Origin: Astropecten irregularis
Taxonomy: Eukaryota > Echinodermata > Asteroidea > Paxillosida > Astropectinidae
Direction: 5' to 3'
NCBI GenBank assembly: GCA_963971285.1
Contig: OZ020249.1
Location: 496,001 to 560,000, forward strand
DNA: 64,000 bases
Made by a program: the position numbers and the translations under genes. The notes beneath the pieces are model-generated. The model had not been told where the DNA came from. It saw only the letters and a list, made by a program, of their open reading frames with translations, and did no database searches. This document shows positions 1 through 64,000 of this stretch, in pieces (position 1 is the stretch's first letter; the number at the start of each line of letters is the position of its first letter).

Positions 1-371
1 CAAAGTTACTAAGACGCTGGGTACTAATTTTAAGTCCAATGCGGACGTCTCAGGAAGTCTTCCTCTCAGTTAATGTACTTTTCCCGACCCACGCAGGCAA
101 TTATACCGTCCAACTTCTGCCCAGGAAGAATTCCCGAGACACTTTTCTCAAGATGAAAAGTCCAGTGCTGACAGTGTGGGTCGTGTACCCTCATGAGCCT
201 AGTATTGACAGCTCGGTAATTCTTCCCTGCGTGCACTGTTAAGTTACCCCAGTTGAAAGTCCAAATTCGCACACCAGTAATATTTGCCCATTTTCTATTA
301 ACCCATCGGCTCGGTGAAAACCTCGGAAAAAAAAGTCCAGTGCGGACAGGGCTTAATATTATTCGTTTTAC

Positions 372-2652
372 CTGCTTGGTGTTTGATGAGCAGTTTCACG
401 ACCTCGATGTGGTTGTAACGGGCGGCGTAGTGGAGCGCGCTCAGATTGTTCTCATCTAGTTTGTTGACGCGCCTTCGTTTGTTGGAACCTATTTGCTCCA
501 ATAAGCGTCGCATCAGATCCACCTCTCCATCACGTGCAGCCTACAATCAGGAAATAATGGTGAAATAAAAAAATTGAAAATAAGTTCATTACTAAATTTA
601 TTTTATACATCAAAAATGTTTACCAATCAGAGTTTGGTATCTTAAAGCTTGTTTTCAAACTGCAGAGCCAATCCCCGGGAAATGTATCCCCGGGAATTTC
701 CCAGGGATTTTTTACCCCACCAACACCCAAGCAACCATTGACACAAGACCCATGGTAACTCCCGGGACACTATTTCACTAGAACTTTTCCCCTGGAAAAA
801 GCTAAAACACCGGGGATTCTGGATTTATCCTACTCCCGAGCAGGGGTAAACATTCCCTGGGGAAAGGCGGGGACACTGCAGTAATGGCTGTTCATCGGAT
901 GGAATGTCATCCTGTCAGATCCGTGTAACCAAAACATGGGTGTTGACACAGTGTATTACGGCCTTCTTTTTTGCAAAAAAATATATACAAACAGCAAGTT
1001 ACTGTCTAGTACTACAGAGAAAATGCCAACATGGTGGGTTTGGTAGGAAAAATATGTTTGTTTCAGGCATGAGATCCGTGATCCTGCTGATCCGGATCCC
1101 ATTTGAGCATATCCTGCATGGGACGTTGATCTGCAAGATCACTGGTCACTTGCCTGAAACAAATAGGCAAACAATTTGTACCGTATATATAAACTTTGCC
1201 TGAATGGGCTGGGATATGAATATTCATGAGATATATTTCAAATTTCTCCTCCAAATCATTCAATCTGGATTGTAGGAAAATTTGCTGGTAAGTGCTGTCA
1301 TTATTTATCTGATCAGGATAATCTAAATTAAAAATACTTGACATCTGCAGGTACATGTACTATGTACAATATTTATTTTATTTTCAATGAAAACATTCAG
1401 GGAAAATCTGATAACTTTTCTGAGGGTTGTTTCAAGTACCGGTAATTTCAAAATTGTGTATAAAGTGCTATATAATAATTACATGTATATACAATTTTTA
1501 CATTTTGAGGTAAGGCCAAGTAAAAAAAAATATATGTTTCTCGTCCCCACCCGCCTCATTTTTTGAGGCCGCTTTTTGTTTTTGATTTTTTTTTCCAAAA
1601 ATTAGATTTTGTTGTTGAAAACTTCGTTTTTAACATTGAAAAATCCCGAAAATCCCATCGTGAAAAGAATATTTTCAACGTCGTAGCTTTCCTCATAGAC
1701 TCTTTTGTATCGTACCATCTGATATTTATGCACATTTGTAAACGTCTATATTCAATTTCTGGCTCCAGCGTTCAGTATATCGTATGATCTGCAAAAATAA
1801 CATTATTAAAACATTGTAAATATGTTAATTTCTTGTGTGAATTACAATGTCTCCATTATTTTAATGTTTTGCGTGATTGGAAAAACACACAGGATTAACA
1901 AAAATCTCAGATGGCGGCCATTTTGAAAGATGAAAAATAAAAAATAAAAAGCCCCTCTTTTTCATTTTTTTGAAAAACCCGGACGAGAAACATTTTTTGT
2001 TGTTGTAATTTTTACATGGCCTAACAGGTAATAAAATAAAAGCTAAAGTTGGGTTTTGGAATGGTTTTGAAGAAGACACACCATTTTGAACAAGAAAATG
2101 AATACAATTTTGAGTTTTGAATCAATTTTCTTAAGGAAACCATGGAAGTGCGGGGAGTTTTATTACGTTTTTGCATGGATACTGTTTCCAAGCATTACTG
2201 ATGCAAAATTCAAGAAAATTCAATTCAATATCCCTTTGCAGTAAGTCTTGGCTCAAGTCTTCAAAATGATGGTTTTGACACAAAAACATGCATCCCAGAC
2301 AAGAGGGTGCTATTAAATCTATGATGAGCAGATCGTTGTTGGTGACCACGTAACATTCTTGTGTCACGTGTCAAACTACCAAACAGTACCTTGAAACAAG
2401 GCTAGTTTCAGCATGTGGCTGTGTGTCATAACATTTTAATGCAATTAATGATTAATTCACTGATGTACATGTACAAGACAAGATGGTCCCTACATGTAGC
2501 TACACTACACCATACAGTGATAATCATATGATAATATCTGCACTGACAACATCAGGGCGTATTTATAGCTGATAGGAGTTTGATAAGGCCTAAAAATAAA
2601 AATTGTTGTGTTGCCCTCACGAGGAAAAATCAAAATTTTGGGTCGGTCGGTC

Positions 2653-2683
<31 letters not shown>

Positions 2684-5600
2684 GCCGACTTTCAAACATT
2701 TCAGAATAAATACCCATACTGTGTCGTTCATATACATATAGAAAATATGAAATATATTAAATGACACGCTTTTTTACTGCTAAATCTTACATTTTCTGTC
2801 AAAAATGGTGTGTTTTTATACTTTAGGACTCGGAGAAAAAAAAATAAAATAATAATCCCGACCCAAAGTTTTGGCATTTTACGGTCGGTCGCGGAGGGCA
2901 ACACAAAAATTTTTTTTTTTAGGCCTAATGGATGCACAGTTGTGTCAATATTGTTGCAGGGTGCACCCCAATAAATAGGGGCCTACTGTACATTACACTG
3001 TACATGTCGGTCTAAATCAGTCAGTGGAGCTCATTAACATTTTGTATACCCTCTAAATCTTTTTTATAAACTCATTTGCTGTGCCCTACATAGCAAGTCT
3101 TGTAGAGAATAATTATTGAATATGGATGGAACTCGGTCACCAGAGTTTGTACTTTGCACTTTGAGCTGTTTGGATGAAATCAGGCCCTCAAGTCGGTCTA
3201 CTTTGGCCTGTAGTGGAGGGGTACTTTTTTTAGTCTGGCACCAGTCAACATGCCGTTTTCAGGGTATTTTTCTTTGGATGGACTTTTCGCAAAAAGTCAT
3301 TAGTCACCCTAGATAGAAACTTGAAAGGAACATAAAAATAAAAGTTTTCAGCTTCATTTTGGTCAATTTGGTGTAGGCCTATAGCTTAATTGCCTGAGAA
3401 ACTTCCGAGTATTTTTAAATATTTTTTTGGAAATGGCCATATGTAGCATGGGAGCCTAGGAGCCTTTCTCAAACCTCGGCTCCCACTCAGGCTCAGGCTC
3501 AGGCTCAGGCTCCGCCTCCATTTCGTGAATCAATTTCAAAATTACAGGTATCAAAATAGAGGCTTTTGGCTGCACCGCTGCAGTTAGGAAGTAGATTCTC
3601 TGGTTTGAAAAGGACAACAGAGCTTCAGCTTCAATGGAAAACCCAAACCTACATATATTTTCAGCGTATGATAACAGAGCTAAGCCGGAGCCGAGCCAAG
3701 CTTAGAGAAAAGCCCCTGATGGGAAATCATTTACGGGGTGCACCCTGCAGTCCTAAGTACTACTACACCTGTTACTGGTATGCAGTTTTCAGGGACTCTG
3801 TCATAAAATTGTACAGTCTATTACCAATGCAAGTGCATGTACACGTACATGTATACTTGTACATGTATGACCTGACATCAATAAAGGGCTAGATTTTTCC
3901 AGCCCGGCAGTCTTTTTCAAAGGTCAATTCAGCATTTGAGAAAGATCTGTCACTCGGAACTGATTCACTTTCAACAACCATGACAAAAAAACTTGGTGCC
4001 ATTGATTTGAGTCAATGCCAACAACAGTCATCTTTTCCACAAACACGACGAACGGAGTGGAAAGGCGAATATTTAATCAGGGGGTACAAAGGTCAAAACT
4101 AGTACTCCGTAGGGCTTATTGAAAAAAACTAGGACTAGTTATAAGCGTCTTAACTTAAAAGTAAGCATATGATTATTGATTATAATTATGACATATGGCA
4201 ATAAATGAAAATTATTACACAATTTGTATATATTTTCTGGTAAGATTTTTAAGTCTTTTTGAGAAATATGATTGAGCACTTAAAATCTCTTTTTTACAAT
4301 TTAATAAAGAAAAACTAATTGTTTAGTGGAAAGATTTAGTCAGAGTTATTTGGACTGCTTAGCTAATATGGCTTTTCTGTACATTTTCTTCTTTGACATC
4401 ATTATTGGAGGGAGTTTTATTTTTGTAACATTTATTTGGCATTCTTTTACAACCATTTGTAATGAAATGTGTGAACAGAAATGTTCACACATTTACGTAT
4501 AACTTTCAGGGTATGAAGATGGTGCTGATAGAAACATACTGTTAGAAGATTTCCGCCTGAAATGGTGTCTTTAACCAGAAATTAGTCAAAGAAACTAAGA
4601 AAGACAGAAAACAGTTTTGATCTTGGGGTAAGATCAAAACTTTTCTTAATAATAATTAATAATTTGGAAGGCTAATCATTCTTACTGGCAGCTGGGGTGC
4701 TGAATTGCGAAAGATGCGACTTCAACGTGATCAAGTAGCAGGCTTTCATGGGCGCCCTTGGCTGCCAGCCACATCAACCCATATATGATCACGGAGTACA
4801 GCCTGAGATCGAAAGTGTTTGATTTTTGTGGAGGGAGGAAAACCGGATCACCTGGAGAAAAACCCTCGTAGCATAGGAGAGAACCAACGCACAACTCTAC
4901 TCACATATGACCCAGGCCGGATTCGAACCCGGGCCACATTGGTGAGAGGCGAGTGCCTAACGCACTTGCCACCCATGCCACCTTAATGTTTTATAAGAAA
5001 CAATGAGTTGGGTTTTCGCTATTTTCTCGAGACACTGAGCTCAAACTTTCACAGGATGATTATTTCATGTTTGATCAGACAAACTGTGGCCGATGTTCTA
5101 TGACCTTTACCAATTTTGTATTATGCCTTTAAGACTGGGAAAATGTGAACAAACAAATTTCTTTTTTCCGAAGACATCAAGGTTTTGTGCTAGTTACGAG
5201 GAATGCTGAGCAACTTGTACGCTGACCAAATCGTACACCCCAACTCGTACGCCAACCAACTCATATGCTGTCCAAGTCCAACTTGTACAACAACCAACTC
5301 GGTGTACGAGTTGATTGGCGTATGTCCGAATGGAGCAGTATACGAGTTGACCATGGAGTTGACCAAACAGCGTACTAGTTGGTTGGCGTACGAGTTGACC
5401 TGCTTCGCAATTATAGTAACCCTTCGTCTACTTGTACCAATTAAGGCCAGGGTTACGATCCCAACTCATGTTTGTAAAGTGTACATCGTAAAAGTTGCTT
5501 CACAGGAACATTATTGTTCAAATGGTTTATTCTAGTCTCGCGCACGCACACACAATTTTGAGCATGCGCGTGTTGTTTTGCGCATGAACTGTTATACGTG

Positions 5601-8600
5601 CACATGCGCTGTTGACTTGAAGAACAACCGGTTCTCCAATTTCTCAGTCCCATTGTCTGTCAGTGGCAATCTTCCCCAAATTTATAACAAAACAACACCT
5701 ATTATTTTTCAGAAATGTTAATTACCTGATGAATACTGATGAGTACGCTAAGATCCTCAGTGCTTTCTGAAAGTTTCAATCCACCCCCAAGATGGTCTGC
5801 ATTTTCCAAGACCTCAGCGGTTGGCCAGCTCGGAGCATACCGGGGCTTCTTGATCAGATCCCCGGCCTCTGAACCTGCCACTGGGGGCAATCGCCTCTGG
5901 TGGACCGGTGCCATCTCCATCGTGTCTTCCCTCTCCAATCCTCCATTAATGCGAGACATATTCACGGTGGGTGATGATAGAGAAGATGTGACCTCACCTG
6001 GAAGATTCTGGGGCTCGGGACTGGTGGTAAAATCGCTCAAAAGGTCGGCTGTATCCTCGGGAGAAGGGGCCTCCCGTACGGGTACCACAGGCCAGGGAGT
6101 AGTCACTTTGCCTGGAGTGACGTTAAAATTGACCTTACTCACACTTGCTGTACTGAGTTTAGAATGACAATCGATCCCTGGTGATTCACTGCTACTCCTA
6201 GTCCCTACCGTGTCCAGATCGCTTCCCACCGCCGGCAGGTTGTCCACATCTAACGGGGAGTCGTAAGCGTAAGCTATGGGCGGTAGATTCTGCCGAGCCA
6301 CGGCCTCCAACAACGCCTCGGTATCGCTGAAAGATCGAGAGATATCAAATCGTTTAGATAAGACTTGATCATCGGAAGCACCAGTACTTCCTGGAAGGTT
6401 CATTAGATATTCATCAGCTTGACTGGTACCACCTAATCCCCATAAACAAAACTATTTCCCATTTCAGACATTCCAGATTGATTCAGATTTCGTTCTTGAT
6501 TGCACTTGCAGTTTCGTATGTTCACTATAAAATGGAAGTTACGTCATTGTGTACGCGGCCAATGATGCCTGTAAGCTAGTCAATGCTTCCGGTTTCAGAT
6601 ATCACCAGACCCAGTACACATTGATTGGCACGGTGCAGTCATGTATGCTATACTTTTCAATGATCTTCTGGATCCAGATGACGTCAACTTACAGCAAATG
6701 ATGAGCAAACCACTTGCTCCACTTTACTGTCAAGCAATTATTATTATTAGGGAGTGTCCAATATTCAATTTCTCGTGACCTGTAAAGGGACCTAGTTGTA
6801 TGTTTTGACATAAACAAGTGAGGGAAATTTGATTAAAACGTTAATTACAGCTTATTTAGCTGAAAACAGCAGACATTTTGAGAAAATAATCCAGAAATTG
6901 ATGAGCATCAATTTGTTTTATTGTGTTTATCTGCAAGCCAGATGGGTTGCTATGCTACGTACAGTCATACTTGGAGCATTGGCGGATTATTTAGCTAGAA
7001 CATTTTGGCAAAATGTGGCCTAAGTTACCTGGTTATTGATGTGACAAAAATTTAATATCAGTTGTTTCAATGAGTATTTCAGTTCATGGTTGGGGCTTAT
7101 TGATACTGATTGAGTTTGGTTATACTAAAAAAAAAAGGTCAACAATTTTATCATTATTATGCAAAGTGTAATATAGAGGGCGCCATTAACGTTGTACGGT
7201 CGGGAGCAGTAATGGGAATATTGATCACGGTTGATCTGTCACGGAAAAAAAAACATTAATTAATGTTAAAGGGATAGCATACGTTTGGTAATTTGAGCCC
7301 ATTGTTTGTTTCAAACCAATATAATTGTATATATATACCATAAAACTAACCTGTGAAAGTTTCAATTCAAAAGGTGGTAGCGTTTGTGAGATTTTGGCGA
7401 CAAACTAGAGCGGTTATTTCACGCCAGATAACAGTAAGTCAATAGCTGAGAAGCGTTACGGCCATAACGCTTCTCAGATTCATAATTTTTGGAGATAAAA
7501 AGTGACATATCTTTCCATAACCGCGGTACTTCGAATTGAACGTTTCTCAATATGCATTATACTATCCAAAGCAGCTGTACTTCTCACCAAGTAAGTTTTT
7601 ATTGCCATAAATTTTCAGAGTCATTACCAAACGTATGCAATGCCTTTAACATTCCTCAGTATCTCAGCCAAAATGTAATCTAAAAATTAGAACATTAAAA
7701 ATTGAGAAAATGAAACAATACTTGCGCGCAGAACGTGAAAAGTGCACACTACACAGCGGCAACAGGTGATTTTGAAAACAAAATTAATAGAAAGAAACAT
7801 AAGAAACAGCAAGTTTCTTCAAATAGTAATGGACTACGCGGGACAATTTTGAAGAAAAACCGTAAATAATGTTTGTACTTCGCGCTTTAAATTATAATAA
7901 TTATTATAATTTTTTTTTATTAGCCGCAATCTTTTTTTCAGCGGTTATGAGAAGATGTCAAAAACCCTGGGATAATTAAACGTCATGTTATCTTCGACAT
8001 TAGGCCTATAGGAACTAAAGAAAACATAATGCACGTACAAGGCGGTGCCCTGACTTGCGCATTGATATTGCTATAGACAATAATTACCGGTACTGCGACG
8101 CCTCTTTTTCACGAGTCCATAAAAGGTAGTATGATACTTTGGTAATAAACCAAAACAGAAATGTTCACAGATTTACTTACAAGGCATGAAAATGGTGATA
8201 GTAGAAACATACCGTTCAAATTGTTCTGCCTGAAATGCTGTATTTATCCAGAAACGATTAAGACCAGTGACCCAAATTAGTTTTGCTTTTTCAAAGATCA
8301 AAAATAAAAAATAAATACTGCGGCCGTTTTTCACTGTTTTTCTAAAAAGTGGGCACCGTATGGGACTGACATTTTCACAGACGACTGTTAATGTATCTTG
8401 CGTGATATGTTGGCCCATAAATTTGTATTTTTCCCCCAAAAAAACACAGTATGATGTTACTTTTAAGTTATTTAACAAAACCATTGAAATGGCTGGATTC
8501 GTACAGGGCTTTATACGATTTCCAATTCTTTTTGTGATGTCGGACCAATATTTGCACATCCTACCTGTCTTTGTTCTTCTTCCCCTTGCCGTTCCTGCTG

Positions 8601-8632
8601 CCGACGCTGGAGGTTTCAACATCGCCGTTCAT
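372..8632 (-). CDS. Ankyrin-repeat protein, TRPA-channel-like (5' part, gene continues past base 1)
   Basis: Partial gene read right to left. Well-supported coding exons are 6403-5726 (226 codons from the ATG at 6403) and 540-372 (169 nt). They join in phase 0 with CAG|gtaatt and tgtag|GCT sites. The first is rich in Ser, Pro and acidic residues and has no recognised domain. The second encodes an ankyrin repeat pair (HQAARDGEVDLMRRLLEQIG, then ALHYAARYNHIEVVKLLIKH). The LDExNLSxLHYAARYNH wording resembles N-terminal repeats of TRPA-type cation channels, but no channel domain lies in the window, so another ankyrin protein is possible. A candidate first coding exon lies at 8632-8565 (MNGDVETSSVGSRNGKGKK, favourable AAG before ATG, CAG|gtagga donor, 68 nt). 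It would join in frame to an acceptor near 6424, bypassing the 6403 ATG. An in-frame stop lies upstream of 6403, so that ATG could also be the true start. Confidence 0.6.
660..885. repeat. Inverted-repeat element rich in CCCGGGG/CCCTGGGG motifs
   Basis: Several interrupted inverted copies of cccgggga / tccccggg occur between 670 and 880, including a pair near 672-690 and gcaggggtaaac near 840. It looks like an old MITE. It sits in the intron between the ankyrin and leader exons. Ends are not precise. Confidence 0.4.
1060..1170. repeat. Short palindromic MITE (GATCCGGATCCCATTT core)
   Basis: The bases around 1064-1160 form an imperfect palindrome (caggcatgagatccgtgatc versus gatcactggtcacttgcctg). 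A related copy lies near 30795-30912, sharing cctgctgatcc and catgggacgt/cataggacgt. Confidence 0.5.
1511..2024. repeat. MITE with long inverted ends (aggccaagtaaaaa / tttttacatggcct)
   Basis: The left end (aggccaagtaaaaa.. atgtttctcgtcc) is the inverse of the right end (ggacgagaaacattt..tttttacatggcct). The element is about 510 bases, has no coding capacity and lies in an intron of the ankyrin gene. Confidence 0.6.
2585..2927. repeat. MITE with aggcctaaaaat / attttttaggcct ends
   Basis: Inverted arms include ttgttgtgttgccctc at the left and gagggcaacacaaaaat at the right, with an inner pair (gggtcggtcgg / cggtcggtcgc region). A T-homopolymer of about 27 bases lies inside at 2657-2683. Confidence 0.65.
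3460..3717. repeat. MITE with GGCTCA-hexamer termini, copy 1
   Basis: The left end carries tandem aggctc hexamers (3490-3515) and the right end the inverse (gccggagccgagcc). The interior is shared with six other copies in the window, including gaggcttttggctg and the aagtagattctctggtttgaa core. It lies in an ankyrin-gene intron. Confidence 0.7.
4470..5130 (+). repeat. Common-core MITE copy interrupted by a SINE
   Basis: The left half at about 4470-4650 and the right half at about 4985-5130 are the two parts of one MITE carrying the ttcacagatttacgtataac core. The tRNA-derived SINE at about 4652-4985 lies between them, so the SINE inserted later. Confidence 0.65.
4682..4985 (-). repeat. tRNA-derived SINE (about 300 bp)
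   Basis: Read on the minus strand, it starts with a tRNA-like head with an A box (tggcaagtgcgttaggcac) and a B box (gggttcgaatcc). A body follows containing ggtttttctccaggtgatcc, a motif seen in many invertebrate SINEs. It has a pol III promoter layout but degenerate tRNA folding. Confidence 0.7.
5205..5410. repeat. Foldback-like repeat of gtacgagttggttggc units
   Basis: Direct and inverted copies of a tacgagttggttggcgta-like unit alternate across about 200 bases. The left half reads tcgtacgccaaccaactc and the right half gttggttggcgtacgag. Simple inverted tandem units like this are typical of foldback elements. Confidence 0.55.
5530..5660. repeat. Half copy of the GCGCACGC palindromic element
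   Basis: The segment gcgctgttgacttgaagaac..accggttctc matches the right arm of the palindrome at 38873-39016, with cgcgcacgcacac near 5536. It lies just downstream of the leader exon donor of the ankyrin gene. Confidence 0.5.
5726..6403 (-). CDS. Ser/Pro-rich leader exon of the ankyrin gene
   Basis: This 678-nt open exon encodes 226 residues and ends at a CAG|gtaatt donor. Composition is Ser, Thr, Pro, Asp and Glu rich with no predicted domain, so it is probably a disordered cytoplasmic N-terminus. The last residues (SIHQ) run directly into the ankyrin helix encoded at 540-372, which fixes the strand and frame. The antisense reading frame over the same stretch is a shadow. Confidence 0.7.
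7267..7650. repeat. MITE with aaagggatagcatacgtttgg ends
   Basis: The left terminus aaagggatagcatacgtttgg is inverted at the right (ccaaacgtatgcaatgccttt). It contains an inner 14-base hairpin (gagaagcgttacgg / ccataacgcttctc) near 7449. It has no coding potential. Confidence 0.7.
8126..8468 (+). repeat. Common-core MITE, subtype with accaaagtatgat end
   Basis: It starts with aaaaggtagtatgatactttgg, shares the ttcacagatttac and gaaatgctgtatttatccaga core, and continues with gtttttcactgtttt and gtgggcaccgtatgggactg. The 3' terminus is diverged. Confidence 0.65.
8565..8632 (-). CDS. Candidate first coding exon of the ankyrin gene
   Basis: The exon opens with ATG AAC GGC after ..GACAAG (purine at -3) and encodes a short hydrophilic Lys/Asn/Gly/Ser-rich peptide. 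It ends at GACAG|gtagga after 22 codons plus 2 nt. The leftover phase fits an acceptor (taccag|TCAAGC) just upstream of the exon ending at 5726. There is no homology support, and the acceptor has a weak pyrimidine tract. Confidence 0.4.
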
Positions 8633-9216
8633 CTTGTCCAGATCGCAGGCTAGCCGGCCACTCCTTGCTGTACTCAATATTTCACCTCTTCTTGAGCGAG
8701 ATTATAGGCCTACTATTCCTCAGAATTAAACCTCATCTTCTCTTGCAGTTATCCTTGCTCAACCCTCGGGCACTACGATGAATAACAAAAGGTCTTTGTC
8801 CGTTAAACAAACGCTGGATTCAAATATTGATAGCATTTCAATGATTCATTGTTTCAAGAAATGCCGTTTTTATCGGATGCGAAGCGTAAATCCGAGTATT
8901 TGTATTAGTCATCGCGTGCGCAGAGCAGACGGAAACGATCGTGTAGAAATTATGCAGCTGCATAAAATAGAGAGCGTTCGTCAAAAACGCGCGTTTTTCT
9001 CTAAATTAGATTATAATGTGAGAAACTAAAGGGGCACCGTGTCGGTCAATTCCATGTTGCCAGGCCTATTGCTGCAGCCTGCATAGCAGGCGGTTTAAAT
9101 TGTATTGTTTCGGCAGTGACTGAGCTGCAAGAGACCAAATTAATTTTGAGCAAGCTCAAGTTCGTGTTCGATTTTATTCAGAAACGCGACATAATTGGCT
9201 TTATATTGTACTTTAA

Positions 9217-9585
9217 AGGTATAGTATATCATACTTTGGTAAGAAGCCAAAACAGAAATGTTCACAGATTTACGTTTAACTTACAGGGAATGAAAATGGT
9301 GGTGGTAGAAACATACCGTTAACATTTTCCGCCTGAAATAGTGTATTTATCCAGAAATAAGTAAAACAACGACCGAAAATCTTGTTGATCTTTTAAAAGA
9401 TAAAAAATAAAAAATAAAAGACTTTAGAAATACTGTGGACGTTTTTCACTGTTTTCTCAAAAACTTGGCACCGTATGGGACTGAAATTTTCACAGATGAC
9501 TTTTACTGTATCTTCCTTGATATTTATGCCCATGAATCTGCATTTCTTTGACAAAAACCAAAGTATGATATTACCTTTAAAAGGC
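9217..9585 (+). repeat. Common-core MITE, second subtype
   Basis: The copy is full length, with termini aaaggtatagtatatcatac and accaaagtatgatattacct and the complete shared interior. Confidence 0.7.
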
Positions 9586-10089
9586 AACGTACAGGATTTG
9601 CAAGGCCTCCAAAAATAATTATTGTGTTTGAGACAGAAAAATTGTCTCAACAGTTCGTAAGCAGTGCAAACAGTCACCAGGGGAAATCTTGGTTCATCAG
9701 ATGCTGGGTTTTCAAGGTAATCAAGATTTAGTGTCTTTTAAAAAGATCGTAGGCGTCCTAACGATTTAGTAGCATTTCAAAAGCGTGGCGTAACCGTGAA
9801 GGATTCGGCGGGGGGCAAGATTATTTCGGCCGTATTTCTGCTATCCAGATGAACACAGCTTAAAAAGGTATACATGAAACAACGTCTGTAAGGAAGTTTA
9901 AGACCTTCACTTCTGTTTAAGTACTAAATTCAGCAAAAACGCACATCTTTGCAAATTATATATGCTCCCTTTAAGTAATGATCTCACACTTAGTAATGGA
10001 TAAACAGCAAAAAAGTTGCAAGGGATATTTTGTTGCATTAACACTTTCAAACCGGTAAAATCGAATTTAGAATGTTAAACATTAATTTG

Positions 10090-10440
10090 TAGATTTATAT
10101 ACATAATTTTCACAGATTTACCTATAGGATATAAAGACGGTATAATGATAAAAACAGAAGGTTGAAATGTTAAGGGCCTATCCATAAAGAGTAAAACCAA
10201 ACACCAAATACGTTTAGATCTTGGCAAGATAAAAATGTATGTTTTATATTACCAGTACATGACTTTTGTATAAGAAAAATTAAGTCGGGTTTTCGCTATT
10301 TTCTCGTGATTCTGGTTTTCGATTGAGCTCAAATGTTCACACCGGGCTGATTTTTTTCATGTCCATGCTGGATTAGACAAAGTGTGGGTGCTGTTCTATG
10401 AAGACATTTACCAATCATGTAATTAATTATGCGCCCAGTT
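10090..10440 (+). repeat. Degraded common-core MITE, first subtype
   Basis: It keeps ttcacagatttacc, gggttttcgctattttctcg, gctcaaatgttcacac and the accaatcatgtaattaattat end, but many positions are diverged. Confidence 0.55.
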
Positions 10441-11184
10441 ACTAAAAATAAAAAAGATTTACTAATTAATGCGTTCTTCTTCAGACTGAAACTATAAAAT
10501 ACAAGTAATATCGATATGAACATCGAAATACCATACCAAGCAATGACAACACAATTAACATGACTTACCTTTGCAAATGCCTCATCATTTTTTCAAGATG
10601 ATAAATATTAGGTCTTACTCACAGCCTCAGCACAGTAAACATCTCGCCTTGTTGACATGCTCTCATTGTCATCACGTTAATCATTCAAATCCAAGCTAGG
10701 AAATCACGCTAAGTGCATGAGGGGCATGTTAGGATAATTAGAAGATTTTATACGTCCTCACTAATCAACAAATTATGATGCCTTCGTTTTAAACAAATAA
10801 CAATTTCCGCACTGTGTTACATGCTTAAGACAGCATAATGAGGGCAAGTGATGCCATCGGCGTATAATTATTAGAATGGTGTATGTACATGTATAGGCCC
10901 TATGCCAAGCATGCAACAGTTCAATGTCAATGGCGACCTACAGAGATATCTTAACACGTACAGGAGTATGTATGATACTTATCGCTATACCGTGCCCAAT
11001 ACGTCAGCCTCCTCCTCATCGCCTCCCATGCCTCCATGGTGTCACCATAGCAACGCCATTACCATATCGAACGAATTTTCTGCTCGGTTGATTCATCAAG
11101 GGGTGGGGTCCACCTTGATGTTTTGTTTGCTATTACCATGGGAACGCGGGGCACTGATAAATTGTGGCTGATTTTATCAGGCAG

Positions 11185-11460
11185 TATTACACTAATACGA
11201 AACAGAAATCTTCACAGATTTACCTATAATTTACAGGGTATGAAGATGGTGATGGTTGAAACATATATACCGTTCAAATTTTTCTGCATGAAATGCTGTA
11301 CTGAACCAGTGACTAAAATCATTTTTGATATTTTAAAGATAAAAAATAAAAGCGAAAACACTTAAGAAATACTGTGCCCGTTTTTCACTGTTTTCTCAAA
11401 AAGTGGGCACCATATGGGACTGAAAGTTTCACAGATGGCTCTCACATCACCGGCGCACCC
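11185..11460 (+). repeat. Truncated common-core MITE next to a G18 run
   Basis: The core is present through gtgggcaccatatgggactg and then stops near 11440. The 3' terminus is missing. A run of about 18 G follows at 11476. Confidence 0.6.
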
Positions 11461-12059
11461 AGGATGTTATCTTGGGGGGGGGGGGGGGGGGGTTGAGAGG
11501 TGGGGGCTCAAAGAAAAATGTTCTCCCACAAAACGCGCAACAAACATTTTGTGACTCCCCCCTTCCTCCTCCTCCTCCGCTAACCCCTTTACGTCGTGGG
11601 CCATTTTTGAGTCTAACTAAAAACCTAGGCCTAACCTTTTTAGAGTCATTCTCGACCCATCTTGATCAAGAGATGTTTACCATTTGTGGTTTGTCTTGAG
11701 TTACCGGTTTTTAAAGTCGTTTTTGCAGAAAGAAGATTTCTTTTGACAATGCAAAACTACAGATTTTGCAGTAGAAATAAAATTCGGCACACTCAAAACT
11801 GGTCCGGCAAATTTGCCGGTTTTGAGCCGGACTCCCCCCGGGTCATCGAGTCACAGGGCCCGAGGGGGAGTCATGAACCTTCGAGTCCAAGTCCGAGACG
11901 TAAGTTCGGCAAAATCGGTCTCGAGTCCGGTCTCAAGTCTCACGTCCCAGCACTGTTGAGAGGTGTGAAAGTACTGAAAAATAAAGGACATGGCTGTGCC
12001 GACAATTGTTTTCACCCTTTGTTCATCAGGAATCTTTTTTATGGTAGGCCCACTATCAT

Positions 12060-12590
12060 GGGAAACGGCAAAACAGAAAATAATGTTCACTGATTTACGT
12101 GTAACTGTACTTACAGGGTATAAAGATGGGACCTGGTACACAATACTGTTAACAATATTTTCCGCCTTAAATGCAGCAAGCCCTATTTTACTGTCCAGAA
12201 ATGTGTTACTTGAACATTATGTCCTGAAACAGTTAGTCTCCGAGATCAAAACCTCGATATTACAATGAATGTTTCATAACAATTGCAACGGGTTATTTCG
12301 CTGTTTTCGACTTATTCCAATGAATAATGGTTAATTGAGCTGAACATTTCACAGGTTTGTTTTTATTTCATGACAAATCAAATAAAATATACACAGATCC
12401 GAGAGCTGTTCTATCAGCTCAGTCAACTTTACCAATTGTATAAAATGGGGCAGGCCGAATTTAGTGTTTCGATCTTGAGGTTTTGTTCACTTTTTGCATT
12501 TTCGGAAACGTTATTTGTTGGCTTAATGTACAGCAATTTCCCTTGCATTGATTAAGTTCACAGACGAATCAGACAAATTAATGTTCATTA
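12060..12590 (+). repeat. Diverged common-core MITE, third subtype
   Basis: It shares the ttacagggtataaagatggg core and then a distinct 3' half (gagctgaacatttcacaggtttg). The same 3' half recurs near 25420-25500. Confidence 0.5.
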
Positions 12591-13756
12591 TACTTTTTGT
12601 CATCGACTGGAAAAGTTCGTTCCTGGAAAAGTTCGTTCCCGCCATTCGGCATGAAGCGCGCCCTCTCGTGACAGCATTAAATCAATCATCTATCAATCTG
12701 GTACCTGCACTATCGTTTACAGCAAGCTCACACTGTGTGTTATTGATTACACAGCACCAGTCTAGCGTGGGTTAATGTAAACACAGATCACTCCAATGTA
12801 AACATGAGGTGTGGTAGAGCATAGAATTCCATCGTTTTTGTTTAATTACATAATAACTGATACATTGCTACGAACTTTGTTTGTACAGTACCAAAGGATG
12901 GAGTGTTCTAGTTAGACTTAATTTTCGAAATAATGTATAATGTTCGTGAATAACTAAAACTTTACAAGTTGATTTTCGACTTGGTTGGAGACTTGGAGTT
13001 GGACAACTTTCACAATCACAGACACAGGTGAGTATTGTTGTTGTATAGGTTATTAGTTGCGATGATCGTAAGCCTAGCTAGGTCCGGTCTGACATGGGGA
13101 CTGGGACCTAAGGTCAGACCCTTGTCAGTCCTAGGGTTTTAGGCCCCAGTTCCCGTGTCAGACCTAGGGTTACGATCATTGCAACTATTGTAGGAGTAGA
13201 CCTAGACCCAGTAACTGGGGCGCTGAACTCCCTTTTTGACTTTTGGGGTTGACGGTCGGTCTAGCGCCCCAGTGGTTTATATTGGTTGAGATGTGTCGTA
13301 CACAGGAAAAACTAAATTTCACGGCACTTGCGCCGAAAATGTCCCCAAATTACACCAAAAACATCACAAACAGAATTGAAACTCGCTCCATTGCTTCTAC
13401 GAAAGTCAAAGATGAAATACAGCATATTAATTTGTACTCACGATCATTCCTTTTGATGAAAATCGACCTTTTCTGACGAATGTCCAGACGAGAACGTAAA
13501 AAACGGAATTTATTTTGTGTGGCTCTGCTCCACACAAAATGGCGGTCCTACGTCATCGCATGAATATTCATTTTGGTAATTTCCATACTATGCGGACGTG
13601 TCGATATCGCGATACGTAGATCACTTTCCCTCCGCGCACAGCGAAAAATCCTTTACACGAATCGGCCAAAAGAGGGCGTCGCGATCATCTCATTATGTGA
13701 CGTCATCGCACTGACCAAAAATGGAAGTTTTCATGAATGAAACTGACGCGCATGGG

Positions 13757-13956
13757 NNNNNNNNNNNNNNNNNNNNNNNNNNNNNNNNNNNNNNNNNNNN
13801 NNNNNNNNNNNNNNNNNNNNNNNNNNNNNNNNNNNNNNNNNNNNNNNNNNNNNNNNNNNNNNNNNNNNNNNNNNNNNNNNNNNNNNNNNNNNNNNNNNNN
13901 NNNNNNNNNNNNNNNNNNNNNNNNNNNNNNNNNNNNNNNNNNNNNNNNNNNNNNNN
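13757..13956. other. Assembly gap (200 N)
   Basis: This is a run of exactly 200 N bases. The round number suggests a scaffolding gap of unknown real size. Confidence 1.
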
Positions 13957-15234
13957 CGGTACTCCGGTAGGACAGTGAGGATATTATTCCTAAAAATATC
14001 ACCGGAATATTCCATCGGAAAAACACCATTTCTTACTGCAAATCTGTACCGAGCCGGCCAGCCGTGAGCCACCGTCCGTAACGGTGGAACGAACCCGGCC
14101 GCGATCCCAAAAAGGTAGCCCTTCCGACCGAGCGCAACATGCACTTCATTTCAAGCCCACGGCACGTACACGTGTAATGTACTGATTGAGACTTTCGCTG
14201 GTGCACGTACACAATGAACGTTTGCTTTGAAACTGTAGCTATTACTCACGCGGATACCAGGCTGTCTGTCTGCGGTGTGGGCAATGTGTTTACGTCTTAA
14301 TTTAATGCGATCGTCGCCGGTCGGTTTCGGAAGGATTTCGCGATATTTTTTTTAGATTAAGTATAATTATGAAAAGAGTGTTTCTACTTGGCCAATTGAA
14401 CAAAGTAACTGAGTGAAATTCAAGTAAGATTTATAAGCTGATGAGCCTGCGATTTGCGGTACTTTGGAAGGACGGTCGATCAGAATTTTTATATTTAGAT
14501 CTCGCAACGATATAACGCATACATATCGTGTATTCCAAAAAAAATACACTCCATTTCTTCCTCCATGAACCGTATTTTCGCATGTGTTGGATGTCGGTGT
14601 TGGATGTCGGAAAACAAATCACGCCATACATTTTTCTTCACCTGTCATGAGCGGCGAAAAATAAACTTAATTCGGCAGTTTCGGCACACGTACGGTATAG
14701 GGTGTTTCGAGGGGTCTGGTCAATTCTATAACCCGTAATATATTTAACCCAATACACCGAGCATGCCGTGTGCTGCGCGGCGGCCTTACGGTTGATCACA
14801 CTCACACACTGTATCATGCGAGCGCACGTGATACGAGCCCTACATAGGGCTGTGAGTTTGAGTTTGAAAGGTGGAACAGCCAAAACGACATTTCACGTGA
14901 CGTATTTTGGTCGAGATGGCACACTGCGCGCTATTCAAAATGGCCGATTGACGGCGAACGGAGGGAATCTCGACACCTTCGGTAAGTTTTGGGTCATTTT
15001 TCTGCAGAAAATGATCTTTCGATATTCAAAGTGGTTTTATATGACTCATTGATAAGTACCGATCACATCCATGTAGTCAGATTTTGTGTTGGGATTTTGG
15101 AAAGTGGAAAATTAAGGACAATTCTATTTCACAACTTGGCCAAAAAGTGTTTCGATCACTTTTTATTAACAAAGTGTCGTAACCCTAAGGTCCCTGTCCC
15201 CATGTCAGACCTAGGGTTACGATCATCGCAACTA

Positions 15235-16050
15235 GTAATTTAGTTGCAGCAAAACGAGTACGTAGTCTCGCAAATTGCGTGAATTTAACTATTTATTTAG
15301 GTATATTTATTTATTTATTCATTTATTATCTTATAAACATTAAAAGAATGAAAAATACATTGGCAGGTTGCTGCCCAGCAGGGCCTGACAAAAACTTGAA
15401 AAAGTAAAAAAAAAAAAAAAAAACCAGAAACATGTCATCAAAAGACGTGCCTTCCCAAACACCTGCCAATTATAAATCTTATATTAAATTATGTTATATG
15501 TATATACACAGATTAATTAAAACAAAGCTAAAAAAACAAAAACACACAACAATCATCAGTGTTATTCATAAATTGATTTATTAATTTTAAACATAAAAAG
15601 CACATTTTCATGAGGCATTTGACTTCGTGTATAATTTAATTAATATTTTAATTAAAATTGTATTGTGCCATTTTATTCAAATAATTATGGTATCAACATA
15701 ATAAGACATAATTAATTTCTTCACGGTTTCAGCCACAAGCAAAACATTATTATGTTATGATGACATTAAAAAACATTAATGCAAGGCAAGTAGCCTACAT
15801 GTTGTACACTGCTTCTGCATACTGGATTCTTGTTTGTGTACGTGTTCCCATAGGGACCGAGTTGGTCACGGACCGAGTTGGTTACGGACCGAGTTGGTCA
15901 CGGACCGAGTTGGCCTCGGACCGAGTTGGCCACGGACCGAGTTGGCCACGGACCGAGTTGGCTTCGGACCGAGTTGGTCTCGGACCGAGTTGGTCACGGA
16001 CCGAGTTGACTCGGACCGAGTTGGTTACGGACCGAGTTGACTGGCACCCC
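15235..16050 (+). repeat. Foldback-like element, truncated copy, with 16-bp array
   Basis: The interior (cgagtacgtagtctcgcaaa, then AT-rich sequence, cacggtttcagccacaagc and tgcatactggattcttg) matches 44400-44980. The right end is a tandem array of a 16-base unit (ggaccgagttggtcac) at about 15853-16040, closing with gactggcacccc. The left array is missing. The array reads open in several frames because 3 x 16 = 48; it is not a gene. Confidence 0.75.
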
Positions 16051-16513
16051 TCGTACTCGGTACTCGTGCACGAGTATTACTCGAGTACCGGTGGCGGTAT
16101 GCATACCGTTTTCAGAATACTCGCACTCGTACTTGAACACAAACGTACAAGTACTCTTATTCGAACTACGGTTCTTGTACTCAGACTTCAAAATACTCGG
16201 AACTCAACAAGAGTAAGAATGTACATGAATGATACTCGTAGTCCATGTCGTACCAGATTAACAGTAAGCCTACACGATGGACAACAAATGTAGCATACAG
16301 ATATTACAAGCATATGAATAATACTTCGAAGTACATGTACTTGTTACTTGTTCTCGTACTCGGAAGATGAGTACTTGCACTCGTACTTGTATTTTGACTG
16401 CCGAATACCAAGACAGGTCAAGTACTTTGACAGCCGAGTACAAGAACTTGTTTCCGAGTACAAGTATTTGTTCATACTCGTACTCGTACGCACAAGTACT
16501 TGCACTCTGAAAC
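16051..16513. repeat. AGTACTCG-rich subterminal repeat block, left
   Basis: Many direct and inverted copies of tactcg / cgagta / agtactcg occur here. A matching block lies at about 17790-17875. The two blocks flank the inverted-repeat element at 16514-17777 and look like the split ends of an older element. Confidence 0.5.
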
Positions 16514-17777
16514 TAAGCTTGTTCGATATCCAGTTTTGGGCATATCGAAATATCGTGAAGAAAATATCGCGATATTCGATATTATCGTGGTGACGTCATC
16601 TTTTTCTTTTCTTAACTTTTTAATTATGTAAGCATGCACTGCGACCGATCGAAACGAGATCTCCGAAAAAATATCCTTCCAAAGTACTGTAAAATGCATT
16701 TTCCTGACCAACTAAATCTTACTTGAATTTCGGCCGATTATTTTGTCCATTTGGCCATGTAGAAACACACTTTTACGAACTTCATCTGAAAATATATCGT
16801 GCAAAAACCTTCCAAAAGCGAAGATCACTTTGAAGAAGACGTAAACAATCAGCGCGCTGTTTGGAAATTTCCATAACTAGTACCCAAGCCCAAAGTAATA
16901 GCCACGATGATTAACATGCACTTAGCGAATGTATATCAGATCTCACTCCATGTTGTCTGGAATTATTGCGCCCAATCCGTGAGCCCAATACGCTGCTAGC
17001 GTCAGTCATGTTGGCCGGAAGCGGCAAGCATACATGGCACAATGCAATTGTGTGCAACGCGGCATGCACCCGCTCACAGCACAGTGAAGTCAGCACGGTC
17101 AGCGCACATGTAGGCTTCAGTCATAAAGACCAGAAGTGCAGCGCACAGCTAGTACAGTAGCACACGCAGCGTCGTTCTGGACCGCGTAATGGATTACTGT
17201 CGGCTTCGTTCGGGTGCAGATTTGCACGGTAAGAAATCTGCTTTTAGCGTCGCAACCAGCTACAAATTTTGCAGTAATCTATTTGTTTTGATAACTCAAT
17301 ATTATACATACTCCAAAAAGACTAAGGGAAGCCATATTTGATTCTATATTTCGTTCTTTATTCAGAACATCTTCAGGAATGAGGTATTACCAAACAACAA
17401 CAACAATATTGTTGTTGTTGTTTGGTAATACCTCATTCCTGAAGATGTTCTGAATAAAGAACGAAATATAGAATCAAATATGGCTTCCCTTAGTCTTTTT
17501 GGAGTATGTATAATATTGAGTTATCTGAATATTATCAGTGGATCACCATCTATTTGTTTTGGTCGTCGCAAAAAGTGTGTCAAGCTTTACATGTACGTCC
17601 GCTCATGAGCTACTCTGATTTTTTTGGTATAAAAATGCAGCAGAATATAAATATCGCGATACTGCCGATATTCCCGATGTTGCCGATATTTCGATATTTT
17701 TTCCGGGGCCCGATACGATTTTCGATATGAACAAAATATCGTCATATCGATAAATATCGTCATATCGAACAAGCTTA
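16514..17777. mobile_element. Non-coding inverted-repeat element with ATATCG subterminal repeats
   Basis: A 16-base inverted pair (taagcttgttcgatat at 16514, atatcgaacaagctta ending at 17777) encloses about 1.26 kb. Subterminal ends are dense in atatcg / cgatat copies (16520-16582 and 17650-17768). It has no transposase ORF. It contains GC-richer unique DNA and the perfect palindrome at 17290-17525. Confidence 0.6.
17290..17525. repeat. Perfect 236-base palindrome
   Basis: The two 118-base arms are exact reverse complements with no spacer (centre between 17407 and 17408, aacaat|attgtt). Symmetry ends abruptly on both sides (t at 17289 and t at 17526). Confidence 0.95.
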
Positions 17778-18000
17778 TCTGAAACAAGTTCTTGTTGTAC
17801 TCAACCTGTCTTGGTACTCGGCAGTCAAAGTACTCGACAGTACATGGTACTTGGTAAAAAGTACTCGACTACAACATTGGAGCATACCCAGTTACTGTCT
17901 TTACTGCATGTAGTATTTGAAGCTTTCCCCATCCCGCCCTCAAATTTTGCATTTAATGTTTAACAGTTGAACTACATGAAATGGTGTTTATCTCCTCTTT

Positions 18001-18014
18001 TCAGTGTGTTAAAG
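18001..18014 (+). promoter_or_regulatory. Probable 3' splice site of a 5' UTR intron
   Basis: A pyrimidine-rich tract (tctcctcttttcag) ends at 18004, ten bases before the ATG of the DUF1647 gene. The coding start therefore probably lies in the second exon, with transcription starting upstream. Confidence 0.5.
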
Positions 18015-21000
18015 ATGAGATTGAAGAAGAAACATCTTATCCTTCTACTACTCATTGCAATCATCGTAATCTATTTCATTTTCACCGGTGAGTTTTTTGT
18101 TATAAATTTGATGTCTTTTTATTGGTTCTGTTAACCAAATTTGTTGACCGCTATTATTATCTTTTCAGGGTCGGCCATTTAAATTTTATCATGGATAAAT
18201 AAAACAAAATTAATGAAAATTTAGAAGCGTGGTGTAAAGGTACAGTACAGGATTGGTAATATGCCCAAACAGAAATGTTCACAGATTTAACTATAACTTT
18301 CAGGACATGAAGATGGTGCTGGTTGAAACATACTGTTAAAAATATTTCCACCTGAAAAGAAGTATTTATCCAGAAATTAGTGAAACAAAGACTGAAAACA
18401 GTTTTGTTCTCGAGGTAAGATCAAAACCATTTTTCATGTTTTGTAAGAAATATAGAGTCAGGTTTTTTGCTATTTTCTGGTGTCTCAGATGTCCGATTGA
18501 GCACAAATGTTCACAGGTTTATTATTTGATGTATTATGTTGGATCAGACAAAGTGTGAGTGCTGTTCTGTGACCTTTAACAATCATGTATTATAGCTTTA
18601 ATACACATTGCGCAGTACATTTAGTACCAGGGCAACATTCTAGAAATTTTGATGCAAGTCGTGGAAGAAATTGTGACTTGACCAAAGTTGTGTCTTTCTG
18701 ACGGTTGCAGGTAGTAATGACAAACCTGATGAGATTTGGGAAGGCAGACGAGTGCTCCGTTTTGACCAGGTGACCCGTGACCCTTCACGGGTCATCACGT
18801 ACAGCTACCCTATCTCAGGGAACTATACCCTCAATGACGAGCCTATCGACCTGTCCCTGTCAGTGCCTGACTGGAAGGAGCTGGACCATCGTATGGTCAT
18901 CGTGACAGGCTTCAGCCAGCACTGGGCCTACATCGGGCTGGGCATGATTGCCTCCGTTCAGGCACACATGCCACTCAAGAGGATGATCGTCTACAACTTC
19001 GGGATCCATCCCAAGATCGTCAAAACGGTACAGAACTTAAAAATTATCATCTGTAGAAACTTCAAATACCGGTACACAAGAGAACTTGTTTAACCCTAAC
19101 CCAGACAAGACAAGAGGTGCTTACCACATGTTACCACAGTCTCCACAGGGGGACTGGATCATAAACCACACATTATTACACAAACCACACTGTGGTATAT
19201 TGTGGTATTCAGGATTACCACACTTGCCGCAGTAATCTGGTAAGTCTGGTAATCTGTGGTATGCAGGAGTTAGGGTTTGTGGTACATGTGAAAACGGTTT
19301 ATGATCCAGTTCCCTTTGGAGACTGTGGTAATGTGTGGTAAGCAGCTCTTGTCTTGTGTGGTAAAGTGTGGTAAGCAGCTCTTGTCTTGTGTGGTATTGT
19401 GCAGAGGGTTGAAAAGTTAAATCTTGAAACTTTTATTAAAGTAAAAGTGTTTGATTATTTTGAATACCGGTACATGGACTATAAGTTAAAGGGTACCTGA
19501 AATCAAAACTCATATGAAGTTCAATACATCTGTATTGTCATAAAAGTCAACATGTCTATTAGTGTTTGTGCTAAAAAAGTATTGTAAGTGAAAGAGGAGG
19601 TATTTTACACCCATAATTTAGCACCTGACTTTTCGCAATGAAAACCTTGCTACATCACCGGCAGAACGGCACACAGTATACAAGTGGCAAATCTGCCGAC
19701 CCCGCGTTTTTGTTCAAATCGAAGAGCAAAATCCTACATACCTACACCGTGGCGAGCCAGCAAGAGCTACTTCGGTGCGAGCCTACTTGTTCTGCCGATA
19801 ACATCACACGCATTGTTGTGTGGATCAGTTCCTAGGGGGATTTTTTGGGGAGGCGGGGCATACATGTACTGATTTTTTTAACTTTGGGGCCAAAATGATG
19901 CACTTACATCAAAGTTAAAATTTATATATATTTTTTATTATACATTAAGCATTAAACTGAAAGCAGTTTCATCCCTATTACAGGTAATCTTTAAAGTTGC
20001 AAAATAGGCAGATATGTTTGTGTATTGAAGTTGATTGATTTTGAAATTCTGGCATTTGTTGTCCTATTTACTTGGCAGATGGAACAGATGTGTGGTGTGG
20101 AGGTTCGGCGCTTTGATTTTGATAAATATCCGAAGCATGTTCGCCAGACGGAGAACAAGGCATGGAGGGTCTTTGCTCTTAGGGTAAGAATTTAAAGACA
20201 AAATATTTAAGATGTCTTTAAAGGTACAGTACAGGATTGGTATCATACCTAAACAGAAATGTTCACAGATTTATGTCTAACTTTCAGGATTTGAAGATGG
20301 TGCTGGTAGAAACATACTGTTAAAGGTACAGTACAGGATTGGTAACATACCCAAACAGAAATTTTCACAGATTTATGTCTAACTTTCAGGGTATGAAGAT
20401 GGTGCTGGAAGAAACATACAGTTAAAATATTTCCACCAGAAATGGTGTATTTATCCAGAAATTAGTCAAACAAAAACAAAAAACAGTTTTGATTTTGTGC
20501 CAAGATCAAAGCCATTCTTTATGTTTTATGAGAAAAATTTAGTCAGGTTTTCGCTATTTTCTCGTGACTCAGAAGGCTGATTGAGCTCAAATTTTCACAG
20601 GTTTATTATGTCATGTACATGCGGTATTAGACAAAATGTGAGTGCTGGTCTGTGACCTTTACCAATCATGCATGATGTATGATACCTAACCTGGCTAGCT
20701 AAAGGTGTGGCAGAAATAGCTATTACTAACATTTGTACATATTTTGTTCAAATTTCCCTTATCCTTTTCTGTCTTTGGTTTACCCTTTCAGGACGTTTTG
20801 AATGAATACGGCGCTGTTTATTACGTCGATCCTCACATCCGTTTCCGATCACCCATAAATCTTCTGTTTCCATTCATCTCCCTTCATCGGGGCCTCATCG
20901 CCAGACCAGACACAAAGAACACGACCCTAGAGACCACTCACCCATCCCTCTATCGACTCTTTGGACTGCACGCTGAGGACTTTAAGGAGCATTTCTCCCG

Positions 21001-21364
21001 AGCTCCTGCCATGTCACAGGACATGCTCCTGGCTGTCAATAGTTCCGATCTGCACACCAATTTCTGGAACCCACTGGTGGCCTGCGCATCCAAGCTCAAA
21101 TGCATAGCGCCGTTTGGGTCGGTAGCGGATAACGTGATCCCCGACGGTCGCACGCACACGCACCGGTATGACTTCACGGCAATGACTCTTCTGCTGTACC
21201 GGGCTTTCAGGTCCAAGTGGTATACAGACGCCAGGCTGAATCTTATGCTGGACAAGACTCATGATTACGTTGAGCCAGGCGGAGTCCATGACTACATATG
21301 GGCTCACTATTGCAACCCTCCAAAGAGTGAAATTGATTGTAGCATTCAGAAAAACAGATGTTGA
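18015..21364 (+). CDS. DUF1647-family type II membrane protein, glycosyltransferase-like
   Basis: Complete four-exon gene: 18015-18087, 18711-19027, 20079-20183, 20792-21364 (1068 nt, 355 residues). All splice sites are GT-AG and all phases agree. MRLKKKH precedes a hydrophobic segment (residues 8-23), so a type II orientation with a lumenal C-terminus is predicted. The lumenal part reads MVIVTGFSQHWAYIGLGMIA, MIVYNFGIHPKIVKT, RFDFDKYPKHV and VYYVDPHIRF, the layout of Pfam DUF1647 proteins (known from nematodes and marine invertebrates). VDPH at 177-180 sits where sugar-nucleotide enzymes of similar layout carry an acidic metal-binding motif, so a Golgi glycosyltransferase-like role is inferred, not shown. 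Possible N-glycosylation sites are N62, N208 and N248. The start is the only ATG before the signal anchor, and a cag acceptor 10 nt upstream implies a spliced 5' UTR. Confidence 0.85.
18236..18602 (+). repeat. Common-core MITE in DUF1647 intron 1
   Basis: The copy is full length, from aaaggtacagtacaggattgg to accaatcatgtattatagct, first subtype (tttttgctattttctgg, attgagcac). Confidence 0.7.
19090..19410. repeat. Element rich in TGTGGTA/TACCACA with taaccctaaccca end
   Basis: Inverted and direct gtgtggta / taccaca motifs fill the segment, which starts with taaccctaaccca. A related copy lies at 46620-46823. It follows DUF1647 exon 2. Confidence 0.6.
20219..20692 (+). repeat. Common-core MITE with duplicated 5' end
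   Basis: A first 5' segment (about 20219-20322) is followed directly by a full copy that restarts with aaaggtacagtacaggattgg at about 20323. The tandem partial copy lies in DUF1647 intron 3. Confidence 0.7.
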
Positions 21365-21392
21365 TCCTCGCATGCTGTGGACTTAGAGATTT

Positions 21393-21638
21393 GGGGCCAA
21401 TTTCATGGAGCTGTTAAGCACAAACAAAATTACTTAGCACAAAATGTCTTGCTCAATCAAACAAACCACCATTAAAAATTCCATTCGGTATTCATTACAT
21501 GGTCAGCGAACAACAGCCAAAGAACAATCACAAGTGATACACAACACATGGAAATTTGGCTGTTAATCCTGTTTTTATTAAGACAGAAATTTCATGGTTA
21601 GTAAATTTTTGTGCTAAGCAGGGTCGTGAAATTGGCCC
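21393..21638. repeat. MITE with GGGGCCAATTTCA ends, copy 1
   Basis: The element is 246 bases with ggggccaatttcatgg at one end and cgtgaaattggccc at the other. The interior is shared with 60054-60295. It begins 29 bases after the DUF1647 stop codon, so it may lie in that gene's 3' UTR. Confidence 0.75.
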
Positions 21639-22234
21639 TTGGTTGAAGGAAGAGCAGAGGAATCGTGCAAATTCTATTTGGAATGATTGGTTACCAAGGA
21701 CAACGCCATGACAACCAATCATTTTTGTAGAATATCATTTTCAGACAAACAAAAGTGCTTTCATTTGAATGTTTATCAAACTTTTTCATCTTTAGCAGTA
21801 CAGTGTACTTAATTTTTAAAAATACTTTTGATACATTTGTAGCAATATTGTTCATTTCCTACATTTCTTTTCATTTTTGTTTGCAATACTTTCCATTTCT
21901 TAGCAATACCCTTCATTTTTTAGCTACACCCATGTGTACGAAGTGAATGTACGTACATGTATATATCTTTTGTTATAACATGTAGTGGATTTCTTTTAAA
22001 CATAACTCAGGTTTAAAATACTGTTTAAAATACATTCCTTATTGAAATTTAGCAGATGGCATTATAGTGCAGATAGTTTTGAAAAGAATATATTTGTGAG
22101 AAAAATATAGCAAATATTCTTAAAATTATTGAGAAAGAATGCAGTTTGTGTAATTGGTGTAATTTCATTTGAAACAATTTTTGGATGAGGGGTGAGGCGG
22201 AAAAAAGGGCCAGTACCCCCATGGAGTCGGTACA

Positions 22235-22622
22235 GGGTTGGATTTCATCAAATGTACTATCAATCGTAGGACTTATGATCTATAGTAGACTAGCGGGCTA
22301 GTCGTTGTAAGTCGCGTTGATCGTCTCTTCTTTCATGCTACTCTCACGAAATCGCTCTACTTTCTCGTGTGAGTCAGGGCTACGGCGAGAGTTCGGCTCT
22401 CGGCGCAGGATCGCTCGAGTGGTCCCGCAACGAGAGAACAAACTCTCGCCGTAGCCATGAGTCTCCCGAGAAAGTAGAGCAATTTCGCGAGAGTAGACGA
22501 TAAACGCGACTTACAACGACTAGCCTACTAGTCTAGATCTTTAGCAGCCCTACGTAGGATATGATGGGTTATTCTTCATAACTCGATTGACGATCCATCA
22601 TAGGACTTCGTGAAATGACCTC
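22235..22622. repeat. Palindromic satellite-related MITE, interrupted
   Basis: The outer parts (gatttcatcaaatgtactatc.., ..gccctacgtaggatatgatg, ..gacttcgtgaaat) belong to the same family as 52963-53102. A 250-base palindromic element interrupts it at 22286-22535. Confidence 0.7.
22286..22535. repeat. Nested palindromic element (tagactagc..gtcta)
   Basis: The arms are near-perfect inverses: agtcgttgtaagtcgcgtt at the left and aacgcgacttacaacgact at the right. Further inner inverse pairs include ctacggcgagagtt / aactctcgccgtag. Confidence 0.8.
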
Positions 22623-22759
22623 TGGTCAATCAACAATATTATGGTCACTCAACACTCGATGGCAATAAATAAACACGAATCAAATTGACTTCTGATTTGT
22701 ACACAGTACTTTTTTAATTCTTATCAATATTTCACAATACTTTCTTATTACAGAGATGT

Positions 22760-23060
22760 GTGAAGAATACAAGTAATAAACTGCTCCAAACAGCCAAAAT
22801 AATGACCTGAAATATCTGATGTCGTAAAAATCATGGCCGTCAAGCTTTTCTATGTTGTCCATGGTTACAAGCATGTCACTGTACGTTGCGTGTGCACTGA
22901 AGCGTATGTGCAATCATTGTACTTGACGGCCAATAACGTCACGTTAATAACCTCTATAGAATGCTTGGAGTTAGCAGTACCTGACGTTTCGATCCTAGCA
23001 AGATCTTTATCAAACTGGCTAAAGATCTTGCTAAGATCAAAACATCAAGCTCTCCTATTA
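22760..23060. repeat. MITE carrying AAACTGCTC and GATCTTGCTA motifs
   Basis: The segment has aaactgctc.. aaaataatgacctgaaat and a hairpin (tagcaagatcttta / taaagatcttgcta). Related sequences occur near 42245, 48900, 52540 and 62935. Confidence 0.5.
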
Positions 23061-23411
23061 GCCCAAAGCAAACAAAATATGAAGGTTAACAGTTCTATAT
23101 GAAGTAAGTACTTTTTAAAAACAAACAAAACCTAGATGTACACTCATTCAATCTTAGTTTTGGTGCAAGATATTATCCAAACCTTACACTTATGATACAC
23201 GCCCTCAAGATGTTGTTTCAACTCCCAAATAGAATGAAATTATCCTATTAGAAGGATCTAATGGTTTAATTTGACACAGACTATAATTATTCCGGGTGCA
23301 TAAACTAGTGACTTATTGTTCCTTGTTGAATTCAAATTAGGAAAATGGTGAGATCTTTGGGTAGAAACTAAGTCAGTGAGATAATTGTAAGTTGGGGTCA
23401 ACACGTCATTT

Positions 23412-23825
23412 GCCTTGCTGTGGACTAGGTATCTCTTCATGGAATGTATTGTAAAGAGGCCATCAGTCTTGTTTCAGTGTGAGGGACTAGTTTCTCCACA
23501 CCATAGGGGTGGAGGCATTCATTGCTGCCTTGCTGTGGACTAGGTACCCCTTCTTGTCTTATATTTACTGTGAAGAGTCCATCAGTATTGTTTCAGAATG
23601 AGGTACTGGTTTCTCCACATCATAGGGGTGGAGGCATTCATTACAGCCTTGCTGTGGACTAGGTACCCCTTCTAGTCCTATTTATACTGTGAAGAGACCA
23701 TCAATCTTGTTTCAGTGTGAGGTACTGGTTTCTCCACACCATAGGGGTGGAGGCATTCATTGCTGCCTTGCTGTGGACTACATGTAGGTACCCCTTCCAG
23801 TCTTATTTTTACAGTGAAAAGACCA
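23412..23825. repeat. 119-base tandem repeat, about 3.5 copies
   Basis: gccttgctgtggactaggta recurs at 23412, 23527, 23646 and 23765 (spacing 115, 119, 119). Units also share ccataggggtggaggcattc. Confidence 0.9.
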
Positions 23826-23837
23826 CAGTCTTCCAGC

Positions 23838-23951
23838 ACATGCATGCACACCCACCACACGTTTGCGCAGTTGCAATGTATGTCTGAGATCTGGTGTGAC
23901 GTCGCAACATTTTACCCTGCTATTTTTAGCGCAAAAGTGCGGAGTGCTATT
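23838..23951. repeat. Right half of the AATAGCGCTCCGCAC MITE
   Basis: It ends with ttttagcgcaaaagtgcggagtgctatt and shares catgcacacccaccacacg and ttgcaatgtatgtctgagatc with copies near 31700, 38650 and 39380. The left half is absent. Confidence 0.6.
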
Positions 23952-24384
23952 GTCAAACATGTCAAAGTGGTGGATTAAAATATAAAAAGAAGTTTGCACA
24001 TGTACACTGACTAAACTTCAAACATAGTGACTTGACTTCCAACACACACTACTATTTCAATTCATTAAAATAAAGCAAATTAGAAATTTGGAGGCACCTG
24101 TTGGTCAACGCAACATTTAAACCAGAGCTTATTTGTGAACTGGAGTTTAACAATATCTGAAATAAACCTTATAAATGTACACCACACTATTTAAGTGGGA
24201 TGTACATTAACATGGTTTGAGGTTTAAAAAAGATAGCTTTTTAAAAACCAAAAAAACAAACTCAACACTCCGAAAATGAAAGACTATATATAATTATATA
24301 TAATGTTATATATATTATTATATACTATGTTTGAATAGGAAAATATACAGTAACTTTGTACTAAATTGAAAAAGAGAATGCCCA

Positions 24385-24500
24385 TGTAATCGGCATGTGA
24401 CACGCATGTAGCAGGGCACATGACATGCATGTGACATGCATGTGACATGCACATGACGTGCATGTGACGTACACATGACATACATGTGACATACACAGAG
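24385..24500. repeat. 12-base minisatellite (acatgcatgtg)
   Basis: Roughly nine units of a 12-base acatgcatgtg-like sequence with acatgacgt variants occur in tandem. Overlapping short reading frames are by-products. Confidence 0.85.
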
Positions 24501-25139
24501 CGAAGATAGAGCAAATCCAGTGAATGATTTAACTCGTCCTAGATCACATTTAAAGCAATGTACAGCAATGTTTATTTTTTCGGTCCAACTACATGTCCAA
24601 TAACACAAATACCACTAACCAACAAAAAGTGCCAACTTTCGCTCGCTTAAAATACAAGAAATGGGAAGAATTTCACTGACGGCCATCACTTGTGCACAAG
24701 CCTTATGGGACCAACAGAGCCGGGTGTTTTGCGATAAAAAAATGGCTGCCACTGCATTCAAAGTGCATCATTGTAGGTCAAAAACACCCTGTACAACTCA
24801 CTTTTCAGATTGCGCAAGTTTTACACAGCTGAGATTATAAAGTTCATCATGACATATCCAGTAAGTTAACTCTTAGATAGTAACCCTTTTTCTGTGATGG
24901 CCATCAGTGGAATATCCTTTGTGAAGAAATGAATTCCAAATGGTGTGTGCTTTCCAACTATGTGATCCAAACTCTATGACAGCTGGCATACAAATCTTCT
25001 ATTTGCTTTTAAAACCCTCACTGCATACAAGTACAACAAGCAAGCAAGCTGTGAACTTTGTAAAGTAGTGCAATTTTTGATCAATTTTATATCATCAAGT
25101 TATTTTTTTCTTGAGTAAACAAATAAAATGTTATTGAAG

Positions 25140-25500
25140 CGGTTCTTTAAAGTAACTACATGTATCATGCTTTGGTAGGAAACCAAAACAAACAGTTCAC
25201 AGATTTATGTATAACTTGCAGGGTATAAAGATAACCCTGGTACAAACATACCGTTAACATTTGTCTACCTGAAAATGCCATAATCCAGAAATGAGTAGAA
25301 CAAAAGACCAAAAACAGTTCTGATCTCCGAGATCAAAACCTCAAAATTACAATTACCTCACAATTTCGTGTAACAGTTGCAACAGGTTTTTGTTCTTTTC
25401 TACTGTTTCCAATGATCAAGCTGAACATTTCACAGGTTTGTTTTTATTCCATGACAAATCAAATTATGAACATACCGCAGCAGTTCTATCAACTTTATGA
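25140..25500 (+). repeat. Common-core MITE, third subtype
   Basis: It shares ttcacagatttatgtataac and a distinctive 3' part (gctgaacatttcacaggtttg) with the copy at 12060-12590. Confidence 0.55.
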
Positions 25501-25675
25501 TAGTTGTTTTTAAGCCTAGACTAGGAATACCCGTACAGTCTCGGCTAGGTCTTGGCCTAGGATGAGACCTCACTATTGTCAGATACTTATCAGTCATAAT
25601 TAACTCATCAATATCCGTATGTCTAAAGATCTCAGTCTCTGAACCACACCCAAGTTGATAAGGAAGCTGTAATAA

Positions 25676-25910
25676 AACAGTTACAGTACAGGATTGGTAA
25701 CATACCCAAACAGTAATGTTCACAGATTTACGTATAACTTTCAGGGTATGAAGATGGTGCTGGTAGAAACATACCGTTAACATATTTCCACCTGAAATGG
25801 TATATTTATCCAAATATTAGTAAAACAAAGACTAAAAACAGTTTTGATCTTGGGGTAAAAAATTTAGTCAGGTTTTCAGTATTTTATCATAACTCAGACT
25901 CAAAGTGTAG
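25676..25910 (+). repeat. Truncated common-core MITE
   Basis: The 5' half is well preserved (acagtacaggattggtaaca, ttcagggtatgaagatggtg), and the 3' half is shortened after gtcaggttttcagtattt. It may extend into the OSCP1 3' UTR. Confidence 0.6.
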
Positions 25911-26033
25911 AGAATTAGATACAACTTTTCAAAATTAAAGAAGTGCAACTGAGAGAGTATACATTTGTTCACAAGTGGAATTGGGGGAGGGGAGTGGTAG
26001 GGGGCGGGGCTTGGCCGCAAGGCAAGGGAGGAA

Positions 26034-29000
26034 TCACGATGCACTGTCCATGAGATCGAGCAGGTCGTCGCCTTTACTGGTTTGTGCAGAGGATTCTGGG
26101 ATTGAAAGGTCTCCCATGATCCTGTTGAGTTCGTCGCTCTTTTGAATCTGTAAGAAACGAGGAAAAAACAACCCAAATTCATAATTTGTGTATGTCTTAA
26201 TGTCAATGAGAAAATCAGTTTTAATAGGGCTCTGTGCTCGAGCTATTTATAGAATACGCCCTTTATATCGACAGCTATAGTTATACCTGGATGTTCAGAA
26301 AATTTCACACATTTACGTGTAAGTTAATTGGGCAACGTGCGACTTGTTTGTCCGAACATCTGAATGTGACATCACGAGCATGGAGCCCATTTCTTGGTGT
26401 TCGTATCCATTAGGCCATAGGGTTAATTTTTAGACAATTAATAGCTTGTAAAGTAAACTAAATTTAACTAAATATGTTGATTGTGGTGTCCTCTTCAATA
26501 TTAGCAAGGTTAAATCTGTGGACAGAGGGCAGGATTATGATTTTTGAAGGAAATTATGAGGGAAACGACAGTACGTGCGCCATATTTTACAGACGGAATG
26601 AACATAGTCTGGTTTCTGCCCTTACAGAACGTCGGTGATTGGCTGCTGAAAAAGTTGCCTGGTAAATCCAGATTTCTGATTGGTCGAGAGTATCAGAGAC
26701 CGTCCTTCACTGTCAAGTAATTTGTGACCGTGAAAATGGCGTCACACGACTGATGACAGGCTGTGTTCAAGTTTGCAACAAGCGAGTAAGAAAATTGTAT
26801 TTTTACGATAGAAAATAATGTCAAGATATTTTAAATCTAGGGTTGTCAGGACCCAGGAACATTTGCTTTAAGTAATAAATCTCATTTTGGAACAGTGGAA
26901 GTTATTTAAACCTTGTGGACTAATGGAAACGAATATCACCCGATTCTTTCAATTCCATACATTTTGTAGATAACTGTCTACTGTCAAGAAGATAAAGCCA
27001 AACTATTCACCTTTGAGGCATCAATGTTGATCACTTTGAAGTCGTACATGTCTGGTGGTGGTCTCGAGGCGGCAAATTTCCTAAATTACACAAACAGACG
27101 AACACACAGACCAAAAACCCTTGTTAATTCTTTACAGTTGATCTCGCTTTTCAAACTCGGCCAAAATTTTCAAGTACAGGGATTATGTGTCCTGGGAAGA
27201 TTCGTTAGTTCAGGTCTGGTATAATTAGTAATTGGTGTTATTTGGACACATAATGCTTAATGAGCTGTTTACAAAAGGACACTTAGTGTCAGTAGTTTCC
27301 TGTTATGCTTGGCCTAAGCTCAACGCAAGACAATACTCCTTGATTAAACCCACAGGTCTATGCCCCATTCTTGGATGAACTGAGCTGATGTGGCTAGGTT
27401 TGACTTGTTGCATCTATCCATTAAGGGGTCAAATACTCCCTGATTAAACCCACAGGTTTATGCACTGTTAGACATGATGTGGCTTCGGCTGTGTCTGAAA
27501 CGGGCTTCCAGAGCTACGGCTAGGTCTATTGTCTTGGTGTCTCTGCGTATTTCTAATGGAGCGAAGACCTAGACCTAGCTCTAGACAACAGATTTGGATG
27601 CAGCCTTAGTCAACTAGATGCTCAGACACAGCTGTCCGCTACTCTCTGTGCTTGAAGCTGGTTTGATTTAAGATATATCAAATAGCCAGAATTGTCCTAA
27701 GCCCAATTTCATGGAATACGTTACGACCTAATTTTGGGCTTACGAGCACTGCTACGCGTGAAATCTATTTCATGGAATCCGTAAGCAAGACTTTTGGCGC
27801 TTTAAAAATCGGTTAGTGAACAATTTCTATGCTAACCCTTATTCATTACTGCAAATGCGCTGTCATGTGCATTCTGCAGAAAGTCCTTGCTTAGGGTAGC
27901 GAGAAAGAAAACTCTCTCATGAAAAAAGCTATTATAAACCGTTGCTTAATTTATTTCGGATTCCATGAAATTGGTCCCTGTATTGATTCATTTGATCAGT
28001 TTTCCTTTGTAAATCATTCCTCATTCCTCGATCTGTCGCTTCTTAATCTTGTAACAGACTTACTCTTCCTCCTCATCGGTGTTGAACATGTTGACCCTGA
28101 AGCCTGTCTTCTCCTTCTTGGTCTCGACAGCTCCCATGAGATGAGCTAAGAGATTCAACTCAGCCTTGACCATGGGATTAGGGTTAGCCGTAGCCTGTAG
28201 CAAGACAGAGAGAGGAAAAACCAAGCTGAAAGCCTTCTTAAGAGAAGATGACCTGGGGTCGTTTTTACGATGCCCTACGATGGATCATAACTCGAGTTAC
28301 GAAGGAAAACCTATCGTATCCTACGTACATGTACAAGTAGGGCTGGAATTTATCATAACTCCTACGATTGATAGTTAGTTACGTTGCGTTTGGTGAAATC
28401 GACCCCAGGTAGCCTTGCTGGAATGTTAACATCCCGTTCTTGGATGCCCTGAGCTGATGTGACTAGGTTTATGACTTGTTGTGTCTATCAAGTATGAGGT
28501 AAAATCCTCAGCCATATGGCACTCTGTAGCAAAGTCTTGTTTCTACCAGGGGCCTTTTCCAAACCTCGGCTCCGGCTCAGGCTCAGGCTCAGGTGCGGTC
28601 ATCCATATGCTGATAATATAGATTGTGATTTTTCATTGAAGCTGAAGCTCTGTTTTCTTTTTCAAAATAGTGTATCTACTTCCAAACCATAGCCGAAAGT
28701 CTCTATTTTGATACCAGTTATTTTAGAATGGATTTACAAAATGGAGCCGGAGCCTGAGCCGGAGCCGAGGTTTGGAAAAGAGCCCTGGTAGCCTGAGCAA
28801 AGATATTTGCCTAACATGTCTATTAAGCAAGATCAGCTCAGGTGGTAGAGTGCTGGTAAGACAGTTTATGATTGCTGATATGGCCTCTGACGATACCCTG
28901 AGCAAAGATAATTCACTTTTATACTTACCATACCAGGGTTGCATAAAATTTGCATACACACATGTATCAGACGTTCGTACGTAGTGGCACGAAGTAGAAT

Positions 29001-32000
29001 GGGTGATACTAACCATAGGGCAGAATAGCTCAGATGGTAGAGTACCAGATAGTTAGATATCTTTCGATTAAATATCTTCTGACCAAAGATATGTGACCCA
29101 AGGGAACGAAATGAAGAATGTCCCCCAAAAGTCAAATCTGGGGCATATTCCTCAATTTGTCTACATCAGGCCACATCATTTGTCAATAAGATGGCCCAAT
29201 GAAAAGGTGAGATGGCAGAATATTGCTTTGGCTGTGTCTTCAAGATTTCCGCAAAGAACACAGAAAAAAAAGGTTCAGGCTTTGTCTCAGTCATGCTGAA
29301 AATATAGGTTGTGCTATTACATTGAAACTGATGCTCTGTTTTCTTTTTCAAACCAGAGAATCTACTTCCGAACCGCAGCCAAAAGCCTCTACTTTTTGCT
29401 ACTCGTTATTTCAAAATGGATTCACGAAATTGAGCCGAAATCTAAGCCAGAGCCGAGATTTGAAAAAGGTCCCTGTACTCTCGTTCAATATATAAAATTT
29501 TTGATATACATGTGCCTCCTTACATCTTCTGCCGTTGAGGGGGCAGCACCCTTCTGTGATGGGGAGCTAACTGTCGTGTCAGTCGGCCGAACGGTGCTGT
29601 ACATGTTGGTTCCCAGCTTAACGACCCTGTCTCCCTTCACGTCAAATGAGCCCTCCCGTAACGAGGCCTTGTACTTGCCGCCCGACCCAAACTCAGTCGT
29701 CTTGATGTGCTTGCCTGACTCATCATAGTATCTGAACATCAAAATACAGTCAGATTTTCAGATCAATTCTATCAGAAATCAAGTAGTTAACGCAAAATGA
29801 AATTGTCAAATTTGCGGAAACCCAAAACATTTTGGAGTATATAGGATCACACTTTGGTATTTTGTGGATTACCATCTGATGGACCCAAAGGAAAGTTGAT
29901 GCAGGGTACCAGTACTCAAAAAGGGCAAGATGAAACCAAGACTAAAAGTACAGAAGCATTACTGAGAATGAAAAGCGTGGTCAAAATCTTTAACCTTTAA
30001 AGGTATAATACATGATAGGTAAAGGCAACAGATCAGCACTCACACTTTGTCTGATCCAGCATTTACATGAAATAATAAACCTGTGAAAGTTTTAACTTAA
30101 TCGGACATCTGAGTCATGAAAAAATAGCAAAAACCCAACTCAATTTTTCTTATAAAACATGAATGGTTTTGATCTTACCCCCAGATCAAAACTGTTTTTG
30201 GTCTTTGTTTTACTAATCTCTGGATAAATACGCCATTTCAAGCGAAAATATTTTGATGGTATGTTTCTACCAGCACCATCTTCATACCCTGAAAGTTATA
30301 TGTAAATCTGTGAACATTTCTATTTGGTTTGTTTCCAATCCTGTACTGCACCTTTATGGCAACAAAATTGAAAAAAAAATTCAAACGGAAGAAAAATTAA
30401 AAAAACTGAAGAAACAAGATGCAACAGGTTGAAAAAGTAAAAACCAATACTATCAAATTTAGATGAATAAAAGATGGAATAAATTCACATCTTTGAATGT
30501 TACATGGGAAGTGGTGGTTCACAATCTTGATTATTGCATATATGCACTGTTCTGTATATTAACATGATTATAATGTGAAACTATGGCAACGGTACACACC
30601 TTATTGATCCTGGGATTTCTGCTCCATATGGCACGGGCCCTGACAGGGTCAAGATGAAACGTCCGTTGGAATTCTGTACTTTATCCTTGAGAAAAATGGA
30701 CACCTGCAGAGCAAATACCATGAATCTGACATAATTTACATCTCAAACAATTTGACGTTTTTGCAATCAATTAAAATCATTACACACTGTGGGCCTGCTT
30801 GTTTAACGCACAAAATCATGAGTCCTGCTGATCCAGATCCCATTTTAACGTACCCTGCATAGGACGTGGATCCGCAAATCTGGGATCATGTGCACCAAAC
30901 AAACAGGCCCGATAATAACATCACAAACCTTTGAAAAGCTTATAAATAGAGAACAGCATAGAAAAGAAAATTGCTTCAAAAAATACATCAAATTAATCCA
31001 AAAACAAAAAGAAAAAGACAATATGAAAAATACGCAAATGAAAAACAAAATTAAAAGAATCCTAAATTGAATCTTCTCAACATTACTCAGAAGGCAAATA
31101 TACACAAATTCTGAAATATAAACGTGTTTTGATTGTATGTAAGGTACATTAACAAAGATTGAAGCAAATACAACATTAATAAATGACAACACAATTTAAC
31201 ATGCATATTATATTAGTATGGTTGTACTCAATTGTTTATTGTGAGAATTATTCCAATAAATTCCCGCTCTAATTTGTCTTCCTTTGCTCTATTGATTTTT
31301 CTTTTTGGCCGGAAAGTTTTTTATAATAACCGATCAATGACTAAATGGTTTCTTTATTAACCTATTTTAATCATTTGAACATTGTTAGCCCTAATTTGTA
31401 CCGTGCATTTTGCTGATGTATTGTACATGTACTGTGTGTGTTTTGTTATTAGGAAAATGGCAAACAACCGTGACAACTGTAACTGGCTTTGTCAAAATGA
31501 GTCATGTCTTACAGTGTGTGTATAATGGGCAAGGGAACAAGGACATGTACATGTATCTATAATGCATACCTGTTTTTTTTTTTTATTATAATATTTATAT
31601 TTTACTTGTACATGTACTTAACAATGATGATGTATGCCTTTAAAGGCATTCTTAAGACAATTTTAAATTCTTTAAAAGCTGCTCTCCAACAGTTTTAATG
31701 AGTGTACACCATGCATGCACGCGCACACACCCACCACACGTTTGCATGGTTGCAATGTTTGTCTGAGATCCAGTGTGATGTCACAGCATTTAGCCTCCTA
31801 TTTTTAGCGCAAGTGCGGAGCGCTATTAAAATCCATTCCTTACTCCTTTTCCTACTCCAAGGGAGAGCAAATTTTTGTGAAATTTTGATGACATCTGCTT
31901 CAATGTCCGTTTGTAGGGGACATGTTCATACATTTTTCAAAGATTTGTTGAATAGCAGAATGCATTTAATAGTGCCAAGTCATGACAGTGCAAAGTGTAC

Positions 32001-35000
32001 ATGTCAAGCGGCACTCTCTACAAGACAAAAAAAAATAACAAACCAAATGGAGCGAGCCTTTGAAAACTGAAGTTGACAAATTGACACAGGGGTTGGTTTT
32101 TGTAAATACAATTACACAGTTTCTGTTGACATAACCACCTGTGTGTATAACTTTGGTATACAGTACAGGTAAGCATAGTGGGCCAATATTTGTGGCTACA
32201 TACAGTGGAACGCTACTATAACAAACACTGCTATACAAAACAATTTGGCTATACCGAACATCATCCTTGGCTCCCAATTTGGGACAATTTGTACAATTAT
32301 ACCCAATATCTTGAATGTGGTACTAGTAACAAATGACCTACATGTATAACAACATCTGTGCACCCCGCCATGTTCGTTATAGCGGTGTTCAACTGTACTT
32401 GTGTGTGTGGCTTTTTTGCCAAGCTGCCCAGTGTAATGTACAGAGCACATCACTATAAAATCAAAACAGTGTGGACTGCGATACTATGACTAATTGACTA
32501 TGAAATAAAACAAGATAAAAATGACTGTATTTTTCTTTTAATTTTCTATATTCATTGAAAACACTTTTCTTATCTTTTATTATGGAAGCACATTACCAAC
32601 TATTGGTCTTCAGCTAGGAACAACATCAATTTCTGTAACCCTAATTTTTCTTTTTTAGGATCCAACGAACCACAAATGGCACTGAGTAAAATATCATAGA
32701 CAATGTAGAGATACACGTACTCAGTTTAGATTGACCTCAATACAAAATGGATTCTTAATCAGTAAAGAGGGTTTCATACATAGGTAGGATTGTGATGGTG
32801 TTGGATTAACCGTGAATATAACAATCCGCTTTAGTACAAAACCTAGGCAGAATTGTAAACCATTGATTATCCTTTCTCATCTTGAATTTATAAGTAGCGT
32901 TGGCGGCAGCTAACCTTGACAAGTGCCTTTACAAAAAACCCACCAGTAATATAGGAGCAACCTGCGCTGCAACGCTGTTGCAAATTATATCACGGCGGGT
33001 AGATATTAATTTATTCCGGCGAGGTTGGCCGGCTGTTGCCTTAGCAACCAGTTACCAATCAATAGAGACAAAGCAACAGCATGTTGCCATGGGTATTGTC
33101 TGCCTTGACAACGGTGTGTGGTGGTAGCGTGTAAACAGAAGTATCACGTTTGATGTACATATAGACAAACACTAGTTTTCAAGACACCATGTGTGTACGT
33201 GTGCAAACAAAATTAGGCCAACTTCGTAAGGTCAACATATTCTACATGATAGGACTAATTCTGAAGAAAAATTGACAAAAAAATTATTTACATCATTTGT
33301 TCCCCCCCCCCCCAAAAAAAATGGTCCAGATAATTTTTCCATAGGCCCTTTTCCAATACTCGGCTCAGGCTCCGGCTCAGGCTCCATTTCGATCGTGAAT
33401 CCTTTATAAAATAAAGGTATAAAATTAGAGGCTTTTGGCTGCGGTTTGGAAGTAGATTCTCTGATTTGAAAAGGAAAACAGAGCTTCAACTTCAATGAAA
33501 AACCACAACCTATTGCATATGGATGACAGAGACAGAGACGGAGCCAGAGCCTAAGCCAGAGCCGGTTTGGAAATGGGCCCCTTACAAAGTCAATCACTTT
33601 CAGTCTAATGTTACATATTCATGGAAACCGTCTCTATTGTATCTGTGAAATCTAGCCTAGCTTGGCTTAACAAAATAACAAAGTGGACATCCATACGTAC
33701 CCGTATATGAATGTCTTGGAAAAATTCCAAAAGTGTCATTCTGATGAGCTGAAATTCTCCCATTGACAGTGAACTGTAGGTCTAATAAGAACAATCAATG
33801 GAAACAAACATTTAAAATATTAAGAAGTCCATAAATGCAAACTCTTTTGGGTGAGTGTACAAATGCTGACAAATTAGAATACATAAATCAATAAATAACT
33901 AGACGTTTAAGTGTTCATGGACGAACACAGAGCTGTTTCGACGTCTTTATTTAATAGGCTTTGTTGGTGCTTATGCATTTTCCCAACAATTCATCAAACT
34001 AGAAAATAATGCAACAAAAAATAACTCCCAAAAAACTGGAGTCATGAAAAATGCCAAAAATATATTTTTTATTTTACAAAAAGGTTCATTTCCTTCCCAA
34101 CACGTTTTAGATATAATATTCTCTTCAATAACACTGTGCATCTTCTTCAGAGCATGCATTGTACATGTGTACATGGTTTCTTTAAAATGTTTAATCCCTT
34201 CCAAAACCTGAATTCATTTTGAATACTTTTGGCAAAGGTTCCATTCAATATTCTGTTTGTTTTCTGTTTCAAATCACTGAAAGGTGAACTAAAAAATATT
34301 GACTGGAGTGGGATTCGAACCCAAGTCCCGCAGAATATTGTACAGGTGGTGTCCAAAATTGTCAGACTTCATATTTGTTTTCTGTTTCAAATCATTGAAA
34401 GAAAATTTGACTGGACATGGTGCAGTTGGATTCAAACCTGCGAACCCCTGAATACAGTTCTGGCACTGTGCCAAATGAGCTAGTACAAGACTCTACGTTG
34501 GCGCTGTCTGAAATTGTCAATTATCTTTGCTTTGGTTTTGGTGGTGTCCCTAAATGTCTTTGTTCAGTACCTTAGTTGGTAAAAGCGCCGGTACAGTATT
34601 CCGGACATTGCTGGTTCGAACCCCACTCCAGTCAATTTATTGTTGTTTACTTTTCAAACTCTTACCTTGATCATCAGCTTGATGACGTTTTCGACCTGGT
34701 TGCTAATGGGGACAGAATCATCCACAAATTTCAAGATGGCATCCAGGTGATTCAGTGTAACCAGCAGAATGTCCGACGGACGCAGACAAAGTGAGATTTG
34801 GTATTTCAATGCCATCGTCATCAGGTCATATAGCTGATTGATAAAATCAAAAAGAAAAAGGGGCGAAAAGTTGTGAAACTTGCTTCTGATGCAAAAAATG
34901 ACTGCTAAGCCAGGAAATTCTTGCTAAGCAAAAAAAATGGTTGAGAACAGGGACCAATTTCATAGAGCTGCTTAAGCTCAAAATCTGCTTATAGCATGAA

Positions 35001-38000
35001 AGGTATTTCTTCATCAAACAGGATTACCAACCAAATAAGTGATGTTTACTGCTTTTGACTTGTACAGTATTTGGCCATTGTTTGCTGAGTATAACATTCA
35101 CAAGGAGTTTTGGTTGGCATACTGATTTTATTTACCACAGTTTTTGGTGCTTAAGCAACTTTATGAAATTGCCCCAGGTATTAAGCTGTGTTTGCAGTAA
35201 CCTATCATGCCTATCACAAATCTCTCCAGCAAGCCGAAATGCTCACAATTTGTGACAAGTCTCTAGATCCTACTCTAGAAATTACAAATTTGCACAGTAT
35301 CTATCTCCCGACCAAAATCATTTAATATTCAAGATTATTTGAACATGACGAAGCCCTACGATTGATCGTAACTAGATTTACAAAGGATAACCCATCAGAC
35401 ATGTCAGAGGAGGTCCTGTCACACGTAGGGCTGCAATGCATCTAAAGTCCTACGATTGATCGTAACTAGATTTACAAAGGATAACCCATCAGACATGTCA
35501 GAGGAGGTCCTGTCAGATGTATAGGGCTGCAATGCATCTAAAGCCCTACGATTGATCGTAACTAGATTTACAATGGATAACTCATCAGACATGTCAGAGG
35601 AGGTCTTGTCAGACGTAGGGCTGCAATGCATCTAAAGTCCTACGATTGATCGTAACTAGATTTACAAAGGATAACCCATCAGACATGTCAGAGGAGGTCC
35701 TGTCACACGTAGGGCTGCAATGCATCAAAAGTCCTACGATTGATCGTAACTAGATTTACAAAGGATAACCCATCAGACATGTCAGAGGAGGTCCTGTCAC
35801 ACGTAGGGCTGCAATGCATCAAAAGTCCTACGATTGATCGTAACTAGATTTACAAAGGATAACCCATCAGACATGTCAGAGGAGGTCCTGTCACATGTAG
35901 GGCTGCAATGCATCTAAAGTCCTACGATTGATCGTAACTAGATTTACAAAGGATAACCCATCAGACATGTCAGAGGAGGTCCTGTCACACGTAGGGCTGC
36001 AATGCATCTAAAGTCCTACGATTGATCGTAACTAGATTTACAAAGGATAACCCATCAGACATGTCAGAGGAGGTCCTGTCACACGTAGGGCTGCAATGCA
36101 TCAAAAGTCCTACGATTGATCGTAACTAGATTTACAAAGGATAACCCATCAGACATGTCAGAGGAGGTCCTGTCACATGTAGGGCTGCAATGCATCTAAA
36201 GTCCTATGATTGATCGTAACTAGATTTACAATGGATAACCCATCAGACATGTCAGAGGAGGTCCTGTCACACGTAGGGCTGCAATGCATCAAAAGTCCTA
36301 TAATTGATCGTAACTAGATTTACAAAGGATAACCCATCAGACATGTCAGAGGAGGTCCTGTCACATGTAGGGCTGCAATGCATCTAAAGTCCTACGATTG
36401 ATCGTAACTAGATTTACAAAGGATAACCCATCAGACATGTCAGAGGAGGTCCTGTCACACGTAGGGCTGCAATGCATCTAAAGTCCTACGATTGATCGTA
36501 ACTAGATTTACAAAGGATAACCCATCAGACATGTCAGAGGAGGTCCTGTCACATGTAGGGCTGCAATGCATCTAAAGTCCTACGATTGATCGTAACTAGA
36601 TTTACAAAGGATAACCCATCAGACATGTCAGAGGAGGTCCTGTCACATGTAGGGCTGCAATGCATCTAAAGTCCTACGATTGATCGTAACTAGATTTACA
36701 AAGGATAACCCATCAGACATGTCAGAGGAGGTCCTGTCACATGTAGGGCTGCAATGCATCTAAAGTCCTATGATTGATTGTAACTAGATTTACAAAGGAT
36801 AACCCATCAGACATGTCAGAGGAGGTCCTGTCACACGTAGGGCTGCAATGCATCTAAAGTCCTACGATTGATCGTAACTAGATTTACAAAGGATAACCCA
36901 TCAGACATGTCAGAGGAGGTCCTGTCACACGTAGGGCTGCAATGCATCAAAAGTCCTACGATTGATCGTAACTAGATTTACAAAGGATAACCCATCAGAC
37001 ATGTCAGAGGAGGTCCTGTCACATGTAGGGCTGCAATGCATCTAAAGTCCTATGATTGATCGTAACTAGATTTACAATGGATAACCCATCAGACATGTCA
37101 GAGGAGGTCCTGTCACACGTAGGGCTGCAATGCATCAAAAGTCCTATAATTGATCGTAACTAGATTTACAAAGGATAACCCATCAGACATGTCAGAGGAG
37201 GTCCTGTCACATGTAGGGCTGCAATGCATCTAAAGTCCTACGATTGATCGTAACTAGATTTACAAAGGATAACCCATCAGACATGTCAGAGGAGGTCCTG
37301 TCACACGTAGGGCTGCAATGCATCTAAAGTCCTACGATTGATCGTAACTAGATTTACAAAGGATAACCCATCAGACATGTCAGAGGAGGTCCTGTCACAT
37401 GTAGGGCTGCAATGCATCTAAAGTCCTACGATTGATCGTAACTAGATTTACAAAGGATAACCCATCAGACATGTCAGAGGAGGTCCTGTCACATGTAGGG
37501 CTGCAATGCATCTAAAGTCCTACGATTGATCGTAACTAGATTTACAAAGGATAACCCATCAGACATGTCAGAGGAGGTCCTGTCACATGTAGGGCTGCAA
37601 TGCATCTAAAGTCCTATGATTGATCGTAACTAGATTTACAAAGGATAACCCATCAGACATGTCAGAGGAGGTCTTGTCAGACGTAGGGCTGCAATGCATC
37701 TAAAGTCCTATGATTGATCGTAACTAGATTTACAATGGATAACCCATCAGACATGTCAGAGGAGGTCCTGTCACACGTAGGGCTGCAATGCATCTAAAGT
37801 CCTACGATTGATCGTAACTAGATTTACAAAGGATAACCCATCAGACATGTCAGAGGAGGTCCTGTCACACGTAGGGCTGCAATGCATCAAAAGTCCTACG
37901 ATTGATCGTAACTAGATTTACAATGGATAACCCAACAGACATGTCAGAGGAGGTCCTGTCACACGTAGGGCTGCAATGCATCTAAAGTCCTACGATTGAT

Positions 38001-41000
38001 CTAGGAAGTTACAAAGAGTTTGGTGAAATCGATCCCCAGCTGTAGCATACATGTACATGTAAATTAGCATTAAAACTACATGTACATCCACACTCACACT
38101 TGTTGAAATTACACAGAGTCACGTACATGTATTAAAAGTCAATTATCCCAAAGTTCTTATTAAATGTTTAATAGAACGATTAAAACAAAATTTGTAATAA
38201 TATTTAACAAGCTTATTTAACACTCATGAATATTGATGATTTTGGTCGGGAAATATATAATATGCAAATTAGGCTTGCCCTTCACTGCCTAATTTGCATC
38301 TTATTTAACACTGTTTAAAGCTATAAATTTTAATCACAGATTTTTCATTCACCCAGAAATATACACAAAAGATATACTATATCGCATCATCTTCACTGTA
38401 TTAAACATTAACTATGCAGTGTACATGAAAACCTGCATAGACATTTGCATATTATGTACAGACATCAATGCCACATCATACAATGGATCGGTTGCCATGC
38501 CAACCGGGCAATGAGAAGGTTGACGTTTCCAGTTCGGAGTGAGACAACTGTGTATCAGAAATGAAGTCAGAAGATGGTGTATTGTCTTGTAATAGCGCTC
38601 CGCACTAATGACGTCACAAAATCCCCGGATTTCAGACAAACATTGTCTCACACATGTAGTGTACATGGACGCGCACACCCACACGTTTGCATGGTTGCAA
38701 TGTTTGTCTGAGATCCGGTGCTATTTTTAGCGCAAGTGCGGAGCGCTATTGTACCCTGGCAATCAGAATGAAGTTAGTGCACTGTATAGTGTACCTACAG
38801 TCTGACAGCACATCATGCATAAATCTAAAATGTAGGCCTATAATCATAATTGTACAACAATATAAAATGTTCAATGGGAGACTTTTGAGAACCGGTCTTC
38901 AAGTCAACAGCGCACGCGCATGCACAACAGCGCACGCGCAAAACAACGCGCGCATGCTCACAATTGCGTGCGTGTGCGCTGTTGACTTGAAGACCGGTTC
39001 TCAAAAGTCTCCCATTTGCTCTTTGAATGTTTTTTTTTAATGGGCATACATGCACATGTGAAAATGGAATTCATCATTCATGTGCATTAGAATAGAAACC
39101 TGGCTCTAAACTGCCAGCATTGGCCATTACATTGTACATACGTATGTAGATCCATACATTCAAAGACCATGGCAGAATTAAGTTTATATACTGAACAAGT
39201 GCTGTAGTTGATTAAAATTATTCAATCTTTTGAGGAGGGTCTGGGATTTTGTTTTGGACTGAACAGGGAATTGATCAATTTTGGTAAATGGCAGAGCACG
39301 TCCAATAGCGCTCCGCACTAATGACGTCACACAAGTCAAGTCCCCGGATGTCAGACAAACATTGACTCACGCACGTAGTGTACACCATGCTTGCACGCGC
39401 ACATACCACATGTTTGCATGGTTGCAAATTGCAATGTCATTTGTCTGAGATCCGGTGTGCTATTTTTAGCGCAAGTGCGGAGTGCTATTCCTAAATGCAT
39501 AAAAATACAATGTACATGTATCATTAATTATAAATCTTTTTTTGTTTTCTACTGCAAATCATGAATAATGAAAGATGGTTTTGAGAGGCTCCTTAGGGAT
39601 CTCCTTCTACATGTACTTACACATGTATAGCATAATATTGTGGGCAGCCATGTCAGTCTATCGAAATAATAAAGAAAATTAAGGTAGCACTTAAAGACTA
39701 ACTAGGAGAAAAACTACATACATGTAGTTTTTCTCTTAGTTACAGGTCAGTCTCAAAGTGCAACCTTAATTTTCTTTATTACTTATAGCATATATTGTAT
39801 ATGCACACACAGGTGCAATGTAAATTGATCCACTTCAAAGGCACGGTGTCAACGATAGGCCATAGCATCATTTTAAAAGCTAAACTTGTTGACAATTTTG
39901 TCATGTAAATGATACATGGAATAATTTAATACCATCCTGAATTTTCTTTTTCTTTTTTTTTTGCCACTAAAACCATACAATGTCCCTATTTTTGCAGGAT
40001 TTGAAAACAATTAAGTCACATATTGACTTTGTCAAATTGAACACAAACTTGTATTATTTTTTGTAATCATGAATATCTTTCAAGTCGGTGAAGGGCAAGC
40101 CTAATTTGCATTATGTATTTCAAAATTGAATACATCATGCAATTTAGGCTTACCCTTCACTAACATACAGTAGATGAGCACTGCATACTCAGTACTTGTT
40201 GAGTGCACATGAAAACATCACATGTTGGCTCAGGTGGGATTCGAACCCACGACCTCCTGCTTACTAGTGCACATGCCATACCGCTAGGCCACCGAGCTGG
40301 TGTCAGCGGGGAGAATCAAATACAATATCGCGGCGGGTACCGCAATTAATCATTAATTTATTTTTAGTCCTGAGATAGAATTATGCAAATTAGGCTTGCC
40401 CCTATAACATAATTTGTTTTAACTGACTGACAACGAAAGAATAATGAGGTTATCATTAACTTCTTTTTTTTCTATACATGTATGTAATTAAAGCAAAGCT
40501 TATACAGGAACTTTAAGAATTACTTAATTTCAACATATTTAACATGTTAAAAGGAAATATCATACTTTGGTTTTTGTCAAAGAAATTCAGATTCATGGGC
40601 ATACACTGTACATGCAGTGTAGATACTGTACAGTGTAGGCCTAGAACAATTATCTGTGATATTTCCAGTACCATATGGTGCCCACTTATGTATTAAGAAA
40701 AATGCCCACGGTATTTCAAAATCTTTTCATATAGGATTTTTTATCTTCCGAAGATCAAAAATGTATTTTGGTCAATTTTGGTTAACTCTTTTTTGGATAA
40801 ATACAGCATTTCAGGCAGGAGAATCTTAACCATGTTAACAGTATGTTTCTACCATCACCATCTTTATACCCTGTAAATTATACGTAAATCTGTGAACATT
40901 TCTGTTTTGGTTTCCTACCAAAGTATGATACTACCTTTAAATTTTGCAAATTTAATTGGCAAAAAAATATTTAAATTTCATTTGAACCAATTGCATAATT

Positions 41001-44000
41001 TACAGGTTATTCTTATTCAACATATATGAGAATACTGCGAGTATTAGATAATAATGCATAGGCTATGCACTCAAACAATTTGTTTGGCATAGGCCTAGCT
41101 ACATGTACAAGCAAATAGGCATTACATTGTACATACATGTACATACAGTACCACACACAGATCTTACATGGTACATGGCCAATTAAGTTTGTAATAATCA
41201 GGAGGGTTGTGTACACAACCTGTGTACATGGTGTATGTACACACTACACTGTATATGCTGGTCAGCCTTGTCAAAGTTTCCAAGCCAGTGGGCACAAATA
41301 ACGCTGAAATTAACTTAAATAGCAGTTGCCAGGCAACAGATGATGCCATTAGGATCTGGCTGGATCATTAAGATTATAATATTTTAATCATGGAGGTCCC
41401 TGGATGACATGAATGGTGTGAATCGACTAGAGATGCATTATTCCCATTCCATGTTTTATTTATAAACCTAGAGGCATACTGAAGTTAGAGCTTATTTTAA
41501 CTCCATGTACTGGCATGACTGGTCAGTACCTGTTAGAATATGAAAACAAATTGCAGTTGAAGGAAATTATATTATACATACATGTACATACATGTGTACA
41601 CACAAATTTATACCAAAACGTAGGCCTATTTAAAGAAAATCAAATACAATAATGACTGATTATTTTGTAACTTTTATCATTTGAAATGTTCAAGTAATGA
41701 TTTTTTGGGGGGTATTTAAATATCTATTTACAAACAGTATGTATATCTTTTAATCTTAATCTTAATTTTTATTTTAATTGGTATAATTCATTTGTTATGT
41801 AATTAGCGCCTTTGATCACTTTGCAAGTGGAATTGTCTACGCTCTATAAATAAAAATTATTATTATTATTAATACATGATTGGTAAAGGTCACAGGACAG
41901 GACTCACACTTTGTCTGATCCAGCATAAAATAATACACAAATATGAGCTAAATCGGACATCTGAGTCACGAGAAAATAATGACAATCCTACTTAATTTTT
42001 TTATAAAACTTAAAGAATGGTTTTGATCTTACCCTGAAATCAAAACTGTTTTCGGTCTTTGTTTGACTAATTTCTAGATAAATACACCATTTCACTCAAG
42101 CGGAAATATTTTAACAGTATATTTCTACTCAGCACTATCTTCATATCCTGAAAGAAATACATATTATTTGTGAACATTTCTGTTTAGGTATGTTACATTA
42201 TCAATCCTGTACTGTACCTTTAACATTTTTAAGTACTGAGGTAATAAACTGAGCATTGCAAACTGCTCATCCACCAAAATAATGCCCTAAAATATATCTA
42301 AATGTTAGGGAGGACTGGATTACCGGAGGGCCCAACATTTTGATCCTCTAGAGCAGGATCTTTCTGAAAGGATGAATAAAGTAAGAACATTCAAGTAAAT
42401 ATGTAGGCCCTAAATAGATGAGAGGACTTATTATGATAATTTATTATTATTTCTTAAAGGTAGTATCATACTTTGGTAAGACACCAAAACAGAAATGTTC
42501 ACAGATTTACGTATAACTTTAGGGTATGAAGATGGTGCTGGTAGAAACATAACGTTAAAATGTTTCCACCTGAAATGGTGTATTTATCCAGAAAGTAGTA
42601 AAACAACGACCAAAAATGTTTTTGATCTTTTAAAAGATCAAAAATAAAAGAGAAAAGAAATACCGTTTTTCACTGTTTTCTCAAAAAGTGGGCACCGTAA
42701 GGGACTGAAATTTTCACAGATGATTGTTAGTATTACTGTATCGTCCTTGACATTTTTGCCCAGGAATTTGTATTTCTTTGATAAAAACCAAAGTATGATA
42801 CTACCTTTAAGCCCCATCCCCTGTGTGTTTAATTACATTCTGAATGTGATAGAGTTTGACCGTGACTTTCGTGGTCACCTGATTTAAAAGCGCCCTTCAA
42901 TTGGTCAATGCGCAGAGTTAGATTGACAGTCCAGAAGGGTTTATCGGCCTTGTCGCCAAGGGTGATGATGATGTAAGAATTGAACGGTCTTGATTCTACC
43001 TACCTTGTCCATACTCGCTGTGTTCAGTCTCATGATAGATGCATGGGCCAATCGGTCAAACACGGTACGCATCCCTTTCCTGGAGTATATCTCCTGTGGT
43101 CTGAATAGGTTCTCCATGAAACGCTGGTTGAACATAGTACTGATGATGTCATTCATAACTGCCACGGGAAAGGGAACAATCAGAAAGAAATGGTTACCAT
43201 GGGGATAGATTAAGTAGGGACAGAATTAAAGGTACTTACTGGATTGGTAACATACCAAAACATTAATGTGCACAGATTTACGTATAACTTTCAGGGTATG
43301 AAGATGATGCTCACTACTGGTAGAAACGTAGTAACGTTCCATTAAAATTGTTCTGCCTGAAATGGTGGATTTATCCAGAAATGAGTAAAACAATGACCAA
43401 AAACAGTTTGATCTTGGGGTAAGATCAAAACCATTCTTTACATTTGATAAGGTTTCACAGGTTTATTACCAGTATTTCATGTGCATGTTTGATCAGACAA
43501 AGTGTAGGTGCTGTGACCTTTACCAATCATGTATTAGCCTATACCTTTAAACATTGAGATTATCCTAGGTTCAAACTGTGGTGATCATCTGTTTTCAAAT
43601 TGAAGAAACAATTTACCAGACAATGTTATGTTTCACTTTAAATTTTGGGTCACCAACAATGTATGGCTGGATGGCTCAGTTGGTAGAGCGCCTGTACGAT
43701 ATCAGGAGGTTGCCGGTTCGAATCCCGCTCGAGTCAAATTTTCCTTCTTCACTTTTCAATGACTTTAAATTCAGTAAGTTTCCCTTGTGGTTATTCGATG
43801 ATCACTTTAAATTTAGGCAGAACGGCAAGTAAACAAAGTATTTCATTGACATAATAAAAAGCAAGAAAACAAATTAATACTACAGTTGACCAGCAAATTA
43901 ATACTAAATTATTTTATAATGTAGGGATAATTTCATGTTTATTTGCCAGATAATTCTTGATATGCCCTAAGTACTGAAATATTATTTACATGACACATGA

Positions 44001-45850
44001 CACAAGGATGAAATTGGGACTAAAAAAAACATCTCACAATTTGTTGGAGAATAATGATAATTGAAAATGTTTTTCCCCATCCCATGTCTTATGACTTTAA
44101 CAACTAAACAGTGCAGTCAGACTGTACTTTGTCAAACTAGTCATGATGACATATCACGGTTTCAGGTCAACTCGGTCCGTAACCAACTCGGTCCGAGTCA
44201 ACTCGGTCCGTGACCAACTCGGTCCGTAACCAACTCGGTCCATGACCAACTCGGTCCGTAACCAACTCGGTCCATGACCAACTCGGTCCGTAACCAACTC
44301 AGTCCGAGGCCAACTCGGTCCGTAACCAACTCGGTCCGTGACCAACTCGGTCCGTGACCAACTCGGTCCCTATAGGAGCGCAAAAACGTCTGGTAATTTT
44401 GTTGCAGGAAAACGAGTACGTAGTCTCGCAAATTGCGTGAATTTAACTATTTATTTAGGCCTATTTATTTATTTATTCATTTATTATCTAAAAAACATTA
44501 AAAGAATGAAAAATACATTGGCAGGTGCTGCCCATAGGGCCTGAAAAAAAAGTAAAAAAAACCAAAAAACTAAAAACTCTGTCATCAACAGACGTGCCTT
44601 CCCAACCTGCCATTTATAAATCTTACATTAAATTATGTTATGTTATGTACAGATTAATTAAAACAAAGCTAAAAAATCAAAACAATCATCATTATTATTC
44701 ATTAATTGATTTATTAATTTAAACATAAAAAAGCACGTTTTCATAAGGCATTTGACTTCGTGTTTAATTTAATTGATATTTTTATTAAATTGTATTGTGC
44801 CATTTTATCAAATAATTATGGTATCAACATAATAAGGCATAATTTATTTCCTCACGGTTTCAGCCACAAGCAAAACATATTATGTTATGATGACATTAAA
44901 AAACATTAATGCAAGTAGCCTACATGTTGTACACGGCTGCTGCAAACTGCATGGATTCTTGTTTGTGTACGTTTTCCCATAGGACCGAGTTGGATACGGA
45001 CCGAGTTGGTCACGGACCGAGTTGGCCATGGACCGAGTTGGCCACGGACCGAGTTAGTAACGGACCGAGTTGGCTTCGGACCGAGTTGGTCTCGGACCGA
45101 GTTGGTCACGGACTGAGTTGACTTGGACCGAGTTGGTTACGGACCGAGTTGACTGGCACCCCATATCACGTAACCCTTTATTTGGCAGTATACTTAACAT
45201 ACCATTAAAATGATTAATTATGCCTGAAATGCTGTATTTATCCAGAAATTAGGCCTAGTAAAACAACGACCAAAAATATTTGTCATCTTTAAAACATAAA
45301 CAATAACAGTGAAAAGATTAAAGATATTCCGTGAGCGTTTTTCACTGTTTGTCGACCCCGTATGGAACTGGGAATTTTACAGATGACTTTTGTAATCGTA
45401 AAGTCAAGACAATTCTCAAAGCAGAGACTGAGTCATTATTGTTTTTTGTTTTCCAAAGGCAAAGCCAAAGGCAAAGCAAAGCAAATAAGAAAAAATAACA
45501 TTTTTTTATTAAATTGTAAATTTCATACATTCCTAAATCTGAAATATCAAATAGCACCTCACAAATGCCAAATGCCAGTGCTGAAACAGACTACAGCAGG
45601 AGAACTTTCTCCATTTTGCCAACCCTGTCCATGTTGCCTGACCGTGTGATGGTGCATGTTGCACCCGGTGGGCGGGCCTCATGTACGGCACAGTAACCGC
45701 CAATAATCACGCCAAGGATCCCCAGACGTCACACTTACCTTTTTTCGACTTGTCAGGTGGAATGTTCTGAGCACGTAGCCTCTGATCCAAGATATACAGC
45801 ATCTCCCCTCCAAGGTTGATGAATAATATAGGTAATGGCCGAAACGACAT
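26034..45850 (-). CDS. OSCP1: OSCP1 (organic solute carrier partner 1), complete
   Basis: Nine coding exons on the minus strand: 45850-45739, 43158-43004, 34833-34666, 33781-33701, 30703-30600, 29731-29524, 28194-28064, 27080-27011, 26147-26034 (stop at 26036-26034). They total 1143 nt or 380 residues, close to the roughly 380 usual for the family, and every junction is in frame. Diagnostic stretches are FINLGGEMLYILDQRLRAQN at the start, NDIISTMFNQRFMENLF, RLAHASIMRLNTASMDK, GEFQLIRMTLLEFFQDIHIR, FLKDKVQNSNGRF, KLGTNMYS, FNTDEEEE and the C-terminal SKGDDLLDLMD. OSCP1/NOR1 is a conserved eukaryotic protein. In vertebrates it has been linked to organic solute transport in testis and placenta, and orthologues are widespread in ciliated organisms, though its biochemical activity is unclear. 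It has no membrane segment. It lies head to head with FIG4. Introns 2 (8.2 kb) and 4 are swollen by repeats. Confidence 0.97.
27704..27986. repeat. MITE with CCAATTTCATGGAATACGTTA end, copy 1
   Basis: It starts with cccaatttcatggaatacgt and ends with ttccatgaaattgg. A related copy lies at about 58302-58590 in FIG4 intron 15. This copy is in OSCP1 intron 7. Confidence 0.65.
28255..28406. repeat. Palindromic satellite-related MITE
   Basis: The 152-base element has ggggtcg at one end and tggtgaaatcgacccc at the other. It contains gccctacgatggatcataac and cctacgattgatag, the same words as the 94-base satellite. It lies 60 bases upstream of OSCP1 exon 7. Confidence 0.75.
28549..28793. repeat. MITE with GGCTCA-hexamer termini, copy 2
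   Basis: It has ggctccggctcaggctcagg at the left and the inverse (ggagccggagcctgagcc) at the right, plus the shared interior. Confidence 0.75.
29255..29478. repeat. MITE with GGCTCA-related termini, degraded copy 3
   Basis: The interior is well preserved (ttttcaaaccagagaatcta, gcagccaaaagcctctact), and the hexamer ends have decayed. It lies just downstream of OSCP1 exon 6. Confidence 0.6.
29998..30356 (-). repeat. Common-core MITE, reverse orientation
   Basis: Full-length first-subtype copy on the minus strand, from aaaggtataatacatgatagg at 29998 to caatcctgtactgcaccttt at 30356. Confidence 0.7.
30795..30915. repeat. Palindromic MITE (gggcctgcttgtttaa ends)
   Basis: gggcctgcttgtttaac at the left pairs with caaacaaacaggccc at the right. 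The interior resembles 1060-1170. It lies in OSCP1 intron 4. Confidence 0.6.
31690..31827. repeat. Right half of the AATAGCGCTCCGCAC MITE
   Basis: It shares catgcacgcgcacacaccc, ttgcaatgtttgtctgagat and the terminus gcgcaagtgcggagcgctatt with the full copies at 38591 and 39304. The left half is missing. Confidence 0.65.
32203..32395. mobile_element. Tigger/pogo-like MITE with TA target duplication
   Basis: The 193-base element has terminal inverted repeats cagtggaacgctactataac and gttatagcggtgttcaactg, flanked by TA on both sides. The ends resemble the Tc1/mariner Tigger-pogo type by established knowledge. It is non-coding. Confidence 0.75.
32885..33130. promoter_or_regulatory. Low-repeat intronic block with an RFX X-box (OSCP1 intron 4)
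   Basis: GTTGCCTTAGCAAC at 33035-33048 is a symmetric match to the RFX X-box consensus (GTNRCC, 0-3 nt, RGYAAC). The surrounding 250 bases are GC-richer and not recognised as a repeat, and a second half-site (gttgccatgg) follows near 33083. RFX factors drive ciliary genes, so an intronic enhancer is plausible but not shown. Confidence 0.4.
33345..33590. repeat. MITE with GGCTCA-hexamer termini, copy 4
   Basis: ggctcaggctccggctcagg at the left and gagccagagcctaagcc at the right enclose the standard interior. It lies in OSCP1 intron 4. Confidence 0.7.
34283..34660. repeat. Cluster of three tRNA-derived SINE fragments
   Basis: Two minus-strand heads (ttgactggagtgggattcga at about 34300 and ttgactggacatggtgc at about 34408) and one plus-strand head (ttggtaaaagcgccgg.. 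ggttcgaaccccactccagt at about 34570-34640) belong to the SINE family seen at 43663. The last ends a few bases from the OSCP1 exon 3 donor at 34666. Confidence 0.6.
34950..35175. repeat. MITE with GGGACCAATTTCATAG ends
   Basis: The ends are gggaccaatttcatagagct and actttatgaaattgcccc. The interior (aactccttgtgaatgtt inverted) is shared with 56027-56273, which lies in the opposite orientation. Confidence 0.7.
35350..38030. repeat. 94-base satellite array (28 units) grown inside a MITE
   Basis: cctacgattgatcgtaac recurs every 94 bases from 35357 to 37991 (one unit is 96), about 28 units. The right flank ends with agtttggtgaaatcgatcccc, which is the terminus of the palindromic MITEs at 52963 and 28255. 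The monomer words (gccctacg, gataacccatc, gtagggctgcaatgcatc) are the inner part of those MITEs. Diagnostic variants (cctataattg, cctatgattg, tgcatcaaaa) repeat at exactly 846 bases, which is 9 monomers. The array lies in OSCP1 intron 2. Confidence 0.97.
38591..38750. repeat. AATAGCGCTCCGCAC palindromic MITE, copy 1
   Basis: The 160-base element has aatagcgctccgcact at the left and agtgcggagcgctatt at the right. It contains atgacgtca and gtttgtctgagatcc. Confidence 0.8.
38873..39016. repeat. 144-base hairpin with 43-base perfect arms and GCGCACGCGC loop
   Basis: The left arm starts aatgggagacttttgagaac and its exact inverse ends at 39016. The loop is made of alternating purine-pyrimidine cgcacgcgcatgc repeats, which favour Z-DNA. 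Confidence 0.9.
39304..39489. repeat. AATAGCGCTCCGCAC palindromic MITE, copy 2
   Basis: Same family as 38591-38750, about 186 bases, with termini aatagcgctccgcact and aagtgcggagtgctatt. Confidence 0.75.
40228..40300 (-). other. tRNA-like sequence (Thr AGT-like), probably pseudogene or SINE head
   Basis: On the minus strand it has an acceptor stem with six of seven pairs, D stem gcc/ggc, B box ggttcgaatcc with a perfect 5-bp T stem, and a CTAGTAA anticodon loop. The anticodon stem has mismatches and an enlarged loop, and no T-run terminator follows, so a functional tRNA is unlikely. Confidence 0.5.
40550..40936 (-). repeat. Common-core MITE, reverse, second subtype
   Basis: Runs from aatatcatactttggttttt to accaaagtatgatactaccttt, with the complete shared interior on the minus strand. 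Confidence 0.7.
41325..41337. promoter_or_regulatory. X-box-like site in OSCP1 intron 2
   Basis: GTTGCCAGGCAAC is a perfect palindromic match to the RFX X-box with a 1-base spacer. Function is inferred only from the ciliary association of the family. Confidence 0.35.
41803..41874 (+). repeat. 3' tail of a SINE or LINE
   Basis: ttagcgcctttgatcacttt.. ctctataaataaaaattatt and the following (att)n resemble the 3' tails of L2/CR1-mobilised SINEs. Confidence 0.45.
41870..42224 (-). repeat. Common-core MITE, reverse, first subtype
   Basis: Full-length copy on the minus strand, ending with atcaatcctgtactgtacct. Confidence 0.65.
42459..42813 (+). repeat. Common-core MITE, second subtype
   Basis: The copy is intact, with termini aaaggtagtatcatactttgg and ccaaagtatgatactaccttt. 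It lies about 190 bases from OSCP1 exon 2. Confidence 0.8.
43228..43555 (+). repeat. Common-core MITE, first subtype, just upstream of OSCP1 exon 2
   Basis: aaaggtacttactggattgg to accaatcatgtattagcct, with an internal deletion relative to the longest copies. Confidence 0.65.
43663..43790 (+). repeat. tRNA-derived SINE with intact A and B boxes
   Basis: The tRNA-like head has tggctcagttggtagagcg and ggttcgaatcc, with acceptor-stem halves ggctgga and tcgagtc. A body follows (cttttcaatgactttaaattc, gtttcccttgtggttatt) that is shared with 54798-54940. Anticodon-arm pairing is imperfect. Confidence 0.75.
44163..45162. mobile_element. Foldback-like element with 16-bp tandem arrays as inverted ends
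   Basis: The left array (about 44168-44370) is made of ccaactcggtccgtga units. The AT-rich non-coding interior runs about 44371-44980, and the right array (about 44981-45151) is the inverted unit ggaccgagttggtcac, closing gactggcacccc. Inverted ends built from short tandem repeats are typical of foldback elements (FB of Drosophila, TU of sea urchin). There is no transposase. The element lies in OSCP1 intron 1. Confidence 0.8.
45183..45410 (+). repeat. Fragment of the common-core MITE, second subtype
   Basis: It keeps gaaatgctgtatttatccaga, gtttttcactgttt and acagatgacttttg. Both ends are lost. Confidence 0.5.
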
Positions 45851-46343
45851 GCTGATTCAAATCTGCGATCGCCTCACAGAAATAGGAAATTTTCAGGATA
45901 AAATCTTCACTTCGTATTCACGATTGGATAAAATTCAGTTCGCTTCCCCAGTTTCCGTGGAGCTGTGCAGCTATCACTGGTACTCTGCATTCTCCTATTA
46001 AAGGACGTACTCGACAATAAAGGACACCAGCGAAAGTAAAACTTTTATTTTTACTTGGCCTCTTGGTGGCGCTCGAGTGTCAATGAAAAAAATCTCGTGA
46101 CCAAAAATAAAGTGTTATTTTGCTCCAGACATAATTTTGTTTTGATTTTTTTTTCAGGAAGAAAACTGAGAATGTAGGAATTTTTTTGAAAAGCAAGATT
46201 GCGGAATTGACAGTCAAAGTACTGGTGAAATTCGGGGCAAGAGGTATGCGTCAATTTTTGAGGGGCAGCATCCGAACTTCTGAGCCGCCGTGTCCGTGAG
46301 CTGAAAAGTGCAAGATTCCAACCACCAACGCTCAAGAATTACG
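45851..46343. promoter_or_regulatory. Putative bidirectional promoter of OSCP1 and FIG4
   Basis: Only 493 bases separate the OSCP1 ATG (minus strand) from the first FIG4 ATG (plus strand). Both transcription starts and both 5' UTRs should lie here unless there are distant upstream exons. The stretch is largely free of the repeats that fill the surrounding DNA. I see no clear TATA box. A (T)n-rich segment with cag (46148-46157) could be a UTR splice acceptor. Confidence 0.6.
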
Positions 46344-49300
46344 ATGATGATGGCCAATATTTTAATTAACAACTTGCAGAAAATTGTTTTGTATGAGACG
46401 AAAGCGGTAAGTTTCGAACTAGAATTACTTTATTCGATTAAAAGTTCCCTGTGTTTTGTATTTTTTATTATGTAAATGTATGTAAATGCTCTTAGTCTTA
46501 AGATAACTCAAACTAAAAAAGAAATTAATTTGTGATCCTTCTCTTTTTTTTAAAATTCTTGTCTATTCTTGACTCGACTGAACAGAAGACACTGAGAAAT
46601 CTTGTCAAACTTTTTAATTAACCCTAACCCACCTCGCCTGCATACCCCAATTTACCTCTCACAATTTGTTCCTCTGGTAAGTGTGGTACCCTGAATACCA
46701 CACTACCACAGTATACCATAGTGTGTTGTGTGGTTTGCATGGTTTATGACCAATTCCCCCTGTGGAGACTGTGGTTATGTCATATGTGTGGTAAACAGCT
46801 CTTGGGACGGTGGGTTAGGGTTATGAGGTAACATTACATCTTTTATTTATCCCTATCAAGCAGTAAAGGTCTGAATTACGTTAGCCCGGACAAGCAAGCA
46901 ACCTTCGCTTCGATTAAATAATCTTCGCGCCATCTCCCCCGCTGTACTTTATCGGATGGTCCAGCAGCGTTCACATCCAGATCCAGATCCAGATTGATGA
47001 CTTTTTTTTTATAATCCCTTTTTCAGCGATTTTACGTTGTTGGATCCAACAATACTGAAGATGTCTTCCGAGTTCTGAAGATTGACAGAACAGAACCGAG
47101 AGAATTACATATAAATGATGACAAGGTAAATGTGCACTGATTTATGTGTAACATCTCTGGCAAGGTATTGGGATTGAGTTTGAGCTCAGAATGTCTTGAA
47201 CTGAACCAATCTCCAATATTTACCTTTACTTTTAGGGGTTTTTCAAAATGGAGGCTCGGGCTCAGGCTCCAGCTCTGTCATCCAGATGCTGAAAATATAG
47301 AATATGGTTTGTCATTGAAGTTGAAGCTCTTATTTCCTTTTCAAACCGGAGAATCTACTTACGATCCACAGCCAAAACCTCTATTTTCATACCCGTTAGT
47401 TCAAAATGGGTTCACAAAATGGAGCCTGAGCCTGAGCCTGAGCCTGAGCCTCTGTTTCTATTGAACTATTACAAGCGATTTGACTAAAATTTGTGAGAGT
47501 CATTAACTTGACTAGACCGAATCAGTTATTGTTAATGCTGTATTTATCAAGAAAAGTGTAAAACCAATGACCAAAAACAATTTTGATCTTTAAAAGATAA
47601 AAAATAACGGTGAAAAGAGTTTTTAAAATACCGTGGCCGTTTTTCACTGTTTTCTCAAAAAGTGGGCACCGTATGAGACTGGGACTTTCACAGATGACTT
47701 TTACTGTATCTTTCTTGATATTTTTGCCCATGAATCTGCATTTCTCTGACAAAAACCAAATTATGATATTACCTTTAAGTAAGTGATAACAACTGAAAAT
47801 TCCTTCCTAATTCATGAAATTACCAATTCTTTGCTTGGATGGTAAGCAGAGCTATGGAATTTCAATATTAACAAGAATGTACGTTTTTTTGTTTGCCAAT
47901 GTTTCTCAGATTGAGTACAGTAGGACAGAGGTACAGAATCTTCTGCGGACATTGGAGGTTGGTAACCGACCCAAACAGCATGGACAAAAAGGAATGGCCG
48001 GCTTGGCAAGAACCGTCTCGGCCTTTGGAATTCTTGGTAATTCATATCTTTCGTCCTGCTCAATAAAAACTGAAAAACCTTTCATATTTGCATCTCTAAA
48101 TGCACATGTACTAGTGCTGGGCAAAATCAGGTAACTTCATATCCGGTTACCGATTGCAAAAATAACTCAGGTTAACAGTTAACCTATGTAATCACGTGCG
48201 ACAAGCGTGGCACGTGCAATTTATGGTATAAACATCTTCTTCAAAGTGATCGTCACTTTTGGAATGCTTTTCACGGTGTCATTTTTTAGATCAAGCATTT
48301 AGATCAAGTACAAGACAATGTTTCTTTTAGATCCAGTATGTGAAAAGCGTGGCGTGTTTCTAAGTACTGACTAAAATTCAAGTACAACAGTTCGAGTCAA
48401 ACGTTAGTCCCTTTTTTACCTTTCAGTTTCGGTTAACGGTTTGTCAAATTTGTAACCTGATAATTAAATCCGGGTAGGTTAACCTGTGACCGGATAGAAA
48501 ATCCCAGCACTATTGTATGACTCGAGGCCAGGCGAGGGCGGTCTCCTGGCTGGAAATTCTCAGCCTCGGTGGAATGATATTTTCAGTAGCCAAGCAAGTC
48601 CTGACTATAAACTGATGAAACCATTTTCTTCCATTTCATTTGACACTGCAGGATTTGTCAGCTTTCTTGAAGGCTACTACATTATACTCATCACAAAACG
48701 AAGGAGGTAAAGTTTTACAATTTCATTTCTTTTTATACTTCATTAAAAAGTGAACAAAGAAAAATTGACTGGAGCGGGATTCTAACCAGCGATCTCCGAA
48801 ACACCCCATTGGCGCTCTTCTGTAACTGCTTCAAATGAACTTTTTTCCTATCAATAATTTGTTTTTATCATACATGTATGTTGAATTTCAATTAATGCAA
48901 TTATAAAATGTTGCAAACTACTCATCAACCAAAATAATGACCTGAAATATAAAAAAAACATGCTTTGAGTTAGTAGGGTCTGATGTCAGGATCTCTCTCT
49001 TTTAGCCTTTGAGAAAGATCCTGCTAGGATCGAAACGTCAGGTCCTCCTAATCCAGGCAGACTAGGATTTTGACATGTTTGATGTACAGTGCAACGCTAC
49101 TATAACAAACATGCTGGGATGCACTGAAATTGTTCGTTATAGTGGTTGTTCGTTAAAGTGAACAATGTTCAGCAAGCCTATTCATTACATTGTACACACA
49201 AATTCGTAGACAATAACATAATTATAATAATATTTATATAGGCCTACCCAATAAAAAGCACTCCCAAACTAAATTATTTACTTACTATATTTACCTATTA

Positions 49301-52300
49301 ATACTCTTAATAATAACAACATTATAATGACTCTTTCCTTCCCAACCTTCCATGAAAAAATATACCCAATTATCACACAATAATTATGTTCAGATTTTAC
49401 AAAAAAGTTTCTGTGCGTGCGCTGTTATGTTGCAGTTGTTCATGTACATGTATATGGCTGACAGTAACTGTGTATGGCGGCGTGGGCGAAGTGACGCGTG
49501 GGCGAAGTGGCCAGTGGGCGAAGTGGTGAATGGGCGAAGTGACGCGTGGGCGAAGTGGCCAGTGGGCGAAGTGGTGAATGGGCGAAGTGACGCGTGGGCG
49601 AAGTGGCCAGTGGGCGAAGTGGTGAATGGGCGAAGTGACGCGTGGGCGAAGTGGCCAGTGGGCGAAGTGGTGAATGGGCGAAGTGACGCGTGGGCGAAGT
49701 GACGTGTGGGCGAAGTGGAAAATGGGCAAAGTGACTGTAAAACCGGTATAGCGGTGTTCGCTATAGTTGCGTTTCACTATACTTGAGTCAGTAGCAATGG
49801 GCTCTGTAACTCTATTGTTAAGATGGTCTACATTGCAGCCATGTATTGACACTTTGGTTTGGTTTTCTATTGTATAGAGTAGCAGTGATAGGAGGTCATA
49901 CCATTTACAAGATAGAGGACTCCAGTATGGTGTACATTCCTAATGATGCATGTGTTGAGTCGAAGCTGCCACACCCAGATGAGGCCAGGTAATGATACGA
50001 GGGTCATTTTCAGTCTAGTATTGCAAGATTTCATGCGACTTGAGATTGTGCAATTGAGCCACTGTGGTTGAGTGCCCATTGTGGTCCAAGTACCAAGACC
50101 AAAAATGTGCCAAAGGGATACAGTACAGTGTGGTATTTACTGGACTGTATAGCCTTAAACTTCATATGGGACTTAATGGCACAACTTGGTTCAAGTCAAA
50201 ATAATGTGCCATAGGGATACAGTACAGTGTGGTATTATGAAGGACACAGGACTGTAGAGCCCAGGCACTGTAACTTTATATGGGGCTTGATGGCCCAACT
50301 TGGTCCAAGTCCAAAGAATGTGCCATAGAGATACAGTACAGTGTGGTATTTTGAAGGATACAGGACTGTAGAGCCCAGGCACTGTGACTTTATATGGGGC
50401 TTGATGACCCAACTTGGTCCAAGTCCAAAGAGTGTACCATAGGGATACTGCACAGTGTGGTATTTTGAAGGATACAGGACTGTAGAGCCCAGGCACTGTT
50501 ACTTTATATGGGGGCCTGATGGCCCAACTTGGTCCAAGTCCAAAGAATGTGCCATAGGGATACTGCACAGTGTGGTATTTTGAAGGATACAGGACTGTAG
50601 AGCCCAGGCACTGTAACTTTATATGGGGGCTTGATGGCCCAACTTGGTCCAAGTCCAAAGAATGTGTCATAGGGATACTGCACAAATGTGGTATTTTGAA
50701 GGACACAGGACCGTAGAGCCCAGGCACTGTAACTTTATATTGGGCTTGATGGCCCAACTTGGTCCAAGTCCAAAGAATGTGCCATAAGGATACTGCACAG
50801 TGTGGTATTTTGAAGGACACATGACCGTAGAGCCCAGGCACTGTAACTTTATATTGGGCTTGATGGCCCAACTTGGTCCAAGTCCAAAGAATGTGCCATA
50901 AGGATACTGCACAGTGTGGTATTTTGAAGGACACAGGACTGTAGAGCCCAGGTACTGTAACTTTATATGGGGCTTGATGGCCCAACTTGGTCCAAGTCCA
51001 AAGAGTGTACCATAGGGATACTGCACAGTGTGGTATTTAGGAGGATACAGGACTGTAGAGCCCAGGTACTGTAACTTTATATGGGGCTTGATGACACAGG
51101 ACTGTAGAGCTTTGATACTGTGACTTCATTCAGGGCCACCTGATGGCCCAACTGAATCCACAATTTGGCAGTGTGTTGAAATTTCTCTGATACAGAAAGT
51201 TTATCAGTTCAAAATGAACAGATTGATGCATTGTATACACAGTTTGCATCTGAGAAGTATCATATTTCATTTCAGGTATGTACGCAACTTCCAGAATGTG
51301 GACCTGTCAAGCAACTTCTATTTCAGGTAAATACTGCCACCATTCTTGAAATATTTTGCAATTTTTGTCTTTATTCTCAAAGTAACCGATAATCCAAACA
51401 AAATTCTTGATTGTTGCTTTTAGCTTCTTTGGGGAGTGAATATTATTTTATGTCTTGGAAATCTGATTAAAAGAAAAATTGACTGGAGCGGTATTCGAAC
51501 CAGCCACCTCTGGAATACTGTATTGGCACTTTTACCGAATGACCTATAATATCCAGCCCTATGTTGGTGCCGTACTTGATAGTTAATTAACTTTGTTGGT
51601 TTGGCAGTCAGAAGCCATGAAACCACTCACATGATCTAACTTGAGACATTTAATCTTTGATCAACAGCTACAGCTATGATTTGACCAACACCTTGCAGCA
51701 TAATCTGACACCGGTTGTGGATGGTCAGGACGGGACCTATTCTCCACCAGGTGAGGTTTGTGGGATTGAGGAGGAAAAACTCTTTTCATGTCTCAACTTT
51801 ACCCTACAATCTCTTGCAAACCATTAAGAAGCAGCATAGTTAACTAGCTTCAGGGTGTAATTCCAATCAGTCACTGAAGTATTTCACTCTCATTTGTACC
51901 CCGAAATTTAGGAAAATCACTGCAGTGTTCATTCACTGACTGTGAAGGGTAATCTTAATTCAATTCAAATGATTGATGCTTTGTATTTACCGTATCACTG
52001 TAGGTGCGTCAGTGTACAGGCCCAAGCCGATGATGAAATATGTGTGGAATGCATTCTTGTGGAGTGAAGGCAGCGAGGACGTTCATCCAGACTGGATCAC
52101 ACACATCATACATGGCTTCTTGGGACAAGTCAGTATCCTTGCAGGAATCAGTTCCATCTTGGAGGGATCTTCTCCATCTTGGAGGAATCACCTTCATCTT
52201 GGAGGAATCAACTCCATATTGTAAGAGTCACCTTCATCTTCTATTAGCTATACAATCTTTAAAGATGTTAAATAACAAGTCCTTAATTCATGATTGTCTG

Positions 52301-55300
52301 TGAAGATATCTGCACCTTTGGCCGGTCGGTGTACGTGGCCCTTATAGCCAGAAGATCAAATCAGTTTGCTGGCACCAGATTCCTAAAGAGGGGAGCCAAC
52401 TCTGAGGTAAGCGCTTGTATTTTGTGTCGTCACTGTATTAGACACGGGAACTATGAATCCTTATTTGAAGCATAACGGTGATACAAGTTATGACTGCCAC
52501 AGACTGCTTACAAGAGGCTTTAGAGTAAAAACGGCCTGATGTTTCAATCCTAGTAGGAGCTAACGCGAAGGCCAAATTGGCCTTTGAGACAGCTCCTGCT
52601 AGAATCGGAACCTCCTATGAACTCAGAGCAAAACTGTGGTGAGTGGCTTCTGTTTCCATTCTATCCTCCATGTCCTCGCTTTGCTTCTTTGCTTCTGTAT
52701 GGATATCGATGTCTTGTCTAAAAGATTGAGGTGAATCTGGAGAATTAGCCACAAGCCTGAGTAGCCTTTTCTGCTTAGAAAGTCACTACAACGTGATCTC
52801 AGAATAATAGAATCAGTGGCTCATCATTTGCATCAATGGGGGATGGTGGCCACGAAGATAAGACAGTTCACCACATGGTGAACAGCGCTTCAGTGGAGGT
52901 TTCAGTGGGCTGGAAGGAACAACTTGGAAGGATGCCCTTGCCTGATTGTCTTCCCTGGACTTGGGGTCGATTTCACCAAACTCATCGTAACTTACTATCA
53001 ATCGTAGGACTTAAGATGCACTACAGCCCTACGTAGGATACGATGGGTTATCCTTTGCAACTCGAGTTACAATCAGTCGTTGGGCTTAGTGAAATCGACC
53101 CCTGACCCTTTGAATTGTACTTGATACAAAAGAAGAAGTGGCTCAAAAGTTGTTCTTGAAAGACTTGGAACAATGAAGTTTGAGTTTCGTTTCTTTGTGG
53201 ATAAATTTGAGATATAATTTAAGATTCTGATTTCAAAACAGGGCTCTGTGGCCAACGAAGTGGAGACGGAACAGATTGTTCAAGATGCGTCCATGACGCA
53301 GTTCAAGAGAGGGCGCTATACATCCTTTGTTCAGGTCCGCGGTTCCGTGCCCGGCATGTGGTCACAGGACATCTCCAACATGGTTCCCAAACCACCAATA
53401 ACATGTAAGAACTAGGTTTTAGCGATAACTTGATGTTAATAGTCAAATTTGAAGTATGTCTCTTTTTGTTAGCCCTAAAACCACCCAAACTAAAATGTGA
53501 AATGTTCACAGATTTACGTATAACTTTCAGGGTATGAAGATGGTGGTGGTAGAAACAAACCGTTAAAATATTTCCTCCTGAAATGGTGTATTTATCCAGA
53601 AAGTAGTCAAACAAAAAACGAAAACAGTTTTGATCTCGGGTAAGATCAAAACCATTCTTTATGTTTTATAAGAAAAATTGAGTTGGGTTTTCGCTATTTT
53701 CTCATGACTCAGATGTCCGATTGATTTCAAATTTTCACAGGTTTATTATTTCATGTACATGTTGGATTAGACAAAGTGAGTGCTGGTCTGTGACCTTCAC
53801 CAATTATGTATTATACCTTTAAGCCTATTGAGATATAAGTATACATTTAAAAAAAAACTATATTAATTAAAAAAAAAACTTTATTAGTTTTTTGAGCGTT
53901 GTGTGAAAAGGCCTTCAGTTGCCATACCTGCATCAATACCATTTTCATTATTTTTCCCGTTTGTTGTCTCTAATGAAAATGGAAATGAAAATTATTGAAT
54001 TGAATTGATTGCTTGTATTCTGCAGTGGACATGGCGGATCCTTACGCCTGTCTTGCAGGCGGTCATTTCAATCAGATGCTCGGTCGTTACGGGTCACCGG
54101 TCATCGTCCTCAACTTAGTCAAGGTAATGTAGAATTAATCAGGTCCATTGTCTTATCAGTCTAAAGTCACCCATTTAATACAAATAATAACAAGCATTTA
54201 TAAAACGCCTTTCCAAGAAGATCAAAGCGCTGTACAGACATTATTATCCCCGGTTATCGGGCCATAATTTACATTCCTGAAACCATCTCAACTCCCTGGG
54301 GAGCATACAGACCCGGCTACCATAGGGCACACAGAGGCTAATCAAACCACAAAGCCATCTCTACCCTCACAGGTACCCATTTACACCTGGGTGAAGAGGA
54401 GCAATATGTGATAAAGCATCTTGCCCAAGGGCTCAATCACCACAAGCCGTGGCTGGATTCGAACCTATAATCTGTAGATTGACCACAATATCTTGAGTTT
54501 GACACACCTCTAGGCCACGGCACCCCTCTTAGACTCTGCTCTGTGGATTTCAAGCAAAACCTTGCCCTGTAAGTTGGATGGTTACAAACAGTCGACTAGA
54601 CCACATTACACTGTGGTGCAACTACCAAGGACAAACCAGAGTACAACTGGAGTATAAAGTCCAGAAACCGCAAACAGGATGTCCACTAAACATCCAAATA
54701 ATAACCATCTGCCCAAACTTTGCTCTCAACAGTTTCATAAATATTCTGACTGCCAAACGAACAAAGATAATTGACTGTTAAGGATACCACCAACGTAGGG
54801 CTGGATAGCTCAGTTGGTAGAGCACCTGTATGGTATTCAGGAGGTCGCCGGTTCGAATCCCTCTCCAGTCAATATTTTTTGTTCACTTTTCAATGACTTT
54901 AAATTCAGTCAGTTTCCCTTGTGGTTATTTGATGAAAATATTTATCTAGACAGAAAGCCCAGACTTTGAGTTCACCCCACAAGCTCAGAGGCGTATCTAG
55001 GGAAACAGCGTTTGGGGCAAGTGCTAAAATTGCTTGCCCCAATTCCAACTTGTGATGCCAATGAAAAAAATCAGACAATTTGAAATTGTAATATTTCCAA
55101 TTATATTATATTAGATTTGCAATAACCTCACTGACAGTACAACTACCTGACCTGAAAGGAGCTGGTTAACTCGACGTTCAGGCCACAAGGATCCATGATT
55201 ATGTTTGTGTCTGTCTTGATTATTTGTAGAAACGTGAAAGACGTAAACGGGAAGCCATCTTGAGCGAGGAGCTGATATCTTCCATCAAGTATCTGAATCA

Positions 55301-56956
55301 GTTCTTGCCTCCGAGGCACGCCATAAAGTATATCGACCTAGACATGGCTAGATACACCAAGAAGTAAGATCATAAGAAGTTCAAGTGTTTGATGACACCA
55401 TACACTAAAAACAAAGACAAGACAACTTTCATTCATTGAAAAGTCAATAAAGAAAAATTGATTGGAGCGGGATTTCGAACAAGCAACCTTCAGAATACCG
55501 TACCGGCGCTCTACCAACTGAGCTATCCATCCCCATGTTGGTGGTGTCCCTAGTAGTCAATTATCTTTGTTCATTGGGCATACAGAAGCCACGAAACCAC
55601 TCATACCACTAAAACTGCCAAATGAACATAGATTATTGACTATATAAAGGATTCCACCAACATAGGGCTGGTTAGCAAGAATGGCGGTACAATATTCGGG
55701 GTTCAAATCCCACTTCAGTAAATTTTTCTCTGTTCACTTTTCAGTGATATGAAATGAATGATTAAATGTCCCTTTTCCCCTTTCCCTTTGATGATTATCT
55801 TTATAAACTTTCCTCGGTTTTCGTTTCTCGCAGTCGGAACTTGAACGTCATCAATCGACTGGACTCCATTGCAGACGTGATCGTCAAATTGACTGGAATA
55901 TTCCTGAGTGGACCTCACATAGAGCCAAGCCTGCCTGTCAACCCAGAAGCAAGGTTAGGAAGCATTTCAACCTAGTGGAGATGGAAACTAGTCACTGCTT
56001 AATAATTTTTAATAAATGCAAACCTAGGACCAATTTCATAGAGCTGCTTAAGCACCAAAATTTGCTTTAATAAGCACCCAAAACCTTGGTAAATAAAATC
56101 AGTATGCCAGCCAAAACTCCTTGTGAATGTTATGCTCAGCAAACAATAGCCGAATACAAGTCAAATGCAGTAAACATCACATGAAAATTTGGGTGGTAGT
56201 CCTGTTTGATCAAGGAAGATTTTTCATGCTTAAGCAAATTTTGTGCTTAAGCAGCTCTATGAAAATTGACCCTGGAAATGTACTTCATTGGTAAACAGGA
56301 AAATTGTAATAGTTGTGAAATTATCTTTGAATGACGGAGGCATTATCAAATCTGTTGATTGTTATATACACCAAGATAGGGCCTTTATGAAGTGAGGCTT
56401 GAGGCTAGGCTTGGGATTTATTTTGCTATATCGTTATTTTGTGTCCTAAATGAAATGAAGGGCTTGAGATTCATGGCAAAGCTGGAGCCTTTCTTCGGCT
56501 TCGTCATGTGGCCCAAATCCCTTTGTTTTGTTTTGTTGGCCGCAAATGGCGGTAACGAAACAAGCCTAGTGTCAAGCCTGGTTTCATAAAGGCTCATACA
56601 TGTAGTTTATTTTACACTCCAACATTGTTAGATGTAACAAAAGATGACACATTCTCCGTGAAAGGATTGTATCAAGTACCGTTGATTTGAATTTAAGTTC
56701 TGCCTCCTGATTGGTTAATTGGTTGTTGTTTCCTGTTGCAGGTGTACCTTCCCCAATTACGGCGATTCATTCACGTTCATCCGGCAGATGGGTACAGCTC
56801 GAACCAACTGCGTAGACTGTCTGGATAGGACCAATACCGCACAGTTTGTCATCGGAAAATACGCTCTTGGCCATCAGGTACGATGACAGATCCTGTTTAA
56901 TACCCGTATTTCACAAACCCTCGGGTAATGTAACACATTGGGGGTTTATCAAACGG

Positions 56957-56998
<42 letters not shown>

Positions 56999-59900
56999 CA
57001 GCTCCGGCTCTGTAATCCATATGCTGAAATTATAGGTTGTGGTTTTTCATTGAAGCCGAAGCTCTGTTTTCTTTTTCAAACCAGAGAATCTACTTCTGAA
57101 CTGCTATGGAATGCCATAGCTATCTTCGGTGGCTTGCTTGGTAATACACCGATCCAGTAGGCCACGCCCCCTGACAAATTGACCAATCACAACGCGTTAT
57201 TTAAGGTCCGACAAATTGCCGCCATTTTGTCCGACAAAATGTTTTAAATTGTGTATTCTTTACTACGCACTTTTCGTTGAGTTTACTTTTGTTTCGTATG
57301 TACAAGGCAATTATATGACAAATCCGAGTTTTATTCTGAACCATGGTAAGTGTTTATACTTACATTATATTTCTGACTCTCGATGCCCTGGCTGAGAGGA
57401 AATGTACATTTTTGGCCTTTTTCTAGACAAAAGTCCAACAGAGATAGGTGCGTTCTGTGGTTGAGAGTATGCGATGCTTCGTGTGTGGCCGATCGTGACA
57501 CGTTGTGTGCGTGCGCGTGTGCGTTGTTGCTTGGACTTTGCTATGGTGGGCGTGGCCTACTGGATCGGTGTATTCCATCATTCATCAAAAAAAAAATCAG
57601 ACAATTTCAACTTTCAATTTGGCAAATTGAATTAAATGATGGAATTACCAAAGCAAACAAGTAAGCCACCGAAGATACGGCATTCCATAGAAATGGATTT
57701 GTAACGGTTTTTCGACTGTTTAAACATGGCGTTGCAAAGACGTATCCGCTATTAAACAGTCATTGCGTACGGTCATCTTGTTTTCATGAATGTAAAAATA
57801 TCAAAATAGAGACTTTGGGCATCTGAGCCAAAAGCAGATACTCTGTAAAATGGAGCTTTTTAACTTCCAAAAGCCCAGGGGTCCATCTCTTTATAGATAT
57901 CTTAGAAGTGAGAACTTGAGCCGAAGCTTAACGGGAAGTTTGGAAAATAGGAGTAAAATCAGTCTGGTTCCCAACCACTGCGTGCTAATCCTGCACAGAA
58001 TACCATGCTTTCCTGGATTTATAAGATTTAGACTGGTAACTTGCCAATATAATTTTCAAATAAGTTTTGAATATTGTGATTTCTTTTTAGCTTTACTGTC
58101 TGGGTGTAGTGGACAGTCCATCGTTGGAGTTTGATACGGACGCAGTGAGGTAAGCCTTTGCTTTATTTGGAATTTGCACCAAATCTCCGGCCCGAAATTC
58201 ATCATCCTCAGATTCATTAGAGTAAATATATAAGGGCTGGTTATGAGGTGAACAGATTGGACTCAACCTTTTTGGAGCAGTGTACTCTTTCTAACATCAG
58301 CACCCAATTTCATGGAATACGTTACTATAAGCAAAAAAATCTTCGCTAACAATAGCAGACTTGTTTTGTTTACTGTTAGCGAGAGTTTGCTTTCTCACTA
58401 CGATAAGCATGAAATTTCTGCAGAATGCATATAAAGTAGCGTGTTAGCAGAAAACTAAAGGTTCAAGTAGCCTAGAAAATCTTTCCAAAACCGCAAGTCT
58501 TGCTACGGATTCCATGAAATAAATTTGAGGCGTAGAAGTGCCCGTAAACACAAAAATAGGCTGTAACAGATTACATGAAATTGGCGGCTTATCAGAAACT
58601 GCTAAATCTTGGCAATCTCAGAACCACATAATGATAATAATAAAGCATTTATAATGCGCACAGTTTCTGGAAAATACCATTCAAAGGCGCAGGTCTGGGA
58701 AGGTCAAAGATGGAAAGCAAGATTGATAAGATGTGTCTGCAGATGGAGTTTGAAGCATGAGAGATCATTATCGTCCCTCAACTCGTCTGGCAAAGAATTC
58801 CAGAGACGCGGTGCTAAGCTGGAGAAAGCCCTGTCGCCATAGGTTGCCAGACGAGTCTTGGGAACAGACAGAATGTGCAAAGATGACGATGACCTCAGAC
58901 CAGGTCTCAGATTGCGATAGTGCAACATGTCCCGGATGTAAAGTGGGGCGAGACCATGGAGGGCTTTGAATGTCAACAGAAGTATTTTGAAATAAATTTT
59001 GTAATTAACCGGAAGCCAATGAAGGTCATTTTGTACTCACAAAAGAGTCATTCACGGTGTCATCGTAAACTGTCCCCGTCAAAGTGATTCTGGTTTCATT
59101 GGTTTGAACCCAGGATGCTGGAGGATCTATATGAGGACATGGGAGATACACTGGCATTGCAGTATGGCGGCTCTCAGCTGGTGCACAGCATCCGAACCTA
59201 TAGGAAGCTATCGCCGTGGACCAGCCACTCACGAGATATCAAGCAGACACTGTCCCGGTACTACAGCAATACATTCTCAGGTATGTTGGGCTTGGTTACC
59301 AGTTCAACATTTTACCTTTAGGTTGACTGAGATGGGGCCAATTTCACGGCCCTGCTTAGCACACAAAATTTGCTAATCATGAAATTTTTGTCTTAATAAA
59401 AACAGGGTTCGATTTCATAAAGCCTTGCGATCGATCGTAACTTGAGTTACGAATGATAACCCATTGTAGGGGACCTATCCCACAAAGGGCTTGCATCAAA
59501 AGTCCTACGATTGATAGTAAGTTACGAAGAGTTTGGTGACCCCAGGATTAACAACCAAATGTCCATATGTTGCGCATCACTTGATCGTTCTTTGGCTGTT
59601 GTTCGATGACTATCAATATCAAATGGAATTTTTAATGGTGGTTTGTTTGATTGAGCAAGGCATTTTGCGATAAGCAATTTTTTTGTGCTTAGCAGTTCCA
59701 TGAAATTTGCCCTAGGTGAGGCCTTCATTACAGCAGTGGTGCATCTCAAAATTGTTCCTCATAAAGACCGCCATACACCTGCAGCACTAACCTAACTCTC
59801 TCCGAAGCATTCCAGCATCCCAACCCCTAAGCCATCGCTTACCACCTGCCGTGCTTAGCAGAAAAACCAATGCTTAGCAAGATTCTCTTCCAAGCGAAAA

Positions 59901-60524
59901 AATCAATGTTACATTAGCCATTATAATTGCTGAAACTATTTCATAATTTTCTTTGCGTATTGAATGTGTAAATGGAGAGATCCGAAGCATGGCATACATT
60001 AGACCGAGCAACTTAAACTGGACGGATCAACCAGAATGCACAAGCTGTCATCAGGGGCCAATTTCACGGCACTGCTTAGCACGAACATTTGCTAAGCATG
60101 ACATTTCAGTCTTAATAAAAACAGGATTAATAACCAAATTTCCATGTGTTGTGTATCACTTGTGATTGTTCTTTGGCTGTTGTTTGCTGACTATGAATAT
60201 CAAATGGAAGTTTTTAACTGTGGTTTGTTTTATTGAGCAAGACATTTTTGTGCTAAGCAAATTTTTGTGCTTAGCAGCACCGTGAAGTTGGCCCCAGGAC
60301 AGTGAGACTAAGGGGGTTTACAAAACGGAGGCTCAGGCTTAGGCTCCGGCTCCAGCTCTGTCATCCATATGCTGAAAATTGAAGCTGAAGCTCTGTTTTC
60401 CTTTTCAAACCAGAGAATCTACTTCCGAACCGCAGCCAAAAGCCTCTATTTTGATTTACTATAATTTAAGTATGGATTCATGTAATGGAGCCTGAGCCTG
60501 AGCCTGAGCCGGAGCCTGAGCCGT

Positions 60525-60577
<53 letters not shown>

Positions 60578-63166
60578 CTGTTTTGTAAAAGCCTTAAGTC
60601 AATCAGGAGCAGGTAATGTGTGGCTAAAGTGATAGCCGTATTAATGGCATTCTCCTATCCTCTTCTTCAGATGCTGATAAGCAGAGTGCTCTGAATCTCT
60701 TCCTGGGTGTCTTCAGACCGAGCTTGAACAGTCCCAGCTTGTGGGATCTCCCCACGGATTACTACTTGCATCACAGTGACGCTGCTGGATGTTTCAAAAG
60801 AAAGCGCAGGTGAGCCTTGCCACTCTAAATCTCTGCTTAAAGGTACAATACATGATTGGTAAAGGCCAGAGAACAGCACTCACACTTTGTCTGACCAAAC
60901 AAGGTCGTCGAGTTGTAATGACATCACTCCGCGCTGAGCTACAGTAAATCTGTGGAGATTTCTGTTTCGGTACCTTTTATCAAGATTTAACTTCGCAAAT
61001 GGCTCATTACATGAAACATCTCTAAATCCATATTCTGTTTTTTTTCCGTCTGCAGCTTCACCCAGTGGTTTGACATTAAGGTCATCCAGTCTCTTCCTCT
61101 CCCCTATGCTGAAGTGGAAAAGTCCATCGGCGGCCAATCAGGTGACCGTTCCCTTGCCGTGCAATTAACATCCACCCCCCATGCAGAATGTGTCGATCCG
61201 TACTTTGACTACTACCGGCCTACGGAGCTGACCACCATCCAGGAGCTGTTCTGCATGAACATGCCTCATTCTATCAGGTCAGTGTGTTAGTAGGACTTTT
61301 CACACTATCAAAAATCTCGGGATTGCAACAGGATCGAACCTCGAGCCAATCCGGGTTGGACAGCCTAACCGGATCGAAATCAATCCAGGGGCATTTCACT
61401 AATGCTTTGCGATCATCGCTAAAGCCCAAATCCATCGTTAAACGGAAAATCGATTGCTACTTTGCGTAGCAATTCTCCGTTTAGCGATGAATTTTGGCTT
61501 TAGCGATGATCGCAAAGCGTTAGTGAAATCAGCCCCTGGTATGGACCAGGGTTGAAAATCTCAGCCCAGTTCCAAACTTCATTTGTCGCCATGATCCGTG
61601 TTGTATCAGTCGGTTCACCAAAAATGAAGTATGAATGTTGCATCTCTTCGATCCTGTTTGGAAACTTGCCGGGCTGAACCGGGACGGATCCGGGTAATAG
61701 TTTCGACACAGATCAAAAAGGCCACGTGTGTCTGGTCCATGTTGGATCCCTCCAGGGGACAGTAGTTTTAGCTAGTGTCTGGTCATATCATGTATTGAAA
61801 TGTATTCCATGTTAAGGATTATTAAACTTTCTTTATGTTGCAGGGATTTTATGCCCAAGACTGCCCAAAACTTCAGTCCGTTCTCAGTCCGAGTGAGCCA
61901 GTCCAAGACCAAAGAGGAACTCTTAAGGTATGTGAAAAAGCTGGTGCACTTCATGTTACTCCTGAAAAGAAACATCATAATAATGTAGCGGTCCGGCCCC
62001 TGGTCGATCGCTCGGAGACGGCGGCTCGTCCGCCACTGAAGGTGGATGCGGAGGCAAGTTACTTACTTGAAGGGAAGGGAACGGCCAGGCAGGGAAAAGG
62101 GACAGTCGACACATTGCCAGTTGATTCCTCGATAAGTGGTCTTGATCCACTTCTTTTAATATTTTACGCCATCATCCTCAAATAAACAGGGATAATTATG
62201 TGACTCCCACAAACGCCATTTTACTCGACCAAGTCTCCCGCTGCAATCCCCGCGAAAACGTGGGAAGATTGCCAAAACCACTAGTTTTGTATTTTTAGAT
62301 AGTGGTTAACATATCTCTGGACCTGAGGATCTTGTGTAAGTCTCTTTCTTTCTCATCTTGATTTTAGTTCAGATCAGAAGTCGGCTGCTCGGGTCATAGC
62401 TGAGCGTCTGATCACAGCGGGATCACCCAAGACCAGCGGTGATGTACAATCATCATCCCCAGGTACATCAAGCAGCGATGAAGAGCCGTCCGAACCCAGA
62501 ACAGTCGCAGCAAGTGGCGGAAAGTCCAGAAAACAGGACGTTGAATTGAAGGTTGGATTTGTATATTTGTTTGTTTGTTTATCTGTTTGTTTGTTTGCTT
62601 AGGGGGAGGTGGGTATTTTGCGTTGTATGTAAGAATGTCATAGCATAGATGTGTTTTTACTCTCAGTCCAAGCTGGGATAATGTTTAGGCAAGGTGAATA
62701 TTTTAATCTACAGTGGAATGTCGCTATAATGAAAACTGCTATACCGAACGTTTGGCTATACCAACCATCATCCTTGGCTCCCAATTTGTGTGTACAATAC
62801 ATACTGAGTTCTTTAATTTACTATAACGAATGACCACTATAACGGACAATATGTACATCCCGCCATGTTCGTTATAGCAGTGTTCCACTGTATCGTGCAT
62901 GATTTTCTGATACTTAATAATTAACTGCTGCAATCTGCTCATCAGCCAAAGAATGACCTGAAATTTATGAAATGCTTGGAGTTAGGAGGGCCTGAAGCCT
63001 TAGGCCCTTCTATAAACTCCAAGTAGAAGCAGGTTTTGAAACCTCAGCATGAATAATATCGCTGGGTTGGGTTTGGTGTTTTACAGGATCTGTTTCAAAG
63101 CATGAAGGAGGTGTATGGCGTAGACATTAAGAGCCCAGCCAGACAAGACATCACTATGTACCACAG
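46344..63166 (+). CDS. FIG4: FIG4 polyphosphoinositide phosphatase (Sac domain), 3' end outside window
   Basis: Twenty-one coding exons: 46344-46406, 47027-47125, 47910-48036, 48652-48706, 49878-49988, 51276-51326, 51668-51750, 52004-52132, 52306-52406, 53242-53404, 54026-54123, 55230-55363, 55834-55953, 56742-56877, 58091-58149, 59114-59280, 60671-60809, 61056-61277, 61844-61927, 62368-62551, 63087-63166. They give 2405 nt, about 801 residues, all in frame. Human FIG4 has 907, so roughly the last 80-100 residues are missing to the right. FIG4 dephosphorylates PI(3,5)P2 and works with VAC14 and PIKfyve on endolysosomal membranes. Family signatures include [66 protein letters not shown] and [20 protein letters not shown]. 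The catalytic CX5R motif ([12 protein letters not shown], Cys about 468) is intact. Three consecutive ATGs open the frame; I chose the first. A Ser-rich variable segment (exon 20) precedes the C-terminal MKEVYGVDI stretch. Confidence 0.98.
46620..46823. repeat. MITE with taaccctaaccca ends, FIG4 intron 1
   Basis: taaccctaaccca at the left and tgggttagggtta at the right are exact inverses. The interior is rich in gtgtggta. It is related to 19090-19410. Confidence 0.7.
47234..47455. repeat. MITE with GGCTCA-hexamer termini, copy 5
   Basis: ggctcgggctcaggctcc at the left and four gagcct units at the right (47422-47450) enclose the standard interior. It lies in FIG4 intron 2. Confidence 0.75.
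47520..47778 (+). repeat. Common-core MITE, 5'-truncated, second subtype
   Basis: It starts within the core (gctgtatttatcaagaa) and runs to the intact terminus accaaattatgatattacct. Confidence 0.6.
48760..48850 (-). repeat. tRNA-derived SINE head, minus strand
   Basis: attgactggagcgggattct with the inverse A box (gcgctcttc). It follows the FIG4 exon 4 donor by about 55 bases. Confidence 0.55.
49087..49779. mobile_element. Tigger/pogo-like MITE carrying a minisatellite
   Basis: The termini cagtgcaacgctactataac and tatagttgcgtttcacta are inverse and flanked by TA. The 16-base array at 49487-49737 lies inside. It is in FIG4 intron 4. Confidence 0.65.
49487..49737. repeat. 48-base minisatellite made of three 16-base subunits
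   Basis: gtgggcgaagtg plus four variable bases (acgc, gcca, gtga) repeats every 16 bases. The three variants cycle in order, giving a 48-base unit about five times. The unit being a multiple of 3 opens frames on both strands; these are not genes. Confidence 0.9.
50100..51130. repeat. 114-115-base tandem repeat, about 8-9 copies (FIG4 intron 5)
   Basis: cccaacttggtccaagtcc recurs at 50294, 50408, 50523, 50638, 50753, 50867 and 50981. Units also share ggactgtagagcccaggcac. The 114-base period leaves a 264-codon reading frame on the minus strand, which I regard as a by-product. Confidence 0.92.
51478..51580 (-). repeat. tRNA-derived SINE head, minus strand
   Basis: ttgactggagcggtattcgaa followed by the inverse of the A-box region, in FIG4 intron 6. 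Confidence 0.55.
52963..53102. repeat. Palindromic satellite-related MITE, compact 140-base copy
   Basis: ggggtcgatttcaccaaact at the left and gtgaaatcgacccc at the right. It contains the inverse of the satellite words (atcaatcgtaggactt, gccctacgtagg, gggttatcctttg). It lies in FIG4 intron 9 and is the clearest single-copy relative of the 94-base satellite. Confidence 0.85.
53484..53822 (+). repeat. Common-core MITE, first subtype, FIG4 intron 10
   Basis: From tgaaatgttcacagatttacg to accaattatgtattataccttt. The 5' terminus is diverged. Confidence 0.65.
54170..54536 (-). repeat. tRNA-derived SINE, about 365 bp, FIG4 intron 11
   Basis: On the minus strand a tRNA-like head (gtggcctagaggtgtgtc, aggttcgaatccagcc) is followed by gcccttgggcaagatgcttta, aggtgtaaatgggtacctgt, and a tail of gcgctttgatcttcttgg with aggcgttttataaatgcttg. 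This layout occurs in SINEs of many marine animals that use L2/CR1-type tails. Confidence 0.75.
54798..54940 (+). repeat. tRNA-derived SINE, best-preserved head
   Basis: The acceptor halves ggctgga/tccagtc pair, the D stem gctc/gagc is intact, the loop ATGGTAT (anticodon GGT-like) is present, and so is ggttcgaatcc. The body matches 43735-43790. It lies in FIG4 intron 11, next to another SINE. Confidence 0.75.
55450..55745. repeat. Two tRNA-derived SINE fragments, opposite orientations
   Basis: A minus-strand head (ttgattggagcgggatttcga .. ctctaccaactgagctatcc) at about 55455-55535 and a plus-strand decayed head (gggctggttagcaagaatgg .. ggttcaaatcccacttcagt) at about 55665-55730, in FIG4 intron 12. 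Confidence 0.6.
56027..56273. repeat. MITE with GGACCAATTTCATAG ends, FIG4 intron 13
   Basis: ggaccaatttcatagagctg to gctctatgaaaattgacc. Inverse orientation of the copy at 34950-35175. Confidence 0.7.
56811..56845 (+). other. FIG4: FIG4 Sac catalytic motif
   Basis: Exon 14 encodes [12 protein letters not shown], the CX5R(T) signature of Sac-family phosphoinositide phosphatases, with the nucleophilic Cys and the phosphate-binding Arg both present. The enzyme should be catalytically competent. Confidence 0.95.
56941..57920. repeat. MITE with GGCTCA-hexamer termini, copy 6, interrupted
   Basis: The left end carries seven aggctc units (56956-56998) and the interior runs to about 57105. A 583-base palindromic element then intervenes, and remnants of the right part (tcaaaatagagactttgggc) appear near 57800. 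It lies in FIG4 intron 14. Confidence 0.6.
57106..57688. mobile_element. Nested 583-base element with long inverted ends
   Basis: The left arm tggaatgccatagctatctt.. and inner ccgatccagtaggccacgcc are inverted at the right (ggcgtggcctactggatcgg, ..gatacggcattcca). The centre holds unique-looking DNA but no supported gene. Confidence 0.75.
58302..58590. repeat. MITE with CCAATTTCATGGAATACGTTA end, copy 2
   Basis: cccaatttcatggaatacgtt to ttacatgaaattggc. Related to 27704-27986. Confidence 0.6.
58690..58995 (-). pseudogene. C-terminal fragment of a non-LTR retrotransposon ORF2 (L2/CR1-like)
   Basis: The minus strand encodes [39 protein letters not shown] and [19 protein letters not shown]. 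This is the conserved tail that follows the reverse transcriptase in L2/CR1/Rex-type elements. The enzyme core is absent, so this is a 5'-truncated insertion in FIG4 intron 15, antisense to the gene. Confidence 0.8.
59334..59715. repeat. MITE with GGGGCCAATTTCA ends, interrupted copy
   Basis: The left part is 59334-59404 and the right part 59544-59715. Together they match the intact copy at 60054-60295, with the satellite-related MITE inserted between them. FIG4 intron 16. Confidence 0.8.
59405..59543. repeat. Palindromic satellite-related MITE nested in another MITE
   Basis: gggttcgatttcataaagcc to agtttggtgacccc. The flanking acagg / aggatt suggests a 3-base target duplication (agg). Confidence 0.75.
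60054..60295. repeat. MITE with GGGGCCAATTTCA ends, intact copy
   Basis: The 242-base element has exact end pair ggggccaa / ttggcccc. It lies in FIG4 intron 16. Confidence 0.8.
60311..60592. repeat. MITE with GGCTCA-hexamer termini, copy 7, expanded
   Basis: The right end carries about 15 gagcct hexamers (60487-60577), while the left end has two or three. It ends 78 bases before FIG4 exon 17. Confidence 0.8.
60838..60990. repeat. Terminal fragments of the common-core MITE
   Basis: aaaggtacaatacatgattgg and aacagcactcacactttgtctg are inverted-end sequences of the family, followed by short decayed core pieces (taaatctgtggagatttctg). Confidence 0.5.
61385..61539. repeat. 155-base palindromic MITE (ccaggggc ends)
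   Basis: ccaggggcatttcactaatg at the left and cgttagtgaaatcagcccct at the right. The arms continue through gcgatcatcgctaaagcc and its inverse. FIG4 intron 18. Confidence 0.85.
62711..62890. mobile_element. Tigger/pogo-like MITE with TA target duplication, copy 2
   Basis: cagtggaatgtcgctataat and gttatagcagtgttccactg with TA on both sides. Closely related to 32203-32395. FIG4 intron 20. Confidence 0.75.
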
Positions 63167-63327
63167 GTAAAAACAAGCACATTGGTGCTTTCCATGTACT
63201 GTCTGAAATTTGTATGTGCAGACACGGTGTAACATTTTCATCTAAGAGACTATTGCAAGTCTATGGATTCTTTAGTGCATTGGACTCTAGTGATTTGGCA
63301 TATTATTTGTGTGCCACACCCATAACC

Positions 63328-63646
63328 CATAGAGATACATACTAATAAACTAGAGGGCGGACGCGCGATACTCCCCTGTACTGTGGCGCTGTGATCGCAT
63401 GTATCCCATGCTACGTATGAATTACGTATACCGCAAGCGTACCATACCACAACGGGGAATGCTGTGCTGATGGAGCACTTGCGTATTCATGCGTAAACTA
63501 CAGTACAAAGGCCTACGCCGTACGTACACAGCAAAGATAGTAAAGCGCCGGCGCAGTGCCCATTTCAGTAATGGCGGATCCATCCCCATGTTGTCACAGA
63601 AATTCTGCCGAGCCTGCCCTCTAGTTTATTAGTATGTATCTCTATG
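63328..63646. repeat. 319-base MITE with 31-base inverted ends
   Basis: catagagatacatactaata at the left is inverted at the right (tattagtatgtatctctatg). Both arms continue through aaactagagggc / gccctctagttt. The GC-richer interior has no ORF. It lies in the FIG4 intron after exon 21. Confidence 0.85.
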
Positions 63647-63674
63647 ATCACACCTTGTGGGGCGTGCATATGTG

Positions 63675-63967
63675 TTCCAAGTCCCATATATAAAATATAT
63701 AAAATATATTCCAAGATATAAAATATATTTCAAGTTCCATACGGTGCCCACTCTTTGGGGAAAATAGTGAAAAATGCCCACAGTGTTTTTTACTGTTCTT
63801 TTTGATCTTCCGAAGATCGAAATAGTCATTGGTTTTGCTCTTTTCTGGATAAATACAGCATTTCAGGTAGAAAAAATATCTACCATCACCATCTCTATAC
63901 CCTGTATAAAGGTAAATCTGTAAAGATTTATGTTTAAGTATGCTACCAAAGTGTGATAGTACCTTTA
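63675..63967 (-). repeat. Common-core MITE, reverse, partial
   Basis: tacggtgcccactctttgg, gatcttccgaagatc and ggataaatacagcatttcagg are present, ending with taccaaagtgtgatagtacct. Confidence 0.65.
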
Positions 63968-64000
63968 ATGGAATCTTTTCTCTAACGTTCTCTTTTTGGG

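Follow-up and report, generated by a model that had tools for sequence, protein, structure and literature searches.

The window, a 64,000-nucleotide stretch of the Astropecten irregularis genome, contains a tandem array within an intron of a homologue of the Oscp1 gene, which is encoded on the minus strand. The host intron (34834..43003, minus strand, 8170 bp) has GT-AG splice sites and is located between an upstream exon (43004..43158; Pfam E = 6.9e-21) and a downstream exon (34666..34833; Pfam E = 1.7e-14), which were delimited by their boundaries and match positions 21-74 and 72-129 of PF10188. The entire array falls inside this intron, which bears out the position proposed by the first-pass annotation; it is located on a 22.7-Mb contig, with 0.53 Mb between it and one of the contig ends. 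An open reading frame at 29488-29757 of the minus strand, which we took to resemble a further Oscp1 exon, was rejected as such: it had no Pfam match and one weak match in a structure database (E 0.36).

Anatomy of the array

TRF and unit alignment identified 28 complete head-to-tail units (35351..37984, plus strand), in agreement with the previous count of about 28 units of 94 bases. The units start at positions 35351 to 37891, and the last one ends at 37984; 27 of them are 94 bp long and unit 2 has 96 bp. The mean identity among the units is 97.3%. Units at the edges differ more from the consensus than the others (mean 2.6 versus 1.3 differences), a weak trend with a permutation p of 0.016 for an edge width picked after looking. 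A single unit was folded and showed no excess structure on its two strands (z -0.34 and -0.59), and the idea that the unit is a structured element was dropped.

Both ends of the array consist of sequence from a miniature inverted-repeat transposable element (MITE). According to the alignment with MITE copies and the family majority sequence, the left edge with unit 1 (35348..35444, plus strand) is the left arm of the MITE, starting with AAGCCC. MITE sequence is present only from about 35348 inward, and the left terminus is gone. The edge of another dispersed repeat (35287..35337) adjoins the array on this side; at least 46 other pieces of it were found among the scored candidates (best 40 of 761), and the homology of ten fetched copies stops near 35337. 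At the other end, a closing partial unit leads into the right arm and right terminus of the MITE (37985..38037, plus strand), which are 81-90% identical in blastn to three other MITE copies in the window. The terminal sequence TGGTGAAATCGATCCCC, which the first-pass annotation had recognized as retained, is at 38021 and occurs once in the array region.

The nine-unit block

An exact-repeat scan showed that the longest exact repeat within the array is 845 bp at an offset of 846 bp, and the next longest is 251 bp. The two copies of this nine-unit block occupy positions 35934..36778 and 36780..37624 of the plus strand. Eight consecutive units are equal to their counterparts nine units further on, and a run of eight did not occur in any of 20,000 shuffles of the unit order (one shuffle gave seven). 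There are no differences over the eight counterpart unit pairs, as opposed to a mean of 1.9 of 94 bases over 56 pairs within a block, which supports the earlier proposal that the block was doubled after the monomers had diverged. That proposal was based on three markers recurring at 846 bases. The marker CCTATAATTG is located at 36297 and 37143 as claimed, and is absent elsewhere in the array. The recurrence also holds for CCTATGATTG, at 36203 and 37049 rather than 36205 and 37051, and for TGCATCAAAA, at 36097 and 36943 rather than 36095 and 36941; however, the former is present in three other units and the latter in five other places. Several array markers fall in CpG and might arise more than once. 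Most of the markers taken singly are not unique, but the sequence of units along the array is.

Unit 16 (36763..36856, plus strand) spans the join of the two block copies. Mismatches at a lag of 846 bases and a hybrid test, in which the breakpoint can fall at any alignment column between 9 and 65, showed that its left part is like unit 25 and its right part like unit 7, with one private change. The unit is at most one base from this combination, as predicted for an exchange with a register shift of nine units. In the same test, 26 of the 702 ordered pairs drawn from the other units explained unit 16 as well as the predicted pair did; therefore, the hybrid is not decisive. In a simple simulation of duplications and deletions, an identical block of at least eight units was frequent (21-72% of accepted runs) with a maximum exchange span of 10 or 14 units, and rare (0-2%) with a maximum of 3 or 6 units.

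The identity of the 845 bases would also be expected if one nine-unit block had been entered twice in the assembly, which does have gaps, as indicated by a run of 200 Ns at 13757-13956 of the window. We consider such an error unlikely, since the join is in register, the unit there is compatible with a recombinant that carries a private base, and the right flank in which the array ends was found once in the genome.

The block is repeated as a multimer, and its copies are more alike than the units inside it, as they are in the higher-order repeats of satellites in the account of PMC5615363. Those repeats, as treated there, differ from the two block copies described here, which come from one event at one locus. 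A fully developed higher-order repeat has many homogenized block copies, and here there are two. The 846-bp period reflects a single tandem duplication, by which a block of nine units came to exist in two copies, and is at most an incipient higher-order repeat. The first-pass annotation was right about the repeated nine-unit block, but the term "higher-order repeat" was overstated, because there are exactly two block copies and one exchange explains both.

It is very unlikely that the array belongs to a true higher-order-repeat satellite similar to centromeric alpha satellite, of which the window would hold one array. The two near-identical nine-unit copies, composed of units that differ from one another, are what such a satellite would display. 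However, there are just two copies of the block, so that about 18 of the 28 units take part; the array is located within a gene, in an intron; and the centre of the unit had no match elsewhere in the genome. A search for the unit centre with up to three mismatches gave 28 matches in 475.7 Mb, all 28 of them at the array locus, the counts being lower bounds. The unit of a satellite family is abundant or arrayed at several loci, and the array unit is not a genome-wide satellite, because all the matches to its centre lie at the array locus. On this search we rejected the array as one of many satellites, and "satellite" as a family name was too strong.

The MITE family and the junctions between units

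The element from which the array is built is a MITE of about 149 bp, dispersed in many copies and bounded by the terminal inverted repeats GGGGTCGATTTCA...TGAAATCGACCCC. Its length implies that it encodes nothing. The best 40 of 3271 candidates from the genome search were scored and 39 loci were fetched. Four of them (L025, L037, L041 and L057) were dropped with matches of under about 120 bases, and the other 35 gave 36 elements, which are those most like the array. Together with three copies from the window they form an alignment of 39. Each of these window copies has one unit, and blastn and alignment confirmed the positions given previously: 28255..28406 (plus strand), 52963..53102 (minus strand) and 59405..59543 (plus strand). 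The second of them folds into a hairpin (z -7.15), and the third folds weakly (z -1.80). A fourth copy, detected by blastn at 22255..22624 of the minus strand, is split by an imperfect palindrome of about 250 bp and was left out of the family alignment. No consistent target-site duplication was seen by eye in the sequences next to 10 copies whose ends are intact. The right end of the array reads GATCTAGG where GATA stands in 33 of the 39 copies. In public sequence collections, the junction motif had no match among viral_contigs, and the right-terminus motif had one, which shares just about 19-20 bases with the MITE. A 17-base arm motif matched ten stretches of genome_contigs once each; their MITE-like alignments did not exceed 38 bases, and we attribute them to chance.

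The two arms of the MITE bear similar AAGYCCTACGATTGAT-like direct repeats, with a usual spacing of 84 bp in the family and a spacing of 94 bp in the array copy. These repeats are just 12-13 of 16 identical in the three window copies. One base, at position 4, distinguishes the arms: C is present in 37 of 39 left arms and T in 39 of 39 right arms. Within the array, 26 of the 28 units start with AAGTCC followed by the left-arm sequence GTAACT, and units 1 and 3 start with AAGCCC. To judge from the sequence, a right-arm base followed by left-arm sequence is the junction that an exchange between two MITE arm repeats would leave. Since unit 3 also begins with the left-arm base, the history of the junctions is not perfectly clean.

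The first-pass annotation had made the origin inside a MITE depend on the monomer being present in other MITE copies, which is half the case. The centre of the unit is about 10 bp longer than in other MITE copies and was found only in the array copy; the remainder is ordinary MITE core. The longer centre was already there when the array grew and could suggest that the unit came from a source other than the MITE. We regard this as very improbable indeed, since the unit apart from its centre is MITE core from end to end, the junctions run from arm to arm, and the genome search found no free copy of the centre.

Tandem growth is also present in other members of the family. Sixteen other loci matching a broad tandem pattern were sorted by eye from their motif order, and four of them contain tandem units in the same register as the array: two units in C1, three and a partial one in C11, two in C18, and three in C30. 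The locus C22 contains six 40-bp left-arm units in tandem, with a 113-bp period within its array. A short-spacing tandem pattern gave four matches; three of them belong to the C22 array, and the fourth is at C19:8790273. All these counts are lower bounds, as only the best candidates were scored and variable-gap patterns need exact matches. Four MITE loci with two to about four units and one with six indicate that internal tandem growth recurs. At the inner junctions of the four same-register loci, the arm-diagnostic base is C and not T in six of seven cases; therefore, their breakpoints differ from those of the array. The arm-diagnostic bases, the retained right terminus, and the family copies that contain a single unit, two, three or more strongly support the earlier claim that the array originated inside a MITE.

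Proposed origin and significance

Based on the unit anatomy and the family copies, a mechanism of array growth can be proposed. We estimate the probability at roughly 0.87 that the array grew within one MITE by exchange between its arm repeats, followed by unequal exchange and one doubling of nine units. A MITE of about 149 bp would have inserted in, or come to lie in, the intron of the Oscp1 homologue. Mispaired exchange between its arms may have doubled the core and produced two head-to-tail units, with a junction of right arm followed by left arm. More unequal exchanges, either between sister strands or between homologous ones, probably extended the array to about 19 units, the number likely present before the block was doubled, while single-base variants arose and spread. 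A recent exchange nine units out of register would then have doubled the nine-unit block, left the recombinant unit at the join, and brought the array to 28 units. The exchanges were presumably unequal crossing-over, not replication slippage or break repair.

The array probably has no function of its own, and we regard it as very improbable that selection maintains it for a regulatory or structural role in the Oscp1 gene. The exons on either side of its intron are both open and have Pfam matches, which would suit such a role, but one unit folds without excess structure, the array was found at one locus, and nothing ties it to expression.

The array is a further case of the MITE-born tandem arrays known from Xstir and miDNA4. 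Xstir of Xenopus (Hikosaka and Kawahara 2004), as summarized in PMC12628747 and PMC9659126, comprises tandem repeats riding on a MITE. As here, its tandem units perhaps come from the MITE interior, and it occurs side by side as a MITE, as a tandem array and as a composite; the MITE and the organism are different ones. The Xstir model outlined there involves a stem-loop formed by two adjacent elements, whereas the array described here fits an exchange between the two arm repeats within a single element. The same two sources present miDNA4 of Xenopus tropicalis (Scalvenzi and Pollet 2014) as a MITE-driven satellite, which resembles our array in its variable internal unit number and in the microhomology flanking the unit. 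The miDNA4 ends are said there to decay with array growth, as the left end has here. By that account miDNA4 is thought to have captured a pre-existing tandem repeat, whereas the unit described here is MITE core and, in another difference from miDNA4, its long array was found at a single locus. MITEs with tandem repeats inside are also announced by the title of a study on Donax trunculus, a clam (Satovic and Plohl 2013).

No accepted idea is changed by our results, because the birth of arrays inside MITEs is already in print. The array provides a clear local example, at base level, of how a satellite may start, with the repeats that probably exchanged, a recombinant-looking unit, and the start of a block doubling. 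How often tandem arrays start could be counted in one genome, since two, three or six units are present in other MITE copies. We speculate, at somewhat under even odds, that the MITE family acts as a permanent nursery for tandem arrays, in which every copy is prone to internal duplication because of its arm repeats. If so, one genome would display one, two, three, about four and twenty-eight units together with a first higher-order doubling, and independent tandem starts would have occurred in at least two registers. The array in the Oscp1 intron would then be a hypervariable locus at the step from minisatellite to satellite with higher-order structure.

A 28-unit array in an Oscp1 intron

The array consists of 28 head-to-tail units at 35351–37984, twenty-seven being 94 bp long and the other 96 bp, in agreement with the approximately 28 units of 94 bases reported in the first-pass annotation. 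The units have a mean pairwise identity of 97.3%, and their alignment contains 13 variable columns, two of which are the extra bases of unit 2. Two minus-strand exons flank the array, at 43004–43158 and 34666–34833. They match successive stretches of Pfam Oscp1 (positions 21–74, E 6.9e-21, and 72–129, E 1.7e-14) and have GT and AG sites at their boundaries. The predicted intron between them (34834–43003; 8,170 bp) contains the entire array, which bears out the intronic position proposed previously.

At the left edge, MITE sequence starts only near 35348, without the left terminus, and the array adjoins part of another dispersed repeat (35287 to ~35337). Several copies of this dispersed repeat are paired about 250–260 bp apart among the best 40 of 761 candidates. 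The right flank has one match in the genome. An inverted repeat of 48 bp and 85% identity (35287–35334 and 38224–38270) flanks the array, and its left part lies in the dispersed repeat. In the host genome, which has 475.7 Mb in 168 contigs and includes the window at G000:C12:496001–560000, a search with the unit centre, allowing three mismatches, gave 28 matches, and all 28 are in the array. Within the reach of this search, the array is local, is not a genome-wide satellite and is not carried elsewhere.

Other tandem arrays in the window have units of 114 bp (8.2 copies, 50158–51093), 48 bp (5.3 copies, 49483–49735) and 16 bp. The 16-mer arrays are three and separate (15854–16039, 44168–44369 and 44982–45151), two of them built from GGACCGAGTTGGTCAC and one from a similar 16-mer on the opposite strand. 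Three tRNA matches above the Rfam gathering score (40226–40298, 43665–43736 and 54799–54871) may, we speculate, be candidate tRNA-derived SINEs. An open frame at 18677–19093 matches DUF1647 below threshold (E 3.8e-05; 23.9 bits versus a cut-off of 25.7).

Probable origin of the unit within a MITE

The segments at 28255–28406, 52963–53102 and 59405–59543, previously listed as a MITE, are indeed all copies of a single short element whose ends are inverted. A further, fourth copy (22255–22624) is interrupted by a ~250-bp imperfect palindrome (22286–22535; 77% over 264 columns). Folding of two window copies gave one strong hairpin (z −7.15) and another little above background (z −1.80). A 301-base array query had 53 genome matches among the best 40 of 3271 candidates, of which 12 lie in the array; the 41 others cover only 90–117 bases at 73–84% identity. 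The 41 non-array matches represent 39 loci, all of which were fetched; four with short matches were left out, and 36 elements from 35 loci were aligned with three window copies. The family element is ~149 bp long and runs from GGGGTCGATTTCACGAAGCCC... to ...TTTGGTGAAATCGACCCC. One fetched locus (L039:286–588; G000:C14:18156547–18156849, in the host genome) holds two head-to-tail copies separated by a single base.

Both the left and right arms of the MITE contain a direct repeat resembling AAGYCCTACGATTGAT. Its spacing is 84 bp in 26 of 39 copies (range 75–89) and 94 bp in the array, so that an array unit is exactly one arm-repeat period, its extra length residing in a centre ~10 bp longer. The fourth base of the arm repeat is C in the left arms of 37 of the 39 copies and T in the right arms of all 39. 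Unit 1 of the array has C and the closing right arm T, whereas T followed by left-arm sequence occurs in 26 of the 28 units; unit 3 also has C. Nearly all array junctions are thus a right arm running into a left arm, as would be expected from exchange between the two arm repeats. The proposed birth of the array inside a MITE is supported by the junctions. The base after GAT is a less clean marker than the fourth base: right arms carry A there in 33 of 39 copies and C in four, and the right end of the array itself has GATCTAGG.

The 846-bp period

No exact repeat in the array is longer than one of 845 bp at an offset of 846, and eight consecutive units are identical to their counterparts nine units further on. 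Among 20,000 shuffles of unit order, a run of eight never occurred and a run of seven occurred once. The array has two copies of the nine-unit block and no third. Most simply, the period reflects a single nine-unit tandem duplication that occurred after variants had spread among the units, as had been suggested. In a simple simulation, such blocks arose in 21–72% of accepted runs with exchanges of up to ten or fourteen units, and in 0–2% with exchanges of up to three or six. Only two lag-846 differences occur within 35926–36827, both involving one base of unit 16. This unit can be composed of unit 25 on the left and unit 7 on the right, with any breakpoint in columns 9–65 and one private change. 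Of the 702 ordered pairs that the other units form, 26 fit equally closely; unit 16 therefore agrees with one exchange without proving it.

Tandem copies across the MITE family

We searched the genome for two left arms 70–100 bp apart; exact matches were needed, so the counts are lower bounds. At least 42 matches were found: the array accounts for 23, and 19 fall at 16 further loci. A reversed-pattern control had none in the genome. The other loci, a C10 locus among them, were fetched (fifteen as L108–L121 and L123, and C22:5803188 as L084) and sorted by eye from motif order. Four of the 16 form tandems in the array's own register: C1:1522094 (two units, both ends), C30:10186548 (three units, both ends), C11:26158956 (three units and one partial) and C18:18366962 (two units, cut short). 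The diagnostic fourth base is C at six of their seven inner junctions, and these tandem starts therefore look independent of the Oscp1-intron array. C22:5803188 (L084:1441–1672; G000:C22 ~5803128–5803359), with both ends and six ~40-bp units from left terminus and arm, is an independent start in another register. The repeated segment at C21:16472677 includes the left terminus. By eye, six further loci look like MITEs adjacent to or nested in one another, or are unclear; the remaining four carry one unit each, and their right arm fits the pattern by chance.

Array birth from a MITE is a documented, ordinary process. PMC12628747 and PMC9659126 describe Xenopus arrays (Xstir and miDNA4) that derive from internal MITE sequence, list further animals and plants with such arrays, and model their formation through microhomology and decay of element ends. 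Higher-order repeats are defined, and reported in beetles and other animals, in PMC5615363; PMC5844308 describes dispersed repeats in Tribolium introns as mostly single and multimers as apparently unstable. PMC10048060 contributes nothing further here. Among titles and abstract openings that connect tandem or higher-order repeats with MITEs, introns or echinoderms, in a coverage that includes few subscription papers, none showed this exact combination. The first-pass observation on the array holds nearly as stated: the array is an intronic, single-locus MITE product that carries one block duplication. The more useful part of the finding is the copy-number series across the MITE family.
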